A DNA stretch of 64,000 nucleotides. Source: Maribacter sp. HTCC2170 (lineage in GTDB: Bacteria > Bacteroidota > Bacteroidia > Flavobacteriales > Flavobacteriaceae). The stretch spans positions 2,600,001 through 2,664,000 of the forward strand of contig NC_014472.1 in NCBI RefSeq assembly GCF_000153165.2. The letters run 5' to 3'. Under the pieces are notes generated by a model, which was not told where the DNA came from, made no database searches, and saw only the letters and a program-made list of their open reading frames with translations. The number at the start of each line of letters is the position of its first letter. Position 1 is the stretch's first letter. The position numbers and the translations under genes are program-made. Below, one piece after another: positions 1 through 64,000 of the stretch.

Positions 1-277
1 GCGTAGTGCCAATGGCAAATTTGAATGATCGCCTGCGAAACAGTCGACTATTAACTGAAACAAGTGCAATTCCCGCAAGTAAACCTGCAATCACACCAAC
101 GAAGATGTTCGTAAGTAAATAATACTTCACATTAAAATGAAGAGATGGACCGATAGAATATACGGAATTAAGTAATGCATAATTAAAAAAAAAGATGAAT
201 AGGTTTATGGTAACGTAGCCCAATGCAATGATGGCTACTTTGAGGAAATTCATCTTTAAATATTTCGATATTTTCAT
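1..277 (-). CDS. membrane protein, N-terminal fragment (cut by window edge)
   Basis: An open frame from an ATG at 277 runs off the left edge (92 codons seen). It starts MKISKYLKMNFLKVAIIALG and shows two hydrophobic segments (about residues 12-35 and 53-75), then a basic RLFRRRSF stretch. The layout resembles membrane anchors of flavobacterial class III nucleotidyl cyclases, but the catalytic part is not in the window, so this is only a guess. The ATG lies 9 nt from the preceding attC-like site, as in the other cassettes. Confidence 0.55.
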   Translation of the reverse strand, partial: MKISKYLKMNFLKVAIIALGYVTINLFIFFFNYALLNSVYSIGPSLHFNVKYYLLTNIFVGVIAGLLAGIALVSVNSRLFRRRSFKFAIGTT

Positions 278-286
278 CAAATGAAG

Positions 287-416
287 GCTAACGTGTTTGT
301 ATATGGTTTGTTACGTGTTTTAAGTGTCCAATTTAGCAAATACAAACTGAATAGAAAATCCGAGAGAATTTTTGTAAGTAGGCTAGAACTAGTAATAAAT
401 TATATACGGTGTTAGC
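287..416 (-). repeat. attC-like site of the amidohydrolase cassette (130 bp)
   Basis: Plus-strand ends are GCTAAC and GTTAGC. The inner arms GTATATGGTT and AATTATATAC pair with two G.T wobbles on the plus strand. The unpaired spacers between core and arm are 6 and 3 nt. The body (TTTAGCAAATACAAAC and the following 50 nt) is nearly the same as in the site at 1872-2001. Its left end marks the start of the truncated cassette: reading rc, position 11 is A, as in every other cassette start. Confidence 0.7.
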
Positions 417-424
417 AATAGTTT

Positions 425-1858
425 TCATTTTTCAGTGAACAAATATTCTGCATACCTCAAACCAGTTACAACTAAATTATTTCGATCTAGAGCATTCTCT
501 GTAAATTCATTTAAAATTCTTTTATCTATTTTTCTACCTTTAATCATAACCCATTCAGGATTATTCAATACACTCAAATCTTCAAGAGGATTTTTAGATG
601 TCAATATAAAATTTGCCAATTTGCCTTTCTCAATCGATCCAATTTGTTCCAATTCTGTATGTGTTTTGGTTGGATTGATTGTTGCTGTTTTTAATACGTC
701 ATAATTGCTTAATCCTGCTTCTTTGTAGAATGCGAGTTCTTGATGAATAGAGTATCCAGGGGCTGTAATGCCTATGCCTGCGTCTGTTCCGCAAATTATA
801 TTTACTCCAACTTCATTCATCCTTTTTATGATATATAAATGAAATTGATGTTGAGTATGAATATATGTTTTGATGGAGCTATTATTTTCTTTTTCGTTTG
901 CCCATCTATCGTATTGTACCTTACTATCGAACTTTTGCATTAGTGGATTTACATAATAGGCGGGGTCTGATGTCAAAACATCTTCACCTAGTTCAAGCAT
1001 TTCAAAAATCTTGTAGTAGCCTGTCAATGTTGGACAAAATGATTTTTGGGTACGCGCGAATTTTTGAATTATTGTGTCTAGTTTTATACTGTCAAGTTTG
1101 TACTCGAGTGCTTGCTGAACAATTTCCTCTGCATGTTCAATGCTCGATATTTGAGGTTGAAATTGGTCTAGATAAGGTATTTCTCGGCTGGGATGAGATA
1201 CAATCGAAATATTAGAAAGGATCGATTGCTCTAAAACAGCATGTTCAATGTTTTCTGGTAAACCAGCATAGGTTTTAATAAAATCAAACCCTCGTTTTTT
1301 ATAGGATATAACCAATTGTTTAGCTTCTTCAGGAGTGCTGACCTGTACTTTGTCATCTCCAAAGTCATTTTCACCTGTTAGTTTGGGACCCGAAGTAAAA
1401 AATAGCGGGCCAATAATATTCTCGTCATTTAAGGCTTTTTTTATTCTTAAATGCATAGGGTATCCCCATAAATTTCTAATGGTGGTCACACTATTGGCTA
1501 GATAGAGTCCAAGCTCTTGTTTGTCCCATAGGTGCGTATGCATATCAATTAATCCTGGAGACAAAAATTTGTTTTCCCCATCTATGATTTCAATGCCTTC
1601 CATCCGAATTGAATCAGCGATGTTTTCAATAATTCCATTTTTCACCCATATCGTTTTATGTGTCAAAATGGTGTCTTTTGACATGGGTACGATATTGATA
1701 TTGGTTATTAAGTAGGAAGTTTCATGTAGACTAGGGTTATTTTTAATTTTGAGATATGCGGTATTATAAACATCCACTATTACGAAAAAGACAACTACAA
1801 TAGTTAATGTTAAAAATAAAGCTGAAATTATTTTTATTATTCTTTTTAAGTATTTCAT
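425..1858 (-). CDS. amidohydrolase family protein, membrane-anchored
   Basis: 477 aa. Residues 8-30 form one hydrophobic anchor. The rest is a metal-dependent amidohydrolase of the imidazolonepropionase-like type. HxH occurs in DMHTHLWD (H107, H109), followed by FIKTY, the metal-ligand histidines in VSHPSRE and SIEHAEE, and the metal aspartate in CGTDAGIG. These ligands suggest hydrolysis of a cyclic amide or dipeptide-like substrate; the real substrate is unknown. The anchor suggests the enzyme faces the periplasm. The ATG is only 13 nt from the attC-like site upstream, and the stop lies 8 nt before the site at 287-416, so the gene fills its cassette completely. No own promoter is visible. 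Confidence 0.85.
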   Translation of the reverse strand: MKYLKRIIKIISALFLTLTIVVVFFVIVDVYNTAYLKIKNNPSLHETSYLITNINIVPMSKDTILTHKTIWVKNGIIENIADSIRMEGIEIIDGENKFLSPGLIDMHTHLWDKQELGLYLANSVTTIRNLWGYPMHLRIKKALNDENIIGPLFFTSGPKLTGENDFGDDKVQVSTPEEAKQLVISYKKRGFDFIKTYAGLPENIEHAVLEQSILSNISIVSHPSREIPYLDQFQPQISSIEHAEEIVQQALEYKLDSIKLDTIIQKFARTQKSFCPTLTGYYKIFEMLELGEDVLTSDPAYYVNPLMQKFDSKVQYDRWANEKENNSSIKTYIHTQHQFHLYIIKRMNEVGVNIICGTDAGIGITAPGYSIHQELAFYKEAGLSNYDVLKTATINPTKTHTELEQIGSIEKGKLANFILTSKNPLEDLSVLNNPEWVMIKGRKIDKRILNEFTENALDRNNLVVTGLRYAEYLFTEK

Positions 1859-1871
1859 TTTTGTAATTATT

Positions 1872-2001
1872 GCTAACGGTTTTGTATAATATTAGTTGCG
1901 TTGTTTAAGCACCTAATTTAGCAAATACAAACCGAATAGAAAATCCGCTAGGATTTTCGTAAGTAGGCTTGCACTAGCAATTAATTTTATACGTTGTTAG
2001 C
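1872..2001 (-). repeat. attC-like site of the adenylate cyclase cassette (130 bp)
   Basis: Ends GCTAAC and GTTAGC. Inner arms GTATAATATTAGTTGC and GCAATTAATTTTATAC pair with one G.T wobble (plus strand) and one mismatch. Spacers are 6 and 3 nt. The interior closely matches the site at 287-416. The left ten bases (TATTGCTAAC) are an exact complement of the right end of the site at 287-416, across the amidohydrolase gene. Confidence 0.7.
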
Positions 2002-2007
2002 TACAGT

Positions 2008-3192
2008 TTATTTTACAAAATACATTTCCAAATCCCCTTTTCCCTTTGCAAAGATCTTTCCACGAGAAAGACATTTAAAGTCGTTTTTAATCTGTTCATA
2101 GGTGGATGAAGATATATTGATTTTACCTACCTCACCAGCGAATTCTATTCTGCTGGCAGTATTTATTGTGTCTCCAAAAAGGTCGTACGCAAACTTCTTT
2201 TTACCAACAACACCTGCTACTACAGTTCCTGAATGTATCCCAACCCTCATTTTCCATTTTATTTCATGGCTTTTATTTCTCTCCTCAAGATAGGATAGCA
2301 TCATTTGTGCTGCTCTAATACAGTTTGCAGCGTGATTTGCCATTTCTTTTTCAAGGCCACATGCTGCCATATATGAATCACCAATTGTTTCAATTTTTTC
2401 AACTTCCGTTTCTGCCATTATTTCATCGAATCGACCAAAAATGTCATTGAGTTCATTGACCAAAGTGATTGCCGATATGGATGCTACAAGCTTCGTAAAA
2501 TTTTCAAAATCAGTAAATAGTACAGTGATATCCTTATGTCTTTTAGGAATTGTTTTACCGCTTTCTTTTAAGTCCCTGATTATGTTTGCTGGTAGAATAT
2601 TATGCAGAAGGTCATCTGATTTTTTCTGTTCAGCCATTAAAGATTCCTCTGATTTATCAATTAGAACAGACAAACTGGATATGAGTATGAGGCAAATGAA
2701 TCCAGTAATGCTGATATTAACTATTTGCGATATGTAAGAATCTATTCCGTCAAAATGAGCTGTTATATTTGATTGAAATATTACAGTAATAATCAATGTC
2801 AGGCAAGCTAGAATACTAAAGATATGGGCTATATCCCTTGTCTTTCTGGGGAAAGTCATGTATGGTAGGATGATAATTAGGAAACAAACGATTGCAACGC
2901 CTGAGGAATATCCCAACAAATAAAGAAACAAGAGAACACACATATAAGATGCCAGAATAAGCCATATAGAAGCTAGGACCCGCCACCCTTTCCTGTTGAA
3001 AATTAAGGCCATAAGAAACATTAAACCCAACAAGGCATTACTCCCATAAATCGCTAATGAGTCTGTGAGAGACAATGCAATTAGCATCCAAATTACATTA
3101 TAAATTACTCCTAAAATCGAAGCGATATTCGTTACGCGCAAATATCTGATTTCAGTAAAGGAAGAGTTATCATTAGCACCAATGTCTATCAT
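2008..3192 (-). CDS. membrane-bound class III adenylate cyclase
   Basis: 394 aa. About six membrane segments occupy residues 20-178, then a short linker (with LLHNILP, common before cyclase domains), then a cyclase homology domain from about 218 to the end. Two metal aspartates are present: D228 in FTDFENF and D272 in IGDSY. K266 in VEKIE and D337 in AYDLFGD are the adenine-selecting pair, so cAMP rather than cGMP is expected. Transition-state residues N344 and R348 are in NTASR. All catalytic residues are present, so it should be active. An 85-nt leader separates the start from the next attC-like site, longer than in most other cassettes, so it could hold a promoter. Confidence 0.9.
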   Translation of the reverse strand: MIDIGANDNSSFTEIRYLRVTNIASILGVIYNVIWMLIALSLTDSLAIYGSNALLGLMFLMALIFNRKGWRVLASIWLILASYMCVLLFLYLLGYSSGVAIVCFLIIILPYMTFPRKTRDIAHIFSILACLTLIITVIFQSNITAHFDGIDSYISQIVNISITGFICLILISSLSVLIDKSEESLMAEQKKSDDLLHNILPANIIRDLKESGKTIPKRHKDITVLFTDFENFTKLVASISAITLVNELNDIFGRFDEIMAETEVEKIETIGDSYMAACGLEKEMANHAANCIRAAQMMLSYLEERNKSHEIKWKMRVGIHSGTVVAGVVGKKKFAYDLFGDTINTASRIEFAGEVGKINISSSTYEQIKNDFKCLSRGKIFAKGKGDLEMYFVK

Positions 3193-3277
3193 TCTTTGAA
3201 AGAATCCAGATTTTTTTTATCATAAGTTGACATAAGCTCTTCTTAATTTCTATGGATTATTCTCGTATTCTATTGTA

Positions 3278-3404
3278 GCCAACGTGTTCGTGTATGGTTT
3301 CGTTGCGATCAGCACTAAGATAGCAAATAGGAGAGAACCAAGTTCAGTAGCGTTGTAAATTCCGAGTAGGAATTTCAGAGCAATGAACTATACGCGTTGT
3401 TGGC
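3278..3404 (-). repeat. attC-like site of the YHS-protein cassette (127 bp)
   Basis: Ends GCCAAC and GTTGGC. Inner arms CGTGTATGGTTTCGTTGC and GCAATGAACTATACGCG pair through four G.T wobbles on the plus strand plus one extrahelical C. On the minus strand the same positions would be A.C. The termini (ACGTGTTCGTGTATGG, CTATACGCGTTGTTG) recur in the site at 10727-10849. Confidence 0.7.
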
Positions 3405-3413
3405 TACAGTTTT

Positions 3414-3941
3414 TTATTTTTCAATAATTTCCCAAGATTTATTGGCATTGTTGAGGAATTTAGGTTCATTTTTATTCCACTTTTCTTTTGCATGAAATAT
3501 TGGTGCATCGAAAAATAGATAGAGTTTTTCATCCACAACTTTAAAGGAAGTAGGTGTACTTGGATATTTTCCAGGTTTATTGATTCCGATTCCGTCGCCA
3601 ACTTCCATTCCGAGTCCAAACGCACAATAACCTCCATATTGAGGTAGAAAATTTTCAGGGTTTTCTGAAAAAAGGGATTTATTCTGTTCATTCGCAAACA
3701 AATATTTGACTCCGTCATATTTAGAAGAAAAGGTAGTGTCTCCTTTAGTGGCTTTATTATTTGTGAAATATTCAGTTACATCATAACCACCAACACCAAT
3801 ATTTTCATCATTCATATAGTAGGAACTTCCATCTTTGTTAAAGTAATCGTCGACATGGATTTTAAAGTAGTAAAAATAAAACCCAACTAAAAGGATTAAA
3901 AAAATTCCTATAAATATTCCTATTCTTTTTAAATAGTTCAT
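3414..3941 (-). CDS. membrane-anchored YHS domain protein
   Basis: 175 aa. One N-terminal membrane segment (about residues 7-26) is followed by a YHS-type domain: GYDVTEYF, then YLFANEQNKSLFSENPENFL and YGGYCAFG. YHS domains are small and metal-associated, found in copper and other metal handling proteins. Here the conserved Cys lies in GGYCAFG. Anchored and probably facing the periplasm; no partner in the array identifies the metal or role. The gene starts 14 nt after the upstream attC-like site and ends 9 nt before the next one. Confidence 0.75.
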   Translation of the reverse strand: MNYLKRIGIFIGIFLILLVGFYFYYFKIHVDDYFNKDGSSYYMNDENIGVGGYDVTEYFTNNKATKGDTTFSSKYDGVKYLFANEQNKSLFSENPENFLPQYGGYCAFGLGMEVGDGIGINKPGKYPSTPTSFKVVDEKLYLFFDAPIFHAKEKWNKNEPKFLNNANKSWEIIEK

Positions 3942-3955
3942 TGTTTTTAATTGTT

Positions 3956-4083
3956 GCCAACGTTTCGGCTATGATTTCGTAGCGATAAATTAATTAGGAT
4001 TTTTCGCTCTAGAAATCCAGCCACATAAAAGTAAGAATTTTCAGGATAAGGGAGTGCAGCTATGAACTATAGGTATTGTTGTA
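3956..4083 (-). repeat. attC-like site of the GMC oxidoreductase cassette (128 bp)
   Basis: Ends GCCAAC and GTTGTA, which do not match each other. The right end matches instead the far end of its own cassette (TTTTTTACAAC at 6846-6856). Inner arms CTATGATTTCGTAGC and GCTATGAACTATAG pair with wobbles, one A/G mismatch and one bulge. Confidence 0.65.
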
Positions 4084-4145
4084 AAAAGTGTTTATTTAAT
4101 CTCGTACGGTATGCTTTCAGATAGGAAAAAAGTTCGCGAATGAAA

Positions 4146-4294
4146 TTAAGTTTTACTCCATTCACATTGGAAAATAACCACAACGATCAGTGCTGGAATA
4201 AGAAGTCCATCTGTGCAAAGTTTTCCAAGTCCTTCTGCGAACTGTTAACAAATCCGATTACTGATATTGGAATTATTAGGTATGTGTCCAGCAC
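4146..4294 (-). pseudogene. decayed small membrane-protein ORF inside the GMC cassette
   Basis: Two adjacent minus-strand frames together read like one membrane peptide broken by a frameshift. The first runs from a GTG at 4294 (LDTYLIIPISVIGFVNS); the second continues as FAEGLGKLCTDGLLIPALIV and stops at 4146. No intact start-to-stop reading exists. I do not recognise the family. The piece lies between an attC-like end (right end of the site at 3956-4083) and a lone TACAAC core at 4300-4305, so it looks like the remains of a separate cassette. The frameshift reading is inference. Confidence 0.3.
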
Positions 4295-4312
4295 TTTTTT
4301 ACAACATTGCAC
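4295..4312 (-). repeat. relic half attC-like end (TACAAC core without partner)
   Basis: The stretch ending in TTTTTTACAAC at about 4295-4305 is complementary to the right end of the site at 3956-4083 (GTTGTAAAAAGTG), as expected for a cassette start. No matching attC body or GTTNNN end follows before the next gene. It probably marks a deletion that fused two cassettes. Confidence 0.4.
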
Positions 4313-4313
4313 T

Positions 4314-4339
4314 AACTGTAATGGGGAGCTATTACAGTT
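4314..4339. repeat. 9-bp perfect inverted repeat, 8-nt loop
   Basis: AACTGTAAT and ATTACAGTT flank GGGGAGCT. It sits just past the stop codon of the gluconate-dehydrogenase-type gene, so it could fold in the mRNA 3' end, but no T run follows on the minus strand. Function unknown. Confidence 0.45.
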
Positions 4340-4387
4340 CAAACATTTATGAATACAAATTATCACGAACTAAGATAGGTGCGGCGA

Positions 4388-4981
4388 CTATAAACTCCAA
4401 CGATTGCCGACTTCAGAGAGTGGTTTGCATGGTTCGTAGTTACCCGGAATGGGGTCGTAGCTCAATACCTTTTCGCCTATTTCTTCAGAAGTGAAATAGG
4501 CCCATATCGCCATTGATTTCATTGAACGATAAAAACCAATGGGTTCTTGGTTACCAATGGTAGTGCCCCAAATTCTTGGATTAAATTTACCCGATGACTT
4601 TTCTTCGGCTTTTAATACCTCATCTCTTTTGGACTCATCAAGGCTAGCAAAGATAGTACCGAATTTCTCCTTACAACGATTATTGAAGGTGGTGATTTCA
4701 TTCCGCATGTTTTGCTGTCCTTTTTGGTCATAGGTTTGAGAAACTACTTTGTCAATGAACACATCTACTTTTACATCCAAAGCTCCTGGTGTATCTGTTC
4801 GTGGTAAAATCATTTCGACCAGCGTGCCTACAGTGTTGGCTTCTATCTTTGTAAAGAATTCAGGTTTCCAGGTCAATCTTGGTTCATTCTCGCAAGATTG
4901 TAGTAATGAAATCATTGTGGGCATTGCAACGGCAGCACCTGCCAATAAACCTGTTTTTTTAAGTGCGCTTCTTCTATCCAT
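4388..4981 (-). CDS. gluconate 2-dehydrogenase subunit 3 family protein
   Basis: 197 aa. The N-terminus reads MDRRSALKKTGLLAGAAVAM, a twin-arginine type signal followed by a Cys (LLQSCENEP) that could be lipidated. The rest matches the small-subunit family of membrane-associated GMC dehydrogenases (ILPRTDTPGA near residue 60). The family's role is to escort or anchor the flavin subunit and pass electrons on. It is encoded 3 nt after the GMC gene, so the two form an enzyme pair in one two-gene cassette. Export is inferred from the signal. Confidence 0.8.
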   Translation of the reverse strand: MDRRSALKKTGLLAGAAVAMPTMISLLQSCENEPRLTWKPEFFTKIEANTVGTLVEMILPRTDTPGALDVKVDVFIDKVVSQTYDQKGQQNMRNEITTFNNRCKEKFGTIFASLDESKRDEVLKAEEKSSGKFNPRIWGTTIGNQEPIGFYRSMKSMAIWAYFTSEEIGEKVLSYDPIPGNYEPCKPLSEVGNRWSL

Positions 4982-4984
4982 AAC

Positions 4985-6685
4985 CTAAAGGTTCATTTTT
5001 TTTAATTCAGATACTGCATGGTTCGCAGCTCTCGCGGTAATTGCCATATAAGTCAATGACGGATTCACGCAAGAAGAAGAAGTCATACAAGCACCATCGG
5101 TAACGAAAACGTTGTTCGCGGCATGAACTTGGTTAAATCCGTTCAGCACGGAGGTTTTTGGGTCCAGACCCATTCTAGCGGTGCCCATCTCGTGCACACC
5201 ATAACCGGGTGGGTGTTCATTGTCAAAGCCTATAATATCTTTTAATCCCGACTTTTGGAGCATTTCCACTGCATCTTCTTGAATTTGCTTATTAGCTGCT
5301 CTTTCGTTTTCCTTAAATTCTGCGTCAATTGCTAAAGTAGGTTGTCCCCATTTATCCAAAACATCAGTATTCAAACTAACTTGATTATCATGATAGGGCA
5401 AACACTCTGCAAAACCTGTAATGAAGAATTCCCACGACCCAGGTTTTAGGATGCTTTCTTTAAAATCGGCTCCAAAATTTTCGTTATTGGCAGCGTTTCC
5501 ACCGCGATATCCTCCTCCTTGATAGCCAAAGCCACGTAGAAATTTATCGTTCTTGGTTTTCTCATCTACATTCCAATATCTGGGAATATAAATTCCGTTA
5601 GGCCGTCTACCCTTATAATATTTATCATCGAATCCTTCCACTTTTCCCATGGCTCCAACTCTATAGGTATGATCCATAAGATTGTGGCCAAGTTCTCCAC
5701 TATCGTTTCCAAATCCGTTTTCAAAGCGGTTTGATTTTGAATTCAACAAAATCTGAGTTGTACTCAAAGTTGAGGCATTGCAGAAAATCACTTTGGCCGA
5801 ATATTCAATGTCTTCATTGGTCTCTGCGTCGATGATACGAACGCCAGTAGCTTTGTCCTTAGTGTCATCATAAATAATCGACTGCACTATCGAAAATGGT
5901 CGAATTGTCAATTTACCAGTTGCATGGGCTGCAGGTAGCGTAACTGAGTTACTACTGAAATAGGCTCCGTACGGGCAACCTCTGCTACATCTATTCCTGT
6001 TTTGACATTGCCCCCTTCCGTTATGTGGTACCGTTAAATGAGCACACCTCCCTATAATTAAATGCCTACTGTCAAACTCCTTTTCAATTCTACTTTTTAT
6101 ATGTTTTTCTACACAATTGAGCTCCATCGGCGGTAGAAAATGGCTATCTGGTAATTGTGGAAGCCCTAAAGGTTCTCCGCTAATACCTGCAAATTTCTCC
6201 ACATAGGTATACCATGGTTCAATATCCTTGTATCTCATTGGCCAATCTACTCCGTGACCATCTTTGGAATTTGCCTCAAAATCCAGATCGCTCCAGCGAT
6301 ACGTTTGCTTTCCCCATAACAAAGACCTTCCACCCATTTGATGGGCACGAAGCCATAAAAAAGGTTTTACTTCCGTATAAGGATTGGCCTCATCATCTGC
6401 CCAGAAATGGGCTGTATCAGTACCTACCCAATTTGAACGGATACTAACTTGGTGTTTTTTTCTTTGTTCAGGAGTCAGTCCGCCTCTTAGCTCGGTATCC
6501 CAAGGGTCTAAGTTCATGGTTGGATAATCTTTTACGTGCTCAACGATTCTGCCCCGCTCGAGAACTAGGGTTTTGAGGCCCTTTTCGCAGAGTTCCTTTG
6601 CAGCCCAGCCACCGCTGATACCGGAGCCGATAACGATGGCGTCATAGACCATATCCTTTTTTGCATCAATATTGAAATTTGCCAT
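4985..6685 (-). CDS. GMC family FAD-dependent oxidoreductase
   Basis: 566 aa from the ATG at 6685 (MANFNIDAKK). A further in-frame start at 6712 would add nine poorly conserved residues. The FAD-binding Rossmann motif is VIGSGISGGWAAKEL near residue 20. GGRSLLWGKQTYRW and RGCPYGAYFSS are typical of the sugar/polyol dehydrogenase branch, as is the C-terminal HEMGTARMG with its catalytic His. It lacks a signal of its own, so the Tat-signal partner encoded next could carry it out folded. Likely oxidises a sugar, polyol or sugar acid; substrate unknown. About 165 nt of non-coding DNA precede it. Confidence 0.88.
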   Translation of the reverse strand: MANFNIDAKKDMVYDAIVIGSGISGGWAAKELCEKGLKTLVLERGRIVEHVKDYPTMNLDPWDTELRGGLTPEQRKKHQVSIRSNWVGTDTAHFWADDEANPYTEVKPFLWLRAHQMGGRSLLWGKQTYRWSDLDFEANSKDGHGVDWPMRYKDIEPWYTYVEKFAGISGEPLGLPQLPDSHFLPPMELNCVEKHIKSRIEKEFDSRHLIIGRCAHLTVPHNGRGQCQNRNRCSRGCPYGAYFSSNSVTLPAAHATGKLTIRPFSIVQSIIYDDTKDKATGVRIIDAETNEDIEYSAKVIFCNASTLSTTQILLNSKSNRFENGFGNDSGELGHNLMDHTYRVGAMGKVEGFDDKYYKGRRPNGIYIPRYWNVDEKTKNDKFLRGFGYQGGGYRGGNAANNENFGADFKESILKPGSWEFFITGFAECLPYHDNQVSLNTDVLDKWGQPTLAIDAEFKENERAANKQIQEDAVEMLQKSGLKDIIGFDNEHPPGYGVHEMGTARMGLDPKTSVLNGFNQVHAANNVFVTDGACMTSSSCVNPSLTYMAITARAANHAVSELKKMNL

Positions 6686-6790
6686 GTATAACGTATTGCT
6701 AGTAGCCACCAAGTTAATGAATAAAACAGAAGCTCGACTTATAAATATTTAAAGAAAGAACAAGGCGAATTACTAGCATATATTTGGTTG

Positions 6791-6814
6791 GTGATTGTGA
6801 CGATCGGCAATCAC
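6791..6814. repeat. 7-bp inverted repeat upstream of the GMC gene
   Basis: GTGATTG and CAATCAC flank a 10-nt loop containing the palindrome CGATCG. It lies about 105 nt upstream of the GMC start inside the cassette. It could be an operator or a leader hairpin; nothing identifies a binding protein. Confidence 0.35.
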
Positions 6815-6850
6815 TGATTTCGAATAGAAGCAAAGTGGTGCAACATTTTT

Positions 6851-7043
6851 TACAACGGTTTAGCTATGAACAGTACGGGAGCAAACTAGCGTTTGCTTTC
6901 CGCCACACATATAGCGAAATCTTTTTGTTTTGATTTATTTTTTCTTGTCCAGAGCAAAATCCCAAAGATTTTGCGGACTTCATAAATGTACACAAACCCT
7001 GCGATTTAGCCCGAAGCCCGTATTGTTTATAGGCTGTGTTGTG
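6851..7043 (-). repeat. attC-like site of the M23 peptidase cassette (193 bp, long family)
   Basis: Ends TACAAC and GTTGTG, not matching each other. Arms TATGAACAGTACGGG and CCCGTATTGTTTATA pair with two G.T wobbles on the plus strand. Same long family as 11599-11793 and 14013-14205, sharing a T-rich centre with TTTTTTCTTGTCC and a second internal stem around AAATC/GATTT. Confidence 0.72.
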
Positions 7044-7053
7044 AAATGTTATT

Positions 7054-8028
7054 TTACTCTAGAAATCTTTTTTTGTTCTTCACAAAATCTTCTTTCTTTG
7101 GCATGTAGTCTTTCTCAATTTGTCCATTTACAATCAATTCATCGAAATAAATTTTTGCTCCAATGGTATTGAACAAATCGTCTGTATTTTGAAGTTGCAA
7201 ATGCAAATGAGCTGCATATGTGTTTCCAGAATTCCCGCATTGGGCAATTACCTGACCTTTTTTTACCGAATCTCCTTCTTTGAACAAAATTGTGTTTTCT
7301 TTAATGTGTGCAAATAGCAAGTATTCCTTCCTCGCTGTTTCTAAGATTATGGTATTGCCAGAGATATCAGTCTTATTTAACGTGCCAGGCACATTATCCT
7401 TGACTCCATCAATTACTTTTACAACCTTTGCGTCACAAGGGGCAATAATTTCTTTGCCAAAAACAAAATAGCTCTTATTCTTTGTTGCATCTCCTTTATA
7501 TGGAGCTCCATTTGCTACCATCAATATATCAAACGCATACTGCTGGCTCAAATCTTCCATATGATAATTTAAGTCCGCAGTTTCTCCACCCCAATAGACA
7601 AAAGCTTCTTCTTTAAATGGGAAAATCATTTTGGTAGCATTTCTTTTTAATATTGAGGAATTCTCCAAGCTATTTCTTGGGATAAATAAGGCAATAATTT
7701 GGTTCTTTTTATTTAATGAAAATGATATATCCACAATAGCCTTTTCAAAAGAAGTTCTGTATACATAAGCCGAATTGTTTACGTCATAAAATTCCATTGT
7801 TTTTATTGTGCCAAAATTAGACCTAACTGTATATAGAAAATCAGTCATTTTTTCCTTAGGTATGAGACTCTTCATTACTTCATCTAGCATATTATGAACA
7901 TCCTCATAATTCGATGCATTATATTTCGACTGGAACTTGGAGGCAACTTCATCAAAATTTTTATGTTCTGTTTGCGAGAAACAAAATAATGAGGTCATTA
8001 TACAAATCCTCAACATTAAATATTTCAT
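7054..8028 (-). CDS. secreted M23 family metallopeptidase
   Basis: 324 aa with a signal peptide (MKYLMLRICIMTSLFCFSQ). Residues about 25-110 form a DUF3887-like helical/beta domain. The C-terminal half is an M23 (LytM-like) domain: YHMEDLSQQYAFD supplies the first zinc ligands and AHLHLQL the HxH, with GNSGNTYAAH between. M23 enzymes cut peptidoglycan peptides, or act as inactive regulators when ligands are missing; here the ligands seem present. Stop is 10 nt before its attC-like site, start is 20 nt after the next one. Confidence 0.82.
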   Translation of the reverse strand: MKYLMLRICIMTSLFCFSQTEHKNFDEVASKFQSKYNASNYEDVHNMLDEVMKSLIPKEKMTDFLYTVRSNFGTIKTMEFYDVNNSAYVYRTSFEKAIVDISFSLNKKNQIIALFIPRNSLENSSILKRNATKMIFPFKEEAFVYWGGETADLNYHMEDLSQQYAFDILMVANGAPYKGDATKNKSYFVFGKEIIAPCDAKVVKVIDGVKDNVPGTLNKTDISGNTIILETARKEYLLFAHIKENTILFKEGDSVKKGQVIAQCGNSGNTYAAHLHLQLQNTDDLFNTIGAKIYFDELIVNGQIEKDYMPKKEDFVKNKKRFLE

Positions 8029-8048
8029 ATAGTTCTTTTTAAATATTT

Positions 8049-8178
8049 CACAACGGTTTGGCTAAGGTTCGTTGCTGTGATTCGTCCGAAGGACAATCCA
8101 GCCGAACCTAAAGATAGCTTTTTGCGCGTGATTTCCGTTTAGGGAATCCGCAAGCAATGAATTTCAGGCTTTGTTGTA
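8049..8178 (-). repeat. attC-like site of the membrane-protein cassette (130 bp)
   Basis: Ends CACAAC and GTTGTA. Arms GGCTAAGGTTCGTTGC and GCAATGAATTTCAGGC pair mostly by G.T on the plus strand with two mismatches. Nearly identical over its whole body to the site at 14760-14889, about 6.7 kb away. The membrane-protein gene's stop codon lies inside it. Confidence 0.75.
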
Positions 8179-8742
8179 ACTAGTTATTTTTATTTCCTTT
8201 CTATACAAAAGAAGCAGTAGTCCAATTGCAAAGAGTACAACACTTAGTGTTACATAAACTCTATCGTCCCATATAAAATTAGCAACTCCTGCAAGAGTCG
8301 CCCCTGCCAAGGTCATAATAGAACCTATTGGATGACTTTTTATAAAACTCCAAGAATGAGTTGCTAATCCTGCAAATAATAAAGATGGTCCGATAATCAT
8401 AAAAGGGTACCATATCGCGGGAGTTTTGCTTAAATGTTGAAATAAGTTGCTCCTACCATCATAATCATCTCCAAAACTCCAAAATATAAAGTCAATAGTG
8501 CACATTCCGATATGTCCGATAACACCTAATATTGTTAAAAAGGATGCAATAGAATTAATTTTCCCTTTCGGGAATACAAAACAAAATGAAATCAAAAATG
8601 AAGCACCAATGAGATTTAACCAATGTGCAAAATCAATAGGCTTTAAGAAAAAATCAAAATCGGAAGCCATAGAAAATAATATGTGGCTAGTAACAAAAAA
8701 AAGTAATCCTATAACACAGAAAAATTTTAATCCTAATTTCAT
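8164..8742 (-). CDS. unknown membrane protein, about six TM segments
   Basis: 192 aa, almost entirely hydrophobic (segments near residues 5-25, 38-57, 65-85, 110-130, 140-158 and 163-182). I do not recognise a family. The last codons (SYNKA, stop) are written by the attC-like site itself: the stop lies 14 nt inside it, so the final residues depend on which recombination site follows the gene. The start is 13 nt from the preceding site. Confidence 0.7.
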   Translation of the reverse strand: MKLGLKFFCVIGLLFFVTSHILFSMASDFDFFLKPIDFAHWLNLIGASFLISFCFVFPKGKINSIASFLTILGVIGHIGMCTIDFIFWSFGDDYDGRSNLFQHLSKTPAIWYPFMIIGPSLLFAGLATHSWSFIKSHPIGSIMTLAGATLAGVANFIWDDRVYVTLSVVLFAIGLLLLLYRKEIKITSYNKA

Positions 8743-8755
8743 TTTTTTAATTTGT

Positions 8756-8806
8756 TAGAACGGTCTAGTATATGAACCGTTTTAATGGTTTATATACATT
8801 GTTGTA
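8756..8806 (-). repeat. attC-like site of the erythromycin-esterase cassette (51 bp, short family)
   Basis: Ends TAGAAC and GTTGTA. Stem GTATATGAACC with GGTTTATATAC (11 bp, one G.T on plus) closes loop GTTTTAAT. Spacers between core and stem are 6 and 3 nt. Almost the same as the site at 15521-15571. This short form shows the minimal structure most clearly: core, asymmetric spacer, stem, loop, stem, spacer, core. Confidence 0.78.
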
Positions 8807-8836
8807 TGCCGTTAATGCTTATTTCTAATTTACAGG

Positions 8837-10693
8837 TTATTCTATAATTGTTATTTCCACATTATCTATCCAAACCGTGCCAAAATCACGAAGATAAATT
8901 CCATAGTGTATCATATCCGCTTTTTCATCTACCTGAGCTTCAATTTCATAGATTTTCCAATTCCTTGAGTCCACACGATATTTGTCATGACTATCAAATA
9001 GTGGTGACATTACTTCATATGGATCGCTTGAGTGGTCAGGATCAATAGATAACCTAAAAAAGGCAAAGTTAGATTCAGTAACTTCCGTCTTAGCTGCCAA
9101 TTTAAGTCGTATGGTTTTACCTCCGTAAGGCGCGGCATCTATGTACTGCCTCAGACTGGCCGTAATTTCTCCATACTTTAAGCCTTCTACACGCTGTAAC
9201 ATGGCTGAGTGTTTCCCTTTATAAGGGTCTTCATCACTGACGATCATTTTTACTCCTAACCGCTCAAACTTAGACCATGCCACCCAGCCATCTGGAATAT
9301 CTCCAGGACGGTTGTTTTCAAAATCAGTATTGGTAGGCTCATGCAATTTATGAGGATTGAGCCAAATGTGATCATAGTCTGAATCATCAATATCAACTAC
9401 TGCTGAGGTTGAATCTAAATAGATAAGAGCGTCATAGGATTTTGCTAGATTATATGGCCAGTAGAAAGGTCGTTCTTCATTGAAACTCCCTCCAGAATGT
9501 CTCGTTCCACGTTCTTGATTAAACCAATCATAAACAACGCCTTTATCTTTTATTTTACTTAGATCAATAGCCACCAAGGGCATTTTTGTCTGCGCCATGG
9601 TGTGCTCAAAGAGTTCTGCAGGAGCCGGTCCTACAGAAAAATCATGGATTCCTTTTGAAGGAACACCTAAGTCTATGGCTCTAAAATCACCTTGGTTAAA
9701 GAAAAAACCAACTATTTTTAAATCATCGCCATACATTTTTTTCAGATTAAATCCCATGTGGTTGACACCTTCAAAAGAAGCATTGGATACATGTGTATTA
9801 TGTGCCCATGTTATCATCTTAGCATCCTTACCTTCATGATCCATAATCCATTTTAAATTCTGAGCCTGACCAAGATCCCTAACGTTATTGTAGTTTTCCA
9901 TTTCGTTCAAATTTGAATTGATTACAATTTCTACTTGTTGTGCATGCTGTTTAGCTAGTTTCCATTCTGTGTCACTGGAGTTTTGAACATATTGCTCCTT
10001 GTTTTTATCAAATGAATCCATCACAAGACTAATTTTTTGAACGGATGATGAATCGTAATCTTCAGGTATCCATTGCCGAATTCCGATAAATTCAGGATTT
10101 GAATAAGGTATTTCTAGTGTGCCTAGTTCTGGGCGAACTTTCTTTTCCAAGGCTGGGTCAACTTTAGCCAAGTATTCCAGCATAACTCTGACTGCTCTTT
10201 CTGGGTGCTGTGGGTCAAATCCATAGAGCTTAACTTTTTTCTTATGGTCAGGGTCTGCATTGTATTCGCGCATCCATACAATAAGGTCGAGAACTTCCTT
10301 AGTTTCCCATGACCACATATAAGTACCAGCTAGTGCTTTTTCAGGATCTCCTATGCCATCTACTACGTACCGATTGATATCGCGAGCTGCGCCAAAAGGA
10401 CATTCAAGTGCGAAAATGTTAAAGCCTTTTTTCTCTACCAGATATTCAATCATCCGATGTTTAAGTTGAAATACCTCGCGATTTCCGTGAGTAGGTTCGC
10501 CTAGGGATACGATACGAGCATCACCAATCATTTCACCGATTGGTAATAGGTCTTCAAATCCATTTCCAGGTTCTACACTGCTTATTTGAATTGCATTCTC
10601 AGATATCCATTCAGTCACGTGGTCTTCGGCTGATTTCTCAGCACAGGAAACCAATAATAGAAGGGCTAATAATAGGTTCGTTTTAACTGTCAT
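8837..10693 (-). CDS. erythromycin esterase family lipoprotein
   Basis: 618 aa. Lipoprotein signal ends at LLLVSC (Cys17). The erythromycin-esterase-like domain covers about residues 30-440: GEPTHGNRE (H69), ALECPFG (E97) and TWAHNTH (H298/H301) supply the His/Glu catalytic set of the Ere family. About 160 C-terminal residues form a beta-rich extra domain not found in classical EreA/EreB. Ere enzymes open the macrolide lactone; the wider family also contains succinoglycan-biosynthesis-type proteins, so resistance is possible but not shown. The ereA gene is known as an integron cassette in Proteobacteria, a suggestive parallel. Start lies 33 nt from the preceding attC-like site. Confidence 0.85.
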   Translation of the reverse strand: MTVKTNLLLALLLLVSCAEKSAEDHVTEWISENAIQISSVEPGNGFEDLLPIGEMIGDARIVSLGEPTHGNREVFQLKHRMIEYLVEKKGFNIFALECPFGAARDINRYVVDGIGDPEKALAGTYMWSWETKEVLDLIVWMREYNADPDHKKKVKLYGFDPQHPERAVRVMLEYLAKVDPALEKKVRPELGTLEIPYSNPEFIGIRQWIPEDYDSSSVQKISLVMDSFDKNKEQYVQNSSDTEWKLAKQHAQQVEIVINSNLNEMENYNNVRDLGQAQNLKWIMDHEGKDAKMITWAHNTHVSNASFEGVNHMGFNLKKMYGDDLKIVGFFFNQGDFRAIDLGVPSKGIHDFSVGPAPAELFEHTMAQTKMPLVAIDLSKIKDKGVVYDWFNQERGTRHSGGSFNEERPFYWPYNLAKSYDALIYLDSTSAVVDIDDSDYDHIWLNPHKLHEPTNTDFENNRPGDIPDGWVAWSKFERLGVKMIVSDEDPYKGKHSAMLQRVEGLKYGEITASLRQYIDAAPYGGKTIRLKLAAKTEVTESNFAFFRLSIDPDHSSDPYEVMSPLFDSHDKYRVDSRNWKIYEIEAQVDEKADMIHYGIYLRDFGTVWIDNVEITIIE

Positions 10694-10726
10694 TAATATT
10701 AAACTATCGGATTGTACTTAATGGCA

Positions 10727-10849
10727 TACAACGTGTTCGTGTATGGCTTGTGCCGTTTTAGGGTTTGAGTGAGTTACACAAAATTTATATAATTTAAAGA
10801 TAGATAAATTTTAGTGTATGCAGAGGCATGGGCTATACGCGTTGTTGTG
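10727..10849 (-). repeat. attC-like site of the VIT1-transporter cassette (123 bp)
   Basis: Ends TACAAC and GTTGTG. Arms CGTGTATGGCTTGTGCC and GGCATGGGCTATACGCG form a 17-bp stem in which all five non-Watson-Crick positions are G.T on the plus strand and A.C on the minus strand. Terminal sequences match the site at 3278-3404. Confidence 0.75.
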
Positions 10850-10858
10850 TGTAGTTTT

Positions 10859-11575
10859 TTAACCAACATTTACATTAAACAAATATCCCACTAAAGCAGT
10901 CAATCCCATTGCCACAGTTCCCCAGAATGTAATACGAAGAATTGCTTTTCCAATACCAGAGCCACCCGCTTTGGCTGCCAATGCTCCCAAAATTATTAGA
11001 AAAAACAGTGCAAAACCGTACAATGAATATTCCATACTCTCTAATGGAAGAAAGAGAGTGACAAGAAAAGGAAGTAAACCGCCTACTGTAAATGCTCCTC
11101 CGGACGCCAATGCAGCTTGCATAGGCTTGGCTTGACTAATTTCATTAATTCCCAATTCGTCCCTAACATGAGCTCCTAATGCATCGTGTTCGGTTAATTC
11201 TTCAGCCACTTTTCTGGCAGTTTCTTTTTTCAGACCTCTTTTTTCATAAATTTCCGCTAGTCTTTGTAATTCGATTTCGGGCATTTCTTTTAGTTCTTGC
11301 TTTTCACGTTCAATGTCGGCTTTTTCGACATCTGTTTGTGAGCTTACTGAAACATATTCCCCAGCTGCCATTGATAAGGCGCCAGCAACTAAACCTGCTA
11401 ATGTTGCCAAAATCACTGGTTCTCTAATATTACTCGCAGCAGCGACACCAATCGCAATACTCGCAGTTGACAAAATTCCATCATTAGCTCCTAGGACAGC
11501 AGCTCTTAACCAATTGCTTCTTTGAATATAATGTGGATCTAAATAATCATCTATTTCCTCTAATTTTTCTGCCAT
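10859..11575 (-). CDS. VIT1/CCC1 family iron/manganese transporter
   Basis: 238 aa. SNWLRAAVLGANDGILSTAS near residue 19 is the conserved first helix of the VIT1/CCC1 family. A second conserved stretch is GALSMAAGEYVSVSSQTDVE. It is followed by the cytosolic helical metal-binding region rich in Glu (about 85-140) and three C-terminal membrane segments. The family moves Fe2+ or Mn2+ out of the cytoplasm. Intact, normal length. Starts 23 nt from the preceding attC-like site. Confidence 0.9.
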   Translation of the reverse strand: MAEKLEEIDDYLDPHYIQRSNWLRAAVLGANDGILSTASIAIGVAAASNIREPVILATLAGLVAGALSMAAGEYVSVSSQTDVEKADIEREKQELKEMPEIELQRLAEIYEKRGLKKETARKVAEELTEHDALGAHVRDELGINEISQAKPMQAALASGGAFTVGGLLPFLVTLFLPLESMEYSLYGFALFFLIILGALAAKAGGSGIGKAILRITFWGTVAMGLTALVGYLFNVNVG

Positions 11576-11598
11576 CTATACTGTTTATTCAAATTACA

Positions 11599-11793
11599 CA
11601 CAACCGCTTGAGCTAAGCGTAGTGCGGAGGCAAGGAAACTTTTCGTTTCCGTCTGCCGACGAAGCTAAAGCTTACTGTTTAGTTTTATTTTTTCTTGTCC
11701 AAAGCTAAATCCATAAGATTTAGCGACTTTATAAATATAAACAGACCTTTAGATTTCGCCCTAAAGTCCGCATTACGTTTAGGTTTTGTTGTG
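11599..11793 (-). repeat. attC-like site of the DUF6090 cassette (195 bp, long family)
   Basis: Ends CACAAC and GTTGTG. Arms CTAAGCGTAGTGCGGA and TCCGCATTACGTTTAG pair with two G.T wobbles on the plus strand. The central T-rich block matches those at 6851-7043 and 14013-14205. Its arms also resemble the attI-like hairpin at 16728-16753. Confidence 0.73.
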
Positions 11794-11799
11794 CTTTCG

Positions 11800-12543
11800 T
11801 TATTTTTCTAATTCTTTTTCAATATCGGTTTTTAATTGGTTTAAAGTCGTTCTAATTTGCTTTAATTGCAATATATATTCATCGTATTTTTTCTGTTGAA
11901 TATCCAAAACCCAAAGAAAATCTTGATTGTTTAAAATATCAATTTCTTTTAGATTAAAGTGAAGATTTTTGCTGCCGTCTTTATGAAGAATAGGAATGAG
12001 GTTTAGGGATTTATGTTCAAATTTTGAAATTTTAGGTTTACTTTCATCGTATAGAATATTGGATGAATGAGTATATAACGGAAGTTTTACTGTGTAGGCG
12101 TTATTGATTGCTGTTCTTAAGGAATCGTTACTAACAATATCTAGCCCAGAGGATTTTAGGTCTTCAAATGGGCCATTGTCAAACCTTAAAAAGATATCTT
12201 GACTCATATTCGTATAAAAGTCGATGAAGAGCGAATCCTTGGTTTCTTTTTTGTCAAAAATATGGCTGAAAAGACTATCTAGGCCTCTTTTTTTTCTTTC
12301 AATCCTAGGGCCAGAAAAACTTTCATAAGCTTTTAGGTCCGAATTTATGGATGTAAGAAGCTCTTTTAGAATGACTGTTTCTTTATTTTTTATTTTGCGT
12401 TTTTCATTCCAATTATTTATACTTAAAGCAATTAAAATTCCAATAACAACAAGGATTATTTCTCCAATGGCATATTTAAAATACTTCCCGGTTTTATTTT
12501 TTTCCATAAGGTCGTAGCGGATTTTTCTGAAGAATTTTATCAT
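11800..12543 (-). CDS. DUF6090 family membrane-anchored protein
   Basis: 247 aa. The N-terminus (MIKFFRKIRYDLMEKNKTGK, then YFKYAIGEIILVVIGILIAL) is diagnostic of a flavobacterial family with one membrane segment followed by a long helical periplasmic or cytosolic tail. NNWNE follows the membrane segment. Function is unknown for the family; paralogues are often numerous in Flavobacteriia. The tail is Lys/Glu-rich and predicted coiled coil near the C-terminus. Cassette start 25 nt upstream of the ATG. Confidence 0.8.
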   Translation of the reverse strand: MIKFFRKIRYDLMEKNKTGKYFKYAIGEIILVVIGILIALSINNWNEKRKIKNKETVILKELLTSINSDLKAYESFSGPRIERKKRGLDSLFSHIFDKKETKDSLFIDFYTNMSQDIFLRFDNGPFEDLKSSGLDIVSNDSLRTAINNAYTVKLPLYTHSSNILYDESKPKISKFEHKSLNLIPILHKDGSKNLHFNLKEIDILNNQDFLWVLDIQQKKYDEYILQLKQIRTTLNQLKTDIEKELEK

Positions 12544-12568
12544 TGGTTAGCGGTTAGTCATAATGAAG

Positions 12569-12696
12569 CACAACGGTTAGTATATGCAAAGTAGGCGATT
12601 GAGGGCTTCGAACCTATTGGACAGTTACGAAGTTGAAGCGGGTTGCAACCTTTGAATTTACTACTGTTACGCCTATTTTGTATATACATTGTTAGA
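12569..12696 (-). repeat. attC-like site of the alpha/beta-hydrolase cassette (128 bp)
   Basis: Ends CACAAC and GTTAGA, clearly not matching each other. Arms GTATATGCAAAGTAGGCG and CGCCTATTTTGTATATAC form an 18-bp stem whose only two non-canonical pairs are G.T on the plus strand. The termini match the 51-bp family, so this is a long-loop version of it. The hydrolase stop codon lies inside. Confidence 0.75.
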
Positions 12697-13980
12697 AACA
12701 GTATTTATCCAATCTTCTATCGTTCCCAAATAATCAGGATGCAATTTAGACCAATAAGGAAAATCGCTTTCTCCAATTTTATACATTGAATGAGAGGCTC
12801 CTTCTAATAACACGTTTTTATAATTATCATTATCTGATTTTGCTAGTGCCGCTGAAATGATTTCATGACTATTTGCTGGTATTATTTCATCCCTTGTCCC
12901 TTGCAGAATCAAGATTGGTTGTTTTGTTCTTTGAAAATAAGAAATAGGACTGTAGAGAAGTTTTTTATCTATTTGAACTTCATCCAGATTTGGCACCCAT
13001 ACATTGGCAAACCATGAATTAGATTTTGCATTATCTATGGCCTTTTCTAAATCTGTTCTGGATAGTTTACCTGCTATAAATTCAAAAACCTTTCGTTGAA
13101 ATTTGGTTGCGGCTTCAATTTCATTTCCGATTGTTTCTGCATTTCTATTTTTCCAATAATTTAAATCGCTTTCGAGCAATGAAACTCCGGGGCAACTTAC
13201 GGCAACACCATATTCTAGACTTTCTAATTCATTTAAGACATACGGTATTTTAGTAGCTCCTTGGCTACTACCTTTAATTCCAATGTTCGTAAGTGAAATA
13301 CCTGTCTTATCAGAAAAAAACTTGATTGCATTGATATCATCCTCCACAAGTTCCTCAATCGTAGCTATTTGCCAATCGCCTTCCGAATTTCCAGTCCCTC
13401 TTTTGTCATAATGAAACGTTGTAAATCCCCTTTGTGCAAATAGCTTAGCCTCTGCTCTTGAGGCACTCCGGTCTGCATTGCCAGATGAAGTCAGAATTAC
13501 TATTCCCTTATTCCCTTCATTTTTAGGATACCAAATAGTTCCATTTATTTTTAATTCATTGGATTCGAAACTAACATCCTCATTTTTGGGGTTTTGGTTA
13601 TTACTTGGCAATTCCTTTTCTAAAGTGTAAGGAACTGTAATTGAGTCTACAGTAAGAGCTCCCTGAAGTTTGCTGTTATCTTCAATCCATTTGTTTCTGA
13701 AAGAGTAAGTATAAAAATCACTTTGCAATTTAAAATTTATAGAATCACCCATTGATTCGATACCTTGAAAAGGAATACGATTTGCATTTTGTTCTAAACT
13801 CGTAAATAAAACATTGAAACTGACAGAATCTCGCTCTATTTCGAATAGTATCTTATCGGAAAAGTTACCATGTTTAAATATTCCGCTAAAGTTCCCTGTC
13901 TTTTCATCATTTTTAATTCCCGAATTGGGATCACAAGAAAATATTCCAAATGCAATGAAGACGATTATTATCCTTTTCAT
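12673..13980 (-). CDS. alpha/beta hydrolase lipoprotein
   Basis: 435 aa. Signal ends at FGIFSC (Cys16), so it is a probable lipoprotein. A beta-rich N-terminal domain (about 28-130) precedes an alpha/beta hydrolase fold: the nucleophile elbow is GIKGSSQGA, the acid is in LQGTRDEIIP and the catalytic His in GASHSM. HYDKRGTGNSEGDW is the usual strand-4 region. Likely an esterase or peptidase-like enzyme in the periplasm; substrate unknown. The last residues (NNVYTK) and the stop are encoded by the attC-like site. Confidence 0.83.
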   Translation of the reverse strand: MKRIIIVFIAFGIFSCDPNSGIKNDEKTGNFSGIFKHGNFSDKILFEIERDSVSFNVLFTSLEQNANRIPFQGIESMGDSINFKLQSDFYTYSFRNKWIEDNSKLQGALTVDSITVPYTLEKELPSNNQNPKNEDVSFESNELKINGTIWYPKNEGNKGIVILTSSGNADRSASRAEAKLFAQRGFTTFHYDKRGTGNSEGDWQIATIEELVEDDINAIKFFSDKTGISLTNIGIKGSSQGATKIPYVLNELESLEYGVAVSCPGVSLLESDLNYWKNRNAETIGNEIEAATKFQRKVFEFIAGKLSRTDLEKAIDNAKSNSWFANVWVPNLDEVQIDKKLLYSPISYFQRTKQPILILQGTRDEIIPANSHEIISAALAKSDNDNYKNVLLEGASHSMYKIGESDFPYWSKLHPDYLGTIEDWINTVSNNVYTK

Positions 13981-14012
13981 ATGTTAAGTATTTAATTTCA
14001 TGTTATATTGTT

Positions 14013-14205
14013 TCTAACGGTTGAGCTATGAACAGTACGGGAGCAAGTTAGCACTTGCATTCCGCCACGCAATTAGCCAAACCTTTTTGTTTTGCTTTTT
14101 CTTTTTTTATTTAACGCTAAATCCAAAAGATTTGGCGGTGTTCGTTGATATACCAGGTTTATATCTTAAGCAGCCAAGCCCGTATTGTTTATAGGTTGTG
14201 TTGTA
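14013..14205 (-). repeat. attC-like site of the cupin cassette (193 bp, long family)
   Basis: Ends TCTAAC and GTTGTA (not matching each other). Arms TATGAACAGTACGGG and CCCGTATTGTTTATA are identical to those at 6851-7043, while the interior has diverged. Two G.T wobbles on the plus strand. Confidence 0.72.
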
Positions 14206-14234
14206 CGCTGGCATTTCCGTCCGAGTGTGTTATT

Positions 14235-14711
14235 TCAATTACTTTTTAGTTTTTCAGCTACTTCATCATAATATTCCTGTGTAACTACTTCAGTCCAAGA
14301 AGTTGGTTTTCCACCACCATATAAAGCCAAATACGTTACATCACTGAACTTGGTAGAAGAATGCCAATGTTCGATGTCTTTCTCACATTTAATTACATCG
14401 CCTTTTTTCAAAATTACAGGCTCATTTCCTTTCTCCTGATAATAGGCTTCTCCCTCTACAATTATTAAGACTTGCGCTGTTCCATGTTTATGCCAGTCCA
14501 AGGTTGAGTTGGCTTTAAAAGTTGCTTTTGTAATATTATAACCCAATTCCTCATCATCGTGGATAATAGCATTCAACCAAGCTTCTCCGATATAATGAGT
14601 ATTTGGTGCTTTTGTTCCCTCCGTTAAATAGGAGGATACCTTGTAATCTGAGTTTTGGGAAAATACAGATACAGAGGTTAAAATTAATAGGAGGAAAATT
14701 GATTTTTTCAT
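14235..14711 (-). CDS. secreted cupin domain protein
   Basis: 158 aa from the ATG at 14711 (MKKSIFLLLILTSVSVFSQ, a clear signal peptide). A longer in-frame start at 14807 lies inside the attC-like site and is rejected. The cupin core holds metal ligands in LDWHKHGTAQVLIIVEGEAY and a second His in DIEHWHSS. Single-domain cupins bind metals and act as dioxygenases, isomerases or binding proteins; the family resembles carboxymuconolactone-decarboxylase-associated cupins but substrate is unknown. The gene lies in its own cassette with a 48-nt leader. Confidence 0.82.
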   Translation of the reverse strand: MKKSIFLLLILTSVSVFSQNSDYKVSSYLTEGTKAPNTHYIGEAWLNAIIHDDEELGYNITKATFKANSTLDWHKHGTAQVLIIVEGEAYYQEKGNEPVILKKGDVIKCEKDIEHWHSSTKFSDVTYLALYGGGKPTSWTEVVTQEYYDEVAEKLKSN

Positions 14712-14759
14712 TTTCTTGATGTTATATATTTCTTGTTTGTTCCGATTTTCATGCTTGCG

Positions 14760-14889
14760 TACCACGGTTGGGCTAAGGTTCGTTGCTGTGATTCGTCCGA
14801 AGGACAATCCAGCCGAACCTAAAGATAGCTTTTTGCGCGTGATTTCCGTTTAGGAAATCCGCAAGCAATGAATTATAGGCTTTGTTGTG
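14760..14889 (-). repeat. attC-like site of the unknown-lipoprotein cassette (130 bp)
   Basis: Right end GTTGTG; left end is TACCAC, the only site where the AAC core has changed. The body is nearly identical to 8049-8178 (a handful of differences in 130 nt), although the flanking genes are unrelated. Confidence 0.73.
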
Positions 14890-14890
14890 T

Positions 14891-15469
14891 TTAGTGTTTT
14901 TGTTCCAAATTAGTCAATTCCTGTCCTCGTTCTGAATCCACTCTAAATAGTTCATATTTGCTTTGAAAGGCCGTTGCTCCGTCCTGGTACATATCCATCC
15001 AAACTTTAATACCAGAATCGGTTTTCATTAAATGGTAACCATGCATGTGTAATTCATCATGAGTCTTTGTATTACCTACTTCTCCAACACAAAGGAAATT
15101 AAGGTCACCTTCGTCTTCTGAAGTAACTGCTATAAGATTCGGTTGATTCTGTAATTGACAAAAATGATTAGCTCGTAAAATTCCATTGTCAAGATTATAA
15201 ACCGTTAACATTTCTGTTGGAATATCGGTTCTTAATCGTTCAATTATTACTTTATCCCTTGCACTTAAAATATATTCAAATCCGTATGTGCTTTGGTCAC
15301 CATCAAGTACAGCAATCCATTTTCCTTCGAGCCCATTGAGAAACTTCATCGCATCTTCAGTATTCGTAAGAGAATTTTGGATTTCAGATTGTTTATTGGT
15401 ACAACCATAAAAACTTAAGAGGATTGTAAGAATGGCGAAATATAGTATTCCATATTTTTTGGTTTTCAT
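14891..15469 (-). CDS. unknown lipoprotein (192 aa)
   Basis: Signal ends at LSFYGC (Cys22), predicting lipidation. The mature part begins with a coil (NSLTNTEDAMKFLNGLEGKW) followed by a beta-rich domain with GLEGKWIAVLDG at its start, in the style of small lipocalin-like or DUF1579-type folds. HMHGYHLM and WMDMYQDG are the most distinctive later motifs. I cannot name the family with confidence. The stop is 1 nt from its attC-like site. Confidence 0.7.
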   Translation of the reverse strand: MKTKKYGILYFAILTILLSFYGCTNKQSEIQNSLTNTEDAMKFLNGLEGKWIAVLDGDQSTYGFEYILSARDKVIIERLRTDIPTEMLTVYNLDNGILRANHFCQLQNQPNLIAVTSEDEGDLNFLCVGEVGNTKTHDELHMHGYHLMKTDSGIKVWMDMYQDGATAFQSKYELFRVDSERGQELTNLEQKH

Positions 15470-15520
15470 AGTTTGGTTTATGAATTAATAATTCAATTTA
15501 GTAGATTTTGTCACATTAAA

Positions 15521-15571
15521 CACAACGGTCTTGTATATGAGCCGTTTTAATGGCTCATATACTTTGTTGGC
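15521..15571 (-). repeat. attC-like site of the serine-hydrolase cassette (51 bp, short family)
   Basis: Ends CACAAC and GTTGGC (not matching each other). Perfect 11-bp stem GTATATGAGCC / GGCTCATATAC with loop GTTTTAAT. Spacers are 6 and 3 nt. This is the first attC-like site after the recombinase end. The serine-hydrolase stop codon lies inside it. Confidence 0.78.
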
Positions 15572-16700
15572 AGCAGTTTTTAAAATATTCATCAATTATT
15601 GTATATGCTTTATCCACTAGATTTTCTTTAAATAGGATATCGTTATTAGTAAAAATCACAATGGTAAGCGGTCTTTCAAATTCAAAAATAGACCAGTTGT
15701 TAACCCCATAATATAATCCAGCCGATACAGCCATATCGTCAAACACTTCCCATCCCATGGCATACGAAGAATTTTTTCCTTTTAAAGTTCTCATGTCTTC
15801 AGAGTGTAATTCAATATTCATCGAAATCGGTTTGAATATTAAATCATGGAACTCTGGCGTTAATATTTTCTTATCCCGAAGTGCTTCAACATATTTACTA
15901 TAATCTTCAAGATTTGTATAAATGCCTCCAGCTCCAACAAGGTCATCAACAACTTGACCCTCCATGGTTTGCCAGTTCAATAGACTATCCCTTTCATAAC
16001 ATAAGGCCTTCTCTTTTATGATTTGTGATGCTGACATATCGATAAATGAAGTTGAATTCATTCCAATTGGATTAAATATTTCATTTTGCATAAATTCACG
16101 AAATGAAGTGTCTGAAACAATTTCAATAATTCTAGTAAGGACATAATACCCTCCGTTATTATATTCAAATTTGCTGCCTGGTTTGAAATTCAAGCTGTCA
16201 TTTTTAGAATACCATTCAATTGCATCCTTATTACTAGGAAAATTTGAAGATTCCCAATGGTCTTCAAAAACATATTCCACGTCCTGAATACCAGAAGTAT
16301 GAGAAATCAGTTGATTAATCGTAACATCTCTAAATACTGGATACGGAATATATTTATAGACAGAGTCCTTCAAATCTAGCTTTCCCTGTTCTAGTAAGCG
16401 TAAAATACCTAATGCTGTGAACTGTTTAGCAAGGGAACCAGACCTCATGTTAGTAGTTGCTTTTATAGGTAGACTTTTATTTAAATCGCTCAATCCATAA
16501 CCATTGGTAATTATTTTTTTTCCTTCGAAGGAGACTAGTATTGCCGCCCCTGGAGTATTATCATTGAAATATTGATTAAATAATGAGTCTATTTTTACTT
16601 CAAGCAGTCCATGGTCAATAGTTGAATCAGTTTCTTTCTTCTTTACTTCTCCACAAGAAATCAAATACAATCCTGCAAGTATGTATAGTATATATTTCAT
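15555..16700 (-). CDS. serine hydrolase, beta-lactamase-like lipoprotein
   Basis: 381 aa. Lipobox ends at LYLISC (Cys16). The class C beta-lactamase/DD-peptidase-like fold carries the SxxK motif in RSGSLAKQF (S89, K92), the YxN motif as YNN at Y180, and NQLISHTSGIQD. The third motif (HxG/KTG) is not obvious, as is usual for esterase-like members. It probably cleaves a D-peptide or ester in the periplasm; beta-lactamase activity is not implied. This is the first cassette next to the attI-like site, so it should be the most recently inserted one if the system follows integron rules. Confidence 0.82.
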   Translation of the reverse strand: MKYILYILAGLYLISCGEVKKKETDSTIDHGLLEVKIDSLFNQYFNDNTPGAAILVSFEGKKIITNGYGLSDLNKSLPIKATTNMRSGSLAKQFTALGILRLLEQGKLDLKDSVYKYIPYPVFRDVTINQLISHTSGIQDVEYVFEDHWESSNFPSNKDAIEWYSKNDSLNFKPGSKFEYNNGGYYVLTRIIEIVSDTSFREFMQNEIFNPIGMNSTSFIDMSASQIIKEKALCYERDSLLNWQTMEGQVVDDLVGAGGIYTNLEDYSKYVEALRDKKILTPEFHDLIFKPISMNIELHSEDMRTLKGKNSSYAMGWEVFDDMAVSAGLYYGVNNWSIFEFERPLTIVIFTNNDILFKENLVDKAYTIIDEYFKNCCQQSI

Positions 16701-16710
16701 TAATTAGTCA

Positions 16711-16760
16711 AATTGCTGCCAACAATTGGCTAAGCGTAATATTACGTTTAGCCCTTTTTT
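16711..16760 (-). other. attI-like recombination site with terminal hairpin
   Basis: Only one core is present: GCCAAC at 16718-16723. Next to it is a hairpin, 16728-16753, with arms GGCTAAGCGTAAT and ATTACGTTTAGCC (one G.T on the plus strand). The arms resemble the arms of the site at 11599-11793, so it looks like an attC whose loop and second core are lost, or an ancestral attI. It lies 7 nt past the recombinase stop. A T run follows the hairpin on the plus strand only, so it would not end the recombinase transcript; read-through into the first cassette is possible. Confidence 0.6.
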
Positions 16761-16767
16761 AGTAGTA

Positions 16768-17895
16768 CTAATCTAATGGATTTTTAATGTTTTCAAAAGT
16801 ATTTGTAGCAACATGGGTGTATATTTCAGTTGTTTTGGTCGAACCGTGACCTAAAAGCACCTGGATATGTCTTAAATCTGTACCTGACTCCAATAAGTGG
16901 GTAGCAAAACTATGTCGTAAGACGTGAGGGGTGACTCGTACTCGAATTCTTGCTCTCTCAGCAGCTGATTTTACAATACTCAATACACTCTCCCCACTAT
17001 ATTTTTTCCCATACCTTCCTTCAAAAAGATATACTTGTGGCCGATATTTAGTGAAGTAAAGCCTTAAATCGTGAAGGCATGTTTTAGACAGTAAAGTTTG
17101 TCTATCCTTATTACCTTTAGAATCGGAAACATGAATCAACATTCGTTTACTATCCACATCATTTATTTTTAGATTCAATAGTTCACTACGCCGCAAACCT
17201 GACCCATATAGTAACTGTACAATACACCTATGCTTAATATTATTGGTGTTTTCAATGATAGTAAGTATCTCATCTTTTGAAATTACCTTAGGTAGTTTAG
17301 ATTCCTTTCTGGGTCTTTCAATCTCATAAAACCGATTAGGCATTCCCAAAACAACTTCATAGTAAAACTTGATAGCGTTTATTGATTGGTTTAGATAGGA
17401 ATTGGAAACATTCCTGTGTATCAGTTTTTGAAGAAAAGCCCTTATGTCACTTTCATTGATCGCATTCAGTTCTTTGTACTTATAATGATTGATGAACAGT
17501 TCAAAAAAGGACACGTAGGTGCGAACTGTGCTGTTTGCATACCTTTTTAGTTCCAGTTTTAATAAATACTCTTCTGGGCATAACCTGTATTCAGGTATCG
17601 GCTTCCTTTTCCTGAACCACTCGATATCAACAGTCCCATTATTGGTGTTGACAGGTTTGTTTGTTAAAAACCGGTTGTAGTTTATCCAGACTGTTCCCTT
17701 GAAAGTATTGAATATAATTCCAAGATTACCCTTTGTATTGGAGATATAGGCCATGTTGTGCAGCTTACTCCATTTCGGATTTGGAAGACCTCTGATTAAG
17801 CCCTGTATCAACTTATCGGGGGAAAATTTAATGCCTATCATCTTTTGATTGTTGATCATAAGATGGTAAAGTGTTATCGATTTTAAAGTATTCAT
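16768..17895 (-). CDS. tyrosine recombinase, putative cassette integrase
   Basis: 375 aa. Residues 1-100 form an N-terminal extension not present in XerC/D. A SAM-like core-binding domain covers about 103-185 (CPEEYLLKLELKRYANSTVR) and the catalytic domain about 200-375. The full catalytic set is present: R235 (GSGLRRSEL), K260 (DSKGNKDR), H324 and R327 (TPHVLRHSF), H350 (LLGHGS) and Y359 (EIYTHV). Only 64 residues separate K260 from H324, the XerD spacing; IntI proteins carry an extra 20 or so residues there. The last residues IKNPLD resemble the tails of IntI proteins. It is transcribed toward the cassette array and its gene ends beside the attI-like site. Family identity is firm; the role in cassette shuffling is inferred from position. 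Confidence 0.88.
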   Translation of the reverse strand: MNTLKSITLYHLMINNQKMIGIKFSPDKLIQGLIRGLPNPKWSKLHNMAYISNTKGNLGIIFNTFKGTVWINYNRFLTNKPVNTNNGTVDIEWFRKRKPIPEYRLCPEEYLLKLELKRYANSTVRTYVSFFELFINHYKYKELNAINESDIRAFLQKLIHRNVSNSYLNQSINAIKFYYEVVLGMPNRFYEIERPRKESKLPKVISKDEILTIIENTNNIKHRCIVQLLYGSGLRRSELLNLKINDVDSKRMLIHVSDSKGNKDRQTLLSKTCLHDLRLYFTKYRPQVYLFEGRYGKKYSGESVLSIVKSAAERARIRVRVTPHVLRHSFATHLLESGTDLRHIQVLLGHGSTKTTEIYTHVATNTFENIKNPLD

Positions 17896-17947
17896 ATGAC
17901 AAGTTTACCCATGTTTTATATATTTAATAGTATATTAACCATATAAT

Positions 17948-18337
17948 ATGCGATTAAAAATGACTATGATTAAAAACTGTCCGGTGTGTGGTGTAGCCTT
18001 AAAAGGAAGATCTGATAAGAAATTCTGTTCCACAAAATGCAAATCCATACAGCAGTATGAGCAGCGTCAAGAAACTGAAGTTTTTTACCTAAAAGTGGAT
18101 AGGCAGTTAAGGGTCAATAGAAAATTGTTAAAGCGATATAATAAATCTGGTTTCACTACAATTAGAAAATCCGAACTTATCTCTCAAGGATTCAATCCTA
18201 AATTCTTCACCCACTATTGGAAGAACAAAAAAAATGAGGTATATCTTTTCGTTTATGAATATGGATTTTTGAGAACCAAAAACAACGGAAAGGAAAAATA
18301 TGTTTTGGTCACTTGGCAAGAATATATGGCAAAATAG
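17948..18337 (+). CDS. small zinc-finger protein divergent from the recombinase
   Basis: 129 aa (or 123 from the internal ATG at 17966, giving MIKNCPVCG, which fits the motif better). The N-terminus holds CPVCG and CSTKC, a four-cysteine zinc finger. The rest is basic with RKLLKRYNKSGFTTIRKSEL, then a compact C-terminal part rich in Tyr/Trp. It looks like a nucleic-acid-binding protein; I do not know a named function. It is divergently transcribed from the recombinase with 52 bp between the two starts, so the two could share a control region. Confidence 0.7.
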   Translation: MRLKMTMIKNCPVCGVALKGRSDKKFCSTKCKSIQQYEQRQETEVFYLKVDRQLRVNRKLLKRYNKSGFTTIRKSELISQGFNPKFFTHYWKNKKNEVYLFVYEYGFLRTKNNGKEKYVLVTWQEYMAK

Positions 18338-18340
18338 CCT

Positions 18341-18370
18341 CCAAAGTTCTAGGTTCCAAAGTTCTACGTT
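18341..18370. repeat. two tandem 15-bp repeats
   Basis: CCAAAGTTCTAGGTT is followed directly by CCAAAGTTCTACGTT. It lies just past the zinc-finger gene stop. Function unknown; such short tandem units are common in flavobacterial intergenic DNA. Confidence 0.5.
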
Positions 18371-18450
18371 CATAAGATGTCATATAAATGTACTTAAAAT
18401 CCAATATGATTTAACTTCAATTTGTTGTACCTATGCTGCACCTTAAAAAA

Positions 18451-18484
18451 GAAAAAGGAACCTCAATTTTTGAAGTTCCTTTGT
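18451..18484 (-). terminator. terminator after tRNA-Met
   Basis: Stem AAAGGAACCTC / GAAGTTCCTTT with a 7-nt loop. On the minus strand it is followed by a TTTTTCTTTTTT tract, placing it 5 nt past the tRNA 3' end. Confidence 0.65.
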
Positions 18485-18488
18485 TTAC

Positions 18489-18565
18489 TGGTAGCGAGAG
18501 AGGGACTTGAACCCTCGGCCTCCGGGTTATGAATCCGACGCTCTAACCAGCTGAGCTACCTCGCC
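18489..18565 (-). tRNA. tRNA-Met (CAT)
   Basis: 77 nt including an encoded CCA. The acceptor arm starts GGCGAGG; D arm GCTC...GAGC; anticodon loop TTCATAA with anticodon CAT; T arm GAGGG-TTCAAGT-CCCTC. The elongator Met tRNA is favoured over the initiator because of the acceptor and D-arm sequence, but a lysidine-modified Ile tRNA cannot be fully excluded by eye. Its 3' end faces the recombinase region. Confidence 0.93.
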
Positions 18566-18584
18566 ATGTTGTTTAAAACGGCTG

Positions 18585-18615
18585 CAAATATAAAGTTTAA
18601 TTTTTTGTTCTTCAA
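18585..18615 (-). promoter_or_regulatory. Bacteroidota-type promoter of tRNA-Met
   Basis: On the minus strand TTG is followed after 20 nt by TATATTTG, matching the -33 TTG and -7 TAnnTTTG pattern of Bacteroidota. It ends about 20 nt before the tRNA 5' end. Confidence 0.6.
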
Positions 18616-18703
18616 CATTCAATTGCTAAAAAATATTCTAACCCTTTTAATTTTTTTATCATTTAGAAATATATATATTGCCCTTAATAAATACCAAATC
18701 GTA

Positions 18704-19087
18704 ATGAGCGATAAGATTAAGTTTGAAATTGAGTTTGTGATACAGTCATCACCTCAATTGTTATATCAGTACCTTTCAACGCCCTCAGGTCTTTCTGAGT
18801 GGTTTGCGGACAATGTGAATTCTCGTGGTGAAAAATTCAGTTTCATTTGGGATGGGACAGAGGAAGATGCAATACTCCTGAAAAAGAAAAGTGATGAGTT
18901 TGTAAAATTTGCTTGGGAAGAAGTTGAAGATGACGCATATTTTGAGATGAAGATCATTGTTGATGAGATAACAAAAGATGTATCACTTTTTATAACCGAC
19001 TTCGCTGAGGAAGATGAACTGGATGAGGCTAAGATGCTATGGGAAAACCAGATAACAGATTTAAAACATGTTTTAGGTTCCAAATAG
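18704..19087 (+). CDS. START-like/SRPBCC domain protein
   Basis: 127 aa from ATG 18704 (MSDKIKFEIEFVIQSSPQLL). A longer reading from 18566 overlaps the tRNA gene and is rejected. The sequence fits the AHSA1/START-like helix-grip fold: LYQYLSTPSGLSEWFADNV is the conserved N-terminal strand-helix region. The protein is acidic (many Asp/Glu). Such proteins bind hydrophobic ligands or chaperones; no substrate is evident. The next gene follows after a terminator. Confidence 0.8.
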   Translation: MSDKIKFEIEFVIQSSPQLLYQYLSTPSGLSEWFADNVNSRGEKFSFIWDGTEEDAILLKKKSDEFVKFAWEEVEDDAYFEMKIIVDEITKDVSLFITDFAEEDELDEAKMLWENQITDLKHVLGSK

Positions 19088-19116
19088 AATCAACTTATTA
19101 TTATACAGTATATTTG

Positions 19117-19141
19117 GCCTTGATTTTTCAAGGCTTTTTTT
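19117..19141 (+). terminator. terminator after the START-like gene
   Basis: Stem GCCTTGA / TCAAGGC with a TTTT loop is followed by seven T. A TATATTTG element (19109-19116) immediately before it could serve as the -7 of the next gene, whose ATG is at 19142. Confidence 0.7.
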
Positions 19142-19987
19142 ATGATAAATTTTGACGGCGAATTACTTTCAAAAGACACTGATTTTTTAAACCACGAAAA
19201 TAGGGGTTTAAAGTATGGTGATTCTCTTTTTGAGACTCTTCGAGTGATTAATGGGAAGATGTTTTTTTGGGAAGAGCATTATCTTAGATTAATGTCGTCA
19301 ATGCGAATCCTGAGGATGGAGATTCCAATGAACTTTACCATGGAATTTCTTGAAGGGCAAATAATCACGTCTATTAAGGCAAATCAGCTACAAACTGAAG
19401 CTGCCCGAATTCGATTGACAGTTTTTAGGAAAAATGGCGGATTATATTCACCCAACACGAACGATGTCTCTTTTTTAATTGAAACAAAATTGCTTAGCTC
19501 TTCTTTTTATACTATTGAAGACCATGCCTATGAAGTTGAACTATTTAAAGACTTTTTTGTTAATCCTGATATGCTTTCAACTCTAAAGACCAATAATAGA
19601 ATTCTAAATGTGGTCGGGAGCATATTTGCCAAAGAAAATGATTATCAGAATTGTTTGTTATTGAACGCAAATAAGAACGTCGTAGAGGCGTTGAACGCAA
19701 ATCTATTTCTGGTAAAGGGAAAAGTTATAAAAACGCCCCCTGTTTCTGATGGGTGTTTAAAAGGGATTATTCGCAACAAATTAATTGGTATTATAAAGAA
19801 TATAGGAGAATATACACTAGTGGAGGCTTCCATTTCTCCATTTGAACTCCAAAAAGCTGATGAGCTCTTTATTACAAATTCTATTATCGGCATTCAACCA
19901 ATAACAAAATATAGGAAAAAGGAATTTGAAAGTCATGTCGCTAAAAACCTATTGGGTAAATTAAATGCAGCCGCGAGGCTAGGCTAG
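19142..19987 (+). CDS. pabC: class IV aminotransferase, probable aminodeoxychorismate lyase
   Basis: 281 aa. PLP fold type IV enzyme: MINFDGELL at the start, RGLKYGDSLFETLRV (arginine and glycine near residue 22-35) and LKTNNRILNVVGSIFAKEN, in which the PLP-lysine region lies (LKTNN near residue 143), then a PLP-phosphate site around NSIIGIQPI. The length and start fit PabC-like 4-amino-4-deoxychorismate lyase (folate pathway) better than branched-chain aminotransferase, but the two are hard to tell apart by sequence. The last 4 nt overlap the convergent yqgE gene. Confidence 0.75.
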   Translation: MINFDGELLSKDTDFLNHENRGLKYGDSLFETLRVINGKMFFWEEHYLRLMSSMRILRMEIPMNFTMEFLEGQIITSIKANQLQTEAARIRLTVFRKNGGLYSPNTNDVSFLIETKLLSSSFYTIEDHAYEVELFKDFFVNPDMLSTLKTNNRILNVVGSIFAKENDYQNCLLLNANKNVVEALNANLFLVKGKVIKTPPVSDGCLKGIIRNKLIGIIKNIGEYTLVEASISPFELQKADELFITNSIIGIQPITKYRKKEFESHVAKNLLGKLNAAARLG

Positions 19988-20544
19988 TTTAAACTTGGAT
20001 TTTCAGGAGCATTGGACCATAACAGATAATTACCTCCAAGCTCAACCATTTTTTCTTTCCAAAAAGCCACAGAAGATTTTTGAATAATGGCGCTTTCATA
20101 TTCGTTGGGTACGACAATCCATGATTTGGAGGATAGTTCTTCGTCCAATTGCAAAGAAGACCATCCTGAATAGCCTAAAAAGAAACGTATATCCTGATCG
20201 GCAATTACACCTTCGTTTATAAGATTAACCGTCTTTTCAAAATCCCCACCCCAATAAATGCCATCGGAAATTTCTATACTATTGTCTATAAGATGTGGAA
20301 CCTTATGAATAAAATATAGGTTGTCTTGCTCAACAGGCCCTCCGTTAAATACCTGTAAGGGAATCGAAATTTCGGTCACAAGATCATTGATGTGGTATTC
20401 CAGAGGTTTGTTCAAAATAAAACCAACAGAACCTTCTTCATTGTGTTCAGCCAACAGAACTACCGATCTATTGAAAGAAACGTCACCCGTGAGTGTTGGT
20501 TCTGCAATAAGCAATTTGCCTTTTTTTGGTTTTAAATCTACCAT
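19984..20544 (-). CDS. yqgE: YqgE/AlgH family protein (UPF0301)
   Basis: 186 aa, usual length for the family. Conserved motifs are KGKLLIAEPTL at the start, GSVGFILNKPL, GGPVEQDNLYFIH, IRFFLGYSGWSSLQLDEEL and the terminal W-rich part. Biochemical role is unknown, with AlgH named from alginate regulation in Pseudomonas. Convergent overlap of 4 nt with the class IV aminotransferase gene. Confidence 0.9.
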   Translation of the reverse strand: MVDLKPKKGKLLIAEPTLTGDVSFNRSVVLLAEHNEEGSVGFILNKPLEYHINDLVTEISIPLQVFNGGPVEQDNLYFIHKVPHLIDNSIEISDGIYWGGDFEKTVNLINEGVIADQDIRFFLGYSGWSSLQLDEELSSKSWIVVPNEYESAIIQKSSVAFWKEKMVELGGNYLLWSNAPENPSLN

Positions 20545-20607
20545 GTAAATAATTTCTTGCAGTAACTAAAATAAGATAAATCCTATAAAGAACAAATTGG
20601 AGGAAAA

Positions 20608-20642
20608 TAAAAAAGCCTTGACAGTTAAGTCAAGGCTTTTGA
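20608..20642. terminator. bidirectional terminator between HU and yqgE
   Basis: Stem AAAAGCCTTGAC / GTCAAGGCTTTT around a short loop, with A-rich and T-rich flanks on the two sides. It lies 18 nt past the HU stop. Confidence 0.75.
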
Positions 20643-20660
20643 ATAATATGGTAATATAGA

Positions 20661-20933
20661 CTAGTTTACTGCTTTGCCTAAATCAGCTCCAGCTTTAAAC
20701 TTTACAACATTTTTAGCTGCAATTTGGATAGTTTTTCCAGTTGATGGATTTCTACCTTCTCTTGCATTTCTTCTAGATACAGACCAAGATCCGAAACCTA
20801 CTAAAGATACACGATCACCTTTTTTAAGAGAACCTTCAACGTTACCTAAGAAAGATTCTAATGACTTTTTAGCCGCGGCTTTTGTGATGCCAGCGTCAGC
20901 AGCCATTGCATCGATTAATTCTGTTTTGTTCAT
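20661..20933 (-). CDS. hup: HU family DNA-binding protein
   Basis: 90 aa, typical. MNKTELIDAMAADAGITKAA at the start, VSLVGFGSWSVSRRNAREGR and GRNPSTGKTI with the DNA-intercalating Pro of the beta arm, ending VKFKAGADLGKAVN. Bends and coats DNA in the nucleoid. A strong consensus promoter lies upstream and a terminator downstream, so it is a highly expressed single gene. Confidence 0.95.
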   Translation of the reverse strand: MNKTELIDAMAADAGITKAAAKKSLESFLGNVEGSLKKGDRVSLVGFGSWSVSRRNAREGRNPSTGKTIQIAAKNVVKFKAGADLGKAVN

Positions 20934-20979
20934 AATGTAATTAAATTAATTGTTTTAAAAATAATTTTAAACCTTCTAA

Positions 20980-21009
20980 CAAATTTATACGGATTTGCGG
21001 TGAACGCAA
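20980..21009 (-). promoter_or_regulatory. Bacteroidota-type promoter of the HU gene
   Basis: On the minus strand TTG, 19 nt, then TAAATTTG: a full match to the -33/-7 pattern. It leaves a leader of about 40 nt before the HU start. Confidence 0.65.
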
Positions 21010-21110
21010 GTAAAATAAGGGGAAATCGGCGATTTTGTTGATAACTAAGTACGTTTGTTGATAAAGTAGGGGTTTTTTTACGCTTCCCGCAGCCCAATGG
21101 GAGTGGGACT

Positions 21111-22079
21111 TTACGCCATTGAGGCAGATTTTGACAATTTTAGACCGTTCAGAACATCCCGGATATCCATTCTACGTTTACCAGGAAGTTGAATTTCCAA
21201 AAGATTTATGAACCCATCTTTTACAGCAACTTTCATTTCCTTTTTACCAAAAATGATTTGACCATTGTTATAACCATGCTTTTCTTCTTCCTTGGTGACT
21301 TTATAGATTTTGATAAAAATTTCTTCTCCATCATTGGTCAGTGTTGTCCAAGATCCTGGGTAAGGACTTAACCCTCGAATATGATTGTAAATCTGAGATC
21401 CAGGTTTACCCCAATCTATCTTACAGGTGTTTTTATGGATTTTTGGTGCCGACCGCAATTCGTCACTAAATGTTTGTTTGGTACGAACAACGTTCCCATT
21501 CTGTATTTGTTTTGCAGTTTCCATCACAAGGTCTGCACCTAGGTGCATAAGTTTATCGTGCAAGTCACCAGCAGAATCATCGGCACCTATACCTATTTTT
21601 TCTTGCAATACCATCTCGCCGGTATCTATTTTGTCATCAATGAAGAAGGTGGTAACCCCTGTTTCTGTTTCACCATTAATGATTGCCCAATTAATGGGTG
21701 CTGCACCTCGATAATCAGGAAGTAGAGATGCATGAAGATTAAAGGTGCCGTATTTTGGCATTTCCCAAACTGCCCTTGGTAGCATTCTAAATGCTACAAC
21801 AATTTGCAAGTTTGCATTTAATGCCGCAAGCTCTTCCAAAAAATCCTCGGCCTTCAGGTTTGCGGGTTGTATTATGTTCAAGCCTTTAGATTCGGCATAT
21901 TTCTTAACCGCCGATTTGTTTATTTTTCTTCCTCTCCCAGCAGGTTTATCTGGTGAAGTTATTACCCCCACAACATCATAATCGTTTTGTATTAATTTGT
22001 CGAGAATGGTCACTGCGAACTCCGGAGTGCCCATGAAAACTATTCTTAGTTTATCTTTTTTATTCAAGCTCGTATTCAT
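21111..22079 (-). CDS. fmt: methionyl-tRNA formyltransferase
   Basis: 322 aa. RIVFMGTPEFAV at the start, NLHASLLPDYRG (catalytic Asn-His region, substrate loop), TGVTTFFIDDKIDTGEM with the catalytic Asp, and the C-terminal OB-like domain with RGLSPYPGSWT. Transfers formyl from 10-formyl-THF to Met-tRNA for initiation. Start at 22079 overlaps the recQ end by 20 nt, so the two are cotranscribed; a shorter start at MGTPEF would lose the first strand. Confidence 0.95.
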   Translation of the reverse strand: MNTSLNKKDKLRIVFMGTPEFAVTILDKLIQNDYDVVGVITSPDKPAGRGRKINKSAVKKYAESKGLNIIQPANLKAEDFLEELAALNANLQIVVAFRMLPRAVWEMPKYGTFNLHASLLPDYRGAAPINWAIINGETETGVTTFFIDDKIDTGEMVLQEKIGIGADDSAGDLHDKLMHLGADLVMETAKQIQNGNVVRTKQTFSDELRSAPKIHKNTCKIDWGKPGSQIYNHIRGLSPYPGSWTTLTNDGEEIFIKIYKVTKEEEKHGYNNGQIIFGKKEMKVAVKDGFINLLEIQLPGKRRMDIRDVLNGLKLSKSASMA

Positions 22080-23958
22080 TTAGGGTGTTTATTTTGATTC
22101 TTCCTGATTCCAACAGACTTTGAATCGAGATAAGAATTGTTTGTTTATCAAAAACCAATTCTTTTATTAAATCCCTAGAGGATTTGCCTCCATTCTTTAA
22201 TAATTTCAATAACTCTTCTGACACAAAGGCCTTTAGGTCAGAATCAATAGGGATTTTCGCTTTGCAGATATCACATTTGCCACAATCAGCTTGAATTTTC
22301 TCCCCAAAATAATCGAGCAACTGTTTACTGCGACATACTTTAGTATTATTGATGTAAACTAACATACTTTCAATATTCTTGACTTTTGTCTCATTAAGGG
22401 CCTTTACTTTATGGGCAAAGACGTTTATGGTAATGTCATCTTCACGCGGAACTAAAAAAGTCAGTTCTAAATCACTATTCTGTTCTTGGTATTCAATAAT
22501 ATTGTCCGTCATTAACTGCCTAAGGGTTTCAAAGACTGAAGCCTCAATTACCCCAGCTTTTTTGGCAATCAATGTCGTATTGATTTTAGTGTCAAATTCA
22601 AAAACACCGCCATACGTTCTTAATATGGTTTGAATAATATCGGCAAAATTTCTATTTTTTTCAAGGTAAGTGAACAACTGTTCTTTATCTGTTATAAAAC
22701 GCAGCGATGTTTTCTTCGAGAATGCCTCTGATAGTGCAAGAACCGAATTTTGATCGAGAATCTTGAAAGCATTGTACGTAATCAAAGGATTTAGACCATA
22801 GGTCTCACAAAATCCATTGAAATTCAGTTGAAAATTCTCATCATAGCCTTCACCGTAAGGTATTTGAAAATAGTTGTTCAATTTGTTGTATACCAATTTT
22901 ATGAAAGAGATATTGGGCAATACACTTAAAAATTGTTTTTTTACTTGATCCTCATCATTTTTATTGGTAAGAAGAATTGCCTTTGCAGGATTGCCATTTC
23001 TCCCAGCTCTACCAGCTTCTTGAAAATAATTCTCAATACAATCAGGAATTTGATAATGAACTACCAACTCTACATCTGGCTTGTCTATACCCATACCAAA
23101 GGCATTGGTTGCAACCATGGTGTTGGTTTTATTATCTAACCATTTATTTAGTCTCTCTTTTTTTTCTTCCTTTGAAAGCCCACCATGAAAATAAGAAGCT
23201 GAACATTTATTGGCGTTCAGATAATTGGTAAGGTCTTGGGCCATTCTTCGGGTGCGCACATATACAATTGAGCTCTGCTTGGTTGTAAGACAAAGTTCTC
23301 TTAGGCTATATCTTTTATCTTCTTCCTTGACGACTGAGAAAGCAATATTGTTTCGGGAAAACGAATCTTTAACCACTAATGGGTTTATAAGCTTAAGATT
23401 TTCTACAATATCACGAGCAACTTTGGGGGTCGCAGTTGCCGTTAGGGTAATAATAGGGGCAGAGGGGATAATTTCCCTTAATATCGAACATTCAAGGTAA
23501 GCTGGTCTAAAATCATGTCCCCATTGAGAGATACAATGTGCTTCATCAATGGCAATAAGATTTACATTCATTTGCTGAATTCTATCTCTAACTATTTCCT
23601 GCTGTAAGCGTTCAGGGGAGAGGTATAGGAATTTATAATTTCCAAAGAGACAATTGTCGAGCAGGTTGTTTACTTCTTCGAAGGAAATTCCACCGGTCAA
23701 AGCAATGGCTTTTATACCTTTTGATTTTAGGGCTTCAACTTGATTGTGAATTAATGCGATTAAAGGAGATACGACAATACAGATGCCTTCTTTCGCCAAT
23801 GCAGGAACTTGAAAACAAATTGATTTACCTCCACCTGTTGGCATTAAAGCCAGTACATCTCTTTCGGAAATAACGTTGTTTATGATTTTTTCTTGGGACC
23901 CTTTGAATGATTTAAAGCCCCAATAATGTTCTAAGATTGATTTTGGGTCCTTGTGCAT
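22060..23958 (-). CDS. recQ: ATP-dependent DNA helicase RecQ
   Basis: 632 aa. Walker A in MPTGGGKSICFQ, DEAH box DEAHCISQWGHDFRPAY, motif VI QEAGRAGRNG, then the RQC zinc cluster CRSKQLLDYFG...DCGKCDIC and a winged helix. No HRDC domain follows, making it the short RecQ form common in Flavobacteriia. Unwinds DNA in recombination repair. Starts by TAATG overlap with the upstream NTPase gene. Confidence 0.95.
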   Translation of the reverse strand: MHKDPKSILEHYWGFKSFKGSQEKIINNVISERDVLALMPTGGGKSICFQVPALAKEGICIVVSPLIALIHNQVEALKSKGIKAIALTGGISFEEVNNLLDNCLFGNYKFLYLSPERLQQEIVRDRIQQMNVNLIAIDEAHCISQWGHDFRPAYLECSILREIIPSAPIITLTATATPKVARDIVENLKLINPLVVKDSFSRNNIAFSVVKEEDKRYSLRELCLTTKQSSIVYVRTRRMAQDLTNYLNANKCSASYFHGGLSKEEKKERLNKWLDNKTNTMVATNAFGMGIDKPDVELVVHYQIPDCIENYFQEAGRAGRNGNPAKAILLTNKNDEDQVKKQFLSVLPNISFIKLVYNKLNNYFQIPYGEGYDENFQLNFNGFCETYGLNPLITYNAFKILDQNSVLALSEAFSKKTSLRFITDKEQLFTYLEKNRNFADIIQTILRTYGGVFEFDTKINTTLIAKKAGVIEASVFETLRQLMTDNIIEYQEQNSDLELTFLVPREDDITINVFAHKVKALNETKVKNIESMLVYINNTKVCRSKQLLDYFGEKIQADCGKCDICKAKIPIDSDLKAFVSEELLKLLKNGGKSSRDLIKELVFDKQTILISIQSLLESGRIKINTLNEYELE

Positions 23959-24539
23959 TATAATGACTTTACTTGTTTTAAAACAAAATCAACTCTTTCT
24001 GCTACGCTTCCTATAGGAATTATAATTACCTCATACGAATAGTTTTCATAAGCCTTTTTTAGACAATCATAAATGTTTTTGGACTCTTCGAAGGTTTCAA
24101 AACGCTCGTTGTCCGAAATGTGGATTTCTTTCCAAGGTGGCATAAGAAACACCTTGTTATAGCGAAGGCTCTTACAGGCATTGCTAAAGGTGGGGCCGTA
24201 GTTTTGATCAAAACAGTCCATGTAAGCCAATACATCCGGAATTCCACGGTCAAAAAATACAGTTCCTTCTTTGACCTCTTGGGCGAGCTTGTATTGTTCT
24301 ATTCGGGCATTTAATATTTTTGTATTGAATTTCATTGGATCTGAAACAGAGACAATGGGGTTGGAGACCATTTTAATTTGTTCTCCTTGATTTTTTTCTT
24401 CAGAAGTCATAGTTCGAATAACTTCATGTAGACAATAATGACCTTCTTTTTCAAGTTGCTCTATAACCGATGTTTTACCCGTACTGGGACCTCCTGTAAT
24501 TACTATTTTTTTTGCCTTCAATCGAATAAAGTTGTGCAT
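23958..24539 (-). CDS. AAA_28-type NTPase
   Basis: 193 aa. Walker A GGPSTGKTSVIEQLE near residue 16, a Walker-B-like strand TVFFDRGIPDVLAY (with DRG as in kinases of this family) and a C-terminal part IIPIGSVAERVDFVL. This family resembles NadR C-terminal kinases and Ttd14-like NTPases; substrate unknown. First gene of the NTPase-recQ-fmt run; its stop overlaps the recQ start. Confidence 0.8.
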   Translation of the reverse strand: MHNFIRLKAKKIVITGGPSTGKTSVIEQLEKEGHYCLHEVIRTMTSEEKNQGEQIKMVSNPIVSVSDPMKFNTKILNARIEQYKLAQEVKEGTVFFDRGIPDVLAYMDCFDQNYGPTFSNACKSLRYNKVFLMPPWKEIHISDNERFETFEESKNIYDCLKKAYENYSYEVIIIPIGSVAERVDFVLKQVKSL

Positions 24540-24586
24540 GCAAAAGTAATGAATACCTAATGATTATAAAATTGCGTATGAACTCC

Positions 24587-24594
24587 TATATTTG
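24587..24594 (+). promoter_or_regulatory. putative -7 element for the DUF493 gene
   Basis: TATATTTG matches TAnnTTTG and lies 15 nt before the ATG at 24610. No good TTG is seen about 20 nt upstream, so confidence is limited. Confidence 0.4.
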
Positions 24595-24609
24595 CAGTAA
24601 AATTGACCT

Positions 24610-24897
24610 ATGGGTGCAGAAAATCCTGATGAGTTTTACAGTCGTCTAAAAACACAATTAAACGAGAGTACAAAATGGCCTTCATTATATCTATATAAGT
24701 TTATAGTTTTGACTGATACCGATAAGATTAGACAGGTACATTCAGTATTCGACAACACCGGTGCGGTGATTGATTCTAAACAGTCCAAAAATGGCAAGTA
24801 CACCAGTCTTTCAATCAGGGTAAACCTTAAGAACCCTGATGAGGTGATTGCCAAATACAAGGAGGTAGGAATGATAGAGGGTGTTATATCATTATAA
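24610..24897 (+). CDS. DUF493 family protein
   Basis: 95 aa. KTQLNESTKWPSLYLYKFIV in the N-terminal half, then an ACT-like beta-alpha fold ending GMIEGVISL. Similar to the YbeD family; small ligand-binding or regulatory role is suspected only. Divergent from the NTPase gene, followed by the DUF4290 gene. Confidence 0.85.
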   Translation: MGAENPDEFYSRLKTQLNESTKWPSLYLYKFIVLTDTDKIRQVHSVFDNTGAVIDSKQSKNGKYTSLSIRVNLKNPDEVIAKYKEVGMIEGVISL

Positions 24898-24979
24898 AAT
24901 AGTAAATGCAGCATAATTTTCTTATTTTGCAGCCGTTATAGAAGTACTTCCTATTTTTTTAAGCAATAAAATTTAAGAT

Positions 24980-25633
24980 TTGAATTTAGTAGAAAACTTA
25001 GAATATAATACTGAGCGAACGCAACTTATTATTCCCGAATATGGGCGTCATTTTCAGAAAATGGTAGATCATGCGGTATCTATTGAAGACCGCGATGAGC
25101 GCAATAAAGTAGCAAAATCCATTATAAGTGTAATGGGGAATTTGCAACCTCATTTGAGAGATGTACCAGATTTTCAGCATAAATTATGGGATCAATTGTT
25201 TATAATGTCCGATTTTAAATTGGATGTTGATTCTCCATTCCCCATTACTTCCAAAGAAGTATTAAGGAAGAGACCAGAACCTCTTGGTTATCCTCAAAAT
25301 TTTCCGAAATATCGTTTTTATGGAAACAACATAAAACGTATGATCGATGTTGCCGTTGAATGGGAAAAGGGCGATATGAGGGATGGTTTGGAGTATGCGA
25401 TTGCCAACCACATGAAAAAATGTTACTTAAACTGGAACAAAGATACTGTTGATGACAAGGCTATTTTTGCACATCTTTTTGAACTGAGTGAAGGGCGAAT
25501 AGATCTTGCAAAGAATGACGAAAGCCTTACAGATAGTGGGCAATTTCTAAAAAATAGGGTAGCTAAGACACAGCGCAGTAACTCTGGTAAGAAAAATCAA
25601 AGAAACAACAATCGCGGAAAAAAGCGATACTAA
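24980..25633 (+). CDS. DUF4290 domain protein (TTG start)
   Basis: 217 aa. The start codon is TTG at 24980; no ATG gives a better start, and family members begin with the same NLEYNTER region. Conserved parts: LIIPEYGRHFQKMVDHAVSI and GNLQPHLRDVPDFQHKLWDQ, found in almost all Bacteroidota. The C-terminal 25 residues are basic and low-complexity (SGKKNQRNNNRGKKRY). Function unknown. murA starts 14 nt downstream, so they share an operon. Confidence 0.88.
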   Translation: MNLVENLEYNTERTQLIIPEYGRHFQKMVDHAVSIEDRDERNKVAKSIISVMGNLQPHLRDVPDFQHKLWDQLFIMSDFKLDVDSPFPITSKEVLRKRPEPLGYPQNFPKYRFYGNNIKRMIDVAVEWEKGDMRDGLEYAIANHMKKCYLNWNKDTVDDKAIFAHLFELSEGRIDLAKNDESLTDSGQFLKNRVAKTQRSNSGKKNQRNNNRGKKRY

Positions 25634-25647
25634 TACTCTCATCCTAA

Positions 25648-26955
25648 ATGGGAACATTTAAAATTGAAGGCGGCCATCAGTTGTCCGGTGAAATTACACC
25701 TCAAGGCGCCAAAAACGAAGCATTGCAAATTCTTTGTGCTGTGCTTTTGACTGCTGAAAAAGTTACAATAAACAATATTCCAGACATTGTAGATGTAAAT
25801 AAACTTATTTCCTTGCTTGAGGATTTGGGTGTGAAGATTCAAAAGAAAGGTAAAGGCTCATATACCTTTAAGGCAGATGATGTTAATCTTGATTATTTAC
25901 AATCAGACCAGTTTAAAGAAGATGGTAGAGGCTTAAGAGGTTCAATCATGTTGGTAGGGCCGCTTTTAGCTCGTTTTGGCAAGGGATACATCCCCAAACC
26001 GGGTGGTGATAAAATTGGACGTAGAAGATTGGACACCCATTTTGAGGGATTCATCAACCTAGGCGCAAAGTTCCGTTATAATAGAGAAGAGCATTTTTAT
26101 GGAGTAGAGGCAGAAAAACTCAAGGGAACTTATATGTTACTTGATGAGGCATCTGTTACGGGTACCGCCAATATTGTCATGGCTTCAGTTCTGGCAGAAG
26201 GTAGGACTACAATTTACAACGCAGCTTGCGAGCCTTATTTACAACAATTATGTAAAATGTTGAATCGTATGGGAGCCAATATTTCCGGTATTGGTTCAAA
26301 CATGCTGATTATTGAAGGGGTTAAAGAATTGGGCGGTACGGATCATACCATGCTACCAGATATGATTGAGATAGGTAGCTGGATAGGTTTAGCGGCCATG
26401 ACAAAAAGTGAACTGACCATTAAAAACGTAAGTTGGGATGACCTAGGACAAATACCCACTGTTTTTAGAAAACTCGGAATTACAATTGAACGAGAAGGTG
26501 ATGATATTCATATTCCGCGCCATAAAGATGGTTATCAAATTCAAAATTATATCGATGGTTCAATCTTGACCATCGCAGACGCGCCTTGGCCGGGATTGAC
26601 TCCTGATTTATTAAGCATAATCCTAGTGATGGCGACACAGGCTAGGGGTGAAGTACTCATCCACCAAAAAATGTTTGAAAGTAGATTGTTCTTCGTGGAT
26701 AAACTTATTGATATGGGAGCAAAGATTATTTTATGCGACCCTCATAGAGCTACGGTAATTGGTCATGATTTTAAATCATCATTAAAAGCTACAACTATGG
26801 TTTCGCCAGATATTAGGGCAGGAGTTTCCCTTTTGATTGCAGCATTGTCTGCCAAAGGTACTTCAACCATTCATAATATTGAACAGATTGATAGGGGCTA
26901 CGAAGATATAGATACCCGTTTAAGGGCTATAGGCGCTAGGATTACACGAGTATAA
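25648..26955 (+). CDS. murA: UDP-N-acetylglucosamine 1-carboxyvinyltransferase
   Basis: 435 aa. First committed step of peptidoglycan synthesis, adding enolpyruvate from PEP to UDP-GlcNAc. Family marks: GGHQLSGEITPQGAKNEAL at the start, then the active-site loop PGGDKIGRRRLDTH. The position of the catalytic/fosfomycin-target Cys (E. coli Cys115) is Asp here (D121). Such Asp variants are known in mycobacteria and chlamydiae and remove the fosfomycin adduct site. RAGVSLLIAALSAKG near the C-terminus is conserved. Confidence 0.95.
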   Translation: MGTFKIEGGHQLSGEITPQGAKNEALQILCAVLLTAEKVTINNIPDIVDVNKLISLLEDLGVKIQKKGKGSYTFKADDVNLDYLQSDQFKEDGRGLRGSIMLVGPLLARFGKGYIPKPGGDKIGRRRLDTHFEGFINLGAKFRYNREEHFYGVEAEKLKGTYMLLDEASVTGTANIVMASVLAEGRTTIYNAACEPYLQQLCKMLNRMGANISGIGSNMLIIEGVKELGGTDHTMLPDMIEIGSWIGLAAMTKSELTIKNVSWDDLGQIPTVFRKLGITIEREGDDIHIPRHKDGYQIQNYIDGSILTIADAPWPGLTPDLLSIILVMATQARGEVLIHQKMFESRLFFVDKLIDMGAKIILCDPHRATVIGHDFKSSLKATTMVSPDIRAGVSLLIAALSAKGTSTIHNIEQIDRGYEDIDTRLRAIGARITRV

Positions 26956-26984
26956 TGTATAATCCATTACTTTTTCGAGTATAC

Positions 26985-27677
26985 TTACTGCTGACTAACT
27001 TCTTTTTGATGCAGTATACCTTTTACTATTAAATATTGAGCTGCGGCGTAAGTAGCCATTACCAAAATATTGGAATAGGCCAGGTTGGTCATAAATTTAT
27101 TTATAGCCAAAAGACTATCAGAAGTTATAAAAAGAAGAGCGCCCAAGAGAACTAAAACAAAACTCTTTCGGTTTACCATTTCTTTTCTGCGAAATGCTGT
27201 TATAGCCATTGACAGAATAACAATAATATAGACTGCGACCGGGATTTGAAGTTTACCAAGGTTGTCTTTCATCTGAAAAAACAAGAATCCACCGTAAATA
27301 AGCAACAAAAGAAAGACTACAAAGAACGAATTGCTATTAGTCCTGTTCCAATTTTGAAGAAAAAGAATAATATATAAAATATGAGCAACCAAGAAAAACA
27401 CCAAACCTAATACAAAGTATGAACCAGAAATATGGTCATACATCAACATCACATCTCCCAACCATGAAAAGAAGAGTGCCGCCAGCATAAGCATATAAAC
27501 GGCTTTACCCAAAAACTTGCCATTATAAGCGAAATATAAGAACAATGAGAGCAGAATAAGAGGTTTCGTATAATGCCGCAAATTCATTGATTCCAGACTT
27601 CCCGCAATTAAGTCAGCAAATACGATTATGACAAAGAGCGCTACAAAATAGAATGGTTTAAAGAGAGATTTAACCAT
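26985..27677 (-). CDS. YhhN family membrane protein (lysoplasmalogenase-like)
   Basis: 230 aa with about eight membrane segments. WLGDVMLMYD and a later FITSDSLLAINKF match the conserved acidic positions of YhhN/TMEM86 proteins, some of which hydrolyse lysoplasmalogens. The actual substrate in a Flavobacterium is unknown. Lies 10 nt after the CDGSH protein gene. Confidence 0.8.
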   Translation of the reverse strand: MVKSLFKPFYFVALFVIIVFADLIAGSLESMNLRHYTKPLILLSLFLYFAYNGKFLGKAVYMLMLAALFFSWLGDVMLMYDHISGSYFVLGLVFFLVAHILYIILFLQNWNRTNSNSFFVVFLLLLIYGGFLFFQMKDNLGKLQIPVAVYIIVILSMAITAFRRKEMVNRKSFVLVLLGALLFITSDSLLAINKFMTNLAYSNILVMATYAAAQYLIVKGILHQKEVSQQ

Positions 27678-27687
27678 TATTCAATTC

Positions 27688-28116
27688 TTAACCCTCAAAA
27701 CCTATTTTCTTATGTTCCCCATCACAAAATGGCTTGTTTTGTGAGGCACCACAGCGACAAAAAGAGGCCACTCTTTCTTTTTTCTGTTCAGAACCGTCTT
27801 GTTCTATTATTATTTCATCACTATAGACCAAAAGTGGTCCGTTGGTTTTTATAAGAACCTTAGTACTCTTCATTTGTGTTTCTTTAGTTTTTTGTTCGCT
27901 TGATATTTCGTAACTCAATGCTCCAGAAGGGCAATTTTCAATTTGTGATTTTAACTCCTGTACACTTGCGTTTTCTTGTTTTATCCAAGGTTTGCCTTTT
28001 GGGTCATAGACATTGGGAAGTGTTCTTACACAGGTGCCATCGTGTATACAGGTTTTTGGCTTCCAGACGATGCTGAAATCCCCCTTTTTATATTTTTTTA
28101 CAATTTCTTTTTCCAT
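27688..28116 (-). CDS. ferredoxin-like plus CDGSH iron-sulfur protein
   Basis: 142 aa made of two small Fe-S units. Residues about 5-70 are a Fer4_19-type domain (CIHDGTCVRTLPNVYD...CPSGAL). The C-terminal half is a CDGSH zinc-finger-type domain: CRCGASQNKPFCDGEHKK, which ligates a 2Fe-2S cluster by three Cys and one His. Probably handles electrons or cluster transfer. Small operon with the YhhN and M20 genes. Confidence 0.85.
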   Translation of the reverse strand: MEKEIVKKYKKGDFSIVWKPKTCIHDGTCVRTLPNVYDPKGKPWIKQENASVQELKSQIENCPSGALSYEISSEQKTKETQMKSTKVLIKTNGPLLVYSDEIIIEQDGSEQKKERVASFCRCGASQNKPFCDGEHKKIGFEG

Positions 28117-28123
28117 TCAAGTA

Positions 28124-29563
28124 TTATTTTTTTGATTGGTTCTCCGGAATAGGTGGGGGACCATCAGGTATAATAGGTTCATAGACCTCATTACCTTTTC
28201 TTTCCTTGTATTCAGCTTTTATTTTGGCCACTTCTTTTGGGTTTTCAAATAAGTCAACGGCAGTCATTCCCAAAGCCTTGGCCGCATGAACCATTCCTTT
28301 GTGTCCTATGCTCATTCCTCCGCAAGCCACAACAGCCCAAGAATGCCAAGGGGTATCCTTAGGAGCTACTGTTACACCAAGATTTATATTTGGTACGTTC
28401 CAGCTTACATCACCAACATCAGTTGAACCTCCTCCGGGATGTTCTTTTGTTTCAAGAAGGGGCTTAATATTGCTGTCCATTCCTACTTGTGGTTTGCCAG
28501 TTGCTTCTTGAATTTTCTTTCCAAATGCAGTTTCCTCAGCTGTGTATGTCAAAGGACCCAATAATTCTAAATTACCTTGCATTATCTCACCACCAGATCT
28601 GTTGACCAATACTTCATAAATTCCCGATATTAAAGAGATTTTATAATCAACATTCGCCATTATGGCTGCCCCTTCCGCCATTTTTTTAACCTGCTCATAG
28701 ACAGGCATCATACCACTTCGCTTGGTGTCCCGTACGCGCACCCAAAGTTTGGAATAATCAGGGACTACGTTTACCACTTGTCCGCCATCTTGTATGTGAT
28801 AATGAATTCGGACCGTAGGTTTAATATGTTCTCTATAATAGTTGATTCCGGTAGTGTAAAGTTCTAAAGCATCAGAAGCACTTCTACCATTCCAGGGATC
28901 CCCAGAGGCATGTGCAGCCTGTCCATAAAACTCAACTTTAAAATCTACCAATGCCAAAGTGCTCTGAACATCAGCCTCAGTTTTTGCAGAGGGGTGCCAG
29001 CTTAAATTAACATCAACATCATCCCAAAGGCCATCTCGAACCATCCATATCTTTCCAAAGAATTTTTCTTCGGACGGAGTACCAAAGAACTTGATCGTCC
29101 CCTTAATTTTACCTTGCTCAATTAGCTCTTTAGTGGCGATTGCAGCACCAAGACTTGCTGCCCCGAAAAGGTTATGGCCGCATCCATGACCAGCAGCTCC
29201 ATCATTAAGAGGTTGTTTGGTGGGCTGTGCCTTTTGCGAAATGCCGGGCAAGGCATCAAATTCCCCTAGAATACTTATTACAGGGCTTCCTGACCCGTAG
29301 GTCGCGATAAAAGCTGTAGGCATACCAGCTACACCTCGTTCAACCTTCATTCCATTTTTTTCGGCATAATTTGCCAGTATTTCCGAAGAACCATACTCTT
29401 CAAAAGCCGTTTCAGCAAGTGCCCAAATGGAGTCGCTGATTTTTATCAATTCCTTTTTATGTTCTTCCACCGAAGTTATGAGCGCCTTTTTGTTCTTGGT
29501 CAATTTTTGTGCTGAGACCGAGAAGGTAAGAAGCAAGGACAATGCGAATAATGTATTTTTCAT
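28124..29563 (-). CDS. secreted M20 family amidohydrolase (AbgB-like)
   Basis: 479 aa from ATG 29563 (MKNTLFALSLLLTFSVSAQ, a signal peptide). An upstream TTG start would add only four residues. The M20D metal site is seen in DGAAGHGCGHNLFG, EEKFFGK, and the C-terminal HPGGGSTDVGDVSW. Closest type is AbgB (p-aminobenzoyl-glutamate cleavage) or related amidohydrolases. Periplasmic location from the signal peptide. The GDPWNGRSASDALELYTTG dimerisation domain is intact. Confidence 0.86.
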   Translation of the reverse strand: MKNTLFALSLLLTFSVSAQKLTKNKKALITSVEEHKKELIKISDSIWALAETAFEEYGSSEILANYAEKNGMKVERGVAGMPTAFIATYGSGSPVISILGEFDALPGISQKAQPTKQPLNDGAAGHGCGHNLFGAASLGAAIATKELIEQGKIKGTIKFFGTPSEEKFFGKIWMVRDGLWDDVDVNLSWHPSAKTEADVQSTLALVDFKVEFYGQAAHASGDPWNGRSASDALELYTTGINYYREHIKPTVRIHYHIQDGGQVVNVVPDYSKLWVRVRDTKRSGMMPVYEQVKKMAEGAAIMANVDYKISLISGIYEVLVNRSGGEIMQGNLELLGPLTYTAEETAFGKKIQEATGKPQVGMDSNIKPLLETKEHPGGGSTDVGDVSWNVPNINLGVTVAPKDTPWHSWAVVACGGMSIGHKGMVHAAKALGMTAVDLFENPKEVAKIKAEYKERKGNEVYEPIIPDGPPPIPENQSKK

Positions 29564-29621
29564 AGAATTGGTCAATTAGTCATTAAGTTATATGCAAAGG
29601 ACTAAATATACTCAAAAAACA

Positions 29622-30932
29622 TTACCCGAGAGCTTCCTTATAAACTTTCAGGCAGCGCTCGCGGGCAAATTTGTGATCTACGATTTGTGTAGGATAATTG
29701 AATTCTTGAAGTTCGGGAACCCATTGGTTTACATAAGTCTTTTGTTTGTCGAATTTGTCAATTTGTGTTGAAGGGTTAAATATTCTAAAATATGGGGCGG
29801 CATCAACTCCAGAACCAGCTGCCCATTGCCAATTACCAACGTTGGCGCTTAGATCAAAATCCAGAAGCTTCTCCGCAAAGTAGGCCTCACCCCATCGCCA
29901 ATCTATCAAAAGATGTTTGCATAAAAAGCTAGCCGTCAACATTCTAACCCGATTGTGCATAAAACCTGTTGCGTTCAACTCGCGCATTCCCGCGTCTACT
30001 AGAGGATACCCTGTTTGACCGGTTTTCCATTTTTCAAACTCAGCCTCATTATTCCGCCATTCTATTCGGTCATATTTTGGCCTAAAGGCATTGTTGACAG
30101 TATTGGGGAAATGCCAAAGTATTTGCATAAAGAATTCGCGCCATATCAATTCATTCCAAAACACTTTATTATCACTATTAATTGCATGCTTCACTATTTT
30201 TCGGATTGAAACAGTTCCAAACCGTAGATGAGGCCCTATTTTGGATGTGCCATTGGTCGCGCCAGGGTAATTTCTAGTTGTTTCGTAACCTTCAATAAAT
30301 GTTATAGTGATAATAAACTCGGGTACCGTGATTGACGAAGACTCAAAACCTATATCACGTAGTTCAAAAAAAGGTAGGTTAGTATTATTGACAAAATTGT
30401 TGGATTCTAGGCAGTTGCTAGAATTCTTTAAATGGATTTTAGGATCGAAATTTTCTTTCCATTTATTTTTATACGGTGTATAGACAACATAAGGACTTTT
30501 ATCCGATTTGATGATTTCATTCTTTTCAAAAATCACTTGGTCCTTGTAAGTGTGAAAAGAGATACTATTATTTGCCAACAGTTCTTTTATTGCCGTGTCA
30601 CGTTTAAGAGCATGGGGTTCATAGTCGTGATTGGCAAATACTGCATCTATGGTGTGTTTCTTTATCAAAGTATTGAATATTTCGATAGGCTTACCATGGA
30701 AAATGGCAATTGAACTCTTGTGTTTCTTTTTTATATTGGTATTCAGAGTTTCAATTGTATTGTAGATAAAATTTACCCGCGCATCGTTTTTAGGCACTTG
30801 GCAAAGTATTTCTGTATCAAAAATGAAAATGGGCAAGACTGGTGTAGGGCCTTGAAGGGCTTTAAGCAAACCTGTGTTATCCTCAAGTCGTAAATCGCGT
30901 CTAAACCAAAAGACTGATATTTTATTGTTCAT
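29622..30932 (-). CDS. phr: class I cryptochrome/DNA photolyase
   Basis: 436 aa. N-terminal antenna domain (VFWFRRDLRLEDN). FAD-binding region includes GTSKIGPHLRFGTVSIR, WREFFMQILWHFP, MRELNATGFMHNRVRM and NWQWAAGSGVDAAPYFRIFN. Tryptophans of the electron relay seem present. Repairs UV-induced pyrimidine dimers using blue light. Its ATG lies directly next to the SRPBCC gene stop (1 nt apart), so they form an operon. Confidence 0.93.
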   Translation of the reverse strand: MNNKISVFWFRRDLRLEDNTGLLKALQGPTPVLPIFIFDTEILCQVPKNDARVNFIYNTIETLNTNIKKKHKSSIAIFHGKPIEIFNTLIKKHTIDAVFANHDYEPHALKRDTAIKELLANNSISFHTYKDQVIFEKNEIIKSDKSPYVVYTPYKNKWKENFDPKIHLKNSSNCLESNNFVNNTNLPFFELRDIGFESSSITVPEFIITITFIEGYETTRNYPGATNGTSKIGPHLRFGTVSIRKIVKHAINSDNKVFWNELIWREFFMQILWHFPNTVNNAFRPKYDRIEWRNNEAEFEKWKTGQTGYPLVDAGMRELNATGFMHNRVRMLTASFLCKHLLIDWRWGEAYFAEKLLDFDLSANVGNWQWAAGSGVDAAPYFRIFNPSTQIDKFDKQKTYVNQWVPELQEFNYPTQIVDHKFARERCLKVYKEALG

Positions 30933-31427
30933 TTAAAAAGATTTGAATTTCAATGAGTTTGATCGTCCTTCAATTTTCCCAAAAATTTCGATGAGCTTTT
31001 GTTCTCGGTATTCGAAGATTTTGAGAAGTTGTTTTTTGATTAGTGGAAATCCAAATTTGCCAATAATACCATAAGGAAGTTTTAAATCAATAATATCCTC
31101 CATTTCAACACCACCGGAAATTGAATTTATGAAGTGTTTGTGATGCCATAGCGAATATGGACCAAAACGCTGCTCATCAACAAAATATTTACCGGCTTCG
31201 GCATGCGTTATTTCAGTGACCCATTTTGTTTTGTAACCGGGAAAAGGGGTTACCATGTATTGAATGATTTGACCTGGAAAGATAGACTTATCTGCTCCAT
31301 CCAAAATCTTGAAGCCCATGTAAGGAGGTGTTATTTTTCCAAGATTAAATGGATTGGATAGGAAATCCCATGCTGCTTTTGCAGTTGTGGGTAAATACTG
31401 TTTTGAGTGTAATTGGTATAGTTTCAT
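30933..31427 (-). CDS. SRPBCC family protein, photolyase partner
   Basis: 164 aa. The start MKLYQLHSKQYLPTTAKAAW and later HHKHFINSISGGVEMEDIID match the small SRPBCC proteins found next to photolyase genes in many Bacteroidota, sometimes named cell-division inhibitor. The role is not established; ligand binding is suggested by the fold. First gene of the pair. Confidence 0.82.
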   Translation of the reverse strand: MKLYQLHSKQYLPTTAKAAWDFLSNPFNLGKITPPYMGFKILDGADKSIFPGQIIQYMVTPFPGYKTKWVTEITHAEAGKYFVDEQRFGPYSLWHHKHFINSISGGVEMEDIIDLKLPYGIIGKFGFPLIKKQLLKIFEYREQKLIEIFGKIEGRSNSLKFKSF

Positions 31428-31536
31428 AATTACTATTTGTCAAATAAATATAGTTAAAAGTTAGACAATATGTTTTAATATATTTTTACTTCATCAATAA
31501 AGTTTGTCACTTTATCGGGTAAAAACCATCTTAAAC

Positions 31537-31564
31537 TTGTATGGCAGCCATTTTTTGTACTTTG
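31537..31564 (+). promoter_or_regulatory. putative promoter of the T9SS-tailed protein gene
   Basis: TTG at 31537, 18 nt, then TACTTTG, close to TAnnTTTG. It would give a leader of only about 12 nt before the TTG start codon. Confidence 0.4.
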
Positions 31565-31581
31565 TGGGCAAAGAACATTAA

Positions 31582-32748
31582 TTGAAAATAAATCTATTAT
31601 CCTGGCTATTTATACTTTCTTCGTCTTTGGTCTGTGCCCAAGGTGAAGTGACAGATATTGGTGTTCTACCCTCAATATTAAGTGAAAATTCAGGTTTGAT
31701 ATTCTACGGGGATAAGCTTATTACACATAATGATTCTGGGAACGATCCTGTACTTTATGAGGTTGACACCCTTTCTTTGGCAATCACAAGGACTATTTCA
31801 ATAACAAATGTCGAGAATGTCGATTGGGAAGATCTTACACAGGACGAGCAGTATATTTATATTGGTGATATAGGAAACAATAGAGGAACAAGAACTGACC
31901 TGGCTATTTATAGGATTTCTAAACAAGATTTTGACCAATCAGATTCAGTATCCGCCGAAATAATAGCCTATAATTATGAAGACCAAAATGATTTTGGCGA
32001 CCAAGGCAATAGTGACTGGGATGCAGAAGCATTATTTGTTTTAGATGGACAACTAATAGTTTTAACGAAGCAGTGGCAAAGCTTGGGGACAGTGGCGTAT
32101 GCCATTCCCATTACTCCTGGTACTCATACTGCAACACGTGCCGGTAATTATGGCATAAACGGCCTTGTTACGGGGGCAAGTATGAATACTGAAACAAATG
32201 AGCTGATAGTACTTGGGTATTCAATGATTTTAGAGCCCTTTATTTACAGAGTGATAGAACCTGAAGTTCAAGATGTTTTTGTAAGTGGGGGATTAAAACA
32301 AGATGTGTCTTTTGGGTTTGGGCAAACAGAAGGGATTGCCTTTGTGGGGAGCAATAGATTTCTTGTTTCGTCTGAAAGCTATACTCGTGATGTGCCGGCA
32401 ATTAATTTAAGCTCCAAATTATTTGCTTTACAGCTACCTATTATTGAGGTGGGAATTCCAGAACCCGAGCCAGAACCAGAACCAGAACCGAAGCCTGAGG
32501 AAGAAAATGAAACTTATTTTGCAGTTTACCCAGATCAACGTCCCAATATAATGACATATGAATTACGCTCCGAAAAAAAAGTACTGGCAAGGGCGGTATA
32601 TGATATTACGGGCAAGAGAGTACAGTTTCATGTATCTTCTGAGTTCGGTGAAAGTGAAATAAATGTAACTACCTTAAAAACAGGCATCTATCACCTCGTT
32701 GTTTATTTGGGTGATACAGTAGAATCTAAGCCATTCTTCAGAAAATAA
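31582..32748 (+). CDS. secreted beta-propeller-like protein with type IX sorting tail (TTG start)
   Basis: 388 aa, TTG start chosen because it opens directly on a signal peptide (MKINLLSWLFILSSSLVCAQ). Residues about 25-290 look like a six-bladed or similar propeller built on WDAEALFVLDGQ-type repeats; I cannot name the family. Then a Pro-Glu linker (PEPEPEPEPEP, residues near 295-310) and a C-terminal T9SS sorting domain ending YHLVVYLGDTVESKPFFRK. Predicted to be exported across the outer membrane by the gliding/T9SS machinery. Confidence 0.75.
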   Translation: MKINLLSWLFILSSSLVCAQGEVTDIGVLPSILSENSGLIFYGDKLITHNDSGNDPVLYEVDTLSLAITRTISITNVENVDWEDLTQDEQYIYIGDIGNNRGTRTDLAIYRISKQDFDQSDSVSAEIIAYNYEDQNDFGDQGNSDWDAEALFVLDGQLIVLTKQWQSLGTVAYAIPITPGTHTATRAGNYGINGLVTGASMNTETNELIVLGYSMILEPFIYRVIEPEVQDVFVSGGLKQDVSFGFGQTEGIAFVGSNRFLVSSESYTRDVPAINLSSKLFALQLPIIEVGIPEPEPEPEPEPKPEEENETYFAVYPDQRPNIMTYELRSEKKVLARAVYDITGKRVQFHVSSEFGESEINVTTLKTGIYHLVVYLGDTVESKPFFRK

Positions 32749-32839
32749 TTTCTTTTGACCTCTTACTTTTAAGAATATCTTAACAAAACCACCAAGGGTT
32801 TATTTTTAGCTTTGTGTGAACTAAAAATCTATTGAAAAA

Positions 32840-33691
32840 ATGAAAAAATTTCTTTTATTACTATGTGTTGCCTTGGTTTCCTTTTCAATGGAAGCGCAAA
32901 TAAATACGCCAGCACCCAGCCCTGCTTCAAAATTAAAGCAAACAGTGGGATTAACAGATGTGACCGTTGAGTATTCAAGACCCTCAATGCGTGGAAGAAC
33001 CATTTTTGGAGATTTGGTTCCTTATGACAAATTATGGAGAACAGGTGCCAATGGGTATACGCTGATTACTTTTAGTAATGACGTAATAGTAGACGGTCAA
33101 GATGTTAGGGCAGGTACTTACTCTATCTTTACAAAGCCAGGTACTGATTCATGGGAGGTTTTCTTTTATACTGATACCCAAGGTGGTGGAACACCAAGAG
33201 ATTGGGATGATAACAAAGTTGTTGCTAAGACCACAGCAACGGTTTATCCAATGCCTGAAGGAATGCCAGTTGAAACATTTACAATTACAATTGATGACCT
33301 TACAAATAATGGGGCAACTTTAGGATTGTTATGGGAAAAGGTCTATGTTGGGGTAAAATTTGAAGTGCCAACAGATGCTGCCGTTTCTAAAAACATTGAC
33401 AGAGTTCTTAATGGGCCAGGAGCCGGTGATTACTATGCGGCCGCGGTTTATTATTCAAGTACTGGCAAGGATATAAACAAAGCAAAGGAATGGATGGATA
33501 AGGCTATGGCGATGAATGAAAAGCCAGCCTTTTGGCAACTAAGACAGCAATCATTGATTCAGGCGAAAGCTGGTGACAAAAAAGCGGCTATTGCGACAGC
33601 TAAAAAATCTTTGGCTGCAGCAAAAGAAGCTGGTAATGATGATTATGTAAAAATGAACAAGGATTCCCTTAAAGAATGGGGAGGAATGTAA
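32840..33691 (+). CDS. DUF2911 domain protein, secreted
   Basis: 283 aa with signal peptide (KKFLLLLCVALVSFSMEAQ). DUF2911 core: VTVEYSRPSMRGRTIFGDLV, YDKLWRTGANGYTLITF and an EVFFYTDTQGG stretch. The C-terminal 80 residues look like TPR-type helices (INKAKEWMDKAMAMNEK and following). Function unknown; common in Bacteroidota. A clear terminator follows. Confidence 0.87.
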   Translation: MKKFLLLLCVALVSFSMEAQINTPAPSPASKLKQTVGLTDVTVEYSRPSMRGRTIFGDLVPYDKLWRTGANGYTLITFSNDVIVDGQDVRAGTYSIFTKPGTDSWEVFFYTDTQGGGTPRDWDDNKVVAKTTATVYPMPEGMPVETFTITIDDLTNNGATLGLLWEKVYVGVKFEVPTDAAVSKNIDRVLNGPGAGDYYAAAVYYSSTGKDINKAKEWMDKAMAMNEKPAFWQLRQQSLIQAKAGDKKAAIATAKKSLAAAKEAGNDDYVKMNKDSLKEWGGM

Positions 33692-33713
33692 ATTAGCTTT
33701 TACTTACAAGGAT

Positions 33714-33746
33714 AAAACCCCGACCACATAGGTCGGGGTTTTTCTT
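33714..33746 (+). terminator. terminator after the DUF2911 gene
   Basis: Perfect 10-bp stem AACCCCGACC / GGTCGGGGTT with loop ACATA, then TTTTCTTTT. Confidence 0.9.
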
Positions 33747-33764
33747 TTGAAAGGATTTATTTGA

Positions 33765-37022
<3,258 letters not shown>

Positions 37023-37033
37023 TTAGATGAACA

Positions 37034-37065
37034 AGCCGTTGGGATTAAAGTCCAACGGCTTTTTT
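37034..37065. terminator. bidirectional terminator overlapping the DUF5107 gene end
   Basis: Stem AGCCGTTGG / CCAACGGCT with a 9-nt loop, followed by TTTTT on the plus strand. The minus-strand gene's last codons and stop lie in the loop and right arm, so one structure serves two convergent genes. Confidence 0.85.
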
Positions 37066-40000
37066 CATTACTTTCCATAAATTAGGCCTTAGATTAAATT
37101 GTTTCTTCAAATTAGAAAGCGATGTTTTATCCTTGTTGATAAAGGCCAATATAATTTTGTCCTGCGTTTTATTTGATTTTTTCAATCGGTTAATCAACTG
37201 ATCGTAAAGTTCTTTTTCTCCAAGGTCTTTATATGCAAGTAATGAGAAAAGATTATTGATGGTTGATCTTTCATTTGAGTTAATAGAATAATCAGCAATT
37301 GTTTGGAGCAACTTTTTTTGTTCGTTTTTTTGATTTGTTGCACCATGACTCATTGCTAACAAATAATCCTGCATCCGCTCATCTGGGCTATAAGGTTTAC
37401 CGACCCCAATATTTTCAGGCCATTCTTTGCTATCTTGTAAAGTATTTATTGCCGCCCCATAGTTTTTAGCGTCTAATTGTTGCAATGCTTCACCAATATG
37501 AGCTTGTTCAAATATTCTGCGACTTTCACTGGCATGCTCAAAAGGGAGGATTTGAATGGAGGACAATACATTAATTACTTTTTTAAATTCTTCTTTGTTC
37601 AATAATGCCTTAGCATGTGCAAGTCCAATATTATAATTCTCAGGAAATTTTCTATACCCTTTTTTTGATTTGGAAATGGCCTCATCGTATTTATTATTGT
37701 CCGTATAAAATTGAATGCTTTCTTCCCAAATCTTCCAATCCCTTGGATTCAAATCTATTGCTTTTTCAATATCCCCACGCTTTTCTTCATAGCTATTTTC
37801 AGATAGAATCTTGGCCCTGAATCTATAAAACACATCAGAATCTGGTGCAGTATTCAATTCTCTAAGTATAGACTTGCCTTTATTGGCAAGGCCAACAGCA
37901 ATGTAATTTTGGGCCAGCATGTATTTAAATTTCCAATTTCCATTTTGCTTTACGACCCATTCTAATACTGGTCGAGTTTCTCTTCGATAAGGGAACACAA
38001 AATCTATGGATTTTGAGGTAAGTTTTTCAAGTATTGCAGAACTCTTTATTGAATTGGTATTTCTTAATAAATAAGCTGCCCAAAGTTGATTTTTTGTGTC
38101 ATTTGACCCTTGTAATAGAGTGGAAATAGCCTCAGTCTCAAGACCCAGTGAATGATAATCTATAGCCACTTGTAATGCGCTCTCCTCATTAAATTCGTTT
38201 TGAACAGATAAACCAAGATTGGATTCATTTTTAAATAATGCAATTTCTCGATGGGTAAAATGATCCAGCGGGTCATGGTTTAAGATAGTTTTGACACGTT
38301 GTTGAAAACCATTTGTATTATTTTGAATTCTATAAATTGCCAATATTACTTTGTGAGCATTTAAATTAAATGTGTTAAAGTCCAAAGCTTTCTGGGCATA
38401 TGTTAATGCTCTCTTATAATTTTTAGTCTTTAAATATATCTCGGCCATTTGGGCAAAAGAAACAGACCTATACTTTATATCTCTTGCAGCCCAACCTAAA
38501 GACTCTAAGGCGTTGGTTTTGTCATCTAAAGCTCTGTATATTATACCTGCCATATAGTTAGCAGGAGAATTATAAGTGTCCATTTTAAGGACGTTGTTAA
38601 CAAGTTCTAGAGCTTTTTGATAATTGGTTCGCCTATATTCAAGCTCAGCCAATTTTACTAATCCTATTTGGTTTGAGGGATCGTTTTCAATCAGCTTTGA
38701 CAATTTTTCATGCGACAATGAGAATTCTCTGAATTCCAGTGCCTCTATTCCTTCAAAAAGCAGTTTCTCTGAATCCGATACTTTCAGTTCTTTATTATGT
38801 TCAAAAGGTCTTTTCAGTTCATTTTCATTTATAAAATTTTTATAATGCAATTCTGTACCCTTAACGGAAACTTCAATTTTGTCATTTTCTCCAGCCGCAA
38901 TTGTAGTAGAATACACCTCCATTGGGCGTAGCTTTAATCTTTCCGAATTAATTGATTCGCCATTAACCTTAATTATTAAATCATTGTCCATCTCGTTAAG
39001 GGCATTTATTCCGATGTAAGTTTCGTTGTCTTTTGTTTCAAGGTTAAGAACCCCTTGTTTTGAGGCATCTACCATTCCCCCAATTTCTTTATATGGAAAC
39101 CAGATTTCACTCCAGCTGTCCATAACGTACGGATCAAAGCCAACTTGACTAATAGGATTGGTTACTCCCGGGGAATACTGATCAAAAAGCCTTCCTGCTT
39201 GGAATTCAATATATTGTCCATCTGAATCTGTCAAGAGATCTTCCCAAATTCCACCTCCTCTAGATAAATCCCATAACCAAAGTTTTTGCCCGGGCATTTC
39301 TTCATAAGGTGCCCATTGTCCAAAACCAAATTTTTTGTTATGGTAATACCCGCCAAAGAATTCGTTGTACTCTCCAACAATATGGTAACTTTTGGAAGGA
39401 CCAAACGTATTGTTTTTATAAAAAGACAAATCTCTTCCTTTAGGATCTACCGGCCAATTATGCGGATTACCGTTATGCTCGACATATTTATTGCCTGGTA
39501 TAAAGAATTCAAGATCATATGTAGCTTCTGCAGCCGCAGTCATCCAATTGTAATAAGATTCATTTACTGGTGAGGCGTTATACCAAGAGGCATTGGTCTC
39601 AAAGTAAGCTTTTCCCTTTTCTAATCTAATTTCCACCGTCCATCTGGTATTTGATGGTAAATCTGTATTTCCGACAACACAACTAACGCTACCATCTTCA
39701 TTGGTTCGGGTTAAAAAATCTACCGCAGTTGCTGTTGACGGGTGGTGACCTATAATTCCAAAATTAAACTCAATACCACCTGAGGTCCACGGTCCTCGCA
39801 TTGAAATATTCCTGAATTTTATTACTTCATTTTTATATAAAAATTCTTCACCTGTACTTTTTTCAATTGCACCCCAAACTTTACCGCCTATTTCTGGTAA
39901 GACAAAGACTTTTATATAATCGTTCTCAAGGGTAACAACCTTCCAGTTTTTTATTTCTGAGACGTGCTCATATTCTTCGAATTTAAAGTACGGGTATATT

Positions 40001-40161
40001 TTAGGATTTTCAGCCAATATTGGCACTGGGTTAGGTTTACCAAATCCATAGGTACTTAGAGGAAGTGATTCTTCCTTTATTGAGACAGATTGTGCATGAA
40101 TGAATAATGATTGAAATAGAACAACAAGAAAAAAAGGTACAATACTAATTTGTTTCATCAT
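37045..40161 (-). CDS. DUF5107 domain plus TPR-repeat secreted protein
   Basis: 1038 aa, signal peptide at the N-terminus (VVLFQSLFIHAQ). Residues about 35-400 are the DUF5107 domain, a mutarotase-like beta-sandwich fold (YFKFEEYEHVSEIKNW, MRGPWTSGGIEFNFG). The C-terminal half is built of TPR repeats (for example YQKALELVNNVLKMDTYNS, YKRALTYAQKALDFN). The domain pair is common next to GH and SusCD genes in Bacteroidota; catalytic activity is unproven. Starts by TAATG overlap with the FG-GAP/ASPIC gene, so the two are coupled. Confidence 0.84.
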   Translation of the reverse strand: MMKQISIVPFFLVVLFQSLFIHAQSVSIKEESLPLSTYGFGKPNPVPILAENPKIYPYFKFEEYEHVSEIKNWKVVTLENDYIKVFVLPEIGGKVWGAIEKSTGEEFLYKNEVIKFRNISMRGPWTSGGIEFNFGIIGHHPSTATAVDFLTRTNEDGSVSCVVGNTDLPSNTRWTVEIRLEKGKAYFETNASWYNASPVNESYYNWMTAAAEATYDLEFFIPGNKYVEHNGNPHNWPVDPKGRDLSFYKNNTFGPSKSYHIVGEYNEFFGGYYHNKKFGFGQWAPYEEMPGQKLWLWDLSRGGGIWEDLLTDSDGQYIEFQAGRLFDQYSPGVTNPISQVGFDPYVMDSWSEIWFPYKEIGGMVDASKQGVLNLETKDNETYIGINALNEMDNDLIIKVNGESINSERLKLRPMEVYSTTIAAGENDKIEVSVKGTELHYKNFINENELKRPFEHNKELKVSDSEKLLFEGIEALEFREFSLSHEKLSKLIENDPSNQIGLVKLAELEYRRTNYQKALELVNNVLKMDTYNSPANYMAGIIYRALDDKTNALESLGWAARDIKYRSVSFAQMAEIYLKTKNYKRALTYAQKALDFNTFNLNAHKVILAIYRIQNNTNGFQQRVKTILNHDPLDHFTHREIALFKNESNLGLSVQNEFNEESALQVAIDYHSLGLETEAISTLLQGSNDTKNQLWAAYLLRNTNSIKSSAILEKLTSKSIDFVFPYRRETRPVLEWVVKQNGNWKFKYMLAQNYIAVGLANKGKSILRELNTAPDSDVFYRFRAKILSENSYEEKRGDIEKAIDLNPRDWKIWEESIQFYTDNNKYDEAISKSKKGYRKFPENYNIGLAHAKALLNKEEFKKVINVLSSIQILPFEHASESRRIFEQAHIGEALQQLDAKNYGAAINTLQDSKEWPENIGVGKPYSPDERMQDYLLAMSHGATNQKNEQKKLLQTIADYSINSNERSTINNLFSLLAYKDLGEKELYDQLINRLKKSNKTQDKIILAFINKDKTSLSNLKKQFNLRPNLWKVMKKAVGL

Positions 40162-43100
40162 TAATTTGGTTTTATATATTCTATAGCCTGAATGTAGTCG
40201 TTGTTATTTGCAATAAGAATAACCTCTTTTTCACCAACCTTGATTGTTTTCATATTCTTTGCATCTTGTGGTGCATAAAAACCACTTTCATTTATAGATG
40301 ATGGTATAAATTCACCATTGCCATTACCTTTTAAGAATAGACCGGTGCCAGCATCATTTCTGGGAGTTTCTATTTCTGCCGGATATAAATTACCAACTAG
40401 TAATAGGTCTTTATAGCCATCTTGATCATAATCATTTATTAAAATGCTATTTATTGAAGACGTTTGAGCTAAGGAGTGCAGGGGACTGATTGAGTATTTA
40501 CCACTTCCATCATTTTCTAAATATGCCGATGCAAAGGTCTTAGCTTTTCTATTTAGGGCCGTTTTCAATGATTGCCCATAAATATTATCTAGATTAGAAT
40601 TACCAAATTCTTCATATGTTGGAAATTTGGTACTCAATGATGGGATTTGTTGTGTTGAACAACTTTTACCCCTAACAGGAAAAGCCTCACCATGTTCATA
40701 ATAACTAAGTACAATATCTAAAGAACCATTATTGTCAAAATCATAACTGTGTACTTCGAAAGGAGCCTCAACAGAAGCTTTGTATTTATAATTAAGCCCA
40801 AGATTGCCAGCGACTAAATCTTGATCACCGTCGCCATCTAAATCATCTGATTTTATTTCATAATACCAACCTTCTGTATTTTCAATACTGCTTTTAGTAA
40901 ATCCCCCTTTACGATTCTGGGAGAAAATCGTAATCGGCATCCATTCTCCAACAACGACTAAATCAACTAGTCCATCTCCATTATAATCAGTCCAAGTGGC
41001 TGCTGTGAGCATGCCTAATTCATTAAGCTCAGGGGCTAGGGTAGAAGTGACATCGATAAACTTGCCCCCTTTGTTTTCCAGTAGAACACTATTGGCAGGA
41101 TGAGGATATTTTCGAGGAATCAGTCTCCCCCCGATAAATAAGTCAATATCACCATCATTATCAAAATCATGTGGCATTACACAGGAACCACTTGACAAAT
41201 AATTGGGAATGGCATTAGTGTTTTTTGTAAAAGAACCCGAGCCATTATTTATATACAGTCTATCTTTTAAAGCAGGGTCATCCAAATCAAATTCATTACC
41301 ACCACTAACTACAAATAGATCAAGGTCTTTGTCACCATCAATGTCCACAAATGTAGCTCCCATATCCTCACTTGCACTGTCTTTAGACCATGGACCGTTT
41401 ATTTCATCGAATGTATTGTTGCTATTTTGTGTGAACAATTTACCTGGGAATCCTGCCGCCCCACCAAGATAAAAATCTTCGCGGTCATCACCGTTTACAT
41501 CGCCAACGGTTATCGAGGGGCCAAACTGGGACATTTTATGTGGAAGTAGAATTTCGCTCTCATAATCATCATACTCGTTTTCAACATGTCTTACATTATT
41601 GAGGTACAATGATTTTGTAATGTCCGAAAAGAGCAGACTCTTTTTTTCTTCTGTATTCAAGATTTCTGCTTTGGGGACTGAAGTTGATACTTCATAAACC
41701 TTGTTGGCCGCCAAATTATCCAGCTTTGTAATGGTACCATCTGGCCATTCAACAACTGCCCTTTCAACTATTTTCATTTGACCCAATCCAAAATGAACTA
41801 CATCTTCACTTTTAGACATATAGCCTCTTGCGTTGGAAATGAAATTGGACTGTAAAATATTTTCATTTTCATACAAGGTCACTTTTGCTCCTTGAATAGC
41901 TTTGTTGTCCTCTGACACTATTTTGAAACGTATGTAATTGCCCAAGCCCTTCTCAATACTTTCATTCTTATAAAGCATTACATTTTCATTGATATTATTG
42001 ATTATCAAATCCAAATCTCCATCGAGGTCCAAATCTGCATAGGCAGCACCATTGGACAATGTGGGTATTTCCATACCCCATTCTTTAATTTTATTCTCAA
42101 AAGTATAATCCCCTGCATTCTTGTAAATATAATTCGCAAGTTTATCAGTCGGAGCTAAATTTGCAAAGTCCATAACATTGATCATGGAATTTGGATTCAC
42201 TCCGTTCCTCTGCGCCAATTGTCTAATGCTATCTAACTTCTTCTCATACAAGTTGGTTAAATCACTGTTTCGATTGTTGCTAACCACGCCATTGGTTATA
42301 AATAGATCCTTGAGACCATCATTGTCGAAATCCCCAAATAAAGGTGCCCAACTCCAATCAGTACTTGTAACACCAGCAAGTTGTCCTAGTTCACTGAATG
42401 AGCCATTGCCATTATTTCTCTGTAGTGTATTGAACATATATTGGTGATGGCCGCCTTTATCAACAATTTCCCAAAATTGCTCAGGCGCCATACTTCCCAT
42501 ATTGGTTTTTATTCTTTTATGATCCTCGGCCATCATATCTACAATCATAACATCCATAAAACCATCATTATCATAATCGGAAACATCGCTCCCCATACTG
42601 AAATTTGAAATGTGTTTTGTTGCTGTTTTAAGCTCATCTTTGAATGTGCCATCTTTTTGATTTATGTACAAATGGTCGGCAACATCAAAATCGTTGGTCA
42701 CATATATGTCTTGCCAACCATCATTATTAAAATCTCCTGTGGTTGCTGAAAGCCCAAATCCAAAATTTCTAACATTTGCCTTTTCTGTATAATCTTCGAA
42801 GGTGCCATTACCTAGATTTCGGTATAAACGATCACTAAAAAGTATATCGGAAAATTGTTCATAATTGAGCTTATTTCCAACGTTTGGGATACTTGGCGGT
42901 TGGTTTACAATATAAACATCCAATAAACCATCATTGTCAAAATCAAAAAAAGTGGACTGTATTGAAAAACCTTTGTTCGCAAGACCAAAAGTAGCTGCCT
43001 GCTCTGTAAATGTGAGGTCGCCATTGTTTATATATAGCTGGTTAGCACTTTTTTCATTTTCCAGATATGTAAATTTACATACATAGATGTCTTGATCACC

Positions 43101-43493
43101 ATCATTGTCAATATCTGCAATTGTTACACCCGTAGACCAGCTGTTATCTTTTATTATATTGGATTTGTCCGAAACATCTTCAAATTCAAGATTTCCTTTG
43201 TTGAGAAAAAGTCGGTCTCTAACCTGATTACCTGTAAAGAAAACGTCTTGCAGTCCATCTTGATTAATATCTCCTATGGCAACTCCGCCACCAGAAATAA
43301 ACGCCGAGTTGATCATATGATTATTTTCTCTAGATTGTTTTACGGAATTTTGAAACAGTAAGCCTGAATAATCTTTTGAAACCATTGTGAACAGTGTATC
43401 CATAGGCTCGGATTCTTTTTTTTCATTATTACATGAAATAAGAAAAAAACAAATGAATAAAGTTGAAATGGTTTTTTTGATAGTATCAATCAT
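40161..43493 (-). CDS. FG-GAP/VCBS repeat and ASPIC/UnbV domain lipoprotein
   Basis: 1110 aa. Lipobox ends FLISC (Cys21). Contains many FG-GAP/VCBS beta-propeller repeats with Ca2+-binding loops (DINQDG, DIDNDGD, DFDNDGL, DLDGDGD and similar throughout) and an ASPIC/UnbV domain near residues 510-600 (NISNARGYMSK-like, VEWPDG). CRTAC1-like proteins of this kind sit beside SusCD pairs and are thought to bind glycans or proteins at the surface. No hydrolase motif is seen. Coupled to the DUF5107 gene; SusD ends 130 nt upstream with a terminator between. Confidence 0.88.
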   Translation of the reverse strand: MIDTIKKTISTLFICFFLISCNNEKKESEPMDTLFTMVSKDYSGLLFQNSVKQSRENNHMINSAFISGGGVAIGDINQDGLQDVFFTGNQVRDRLFLNKGNLEFEDVSDKSNIIKDNSWSTGVTIADIDNDGDQDIYVCKFTYLENEKSANQLYINNGDLTFTEQAATFGLANKGFSIQSTFFDFDNDGLLDVYIVNQPPSIPNVGNKLNYEQFSDILFSDRLYRNLGNGTFEDYTEKANVRNFGFGLSATTGDFNNDGWQDIYVTNDFDVADHLYINQKDGTFKDELKTATKHISNFSMGSDVSDYDNDGFMDVMIVDMMAEDHKRIKTNMGSMAPEQFWEIVDKGGHHQYMFNTLQRNNGNGSFSELGQLAGVTSTDWSWAPLFGDFDNDGLKDLFITNGVVSNNRNSDLTNLYEKKLDSIRQLAQRNGVNPNSMINVMDFANLAPTDKLANYIYKNAGDYTFENKIKEWGMEIPTLSNGAAYADLDLDGDLDLIINNINENVMLYKNESIEKGLGNYIRFKIVSEDNKAIQGAKVTLYENENILQSNFISNARGYMSKSEDVVHFGLGQMKIVERAVVEWPDGTITKLDNLAANKVYEVSTSVPKAEILNTEEKKSLLFSDITKSLYLNNVRHVENEYDDYESEILLPHKMSQFGPSITVGDVNGDDREDFYLGGAAGFPGKLFTQNSNNTFDEINGPWSKDSASEDMGATFVDIDGDKDLDLFVVSGGNEFDLDDPALKDRLYINNGSGSFTKNTNAIPNYLSSGSCVMPHDFDNDGDIDLFIGGRLIPRKYPHPANSVLLENKGGKFIDVTSTLAPELNELGMLTAATWTDYNGDGLVDLVVVGEWMPITIFSQNRKGGFTKSSIENTEGWYYEIKSDDLDGDGDQDLVAGNLGLNYKYKASVEAPFEVHSYDFDNNGSLDIVLSYYEHGEAFPVRGKSCSTQQIPSLSTKFPTYEEFGNSNLDNIYGQSLKTALNRKAKTFASAYLENDGSGKYSISPLHSLAQTSSINSILINDYDQDGYKDLLLVGNLYPAEIETPRNDAGTGLFLKGNGNGEFIPSSINESGFYAPQDAKNMKTIKVGEKEVILIANNNDYIQAIEYIKPN

Positions 43494-43568
43494 TCTAATG
43501 ATTATTGGTCAATTAAAAATACAAAGATTTATAGTTCTATGAATCTATTTAATCCTATATAAATGCAA

Positions 43569-43603
43569 AAAAAAAGAGTCGTTTTCTAAAAACGACTCTT
43601 TTA
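43569..43603 (-). terminator. terminator after the SusD gene
   Basis: Stem AAAGAGTCGTTTT / AACGACTCTTT with short loop and a T-run on the minus strand. It separates the SusCD pair from the FG-GAP gene, either ending transcription or tuning read-through. Confidence 0.75.
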
Positions 43604-43622
43604 AAGATATTGGAATTAAAAA

Positions 43623-45194
43623 TTAAAAATTCGGTCCGTCTACATCCCACCAAAGTCTGGTTCCTATTTCATCAGGACCTCCAAGGAAGCCAGTGGCCGC
43701 AGCAACAGATGCTGTATTGTTCTCTCTTTGACTTTGAACAAAAACCTGTCTTCTCAAGAAGTCATCGGCTGGGATAACCCCCCAATCAGCGTTACTGTCA
43801 TTCTGATAATTGAAAGGTAGTTTCGGATAATCAGTTCTTCTATGATCAACCCATGGTTCAATAGAGTTTGTATACCCATTAATCCATTTCTGTGTGATGA
43901 TTTTTTCTAGCTTTTCTTCATTAGTTCCAGCATCATCCCATGCAACAGTGCTTGTTATGCGGTTAACAAAATCATTAACTGCCCCAGTAGCTTTGGGATC
44001 ATCATAATCAATAGGTAAACCGGTATCATTGGCTAAATAAGTAGCTGCACCTCCAGCACCCCAATCCTCAAATGAGGCATTGACTCCAGCCTCATAATTG
44101 GCCATAGCATCACCAGCGCCTGTCCAACCTCTTAAGGCAGCTTCAGCTTTTAAGAAGTGCACTTCGGCAGCTGTGAAAAATCGTCTATTTTCTACAGATT
44201 TAAAATCAGAACTAATATTGGAATAATCTAAACGATCACCTTTGGCCACCAATTCAGCACCATTTCGAATACCTTTGTATGGGTAGGCCGCGTGATCAGG
44301 ATAAAGTGTAGCATCAGTTGCAGGATCAAAGAATTTAGCAATCCTTGGATCATCATAACCAATTAAAATAGATTCCATAGATGCACTCATACGTGTATCG
44401 CCCCAACCAAAACTAATAGTAACAGGGGGGAATACCGCTCCGTATAGTGATACCATAAAATTATCGCCATTGGCCTCAATTAATCCAGCTGGATCACTCA
44501 TTGCTTTTTCTCCTTGAGTTTTAGCTAATGCAGGATCTACTTTAGAAAGACGAATAGCTAAACGTAAACGCATACTATTCACCAGTTTCATCCATGCGTT
44601 GACATCCCCTCCATAACTGGCATCAAACTTGCCAAGTCCTGTATAGTCTGTATTCGCTGCAAATACGGCTTGAATTTCATCTAGCTGTGTGAAAAAGGCA
44701 TCGTAGAGTACGGGTTCAGAATCATAAGTAGCTGGTTCTTCTCCGAATTTTGTATAGATTACTGGACCATGATAGGCAGTTAATCTAGACATTCCCAATA
44801 ACTTAATCAGTTTTGCCCATTCTACAAATACAGGATAACCTTCAGCAACTGCCACTTTGGATACTTGGGTTGCAGGCGCCATAATACTTCCATAAATTCT
44901 ATTCCAGTACGTATTCCACCTTATATAATAAGTGGTATTGTTAATACCACCTACAAAAGGGGTAGGAGTGGCCAAATGCCTTACCCACGAATCATGGGAT
45001 AAGTTATGTTCAATTTGATGGCCAAATAGATTTTTCAACATTGGAGGGTAAAAAGCTCCCACATTGTTGAAATCCTGTTTTAAGGACTCATCGGTAACTT
45101 GGTACGGATTTTCGTTTAATTCTACGAAATCGTCCGTACATGCACTTGTGTTCAACAAAAGTGCAACAATAAATATGTATATTATTTTTTTCAT
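43623..45194 (-). CDS. SusD/RagB family outer-membrane lipoprotein
   Basis: 523 aa. Lipobox ends LLNTSAC (Cys19). SusD-like_2 (RagB-type) fold of TPR helices; AAEVHFLKAEAALRGW is the conserved helix, and TQKWINGYTNSIEPWVDHRR resembles the C-terminal ligand region. Binds the glycan or peptide cargo on the cell surface and closes on its SusC partner like a lid. Begins 11 nt after the SusC stop. Confidence 0.93.
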   Translation of the reverse strand: MKKIIYIFIVALLLNTSACTDDFVELNENPYQVTDESLKQDFNNVGAFYPPMLKNLFGHQIEHNLSHDSWVRHLATPTPFVGGINNTTYYIRWNTYWNRIYGSIMAPATQVSKVAVAEGYPVFVEWAKLIKLLGMSRLTAYHGPVIYTKFGEEPATYDSEPVLYDAFFTQLDEIQAVFAANTDYTGLGKFDASYGGDVNAWMKLVNSMRLRLAIRLSKVDPALAKTQGEKAMSDPAGLIEANGDNFMVSLYGAVFPPVTISFGWGDTRMSASMESILIGYDDPRIAKFFDPATDATLYPDHAAYPYKGIRNGAELVAKGDRLDYSNISSDFKSVENRRFFTAAEVHFLKAEAALRGWTGAGDAMANYEAGVNASFEDWGAGGAATYLANDTGLPIDYDDPKATGAVNDFVNRITSTVAWDDAGTNEEKLEKIITQKWINGYTNSIEPWVDHRRTDYPKLPFNYQNDSNADWGVIPADDFLRRQVFVQSQRENNTASVAAATGFLGGPDEIGTRLWWDVDGPNF

Positions 45195-45204
45195 GTCTTA
45201 CTTA

Positions 45205-48200
45205 TTAAAATGTTAAACTTAAGTTTAGACCGTACGTCCGTGTTGACGGTAAATTATAGTTGTCAATACCAACATTGTTTCGTCCAGTGGCTTGTTGAAT
45301 TTCAGGGTCAAATGGTGCGTCTTTGTAAAAGAAGAACAAGTTATTTCCAATAAATGAAACCGAGGCATTTTTTACCCAATCAATAGAATCTACATTAATG
45401 TTGTAGGAAAGTGCCAATTGAGCCAATCTAACACTGGTTCTGTCGTAAATATGTGGCTCATCAATACCATTTCTACCGCCAATGGCATCATAATAAGTAA
45501 AAGGATCAATTTGAGTAACAGCTGAACCATTTTGTACTGCATTGATTATCTCATAACCTCTATCCCTAGCAACTGCAGATCTTTCTGATACACCATATCC
45601 ATCTAATAATGCTTCTGTTTGACTGGCCACTAAGCCACCGAACTTACCATTAACTTGAACATTCAATCCCCAGTCTTTATAATTAACTGTGTTGCTCCAA
45701 CCTAAGATATAATCAGGTTCTGCATTACCGAATAATTCTCTATCCGTTCTTAAAGGCCTGCCGTTTCCATCATCCAATAATATACGTCCTTGGTCATCAC
45801 GTTGAAATTTACGTGCATAAATATCACCGATAGAACCACCTTCTACCATTCTAATTGATATACCTTCAGCACCTCCCTGCCCAATGTTTTGGGTATCAGG
45901 ATGTAATTCAACAATTTCATTCGTATTGTTAGAATAGTTAAACGCCGTTGACCAAGTCAAATCTTCAGTTACTATGGGTTTACCAGATAGTGTTATTTCA
46001 ACACCTTTATTTGTGATTTCACCTGCATTCACAAAGAACGAAGTATAATCTTCGATAGGTTGATTAATTCTAATGAACTGATCCTGACTATTTATATTAT
46101 AATAGGTTAAATCAAGACCTAAGCGATTATTGAAGAATCTCCAATCCAATCCAAATTCAGTGGTAGTGATAATCTCTGGTTTAGCATCTGTAAATGGTTT
46201 TGTCGTGTTAAAATTAACTGAACCATCGGAATTAATGCTGTGTCTTGGAAATATTGCATTATATGGGATTTCATTACCAACACTGGCATAAGACGCCCTG
46301 AATTTTGCAAAACTGATTTCTTGAGGCATATCGAACATTTCAGTTAATATAGCCGTTAGACCAAACGAAGGATAGAAATAAGAATCATTTCCTGTAAGAG
46401 CGAGGGTAGAAGCCCAGTCATTTCTTCCTGCAACATCCAAGAACAACATCTCTTTATAACCAAAGGTGGCATTTGCAAACAAAGATTGCTTTTCAACTCT
46501 ACTATCAAGAGTAGAACGCACCTGTACAACTGGTAAAAGATTTTGGAAATAGAATTCGTTGGCATACTGAAGACCATCTGCACTTCCTCCCGTATCTACC
46601 GCAACACCATTACCAAACGTGGTTTTTTGATATGTTCCACCTGCTAAAGCGCTTAAAGTGAAATCTTCACCAAATGTTTCATTATAAGTTAGGATACCAT
46701 CCAAATACACACTGGTGTCATCATATTTTTCATACCTCCAACGTCCGTTTGAAGGTACCGTAGTTGTATTACCTCCCGCATTACGCTGATTATTGAATTC
46801 TTTTGCAGCATAGTCATAATTTCCTCTGAGTTGAAACTTAAACTCTTCGCTTATATCATATTCAATATTTAAACTACCAATAACCCTACTGGTCTTATCT
46901 TCTTGAGATTCCTCATTTAACAACCAATATGGATTGGATTGTAAGTGATCCGCAATAAACCAATTCATCTCATTGGTGTTTCTCGCTAGATTGGGTACAC
47001 TATAATTGTTCTTGAAATCATTAAAATTTCTATCCCTTGGAAACCAGTATAGACCTGTTAAAGGGTTATTATAGTACCCTGCACGGTTTCTACCATCAGT
47101 CTTTTCTTGAGCTAATAAAATATTAGAGGTAACCTTAACTTTATCATTGAATAATTTCGTTGATTGTTTAAAGGTTAAATTGTTTTTCCCATAATCATTC
47201 ATGGGAGTTACACCTGAAGAAGTTGTATTTGCATATGAAAAATAAGCCTGTGTTTTTTCATTACCACCACTAACAGAAACAGAATTGAAGTAATTAACTC
47301 CCGTCTCAAAATAATCATCAACATAATTGCTGTCATAATCACCTCTGGTAGTTGACCAACTTTCCTTAGTACCGCCTTCACTACCATATCTAAATTGAAG
47401 CTCAGGAGTATCAATTATACTCTCGAAAGTTATACCTGTATTAAATTGTACGGTTGCAGCTCCTTCTTTACCACTCTTTGTAGTAATGATGACAACACCA
47501 TTCGCACCTTGGCTACCATATAGAATAGCAGCATTCGCACCTTTAAGGATACTCATGCTCTCAATATCATCAGGGTTCAACTGAGAAAGACCATCACCTT
47601 GATCAACCCCATCCCAAAGACCTGGCTGACTTCCTTTATTGTTAACCATTGGTATACCATCAATTACAAATAAGGGAGAACTATCTCCATTAAGAGATTT
47701 ACTACCCCTGATTTGAATTTTGGTTGACCCACCTGGACCTGAACTACTTTTTCTGATTTCAACACCAGCGGCCTTACCCGAGATACTGTTTACAAAGTTT
47801 ACGTCCCTTGTGTTTGTAAGTTCCTCACCACCAACAGTTTGTTGGGCATATGTTAAGGTTTTTTCCTTACGTTTAATACCTAGGGCCGTTACAACGACTT
47901 CATCCAAAGCTTCGGCATCTTCTTCCATTGTAACATTGATTGTACTTGAAGAACCAACGGTTGCACTTTGACTTTTCATACCTAGATATGAAAATAATAA
48001 AACATCTCCTTCGGAGGCCTGAATGGAATAATTTCCATCGAAATCTGTCTGAGCACCATTGGTAGTACCTTGTACCAGAACATTTACTCCTGGAAGAGGA
48101 GATCCGTCTGATGCATCAGTAACAGTACCTGATACTGTTTTAGTCTGGGCAATCATTCCCTGAATGCAGAGAAGAGCCAAAACTGTCAAAAAGTAATGTA

Positions 48201-48213
48201 CTTTTTTTTTCAT
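45205..48213 (-). CDS. SusC/RagA TonB-dependent outer-membrane receptor
   Basis: 1002 aa from ATG 48213 (MKKKVHYFLTVLALL...). An upstream in-frame start at 48288 lacks a signal peptide and is rejected. Carboxypeptidase-D-like plug domain (VSGTVTDASDGSPLPGVNVL), the SusC marker VVVTALGIKRKEKTL, then TonB plug (KIQIRGSKSLNGDSSPLFVI) and a 22-strand beta-barrel, ending in an aromatic C-terminal strand. Imports glycan or peptide pieces delivered by SusD. Longest gene of the locus. Confidence 0.95.
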   Translation of the reverse strand: MKKKVHYFLTVLALLCIQGMIAQTKTVSGTVTDASDGSPLPGVNVLVQGTTNGAQTDFDGNYSIQASEGDVLLFSYLGMKSQSATVGSSSTINVTMEEDAEALDEVVVTALGIKRKEKTLTYAQQTVGGEELTNTRDVNFVNSISGKAAGVEIRKSSSGPGGSTKIQIRGSKSLNGDSSPLFVIDGIPMVNNKGSQPGLWDGVDQGDGLSQLNPDDIESMSILKGANAAILYGSQGANGVVIITTKSGKEGAATVQFNTGITFESIIDTPELQFRYGSEGGTKESWSTTRGDYDSNYVDDYFETGVNYFNSVSVSGGNEKTQAYFSYANTTSSGVTPMNDYGKNNLTFKQSTKLFNDKVKVTSNILLAQEKTDGRNRAGYYNNPLTGLYWFPRDRNFNDFKNNYSVPNLARNTNEMNWFIADHLQSNPYWLLNEESQEDKTSRVIGSLNIEYDISEEFKFQLRGNYDYAAKEFNNQRNAGGNTTTVPSNGRWRYEKYDDTSVYLDGILTYNETFGEDFTLSALAGGTYQKTTFGNGVAVDTGGSADGLQYANEFYFQNLLPVVQVRSTLDSRVEKQSLFANATFGYKEMLFLDVAGRNDWASTLALTGNDSYFYPSFGLTAILTEMFDMPQEISFAKFRASYASVGNEIPYNAIFPRHSINSDGSVNFNTTKPFTDAKPEIITTTEFGLDWRFFNNRLGLDLTYYNINSQDQFIRINQPIEDYTSFFVNAGEITNKGVEITLSGKPIVTEDLTWSTAFNYSNNTNEIVELHPDTQNIGQGGAEGISIRMVEGGSIGDIYARKFQRDDQGRILLDDGNGRPLRTDRELFGNAEPDYILGWSNTVNYKDWGLNVQVNGKFGGLVASQTEALLDGYGVSERSAVARDRGYEIINAVQNGSAVTQIDPFTYYDAIGGRNGIDEPHIYDRTSVRLAQLALSYNINVDSIDWVKNASVSFIGNNLFFFYKDAPFDPEIQQATGRNNVGIDNYNLPSTRTYGLNLSLTF

Positions 48214-48293
48214 ACTAATAGAGTTTAGTTTTTTTGTATTAAATAAATCTTGGAATAAAAATTCAGAGTAACAGGAAAGTATCGACAAATAAC

Positions 48294-48318
48294 AATTGTC
48301 GAAAGCTTAACGACAATT
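48294..48318. promoter_or_regulatory. dyad upstream of susC
   Basis: AATTGTCG and CGACAATT flank a 9-nt centre containing AAGCTT. A third partial copy (ATCGACAA) lies at 48281. It falls between the putative -33 and -7 elements, where a bound protein would block polymerase. Binding protein unknown. Confidence 0.4.
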
Positions 48319-48540
48319 AACGCTAACACCAGTTAACTGATTTCATTTCTTTTTAAATGTGAATTTGACTAACTAACAATTCTGTTAAAGTAGAATCAAT
48401 TTCGAGTAATAGTAAAATTTTAGAAAAGTGAATGGGTTTTAATCATACAGTTAGTTTTTTAGTTGTATTTTTTTTGTGTGATATATTAATATCTTGTGAA
48501 TTTAAACTATTTTTTGAATATAACAACTACACCTTCTCAA

Positions 48541-48558
48541 AATGTGTTCGAGCACATT
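48541..48558. promoter_or_regulatory. LacI-type operator candidate
   Basis: AATGTGTTCGAGCACATT: 16 of 18 bases are palindromic about a central CG, as in LacI-family operators. It is about 120 nt past the LacI gene stop and about 330 nt before susC. Confidence 0.4.
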
Positions 48559-48679
48559 AATTATATAACTTTTTTTGAGAATTATTCAAAACTTAATAGT
48601 ATTTGATGTTTGGAGCGCTAGCTCTTTAAAAATAGGGCTTACTACAACGTTTGCGTAAAATGTTTATTGGTAAACGCAC

Positions 48680-49720
48680 TCATTTTAAATAGTATTTTAC
48701 ATTTTCCGAAGTAATAATATCTATTGGTAAAAATCTTTGAGTAGGTACAGGTTTGCCAAATAAGAAGTACTCCGCCAAATATCCTACGCCTAAATAAGCC
48801 TGTCTTTTAGGTTTTTGATGAATTAAAAAGTCAATCTCTCCATTTTCAAGATACTTAATGTTTTCATCCAAAAGATCAAAACCCACGACGGTGCATTTAA
48901 ATTTGAATTTCTGCAATTCAGCGACCAATAAATGGACCTTCGAGTTGGTTACAAAAAAGGCCTTAATATTAGGATTGGTCTTAATAAAGGAGAATACTTC
49001 ATTTTCGAAATTTGCGAGATTACTTGTATTGAATCTCTTAATTGTTAATTTGTTTTCTTGATACCCGAGTTCTTTAAAATAATTTCTAAACCCATTTTCT
49101 TTTAGTTGCATATGGGGTTCCATGTTAATGTGGATAATAGCAATTTCGTAATCCTTTTTTACCATTTTGTCAATCAAATTTGCCCCAATTCTTCCACATT
49201 GTTCCAAATCCTGTCCAATGAAAAACTCACCTTGTATAGAATCTATATAATTATTGAATAAAGCTAATAGAACTTTCCTTTCTTTACATAATTCGTAAAC
49301 TTTGATTGACTCTTCTTGAAACAATGGCGCCATCAATACAACATCAGGATCCACATTCATTGCTTCATTAGATCTGTGGATAAAGGATTCTTTGTCGTAA
49401 GGGTTATATAAAAACTCCTCTACCAAAACGCCAAAAGGTTTAAATTCCTGCGCTGCAGATTTGATTCCTTTCCTTGCAGGCTTCCAATATGGGTCCAGAT
49501 TAGAATCGGGTAGAAGTACGGCTATTTTATATATTTTGTTGTTTTTGAGGTTTCGCGCAATCGGATTGGGGATAAAATCCAATTCTTTTAACGCCCGATC
49601 AACTTTTTCATAAGCTTTTTTAGAAACCTTACCACGTTTATGCAGCACTCTGTCAACTGTACCTTTTGATACTCCGGCCAGTTCAGCAACATCTTTTATC
49701 GTGTGTTTTTTGGCATTCAT
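48680..49720 (-). CDS. LacI family transcriptional regulator
   Basis: 346 aa. LacI HTH and hinge at the N-terminus (TIKDVAELAGVSKGTVDRVL, then PNPIARNLKNN). The rest is a periplasmic-binding-protein-like sugar domain (AVLLPDSNLDPYWKPARKGI; VVGFDLLDENIKYLENGEI). The ligand may be a sugar of the locus. Repressor or activator cannot be decided. Encoded 72 nt after the SSS gene, on the same strand. Confidence 0.9.
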   Translation of the reverse strand: MNAKKHTIKDVAELAGVSKGTVDRVLHKRGKVSKKAYEKVDRALKELDFIPNPIARNLKNNKIYKIAVLLPDSNLDPYWKPARKGIKSAAQEFKPFGVLVEEFLYNPYDKESFIHRSNEAMNVDPDVVLMAPLFQEESIKVYELCKERKVLLALFNNYIDSIQGEFFIGQDLEQCGRIGANLIDKMVKKDYEIAIIHINMEPHMQLKENGFRNYFKELGYQENKLTIKRFNTSNLANFENEVFSFIKTNPNIKAFFVTNSKVHLLVAELQKFKFKCTVVGFDLLDENIKYLENGEIDFLIHQKPKRQAYLGVGYLAEYFLFGKPVPTQRFLPIDIITSENVKYYLK

Positions 49721-49792
49721 GGTACATCTGGTTGAAGTATATTCAATTTAATAGATATAAAGCTAGACAAAAAAATGAAAGTCAGGATTTTT

Positions 49793-51520
49793 TTATTCAA
49801 GCGGTTTTTTCAACAACCTATCAAAAGCTTCAAATGCTAGCGCCAAAATTATGACCAAGGCAGAACCAATAAAGTTCAACCATAAATAGCCCAATTTCTC
49901 TTGACCAGAGGGATAAATATGAATCAAATAATAATAGATAACGCAGATTAACAATTGAGTTAAAATTGCAGCAAAGAATACTGCATTTCCTTTTACATAC
50001 TTAAAGAAAAATGCCAATAAGAAAATCCCGAGCACATTGCCGTAAAATATGCTTCCAATGATATTTACCAATTGTATAAGGTTGTCGAATAGATTTGCAA
50101 CACATGCAATTAAAATAGCTATAACTCCCCATAATAAGGTAAAGGCCTTTGAGGCCTGTACATAATGTTTATCAGGTAAATCCTTTATTTTATTTCGCTT
50201 GTAAAGATCCAAAGCGGTAATGGTGCCCAGTGCATTTAATTCAGATGCAGTAGAGGACATTGCAGCAGACAGTATTACAGCCAGGAGTAAACCAATAAGC
50301 CCCTTTGGTAAATTGTTCAGAATAAAATGGATAAAGACGTAATCTTTATCATTGGTTTCAATTGAGTCATCGGCCTTCTTTATCAAGGTTTTGGCAACGG
50401 CTCTATTAGTACTGTCCTTACTATTGATATTGATAATCTGCATTTTGGCCGCTTCAATTGCAGTATACTCTTTAAGTTCAAGGGCAGTGGAAAATTTGTT
50501 CTGCGCAATAATCTTTTCAGTTTCCAACGCCAGCTGTCTTTCTTGGAGAACTTTGTAGTCTTCTGCATATTCTGAATTTAAAACACCTTGTGTGGCTGCA
50601 GGATTAAAATTCAAGGGAGAAGGATTATATTGATAAAATACAAAAACCATAATGCCGACCAAAAGAATAAAAAACTGCATTGGTATTTTGAAAATACCAT
50701 TAAAAATCAGCCCCAGTTGACTTTCTCTAATCGATTTTCCCGATAAATAACGTTGTACTTGGCTTTGATCTGTACCAAAATAAGCAAGTGCCAAAAAGAG
50801 TCCGCCGGTTATTCCGCTCCAAAATGTATATCTACTTTTTGTATCAAAACTAAAATCAAGAATATTCAATTTATCACTTGCTCCTGCAATTTTCAAGGCT
50901 TTACTAAAACCAATATCTTCAGGCAAGTATCCAAGAATAAAGAAAAATGCCATGAACATTCCAGCGAAAATGATGAACATCTGATGTTTTTGCGTAACAC
51001 TAACCGCTTTTGTACCACCTGAAACAGTATAGATTATCACCAAAGAGCCTATTATAATGTTTAAGGTTCTCAAGTCCCAACCTAGAACTGCGGAAAGAAT
51101 TATTGATGGGGCAAAGATTGTTATACCAGCTGCAAGACCACGTTGAATCAGGAAAAGAATTGCAGCTAAAGATCTTGTTTTGAGGTCAAATCGGTTTTCA
51201 AGGAATTCGTATGCCGTGTAAACTTTGAGTTTATGGTATATTGGAATAAATACCAGGCAGATGATAATCATTGCAATGGGTAAACCAAAATAAAATTGCA
51301 CAAAGCCCATTCCGTCATGAAACGCCTGTCCTGGAGTCGAAAGAAAAGTTATTGCACTGGCCTGGGTTGCCATAACCGATAGACCAATGGTCCACCATTT
51401 TGATTGGTTTCCACCGCGCACATAATCATTTACATCCTTACTGCCCCGTGTTTTCCAAACCCCATAACTAACGATGAACAAAAGCGTTCCAGAAAGAATT
51501 ATCCAATCGAGTGTTCCCAT
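49793..51520 (-). CDS. sodium:solute symporter family protein
   Basis: 575 aa, about 13 membrane segments. SSS marks: MATQASAITFLSTPGQAF (Na+ site region), TAYEFLENRF, YFGTDQSQVQRYLSGKSIRE. A soluble charged loop of about 70 residues (near 315-390) is an insertion seen in Bacteroidota members. Probably brings a sugar, sialic-acid-like or other organic solute into the cell. Its ATG lies 1 nt from the stop of the 33-aa peptide gene. Confidence 0.93.
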   Translation of the reverse strand: MGTLDWIILSGTLLFIVSYGVWKTRGSKDVNDYVRGGNQSKWWTIGLSVMATQASAITFLSTPGQAFHDGMGFVQFYFGLPIAMIIICLVFIPIYHKLKVYTAYEFLENRFDLKTRSLAAILFLIQRGLAAGITIFAPSIILSAVLGWDLRTLNIIIGSLVIIYTVSGGTKAVSVTQKHQMFIIFAGMFMAFFFILGYLPEDIGFSKALKIAGASDKLNILDFSFDTKSRYTFWSGITGGLFLALAYFGTDQSQVQRYLSGKSIRESQLGLIFNGIFKIPMQFFILLVGIMVFVFYQYNPSPLNFNPAATQGVLNSEYAEDYKVLQERQLALETEKIIAQNKFSTALELKEYTAIEAAKMQIININSKDSTNRAVAKTLIKKADDSIETNDKDYVFIHFILNNLPKGLIGLLLAVILSAAMSSTASELNALGTITALDLYKRNKIKDLPDKHYVQASKAFTLLWGVIAILIACVANLFDNLIQLVNIIGSIFYGNVLGIFLLAFFFKYVKGNAVFFAAILTQLLICVIYYYLIHIYPSGQEKLGYLWLNFIGSALVIILALAFEAFDRLLKKPLE

Positions 51521-51521
51521 A

Positions 51522-51623
51522 TCAAGTAAAAGCTGTCATTATATAACTAAATACCAAAATATAAATGATGTTAAGAACAAGCACCAATGAATATTCTTTT
51601 TTCCAAACAAAGTTTTTCTCCAT
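51522..51623 (-). CDS. 33-aa single-pass membrane peptide
   Basis: MEKNFVWKKEYSLVLVLNII, then an I/L/V/F-rich tail ending YIMTAFT: one membrane helix (about 12-30) with a basic front. The frame exactly fills the gap between the PIG-L stop and the SSS start (2 nt on one side, 1 nt on the other), the tight spacing of a real operon gene. It may be an accessory subunit of the symporter, as known for some transporters; function is inferred from position only. Confidence 0.65.
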   Translation of the reverse strand: MEKNFVWKKEYSLVLVLNIIYILVFSYIMTAFT

Positions 51624-51625
51624 GA

Positions 51626-54154
51626 TCAACCTTTAATTTCACTTTTTTTATCAACGTTTTGTTTTCCTACGGATAACATGTTGGCAAACAATTTATAAGC
51701 TCCAGATACTCCAACTGGCAGTTCTCTGAAAAAACTAAGTCCCGTATATATATAATTTCCTTTTCCGTGAGGTGCAATCAATAAACTTCCTGACTTAGAA
51801 GTTTCTCCTTCATCGCTCATAGAAAGGATTGGGGTAAATTGTTTGTCCCAATCATTCGGAAAGTATAGACCACGTTCTTGTACCCAACCATCAAAGTCGG
51901 ATTCGGTTATTTTATTGGGGTAATTAACAAGTTCATGGTCTTTTGCAATTATTTCAACGGCCGAATTCTCATCTGTCACCCTATCTCTTGAGAGTTTTAA
52001 AGGGTAAGGAGCTAAATTATCGAATTGTTTGTCCCATCTCCCAGCAGTGTTATACTGTACAATTAAATTACCTCCATTGGCAACATAATCAAATAAATAT
52101 TTTTGTTTGAATTTTAATTCGCTTACCACATTATATGCTCGTATACCAACAACAATGGCATCATATTTTTTTATGGATTCTTCGTTAATTGAGTTGGGGT
52201 CAATTGTATGGACCTGATATCCAATTTGCTCTAAACTTTCAGGAACTTGATCTCCGGCACCTACTATATAACCAATATGTTCACCCACTTTCTGTATATC
52301 AAGTCGAACAACTTTAGCCTCAGAAGGAAGTAAAATTTGTTGGGTTGGTACATGGTCATAAGCAATGGTTACCAATTCTTTAGTATATTGATTACCGTTT
52401 ATTTTAACTATGGGGGAAATATAGTTTTCATCTTCATTGTTAGGCGGGGTCAATTCAAAAACAATAACCTGTTCATCACCTTTTTTAGCAATTTCGAATG
52501 ATTTACTTTCTTGATCTACTTTCCATCCTTCTGAATAACAGAATTGTACCTCTCCTTTAAGATTATCTTTATGCGCCTTTACGGTAACAGGTATCTTTTT
52601 AGTATTTCCATTTGCAAAAATAATAACCTTGTCACTGAATTTAGCTGTTGCCTCTGGCAGTACATTAAAAGGCTGGTATAACTCGCCTTTATCAGGTCTC
52701 GAATATCTGTGGACCACGGGTTTTTTGAATTCTATTTCATAACCATTAAAGTCTAAAACAAAGCAGGCGAAAAAAGCAGGTGGTGTCTCTGGTTTACCAA
52801 TCAATGAAGTGTTTTCAACAGTGTACATTCCTAAACTACCTTTTTTCTTTAACCAATAAGGACTGGTGAAAGCGGTTGTTTTTGGAATCGTCAATTCTAA
52901 ATCAAAATTGAGTTTTTCATTTTCTGACAAGACTTGTTCTTTATTCTCGGTAATGTGATTAACTGAAATTGACTTCAAAACGATTTCTGCCTTACTTCTA
53001 TTCAAGGCCTCTATGTTGATTTTGATGGAATTTCCAGGATTCGCCATTGGATTGCTTACCGATACCTCAAGATAAAGGCCTGTAACTGCAGCAACTATAT
53101 CTTCTATTTGATTGGTTTTTAGGGATTTCCAATGCTCGTCTGAAATATTTTGAATCAGGTTATGAGCCTTGAGTAAATTTGGTAGATGCCTAGAAGGATT
53201 TTTGAAATCAAAATTATTTTCAACCTCATATAATAGTTTTCCTATGGCCTCACCGCCTTCGATTCTTGACCAAGAAGTATCAATTCCGTCGAAAATATTA
53301 TTCTTATCTTTTGGTAAATCACCCTTCAACAATTCAACATATTCGTTTTGACTGCCTCGGGTTGATAATCTACCGAACCCTTGACATAGATGTTGGCTAC
53401 TTGCCAAAGAAGCAATTTCATTATTTGAAACTCCAAGCATGGGGTAATAGACACCAATATCAAAATTCAACATATTTGATTTGTCAGCTTCCTTAAACTT
53501 CTCCTCACTTCCGTAGAACCACCACGAAGTGTTGAAAAATAGACGTTTTGGCTGCCAGACATCCATTCCTTTTAATTGGTTTGAAAAAGAATTGGGGTTA
53601 CCTGCCAAATCAAAGGCCTCTACACTCAACATGGCGGAAGACGTATGGTGTCCATGTGTGGAACCTGGTGTTCTATGATTGAATCTGTTAATGATGACAT
53701 CTGGTTTGAACTTTCGAATTGTTCTAACAACATCACTCAAAACTGAATCCTTGTTCCACAGTTTCAGGGTTTCCTTCGGGTGTTTTGAATATCCAAAATC
53801 GTTGGCTCTGGTAAAAAACTGTTCACCACCATCTACTCGGCGAGCAGCCAACAATTCTTGGGTACGTAAAACGCCCAACAGCTCTCTCAGCTCAGGACCA
53901 ATTAAGTTTTGGCCACCATCTCCTCTGGTAAGTGATAAATAGGCTGTTCTAGCTTTTACTTCGTTTGATAAATATGAAATGAGTCGTGTGTTCTCATCAT
54001 CGGGGTGTGCAGCAATATATAAGGCTGACCCTAGGAAGTTTAATTTTTGAACTGAATGATAAATATCTGAAGACGAATTCTTCTTTGGGGCTTGGCCATT
54101 TAAAAGATTAATAACCAAAAAGAATCCTATCAAGGATACCAATAAATTTCGCAT
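51626..54154 (-). CDS. PIG-L family deacetylase, secreted
   Basis: 842 aa with signal peptide (LIGFFLVINLLNGQ). PIG-L metal site: AAHPDDE at residues 48-54 and HGHHTSS near 170, typical of GlcNAc-PI deacetylase-like enzymes that remove N-acetyl groups from sugars. The C-terminal 500 residues are beta-rich domains plus a class-I-glutamine-amidotransferase-like part (IIVQYNTAGRW). Fits deacetylation of amino sugars in a glycan. First gene of the SSS-LacI-Sus run. Confidence 0.87.
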   Translation of the reverse strand: MRNLLVSLIGFFLVINLLNGQAPKKNSSSDIYHSVQKLNFLGSALYIAAHPDDENTRLISYLSNEVKARTAYLSLTRGDGGQNLIGPELRELLGVLRTQELLAARRVDGGEQFFTRANDFGYSKHPKETLKLWNKDSVLSDVVRTIRKFKPDVIINRFNHRTPGSTHGHHTSSAMLSVEAFDLAGNPNSFSNQLKGMDVWQPKRLFFNTSWWFYGSEEKFKEADKSNMLNFDIGVYYPMLGVSNNEIASLASSQHLCQGFGRLSTRGSQNEYVELLKGDLPKDKNNIFDGIDTSWSRIEGGEAIGKLLYEVENNFDFKNPSRHLPNLLKAHNLIQNISDEHWKSLKTNQIEDIVAAVTGLYLEVSVSNPMANPGNSIKINIEALNRSKAEIVLKSISVNHITENKEQVLSENEKLNFDLELTIPKTTAFTSPYWLKKKGSLGMYTVENTSLIGKPETPPAFFACFVLDFNGYEIEFKKPVVHRYSRPDKGELYQPFNVLPEATAKFSDKVIIFANGNTKKIPVTVKAHKDNLKGEVQFCYSEGWKVDQESKSFEIAKKGDEQVIVFELTPPNNEDENYISPIVKINGNQYTKELVTIAYDHVPTQQILLPSEAKVVRLDIQKVGEHIGYIVGAGDQVPESLEQIGYQVHTIDPNSINEESIKKYDAIVVGIRAYNVVSELKFKQKYLFDYVANGGNLIVQYNTAGRWDKQFDNLAPYPLKLSRDRVTDENSAVEIIAKDHELVNYPNKITESDFDGWVQERGLYFPNDWDKQFTPILSMSDEGETSKSGSLLIAPHGKGNYIYTGLSFFRELPVGVSGAYKLFANMLSVGKQNVDKKSEIKG

Positions 54155-54237
54155 GATTTTGTTTTAGTTGGTTCCCAAAGATATAAAGAAACCCAAGCAA
54201 CCGATAACATTTACATTTTCTTTAACAGCCGAAAAAG

Positions 54238-54771
54238 TTAGCTGTCTTTCTCCTCGGAAACGCTGCTTTTAGCTATTAATGCCACTCCTTTTTGTAACAA
54301 CAGGTTATTGGGATAGGTTACCAATTCACCATTGTCCAACTTTAAATAAAGATGAAAAGCCTTTATGTCAAGTATTTCTGCTTCATCAGGAAGATCGTTG
54401 TCCAAGATCCGTATACGGTCACCAATTTTGAAAGGGTAAGAGAAGAACAATATGATTCCCGCAGTTACATTGCTTAAAATAGACCATGCAGCGAACATGG
54501 CAACACCAATAACAGCAAATACTGAAGAAAATAGAAGCCCTATTTCCCTGAAATTTACGCCCCAAATAAAAATTAATATTCCAATGCCAAGTGCAAATAA
54601 CCCTATTGATATATATTTGATTATCAAACGTGTACGCGCTTGGTTAAAGTCACTGACTTTAGACAATCGACGTATTGTCATTGTAATAATGAGCTTGAGC
54701 AATAAGAGTATAACAAGTGTAATTGAAGTTGCTACTAGCTCCTGTTGGTGGGTTACAATGAATTCTTGCAT
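54238..54771 (-). CDS. small mechanosensitive channel, MscS family
   Basis: 177 aa. Three membrane segments (about 14-32, 48-67, 77-110) then the MscS beta domain (PFKIGDRIRILDNDLPDEAE, DIKAFHLYLKLDNGELVTYP). Opens under membrane tension and protects against osmotic downshift. Short form without the large cytosolic cage extension. Starts 4 nt after the next gene's stop. Confidence 0.88.
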   Translation of the reverse strand: MQEFIVTHQQELVATSITLVILLLLKLIITMTIRRLSKVSDFNQARTRLIIKYISIGLFALGIGILIFIWGVNFREIGLLFSSVFAVIGVAMFAAWSILSNVTAGIILFFSYPFKIGDRIRILDNDLPDEAEILDIKAFHLYLKLDNGELVTYPNNLLLQKGVALIAKSSVSEEKDS

Positions 54772-54774
54772 AAA

Positions 54775-55719
54775 CTATAGTTCTAAAGTATCGCGCAAAG
54801 ATAAATCGTTATTTCCATTTTGCTGCCAATAAGGTGTTTTTATGGTCTTGATTTTTGTGGCGGTCGAAGTCATTTTTTTGGCATTTTTACCAAACCCACT
54901 TTTAAAGGTTTCCGACCAACTTTCAATAGAATAGGGGAAGGTTGATTTGAATTTGATTTCCAAACTACGCTCTAAGGTAGGATAGGTAATACTATAAGTA
55001 CTTATCCCTTCTTTTATATTTAAATCAGTTATTGCATTATATGATTTTAACTCCTTATGTGACAGTCGGATATATTCTAAAGATGGAATCATTTTAATCT
55101 CACCGATGGGTAATTTTTCAGGATTGATTCTAATCCTGTTCCATACTTCATTTTCCAATAAACCTTTGTTCAATTCCATCTCCCTGTCACCCTCGGTTTC
55201 GAAGTATGAGAATGATTTTACTTGAAACTTATCACGATTGTTCAATTGGGCAAAAACCTGCCCACACCACTCTTGGGCAGAAAAGGTCAATTTCAATACA
55301 TGTTGATTGTCATGAACAGGATAAAAACTACTGTTCATTATGGAATAAGGGTAAATACCGGTTAGGTATTTTTTAGTGCTGTTTAGTTTTAAAACAGGGA
55401 TGTTATTGGCATTATTATTATCAGCCTTTACTTGTTTATCGGATACAAAGGGTTCAGTAACATAAATCAAAACAGACTTACCTTCCCTGATCTCACCATA
55501 CCTTGCTTGCTCAAGTTTATACGAAGATATTTCTGCATTACCCGAATACCAATATGACTTGAACTCATTTGATAAAGATGTTTTAGGAACAATAACGGCC
55601 TTTTCAACAATTTCACTTTTAGAGTTATTTTCGGCTCGTATTTCACCACAGGATTCTACAAAACCAATAATTAGGGCAAAAATAACAACGGCCAATTCAA
55701 ACTTTAACCACTTTTTCAT
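54775..55719 (-). CDS. unknown lipoprotein next to Maf
   Basis: 314 aa, lipobox ending FVESC (Cys24). Beta-rich with EWCGQVFAQL and YIRLSHKELKSYNA as recognisable parts. This protein occurs beside maf in Flavobacteriia and is sometimes mis-named Maf in databases, yet it has no Maf motifs. Function unknown. Confidence 0.75.
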   Translation of the reverse strand: MKKWLKFELAVVIFALIIGFVESCGEIRAENNSKSEIVEKAVIVPKTSLSNEFKSYWYSGNAEISSYKLEQARYGEIREGKSVLIYVTEPFVSDKQVKADNNNANNIPVLKLNSTKKYLTGIYPYSIMNSSFYPVHDNQHVLKLTFSAQEWCGQVFAQLNNRDKFQVKSFSYFETEGDREMELNKGLLENEVWNRIRINPEKLPIGEIKMIPSLEYIRLSHKELKSYNAITDLNIKEGISTYSITYPTLERSLEIKFKSTFPYSIESWSETFKSGFGKNAKKMTSTATKIKTIKTPYWQQNGNNDLSLRDTLEL

Positions 55720-55753
55720 CTTTTGGATTTTTACTAAATCTAATTAAAATCAA

Positions 55754-56341
55754 CTAAACTACCATGTTCATTAACGTTTTGTAAACCAATTGAGTAGGGA
55801 GCCCGACCACGTTGGTATATGCTCCTTGTATCTCTTCAATACCAATAAGTCCTATCCACTCTTGTATACCATAGCCACCCGCTTTATCAAATGGTCTGTA
55901 ATTTTCAACATAAAAGCAAATCTCATTTTCAGTGAGTGGTTTAAATTTTACCTTGGTCGTATGATTTACGGTTTTTTGAGAAGTATTGGTCGTAAATGTG
56001 ACCGAGGTGATTACATCATGCCAATCATCAGATAAATGTCTGAGCATATCATGTGCTTCTTTATAACCATCAGGTTTAGCTAAGGATTTTTCGTTGTGCC
56101 AAACCACGGTATCTGAGGTGATTAATATGTCATTCTCAGTCAAAGTTCCATCAAAGGCCGATGCTTTGAGTTGTGAGAGGTAGTCAGAAATCTGACTTGC
56201 TTTCAATGATACTGGATAAACTTCTTCAACTTCTTTAAGTCGAATTTCAAAAGGAATACCCATGTCCTCAAAAAACTGTTTTCTTCTTGGCGAACCTGAA
56301 GCTAAAATTATATTATAACCCTTTAACTTGTCGGTCAACAT
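55754..56341 (-). CDS. maf: Maf family nucleotide pyrophosphatase
   Basis: 195 aa. LASGSPRRKQFF at the start, SDTVVWHNEKSLAKPD and DKAGGYGIQEW near the end are Maf signatures. Hydrolyses non-canonical dNTPs (house-cleaning role). Stop codons and spacing place it just after the HAD gene (2 nt). Confidence 0.93.
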   Translation of the reverse strand: MLTDKLKGYNIILASGSPRRKQFFEDMGIPFEIRLKEVEEVYPVSLKASQISDYLSQLKASAFDGTLTENDILITSDTVVWHNEKSLAKPDGYKEAHDMLRHLSDDWHDVITSVTFTTNTSQKTVNHTTKVKFKPLTENEICFYVENYRPFDKAGGYGIQEWIGLIGIEEIQGAYTNVVGLPTQLVYKTLMNMVV

Positions 56342-56343
56342 GT

Positions 56344-56871
56344 CTAATCGTTTTCTGCACTAAAATTGTCCATCCAATCTCCACGGACTTTCAACACTTG
56401 TTCAATAACATCACGAACACAGCCATCACCACCATTTTTATGTGAAATGTATTTACTTACTGCTTTTACCTCCTGGATTGCATTTTGCGGACACGTAGGC
56501 AATGCAATCATTTTCATAGGCGGAATGTCGGGCATATCATCTCCCATGTACAATATGTTTTCAGGTGCAATTTCATATACATCCATATACTCCTGTAAGG
56601 GTTCATCTTTATGATGAGCGCCCATATAAAATGTATTTACTCCAAGACCTTGTAAGCGAACTTTTACCCCTTCATTAGTGCCACCTGTGATGATGCATAC
56701 GTTATACCCCTTTACAATAGCCGTTTTAAGGGCATAACCATCTTTTACACTCATTTTACGTAATAACTCGCCTTCATTGGTAATGAGTACCGTACCATCT
56801 GTAAATACACCATCTACATCAAAAACGAATGTGGTAATATCTTTTAAATATTGCTTATAACTTTTTTCCAT
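56344..56871 (-). CDS. HAD phosphatase, KdsC-like
   Basis: 175 aa. HAD motifs: FVFDVDGVFTDG, ITGG, K in GAHHKDEP and GDDMPDIP. The pattern and size fit KDO-8-phosphate phosphatase for LPS inner-core synthesis. It overlaps the DUF2520 gene by 17 nt. Confidence 0.88.
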   Translation of the reverse strand: MEKSYKQYLKDITTFVFDVDGVFTDGTVLITNEGELLRKMSVKDGYALKTAIVKGYNVCIITGGTNEGVKVRLQGLGVNTFYMGAHHKDEPLQEYMDVYEIAPENILYMGDDMPDIPPMKMIALPTCPQNAIQEVKAVSKYISHKNGGDGCVRDVIEQVLKVRGDWMDNFSAEND

Positions 56872-57619
56872 AGGTCTTTGTAATTGATCTGCTTAAAAGC
56901 GAATATATTTTTTTGTGGTTTTTATTTTTAAGTTTTTTCAACTGCTTCTTTACGGTTTTTGTATCGTTTCTTCTTCCGGGACCTGTTTGCGCTTCATAGG
57001 GTGTCATATCCTTAATCTTGGCAGCCGTTTCATTGATTAATGTATGTAACAATTCAAAATCAACATCATTTGTATCACAAATCTCTTTAGCCTTATGATA
57101 CATATGGTTGGTGAAATTATTGGCAAAAACCGCCGCCAAATGTAAACCTTTACGTTGTTTTGTATTTATTTCATATACATTATCTGATAGAATTTTGGCA
57201 AATGAAGTCAAAAGAACCCTATCCGATTCATGTTCAGCTTCAATACATAAGGGAATTTCCTTGAAATTCAATGTTCTATTTTCGGTAAAGGTTTGAAGCG
57301 GGTAGAAAACTCCGCGTCGATTATTTTTGGAAAGTGCTTTCATGGGAGTGCTGCCAGATGTATGGGCAACTACCCCTTTTTTATGAACCAGTTCTTTGGA
57401 AATTTTTGCAATCGCCGAGTCGCTTATCGCAATAATATAAATATCTGCTGGAGCAAGGGTTAAAATGTTACCGGTGGTTTGGGCCTTTTCTTGAAAATAA
57501 GACAAAGATTCAGCGTTTCGCCCATATACTTGTATAATACTTATTTCTGTACTGGCAAGGCAGGCATTGAACAAATGTTTAGCTACATTACCGGTTCCAA
57601 GAATAGTTACGCCAATCAT
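56855..57619 (-). CDS. Rossmann-like/DUF2520 domain protein
   Basis: 254 aa. N-terminal NAD(P)-binding motif VTILGTGNVAKHLFNA, then a helical DUF2520 domain (LHLAAVFANNFTNHMYHKA, ETAAKIKDMTPYEAQTGPGR). Related to ProC/ketopantoate-type dehydrogenases; substrate unknown. The C-terminal KKLKNKNHKKIYSLLSR is basic. Confidence 0.88.
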   Translation of the reverse strand: MIGVTILGTGNVAKHLFNACLASTEISIIQVYGRNAESLSYFQEKAQTTGNILTLAPADIYIIAISDSAIAKISKELVHKKGVVAHTSGSTPMKALSKNNRRGVFYPLQTFTENRTLNFKEIPLCIEAEHESDRVLLTSFAKILSDNVYEINTKQRKGLHLAAVFANNFTNHMYHKAKEICDTNDVDFELLHTLINETAAKIKDMTPYEAQTGPGRRNDTKTVKKQLKKLKNKNHKKIYSLLSRSITKTYGKKL

Positions 57620-57689
57620 GCCACGAAAATAGTGATATAATCATTCTTTCTGAAGCAATAATTGAAGTATCATCAATGTAGCTTAGAAG

Positions 57690-57719
57690 TAAAAAAAGAG
57701 CCACATAAAAATGTGGCTC
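57690..57719 (-). terminator. terminator after the HxH lipoprotein gene
   Basis: Stem GAGCCACAT / ATGTGGCTC with loop AAAA, and a T tract following on the minus strand. Confidence 0.85.
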
Positions 57720-57745
57720 CTCAATATTTCCTTTTTCATTTTTTG

Positions 57746-58120
57746 TTAAGCACATGAAACCTGCACGGCATGCGTATGGTCATTGTCGTTGGTAGAAGTT
57801 ATTGAAATAGACGAATTAGCCTTGAGTGAGGTAAAATTTGCAGCCGTCAGGTTTATGGTATGACCGTGCCCAGATGTTCCTTGAATGGAATAGGTTTTGG
57901 CCACGCCCGCATTCACATCAGCCTTTGAAACAGTCAAAGAATGGCCATGATTACTGCCAATTGATATCGAAGTGCCATTCGCTAAACAATCTGCATTGGC
58001 ATTTTGTTTTGGTGGTTCATCTACACCATCATCTGAGCTTGAGCAACTTAACATAGAAACGGCCGGTACGGCAATCAACAATGCTCCAACAGATTTTTGG
58101 ATAAAAGTTTTTCTGTTCAT
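57746..58120 (-). CDS. small lipoprotein with three HxH repeats
   Basis: 124 aa. Signal ends VSMLSC (Cys26). The mature part has three similar beta segments each with an HxH: NHGHSLTVS, GHGHTINLT and DHTHAVQVS, plus two Cys (DCLANG near 44 and VSCA at the C-terminus) that could form a disulfide. The pattern suggests metal binding (for example copper or zinc), but this is inference; I do not know a named family. Confidence 0.75.
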   Translation of the reverse strand: MNRKTFIQKSVGALLIAVPAVSMLSCSSSDDGVDEPPKQNANADCLANGTSISIGSNHGHSLTVSKADVNAGVAKTYSIQGTSGHGHTINLTAANFTSLKANSSISITSTNDNDHTHAVQVSCA

Positions 58121-58229
58121 AGTTTTTGATTTTTCGTTAATACTCCTTTTAAATGTTTTAAGCTGTTATTGGTTTGGTCAAGAAAATGTCTCAGACCTAA
58201 CAGGGAAGCGTCTTTTAAATAGACTTTCC

Positions 58230-58607
58230 TCATTGTTGAACACTTGTTTTTTTGAATAGAATAGCCATTGAAAATGCACCAACGGCCATGACCAAATCTC
58301 GTATGGCAACATCAATGAAACTCCAGCTAAATAAGAGGGTTAGGGCAATGGCTACCAACCAGCCCATCACAACCAATGCACCAATTCTAGGTTTTAATAG
58401 AACCAAAACCCCCGCTATGATTTCAATTGCACCCACAATCATCATGAAAGCTTCTGTTCCAAAAGGAAGCATTTCTATAAGACCGTTTGAAACGTACTTG
58501 CCCCAATCGGTCAAAAGGCCGGTGAACTTGTCAGCTCCTGCGATTATTGGAACGAGGCCATAAGTGTATTTTAAAATTGTTTTTACTAATTGAACGTTTT
58601 CTTTCAT
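58230..58607 (-). CDS. DoxX-like four-helix membrane protein
   Basis: 125 aa, four hydrophobic segments (about 12-30, 46-66, 73-93, 98-118). YGLVPIIAGADKFTGLLTDW resembles the DoxX/SURF4 start. Role in respiration-linked or redox membrane processes is unknown. Divergent from the ECF sigma gene. Confidence 0.78.
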   Translation of the reverse strand: MKENVQLVKTILKYTYGLVPIIAGADKFTGLLTDWGKYVSNGLIEMLPFGTEAFMMIVGAIEIIAGVLVLLKPRIGALVVMGWLVAIALTLLFSWSFIDVAIRDLVMAVGAFSMAILFKKTSVQQ

Positions 58608-58726
58608 AAGGTTTCGGTTTTATTATTCATAACTTTAATTCAGACTTTAGATAAGAAAGGGTCAAAAAGGTTACACGATTTTGTAACTATTTTCAAGTTT
58701 TAACATCTAAAGCAAAAAGAAAGTCC

Positions 58727-59401
58727 ATGGATGCCATAAAAATTAGTGACCATAATAATCAAAGGGTTTCCGAATCTGATATCATTAAGCGTATATTATC
58801 TGGAGAAAAAGAACTTTATGAAATCCTGCTACGTAGAAATAACCAAAAGCTATACCGCGTAATTAGAAGTTATATAAAGGATGAGGCTGAGATAGAGGAT
58901 GTAATGCAGAACACCTATCTAAAAGCTTATGAGAAGCTGCACCAGTTCAAGCAATCTTCATTATATAGTACATGGCTGGTACGAATAGGTATTAATGAAG
59001 TTTTGGCTCGATTGCGTGAAAAAGGAAAGGTGGTTGATATAAACACGGGAATCTCGAATTATAAAAGCAATACTGTGTTGGAAATTCCTGATAAAAACCA
59101 ATTGAATCCTGAAAAAAGAATTATAAGAAAAGAAATGCAAAGATTAATAGAAGACACAATTGATTCAATAGATGCCAAATACCGTACTGTTTATATTTTA
59201 AAGGAGGTTGAGGGTATGTCCGTTAAGGAAATTGCAGAATGTCTTGATATTTCTTCTTCCAATGTAAAGGTTAGAATTCATAGGGCCAAAGCTATGCTCA
59301 AGGCAAAATTGTATGAGACTGCAAAAGGCAGCAATGATCTTTTTGAGTTTGGCAATACTAAGTGTGATCGGATTACTTTTAATGTGATGCAGATTATTTA
59401 A
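58727..59401 (+). CDS. ECF-type RNA polymerase sigma factor
   Basis: 224 aa. Sigma-70 region 2 (YRVIRSYIKDEAEIEDVMQN and YLKAYEKLHQF) and region 4 (TVYILKEVEGMSVKEIAECL, SSSNVKVRIHRAKAMLKAKL). No anti-sigma gene follows in the window. The divergent lipoprotein/DoxX pair is a plausible target, by position only. Confidence 0.92.
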   Translation: MDAIKISDHNNQRVSESDIIKRILSGEKELYEILLRRNNQKLYRVIRSYIKDEAEIEDVMQNTYLKAYEKLHQFKQSSLYSTWLVRIGINEVLARLREKGKVVDINTGISNYKSNTVLEIPDKNQLNPEKRIIRKEMQRLIEDTIDSIDAKYRTVYILKEVEGMSVKEIAECLDISSSNVKVRIHRAKAMLKAKLYETAKGSNDLFEFGNTKCDRITFNVMQII

Positions 59402-59531
59402 TTAGAATTTAGGGGGTTTTTTATCAAATAATCCAGTGATTATGAATATTTTCACATAGGTAAAGTTCCTGCAAATTTCTCTTTAAAATACCTTATTTTT
59501 GCTGACCGTAATTAACAGGTATTTTGTTCCT

Positions 59532-62500
59532 ATGAAAGATTTACTTAAAAAGGTTTTCTTCTCCACTCGTCTTATGGCGGTATTATTTGTCGTTTTTGCA
59601 ACAGCAATGGCTTTTGGAACTTTTATCGAAAGCTGGTATAGTACAGAAACGGCTAGAATATGGATTTATAATGCCACTTGGTTCGAAGTGATCATGGTGT
59701 TTTTTGTAATTAATTTTATAGGTAATATTTATAAGTACAAATTACTCAGAAAGGAGAAATGGCCGGTTTTGCTATTACATCTTTCTTGGATACTCATTAT
59801 TATTGGGGCATTTGTTACCCGCTACATAAGTTTTGAGGGTATGATGCCCATCAGAGAAGGTAATTCTGAGAAAGTATTCTATTCAGATAAAACATTTTTA
59901 ACGACATATGTTGATGGTGAGATAAATGGAGAACCAAGGCGTAAAACGCTGGAGACGGACTTGATTGTCACTTCAGAGGCTATGAAGTCGAAACTTCCTT
60001 TGAACAATGATTTTAACGGCCAACCATTCACTATTTCTTATGTTGATTTTATTGAAGGAGCTAAAAGAGGGTTGGTTCCTGATGAAAATGGGATAGAATA
60101 TCTCAAAATAGTTGAAGCTGGGGGAGGACAGAGACATGAGCATTATCTTGAGAATGGTAAAGTTGCCAATATTCATAATGTTTTGGTGACCTTGAACAAA
60201 GAAACCGAAGGTGCCATAAATATCTTCACAACAGATAGTACATATCATATAAAGTCACCTTTTGAGGGTGATTTTATGCGTATGGCGGATCAATTTCGAG
60301 GCGTGTTAATAAAGGATAGCTTGCAAACCCTACAATTACGTTCATTGTACAATACCGCAGGAATGCAGTTTGTAATTCCTGAGCCTATCGTAAAAGGATC
60401 CTATGGTGTGGTTAAAGTCCCTGAAGCTGAGATAACACCCGCTACCCAGGATGCATTAGTGGTAGAGGTGACAAGCAATGGAGAAACAGTACAGCAAAAA
60501 TTACTAGGAGGCAAGGGAGTTTCTAATTTTTCAGACAGAATTAAGGTAGGCGGATTGGAATTTGCCTTGGCCTACGGTTCCAAAGTCTATGAACTGCCAT
60601 TTAGTGTTAAATTGAATGACTTTATTGCTGAAAAATACCCGGGAACAGAGAAGGGGTATGCCTCTTTTATGAGTAAGGTCACCGTTGAAGACGAACGCCC
60701 TTTTGACTATGACATTTATATGAACCATATTTTGGATCATAATGGATATCGTTTTTTTCAAGCAAGTTTTGATCAGGATGAACGAGGTACTGTGCTTTCT
60801 GTGAATCATGATTTTTGGGGAACATGGATTACATATATTGGATATTTTCTATTATATGCCGGGCTAATGGGAATCATGTTCTTCGGAAAGACCCGTTTTC
60901 AGGATTTGGCAAAATCCTTGGATAAAATAAAAGCAAAGAAAGCGGCCTTATCCGTGTTGTTTGTTTTGGGGGCATCGCTCAATGGTTTAGCACAGGACCA
61001 TACAGATAATGATGGTCATGATCATTCCAAGATGCCAACACAAGTTCAGATAGATTCTGTTTTAAATGCAAACATAATACCGGCGGAGCATGCCGAGAAG
61101 TTTGGTAAACTTGTGGTTCAAGATGAAGGTGGGCGCATGAAACCAATAAATACCTTTTCTTCGGAATTACTTAGAAAACTAAGCTTGAAGGATAAGTATA
61201 AGGATATGAACTCTGATCAGGTGTTCCTTTCCATGATGATGAACCCCTCGATTTGGTATAATGTTGAATTCATTTTATTGGATAAAAGTACAAAGAGAAC
61301 GGGCATAAATGATAGTATTAGAAGTGTTATTGGCGTCTCGGAAGACCAAGAATATGTAAAGGCCATTGATTTTTTTGATAAGGAGGGTAGTTACAAACTA
61401 GAGCCTTTTTTGAGAGCTGCTACCGCCACAAATAACCCCAATAAGTTCGAAAAAGATTTTAAGGAAGCCAATATTCGGTTGAGCCTTTTAGATCAGGCCT
61501 TGAGCGGACAAATGGTGAAAATATTTCCACTTTTGAATGGTGAGAACAATAAGTGGATATCGGCTGTGGAATACAGGGGAGGGCAGTATCAGGTAACGGA
61601 CTCGCTTTATGCCAACTTTATAAAAAATGCGATTCCGTATTATTTAATGTCATTGCAAAAGGCTCAGTCAAGTGGTGATTATACCGAGGCCGACAAATTA
61701 CTGGCAGCATTTAAAAAGAACCAATCAAACCACGGGAGTGAGGTGCTACCCACTGATGCTAAAATTAATACTGAGGTTATTTATAATAAGCTTGATATTT
61801 TTAATATCCTCTACATGGGCTATGCCTTAGTAGGTGCTTTAATGTTCTTTGTATTGATCTTTCAAATTTTTAAGGAACGGGAAATATGGCGAATAGGTAC
61901 TTATTTCTTTAAAGGCACTATTTATATCCTGTTTTTATGGCATACGGCAGGATTGATATTACGTTGGTACATTTCCGGTCACGCTCCTTGGAGTGATGCT
62001 TATGAAAGTATTCTATATGTGGCCTGGGCGACTATTGGAATGGGATTATTGTTAGGTAGAAAGAGCGACATGACCATAGCAGCTTCAGCCTTTGTAACTT
62101 CAATGTTATTGTGGATCGCTCATCAAAGCTGGGTAGATCCATCCATTGCCAATTTACAACCAGTTTTGGATAGTTATTGGCTTATGATTCATGTAGCAGT
62201 AATTGTTGGTAGTTACGGTCCTTTGACCGTTGGGATGATTTTGGGAGTGGTGTCGTTAATCCTGATTATTCTCACCAATAAAAAGAATAAAAAGCGGATG
62301 CAGCTCAATTTAAAGGAATTGACCACAATCAATGAATTGTCTTTGATGGTAGGTTTGGTAATGTTGACCATAGGCAACTTTTTGGGAGGCCAATGGGCCA
62401 ATGAAAGTTGGGGTCGTTATTGGGGCTGGGATCCAAAAGAAACTTGGGCCTTGATCTCGATCATGGTATATGCATTCGTAATTCATGCCCGTTTGGTGCC

Positions 62501-62723
62501 AGGTATGCGAGGCCGATGGCTTTTCAACTTTTTAAGCATTGTGGCCTTTGGCAGTATTATGATGACTTACTTTGGTGTTAACTTCTACTTAGCAGGTTTA
62601 CATAGTTATGCTAGTGGGGCACAGGTAATCACTCCTACGTTTATTTATTATACCGTTTTTGGGGTGCTTGTTTTGGGCGCTATCAGTTATTGGCGGTATA
62701 AAGTCAATTATAGCAAATCATAG
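59532..62723 (+). CDS. ccsBA: cytochrome c biogenesis fusion protein ResB-CcsA
   Basis: 1063 aa from ATG 59532 (MKDLLKKVFFST). A longer reading from 59499 adds eleven residues and is rejected because the family starts here. N-terminal ResB part (membrane helices near 15-33, 50-70, 80-98, then a large periplasmic domain), and a C-terminal CcsA part with WWD heme-handling motif (WGRYWGWDPKETWA). System II heme lyase: exports heme and joins it to apocytochrome c. Intact. Confidence 0.94.
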   Translation: MKDLLKKVFFSTRLMAVLFVVFATAMAFGTFIESWYSTETARIWIYNATWFEVIMVFFVINFIGNIYKYKLLRKEKWPVLLLHLSWILIIIGAFVTRYISFEGMMPIREGNSEKVFYSDKTFLTTYVDGEINGEPRRKTLETDLIVTSEAMKSKLPLNNDFNGQPFTISYVDFIEGAKRGLVPDENGIEYLKIVEAGGGQRHEHYLENGKVANIHNVLVTLNKETEGAINIFTTDSTYHIKSPFEGDFMRMADQFRGVLIKDSLQTLQLRSLYNTAGMQFVIPEPIVKGSYGVVKVPEAEITPATQDALVVEVTSNGETVQQKLLGGKGVSNFSDRIKVGGLEFALAYGSKVYELPFSVKLNDFIAEKYPGTEKGYASFMSKVTVEDERPFDYDIYMNHILDHNGYRFFQASFDQDERGTVLSVNHDFWGTWITYIGYFLLYAGLMGIMFFGKTRFQDLAKSLDKIKAKKAALSVLFVLGASLNGLAQDHTDNDGHDHSKMPTQVQIDSVLNANIIPAEHAEKFGKLVVQDEGGRMKPINTFSSELLRKLSLKDKYKDMNSDQVFLSMMMNPSIWYNVEFILLDKSTKRTGINDSIRSVIGVSEDQEYVKAIDFFDKEGSYKLEPFLRAATATNNPNKFEKDFKEANIRLSLLDQALSGQMVKIFPLLNGENNKWISAVEYRGGQYQVTDSLYANFIKNAIPYYLMSLQKAQSSGDYTEADKLLAAFKKNQSNHGSEVLPTDAKINTEVIYNKLDIFNILYMGYALVGALMFFVLIFQIFKEREIWRIGTYFFKGTIYILFLWHTAGLILRWYISGHAPWSDAYESILYVAWATIGMGLLLGRKSDMTIAASAFVTSMLLWIAHQSWVDPSIANLQPVLDSYWLMIHVAVIVGSYGPLTVGMILGVVSLILIILTNKKNKKRMQLNLKELTTINELSLMVGLVMLTIGNFLGGQWANESWGRYWGWDPKETWALISIMVYAFVIHARLVPGMRGRWLFNFLSIVAFGSIMMTYFGVNFYLAGLHSYASGAQVITPTFIYYTVFGVLVLGAISYWRYKVNYSKS

Positions 62724-62972
62724 TTTCTTTATAGTTTTTTACAAAGAATGATGTTCTAACTCGGTTGCTGAGGTGAGTGGTCCAAAAATGACCATTTTAT
62801 CCAATTGATACTTATACAGAAGAAATAACTTCGCCAAGATTTTACAAAAACAAACATATCTACTCTTCATCGTAAAGGGCATTTCGACCATTGGTTGTAG
62901 AGCAGAATAACAAAATATAAATAGTTTATCTTTAAATTAATACATTTATTGGTATTCACTAATCTAAAAAAA
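62724..62972. other. 249-bp intergenic, no gene seen
   Basis: AT-rich; no ORF above about 30 codons, no terminator stem and no clear TTG/TAnnTTTG pair found by eye. Holds the leader of the downstream gene. Confidence 0.5.
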
Positions 62973-64000
62973 ATGAGAAATGTTACTGCATTGTTCCTGA
63001 TGTTGTTCATAACGGGTTTTGGGTTTTCGCAAAGCGCAAAAACAGTAACGATAAGTATTCTTGCTGATAAAACTTCCGAAGAAATGGAGGGGTTGTTTAC
63101 ACAATTACAGAATGAAATTAAAGCGGTAGTTGGGCAAGACGCCACCATCCTTTTTGGTGAGGTCTTGGGTAATGGGTTTGATTTGCAGAGTGCGCAATCG
63201 AACTATGAATCCTTAATTAATGATTCCTCGACAGATATTATTTTGGCCTTTGGCACTGTGAACAATTTGGTGATTACTAAACAAACCGTTCATAAAAAAC
63301 CGACAATTCTTTTCGGAGCGGTTAATAGTGACTTGGTAGATATTGACCCAAATAAGCAGTCCTCAGGAATTGACAATTTTACGTATTTGATCACTTCGCA
63401 ATCATATAAAAAAGATTTGCAAACGTTCAAAAGCCTTTACGATTATCAAAATCTTGGTATTTTGGTTGAGGATTTTCTGCCGACCGTAGTTCCATTAAAA
63501 GAGACATTAGACAAAGAATTGACAAAAATCGGTGCATCTTTTGAATTGGTTCCCTTTGGCAATGTTGATGATATTAAAAATAGTTTAGAGGGTTTTGATG
63601 CTGTTTATTTGGCGGGAGGTTTTCTTCTTACTCTTGACGAAATCAAAGAGCTGGCCGATTTTTTAATAGCTAATGAGTTGCCTTCGTTTACGGCTACAAA
63701 TATTGATGATGTATCAATAGGGCTCTTGGCAACCAACCAGGCCAAGGAAAATATGAATATATTCTTTAGAAGAATTGCCTTGGATATCGAAGCCATTGTA
63801 AATGGCACCAACCCTTCTAAATTGCCTATTTTTCTTGATTCCGATAACAATCTGACGGTAAATTATAATACCGCTGAATTGGTGGGAGTGCCAATAAAAT
63901 ATAGCCTTATCACAACTATCGATTTCGTTGGCGATTTTAAGAATGTTCTTTCTAAACGGACATATACTTTGTTGGACGTAATGAAAGAGGTTACTGAAAA
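62973..64000 (+). CDS. secreted ABC-type substrate-binding domain protein, N-terminal part
   Basis: 342 codons before the right edge. Signal peptide (MRNVTALFLMLFITGFGFSQ), then a two-lobed TrpX/PF04392-type binding domain: TISILADKTSEEM at the start, DIILAFGTVNNL, PTILFGAVNSDLV and LAGGFLLTLDEI, with SIGLLATNQAKENMN. The last visible residues (SKRTYTLLDVMKEVTE) look like the beginning of a TolC-type outer-membrane efflux domain, a fusion seen in Flavobacteriia; the fusion is inferred because the window ends there. Confidence 0.7.
   Translation, partial: MRNVTALFLMLFITGFGFSQSAKTVTISILADKTSEEMEGLFTQLQNEIKAVVGQDATILFGEVLGNGFDLQSAQSNYESLINDSSTDIILAFGTVNNLVITKQTVHKKPTILFGAVNSDLVDIDPNKQSSGIDNFTYLITSQSYKKDLQTFKSLYDYQNLGILVEDFLPTVVPLKETLDKELTKIGASFELVPFGNVDDIKNSLEGFDAVYLAGGFLLTLDEIKELADFLIANELPSFTATNIDDVSIGLLATNQAKENMNIFFRRIALDIEAIVNGTNPSKLPIFLDSDNNLTVNYNTAELVGVPIKYSLITTIDFVGDFKNVLSKRTYTLLDVMKEVTE

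Follow-up and report, generated by a model that had tools for sequence, protein, structure and literature searches.

Can a tyrosine recombinase serve folded cassette sites without the helix that integron integrases (IntI) use to hold flipped-out attC bases? The question is raised by a 375-aa recombinase (16768..17895, minus strand, ATG start) in 64,000 nucleotides of the Maribacter sp. HTCC2170 genome, the whole analysed stretch being referred to here as the window. The enzyme heads a long row of cassettes with self-pairing ends and therefore looks like the integrase of a second kind of integron. From sequence analysis, we put at about 0.87 the probability that it serves as integrase in an integron-like system of Bacteroidota for capturing cassettes, one that manages without the IntI-specific I2 helix.

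The recombinase lacks the IntI insertion

A Phage_integrase domain (PF00589; E 1.9e-38) covers residues 204-364 of the recombinase, and a SAM-like core domain covers residues 111-184. All six catalytic residues (R235, K260, H324, R327, H350 and Y359) are present, as originally noted, and are invariant both in a 21-row alignment (A1), whose other rows are 52-78% identical to the window recombinase, and in a 23-row set (A5). K260 and H324 are 64 residues apart, compared with 106 in IntI1 (L139; about 100 had been supposed) and also 106 in L102 and L106, which were taken as IntI on this same spacing. The IntI-specific insertion, I2, is therefore absent, as had been claimed. The comparison of this spacing with XerD, on the other hand, was mistaken: the host genome's own XerD (L002) has 72 residues and other XerC/D-like rows 70-73, and it is among XerA-like proteins and Bacteroidota relatives, mostly at 62-66 (L043 has 69), that about 64 is usual.

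The C-terminus (THV...IKNPLD) does resemble that of IntI, IntI1 ending in RSPLDALPPLTSER, but the XerA-like protein L083 ends similarly (EIKKIKSPLDML) and has no insertion; because insertion-free XerA-like proteins share this ending, it is by itself no pointer to IntI. Against the curated IntI model TIGR02249 the recombinase scores 210.6, under the cut-off of 265, and against the curated XerA model NF040815 it scores 218.4 bits, a near miss of the cut-off of 220. The best match to the fold of the core is XerA (5hxy; Z 25.2, rmsd 12.2, 253 aligned), with IntI (2a3v) giving Z 21.6, rmsd 6.0 and 258 aligned. At E <= 1e-5 the host genome yields two other recombinase matches, L002 and L003, which look like XerD and XerC respectively and have no N-terminal extension, so the window recombinase is a third such enzyme, in one copy.

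A cassette array follows the recombinase

Next to the recombinase, and divergent from it, lies a gene for a 129-aa treble-clef zinc protein (17948..18337, plus strand). This adjacent, divergent arrangement is found in 23 of 24 loci, and 29 of 33 close copies of the zinc-protein gene in the family stand beside a recombinase; its product probably acts in regulation or as an accessory factor. Directly 3' of the recombinase stop is a putative attI (16724..16753, minus strand), made up of a hairpin at 16728-16753 and a spacer, with its crossover at G16723-TT. The hairpin has 12 pairs and one bottom-strand G.T, and none of 50 shuffles was as good. Among 24 orthologous loci, 20 have a hairpin before GTT 3' of the recombinase stop that was equalled by at most one of 50 shuffles; in L114, L121 and L131 the candidate was no better than shuffles.

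Thirteen complete cassettes lie directly downstream, each opening with GTT(N7) and closing with a hairpin site, the outer arm of this site being complementary to the start of its own cassette. The main ORFs are all on the minus strand, mostly one per cassette, and all cassettes and sites below are given in this orientation. Scores in bits are from a covariance model, R1, which was built from 50 sites and scores the bottom strand, the plus strand for window sites; fractions are own-end matches. Cassette 1 (15527..16723, 10/10) carries a serine hydrolase/beta-lactamase-fold gene (15555-16700) and has site 1 at 15524..15568 (46.9 bits). Cassette 2 (14766..15526, 10/10; site 2, 14763..14886, 53.5 bits) has a gene at 14891-15469 with no Pfam match and, by eye, a lipoprotein-like start. 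The cupin gene of cassette 3 (14019..14765, 8/10; site 3, 14016..14202, 42.3 bits) more likely starts at the ATG at 14711 than at the listed TTG, and the cassette itself has a degenerate start, GTG. Cassette 4 (12575..14018, 10/10) holds an alpha/beta hydrolase gene (12673-13980) and ends in site 4 (12572..12693, 65.6 bits), which is among the 50 building sites of R1. Site 5 (11602..11790) was missed by R1 and placed by own-end complementarity only; it belongs to cassette 5 (11605..12574, 9/10), with a DUF6090 gene (11800-12543). A gene at 10859-11575, weakly matching TIGR00267 below its cut-off, occupies cassette 6 (10733..11604, 10/10), whose site 6 (10730..10846, 63.4 bits) is likewise among the building sites. 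Then come cassette 7 (8762..10732, 10/10; site 7, 8759..8803, 51.5 bits) with an erythromycin-esterase-family gene (8837-10693), cassette 8 (8055..8761, 8/10; site 8, 8052..8175, 62.7 bits) with a gene without Pfam match (8164-8742), and cassette 9 (6857..8054, 10/10; site 9, 6854..7040, 39.7 bits) with an M23 peptidase gene (7054-8028). Two genes, for a GMC oxidoreductase (4985-6712) and Gluconate_2-dh3 (4388-4981), share cassette 10 (3962..6856, 10/10; site 10, 3959..4080, 64.9 bits). The last three carry a YHS-domain gene (3414-3941; cassette 11, 3284..3961, 9/10; site 11, 3281..3401, 65.4 bits), an adenylate/guanylate cyclase gene (2008-3192; cassette 12, 1878..3283, 9/10; site 12, 1875..1998, 95.2 bits) and an amidohydrolase gene (425-1858; cassette 13, 293..1877, 10/10; site 13, 290..413, 85.3 bits). 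The array runs on past the window start, beyond cassette 13 (L113).

Cassette ends pair with themselves and fold on the bottom strand

Across the 13 cassettes, own ends match at a mean of 6.54 of the 7 variable bases, against 2.87 of 7 for 156 non-own pairs. A search of 34 loci, 32 of them with sites, gave at least 6 of 7 matches in 162 of 240 own pairs, in 2 of 240 shuffled pairs and in 21 of 408 linear junctions. Pairing of own ends in this way is the footprint that circularisation leaves in integron cassettes. The complementarity reaches about 14 positions: in 274 cassettes the outer arm has 10 Watson-Crick pairs, a bottom-strand G.T at offset 10 (84%) and then 3 further pairs. This count is restricted to cassettes that match at 5 or more of 7 bases, which means that offsets 3-9 are selected for pairing and offsets 10-15 are unselected. 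Most outer-arm positions are mismatched inside arrays (mean 2.68 of 7), and excision from an array would therefore need to tolerate mispairing. Integrons have a short conserved core site, GTTRRRY, with its complement RYYYAAC. Of the start bases in the 274 cassettes, GTT is kept, the fourth is A or G in 97%, and the fifth is T (48%), G (39%) or C (12%) and never A; the GTTRRRY core is therefore not followed.

The bottom-strand fold was examined in an alignment (A4) of 50 diverse sites, namely 52 minus L125:8259-8385 and L127:889-1013, whose starts were misaligned. Of 946 cells, 96.4% are paired, with 157 double changes; covariation is 0.481 against 0.136, none of 500 shuffles being as high, and slid structures reach at most 49.6% paired. 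G.T wobbles divide between bottom and top strand as 434:10 in 162 unique sites 100 nt or longer (from 174 linked pairs, 167 of them unique) and as 143:6 without the three richest positions, in both counts with sites chosen by own-end complementarity and scored symmetrically. In the 52 diverse sites the ratio is 144:3, and the bottom strand is the more stable fold in 49. Strand counts from a pairing-based site finder, including its 1007:50, are biased, because the finder counts bottom-strand wobbles as part pairs. Pairs linked by chaining include chance pairs, short chains arising from shuffled sequence too. In 29 of 50 sites the two strands of the L-stem have the same length (the difference is +1 in 15, +2 in 3 and -1 in 3), so an extrahelical base is no constant feature. 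A repeat search with a minimum length of 20 found two similar spacers (D1) and missed the site family, because the arms differ from cassette to cassette. Covariation, strand-specific wobbles and own-end complementarity thus bear out the suggestion that an enzyme without the IntI helix could have folded sites, and the system probably does use such hairpins.

Sites accompany the recombinase across the family

We sampled 120 genomes of the family, calling the recombinase at E <= 1e-40 and sites at E <= 1e-6. Among the matches listed, sites occur in 81 of the 84 genomes with the recombinase, three having none, and in 24 of the 36 in which no recombinase was found at that threshold (Fisher p 2.7e-5). 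In 37 further loci R1 gave 45 hits, every one downstream of the recombinase and on the bottom strand; 5 of these are training sites of the model. The hits fall in 14 loci, and the other 23, in some of which the contig ends near the recombinase, have no site. As a control, R1 was run on 20 loci that carry an IntI or a XerA-like enzyme, giving one hit only (E 0.97).

The sites often mark the limits of shared DNA, which we read as a footprint of cassette mobility. Of 84 segments that are shared or repeated, 45 have each end no more than 25 nt from a crossover, compared with a shifted mean of 0.6; the remaining 39 do not have crossovers at both ends, and 16 of these have them at neither. A 924-bp cassette is 99.6% identical between L034 and L145, loci whose array-head recombinases come from two clades. 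The farthest listed site lies about 68 kb from the recombinase in G040 and about 70 kb from it in G101, and site clusters also occur far from the recombinase.

The N-terminal domain resembles HARP/XPB domains

The N-terminal extension proved to be a real and conserved feature, with T8, L9, I20, G21, W42, F65 and W70 invariant in alignment A1. It is predicted as a separate domain (AF2 pLDDT 90.5, pTM 0.79) of five strands and two helices in the order E-E-H-E-E-H-E, spanning residues 1-80 (17656..17895, minus strand). Its fold matches archaeal XPB (6p66_A; Z 6.6, rmsd 2.2, 59 aligned) and the HARP domain of SMARCAL1 (4o66_C; Z 4.0, rmsd 2.9, 53 aligned). Neither score reaches the level under which the aligner advises caution, and eIF1-type folds, which are unrelated, fall between the two at Z 5.1-5.9. 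A PDB profile match is weak (E 0.072), Foldseek alone gave no match for this domain below E 0.001, and Pfam found no HARP match in the N-terminal part of four proteins including the window recombinase. Among seven chosen, more divergent relatives, PF07443 matches L068 (29.4, over the gathering score of 25) and L058 (18.8, below it), and five show none. The domain thus resembles HARP/XPB DNA-binding domains, an assignment that has little strength in the case of the window recombinase.

Such a likeness fits the proposal that the extension takes the place of the IntI helix. However, the genomes of relatives without it (L027, L028/L154 and L030) carry the same folded sites, L154 itself heading an array of this kind. 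The HARP-like domain is therefore not strictly needed, and the proposal keeps the standing of a hypothesis.

Phylogeny and rival explanations

Our trees are quick searches with labels that we assigned ourselves, the first with no phage row and the second with three, and neither with a transposon enzyme. Placement among phage or transposon integrases with known double-stranded att sites had been named as grounds for rejecting the original prediction. The window clade (13 rows, support 91) contains none of the three phage rows, and we set aside a phage or transposon integrase. Two Flavobacteriaceae phage integrases do stand beside another clade of the same recombinase family, on long branches (support 80); over about 5 kb around the integrase, these phages show no folded site of this kind. 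The four rows that we labelled IntI form a monophyletic group that excludes this family (SH-aLRT 100 and 99). Forcing the family and IntI into one clade, however, gives the higher likelihood and is not rejected (p-AU 0.70). The recombinase family could therefore be a pre-I2 sister of IntI, and a second, convergent way of handling folded sites is one possibility besides.

The same hairpins might instead terminate transcription or be REP-like repeats, lying between ordinary genes, with the recombinase a neighbour by chance. They do lie between co-oriented genes, and the genomes with sites and no detected recombinase suit this view. Yet every hit in the further loci shares one strand and lies downstream of the recombinase, the better fold is on the strand opposite to the mRNA sense, the arms pair across a whole gene with the start of their own cassette, and the crossover is often where repeated units stop; Rfam, moreover, finds only a tRNA in window positions 1-20000 at E <= 0.1. 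This explanation is strongly disfavoured, and we give it hardly any weight. Very improbable, too, is ordinary recombination of double strands, XerA/dif-like or phage-like, at palindromic sites whose folding is irrelevant. The catalytic core is closest to XerA and has no IntI insertion, palindromes suit a dimer on double-stranded DNA equally, and the tree puts the two phage integrases, weakly, next to one clade of the family. Against this, seven arm positions vary between cassettes and stay complementary within each, a pattern that sequence-specific binding to double strands would not select; covariation is strong and wobbles are tolerated on one strand only.

A true but divergent IntI integron that has lost I2 overlaps with our preferred explanation, and we consider it unlikely. 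Its cassette logic would be the same, the C-terminus is IntI-like and the single-clade constraint is compatible with it; the separate grouping of the IntI-labelled rows, the TIGR02249 score, the inconstant extrahelical base and the absence of A at the fifth start position speak against it. What we favour is a variant of the integron principle that looks widespread in one bacterial family and does without the part that usually identifies an integron.

A possible mechanism

In such a system, a cassette would be excised as a circle through recombination within CGTT. In the circle the site would become a continuous hairpin, with a bottom-strand outer arm of about 14 bp. This folded strand would be bound by the recombinase, and the circle would be inserted at attI or another site by an exchange of one strand, later resolved by replication as in integrons. 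The HARP/XPB-like domain and the conserved G.T wobbles may together provide recognition and polarity, the role of I2 and the extrahelical bases in IntI and attC. We suggest, tentatively and with some doubt, that this could amount to a second code for recombining folded single-stranded sites, in which a junction- or mismatch-type HARP/XPB-like domain reads bottom-strand G.T wobbles instead of I2 reading extrahelical bases. Under this code the outer arm would pair fully in the free circle only, and capture would therefore be favoured over excision.

Relation to known systems and significance

Like integrons (IntI, attI, attC), the system has a tyrosine recombinase beside a tandem array, bottom-strand folding, crossover within GTT, an outer arm complementary to the start of its own cassette, site clusters far from the recombinase and large arrays. 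Whereas integrons have the I2 helix, here there is none, and a HARP/XPB-like N-terminal domain is found instead; in place of the short conserved GTTRRRY there are 10+1+3 outer-arm pairs with seven varying bases, and in place of extrahelical bases, none of which is constant here, there are conserved G.T wobbles. The attI candidate is a hairpin after a stop codon, integrase and array run in the same direction, and a zinc-protein gene is divergent. XerA and archaeal Xer-like enzymes (NF040815; 5hxy, 4a8e) share the best core fold, the lack of an insertion and, in archaeal rows, a K-H spacing of 62-66, but here an N-terminal domain and arrays of folded sites are added, and R1 found no such sites at the XerA-like loci tested. 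HARP domains (SMARCAL1, UvsW) and the N-terminal domain of XPB have the same five strands and two helices, with profile and fold matches; they are fused to a DNA translocase, and here the partner is a tyrosine recombinase, the sequence similarity of the window protein being weak. In the reverse integron of Treponema denticola the integrase gene is likewise co-directional with the cassette array (PMC4909258), but that integrase is described as an IntI, and the enzyme here has no IntI insertion.

IntegronFinder calls IntI by two profiles, one of them for the IntI-specific domain (PMC9668308), and the window enzyme would therefore be passed over. Integrons have already been reported in Bacteroidota (PMC8618304, PMC2426708), and the IntegronFinder 2.0 paper names a single complete integron in Bacteroidetes, that of Salinibacter ruber M1 (PMC9024848). 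Among the hits listed by a literature search, with bioRxiv and most subscription journals outside its reach, there was no description of a system of the present kind. One paper states that I2 had not been identified elsewhere among Y-recombinases and calls its origin together with attC a chicken-and-egg paradox (PMC4792948).

Should our interpretation hold, gene capture of a widespread kind has gone unnoticed, with sites in 105 of the 120 sampled family genomes among the matches listed. A lineage whose sites fold while I2 is missing and no extrahelical base is constant would make the question of the origin of I2 and attC testable. If the recombinase family is indeed the sister of IntI, then folded-site recombination would be older than I2, which would answer the chicken-and-egg question of integrons.

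Anatomy of the cassette array

Between 16700 and 425, the main ORFs all share the orientation of the recombinase gene, and the spacers separating them form hairpins. On the array strand, each cassette begins GTT(N7)A. Its end has (N7)AAC and then two matching inner stem strands, separated by a loop whose length varies, after which comes the next cassette's CGTT. In the window 13 cassettes are complete; 12 carry a single main ORF and the remaining one carries two. Five further matches to R1, a covariance model built on the bottom strand of the sites, lie within 5 kb past the window start (L113). The TTG start listed for the ORF at 14235-14807 overlaps a folded site; a likelier start is the ATG at 14711 (MKKSIFLLLI, resembling a signal peptide).

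In the window, the seven variable bases that follow GTT agree with the arm of the cassette's own site at a mean of 6.54 of 7 positions, compared with 2.87 for 156 non-own pairs. Across 34 loci, 162 of 240 own pairs matched at 6 of 7 positions or more; shuffled pairs did so in 2 of 240 cases and linear junctions in 21 of 408. Pairs were also chained without a site model in 24 loci, and 170 of these 262 have a complementary stretch of exactly 10. Past that stretch, over 274 cassettes, 84% have a bottom-strand G.T at offset 10, and pairing resumes at offsets 11-13 in 73-92%. Own-end complementarity is the trace that excision and circularisation at CGTT would be expected to leave, as for integron cassettes, although the integron core is 7 bases long and the complementary arm of window-type cassettes is longer.

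Sites fold on the bottom strand

Across 50 diverse sites, pairing holds in 96.4% of 946 cells, with changes on both sides in 12 of 19 pairs (157 cells); slid versions of the structure pair at 49.6% at most. The covariation score was 0.481 compared with 0.136 for shuffled sites, and none of 500 shuffles scored as high. G.T wobbles number 434 on the bottom strand and 10 on the top in 162 unique sites picked by own-end complementarity only, 144 and 3 in 52 sites less than 80% alike, and 143 and 6 without the three richest positions. One G.T occurs in 49 of the 50 sites and another in 36, and the bottom strand is the more stable in 49 of the 52. This wobble bias is the reverse of that expected for a terminator in the sense RNA, a reading that we set aside. 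Passages of PMC3053210 describe extrahelical bases as what integron integrases read; here the extrahelical base is not constant, the stem strands being of equal length in 29 of 50 sites. The proposal that the recombinase handles folded sites thus stands for the sites, which covary, fold on the bottom strand and are linked to the recombinase; handling by the enzyme we infer.

The recombinase and its N-terminal domain

The ORF at 16768-17895 (minus strand) encodes a tyrosine recombinase of 375 aa. Its six catalytic residues, all present as originally predicted, are R235, K260, H324, R327, H350 and Y359, invariant across a 21-row alignment. The K260-H324 spacing is 64 residues, far below the 106 of IntI1 (and of two other proteins taken for IntI by that spacing alone), but it is not the spacing of XerD as had been supposed, since the XerD of the same genome has 72. 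This genome has two further recombinase matches, XerD-like and XerC-like by look. The C-terminus does resemble that of IntI, but XerA-like proteins resemble the window recombinase there too. In a predicted full-length model (pLDDT 84.3, pTM 0.51), the core matches XerA, at Z 25.2 and rmsd 12.2, as well as 2a3v, an integron integrase, at Z 21.6 and rmsd 6.0.

The proposed N-terminal extension is real, being conserved in the alignment and predicted as a separate domain. Residues 1-80 have the predicted order strand-strand-helix-strand-strand-helix-strand. The best fold is the archaeal XPB N-terminal domain (Z 6.6, 59 residues, rmsd 2.2); the SMARCAL1 HARP fold scored Z 4.0, with unrelated eIF1-type folds ranking between the two. 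In a profile search, SMARCAL1 HARP was the second entry (E 0.072). Among seven relatives tried, a Spirochaetota MAG protein (L068) matched the HARP family above its cut-off (29.4; cut-off 25), another (L058) matched weakly and five did not match. These results are suggestive, not proof, of a HARP/XPB-like domain. By profile matches, two or three tandem HARP-like copies precede the core in L039, L041, L043, L045, L051 and L065. The domain is not strictly needed, because the relatives L027, L028 and L030 lack it by profile and occur in genomes with 28, 22 and 7 site matches, respectively. The genome of L028 (G034) has only two other, weaker matches, both also without the N-terminal part, and own ends in the array that L028 heads (L154) match at 5.57 of 7 positions.

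Phylogenetic placement

In a quick tree, nine of ten Xer-labelled rows split off at support 100, four IntI-labelled rows formed one group (support 100) and the window recombinase family was placed among Bacteroidota enzymes. Holding together all Bacteroidota enzymes (p-AU 0.69), or these with IntI (p-AU 0.70), was not rejected and gave likelihoods above the free search; thus, a common origin with IntI before its specific inserted helix, I2, and an independent origin are both possible. On placement among phage integrases, which the original prediction had named as counting against it, the result is divided: of three added, none fell in the window's clade, but those of Cellulophaga phage Ingeline_1 (L140/L160) and Polaribacter phage Freya_1 (L158/L161) sat beside another clade of the family (support 80, long branches), the third lying elsewhere. 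These two integrases, of 263 and 271 aa, lack the N-terminal domain, have no R1 sites within about 5 kb and may derive from cassette recombinases. None of the 427 phage records matched by the window recombinase covers 80% of the protein.

Neighbouring features

A divergent gene at 17948-18337 encodes a 129-aa treble-clef zinc protein. Of 24 orthologous loci, 23 have this gene next to that of the recombinase, and its product would serve the system as a regulator or accessory factor. Close copies in the Flavobacteriaceae (E <= 2.8e-39) stand beside a recombinase in 29 of 33 cases; the four exceptions come from G019 and G032, with no recombinase among the matches listed there. A distant paralogue occurs elsewhere in most genomes. 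The candidate attI is a short hairpin that comes after the recombinase stop codon, with a few bases between it and GTT. At most one of 50 shuffles was as good in 20 of 24 loci; the hairpin was weaker in L130 (3 as good), L131 (10), L121 (13) and L114 (23). A tRNA-Met gene (anticodon CAT) lies at 18492-18565, just past the zinc-protein gene. It is not a conserved insertion site, because only one of five other loci has a tRNA (tRNA-Arg, upstream in L114).

Mobility and distribution

We used segments of at least 250 bp and at least 80% identity, shared or repeated, to follow cassettes. Of 84 such segments, 45 had a crossover no more than 25 nt from each end, compared with a mean of 0.6 after shifting; for segments shared between different loci, the figures were 6 of 23 and 0.06. 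One 924-bp cassette shows this best: it is 99.6% identical between Winogradskyella ursingii (L034) and another Flavobacteriaceae genome (L145), in arrays whose head recombinases belong to two different clades. In L114, cassettes recur in several copies (96-100% identical). In L115 (minus strand), an element at 11298-12851 and its second copy at 8771-10324 each lie within the CCGTT of a folded site and carry a 517-aa ORF, which encodes a DDE transposase in the one copy that was tested. In its position the element is like the insertion sequences whose targets are integron attC sites.

In the window's genome, R1 finds 35 sites at E <= 0.1: 13 in the window array, 9 scattered, and two cassette clusters without integrase, outside the window and far from the recombinase, at 2766211-2776948 (7 sites, matched on the plus strand) and 3192365-3201900 (6 sites, matched on the minus strand). 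Among 120 Flavobacteriaceae genomes, this one included, 105 have sites (E <= 1e-6) and 84 the recombinase (E <= 1e-40), sites occurring in 81 of 84 genomes with it and 24 of 36 without (Fisher p 2.7e-5). Contigs stop near the recombinase or zinc-protein gene in G032 (C1 and C18), G049, G075, G103 and G107, as if repeated arrays broke assembly, so recombinase counts may be too low. Of 37 further loci, mostly Bacteroidota, 14 have R1 matches, and all 45 matches (5 being training sites of R1) are on the bottom strand downstream of the recombinase. Site-bearing loci include Flavobacteriales, Cytophagales (Algoriphagus, Rufibacter, Aquiflexum), Marinilabiliaceae/Bacteroidales and Lewinella, and a Persicobacter plasmid carries a recombinase relative with two sites downstream. 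Twenty control loci with IntI or XerA-like enzymes gave a single R1 match (E 0.97), and there was none at three phage loci. XerA-like recombinases without the insertion, several with an IKSPL-type end, occur at archaeal, CPR and alphaproteobacterial loci (L066-L100); R1 found no sites at those tested, and thus any there would be of another type.

A proposed variant of the integron principle

At the level of sequence, the array anatomy, own-end pairing, strand-specific folding, cassette-sized repeats and linkage to the recombinase are established. Cassettes would leave as circles by excision, the recombinase would recognise the folded bottom strand of the site, and the circle would be inserted at attI by one-strand exchange followed by replicative resolution. 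The HARP/XPB-like domain and G.T wobbles might take the place of the I2 helix and extrahelical bases. The system would work as IntI integrons do, but we do not file it as one, because four tested features fail: the I2 domain, constant extrahelical bases, the core sequence and placement inside IntI. Judged from sequence, we take it to be a further, new form of integron that lies outside the IntI integrons, and no description of such a system was listed by our literature searches. A remark in PMC8138268 has the insertion not fully conserved within the integron-like subgroup; therefore, such enzymes may already sit there, their arrays undescribed. At linear junctions the outer arm matches at a mean of 2.68 of 7 positions, and as it is fully paired only in the circle, the free cassette may serve better as a substrate, and this would tilt the balance towards capture.
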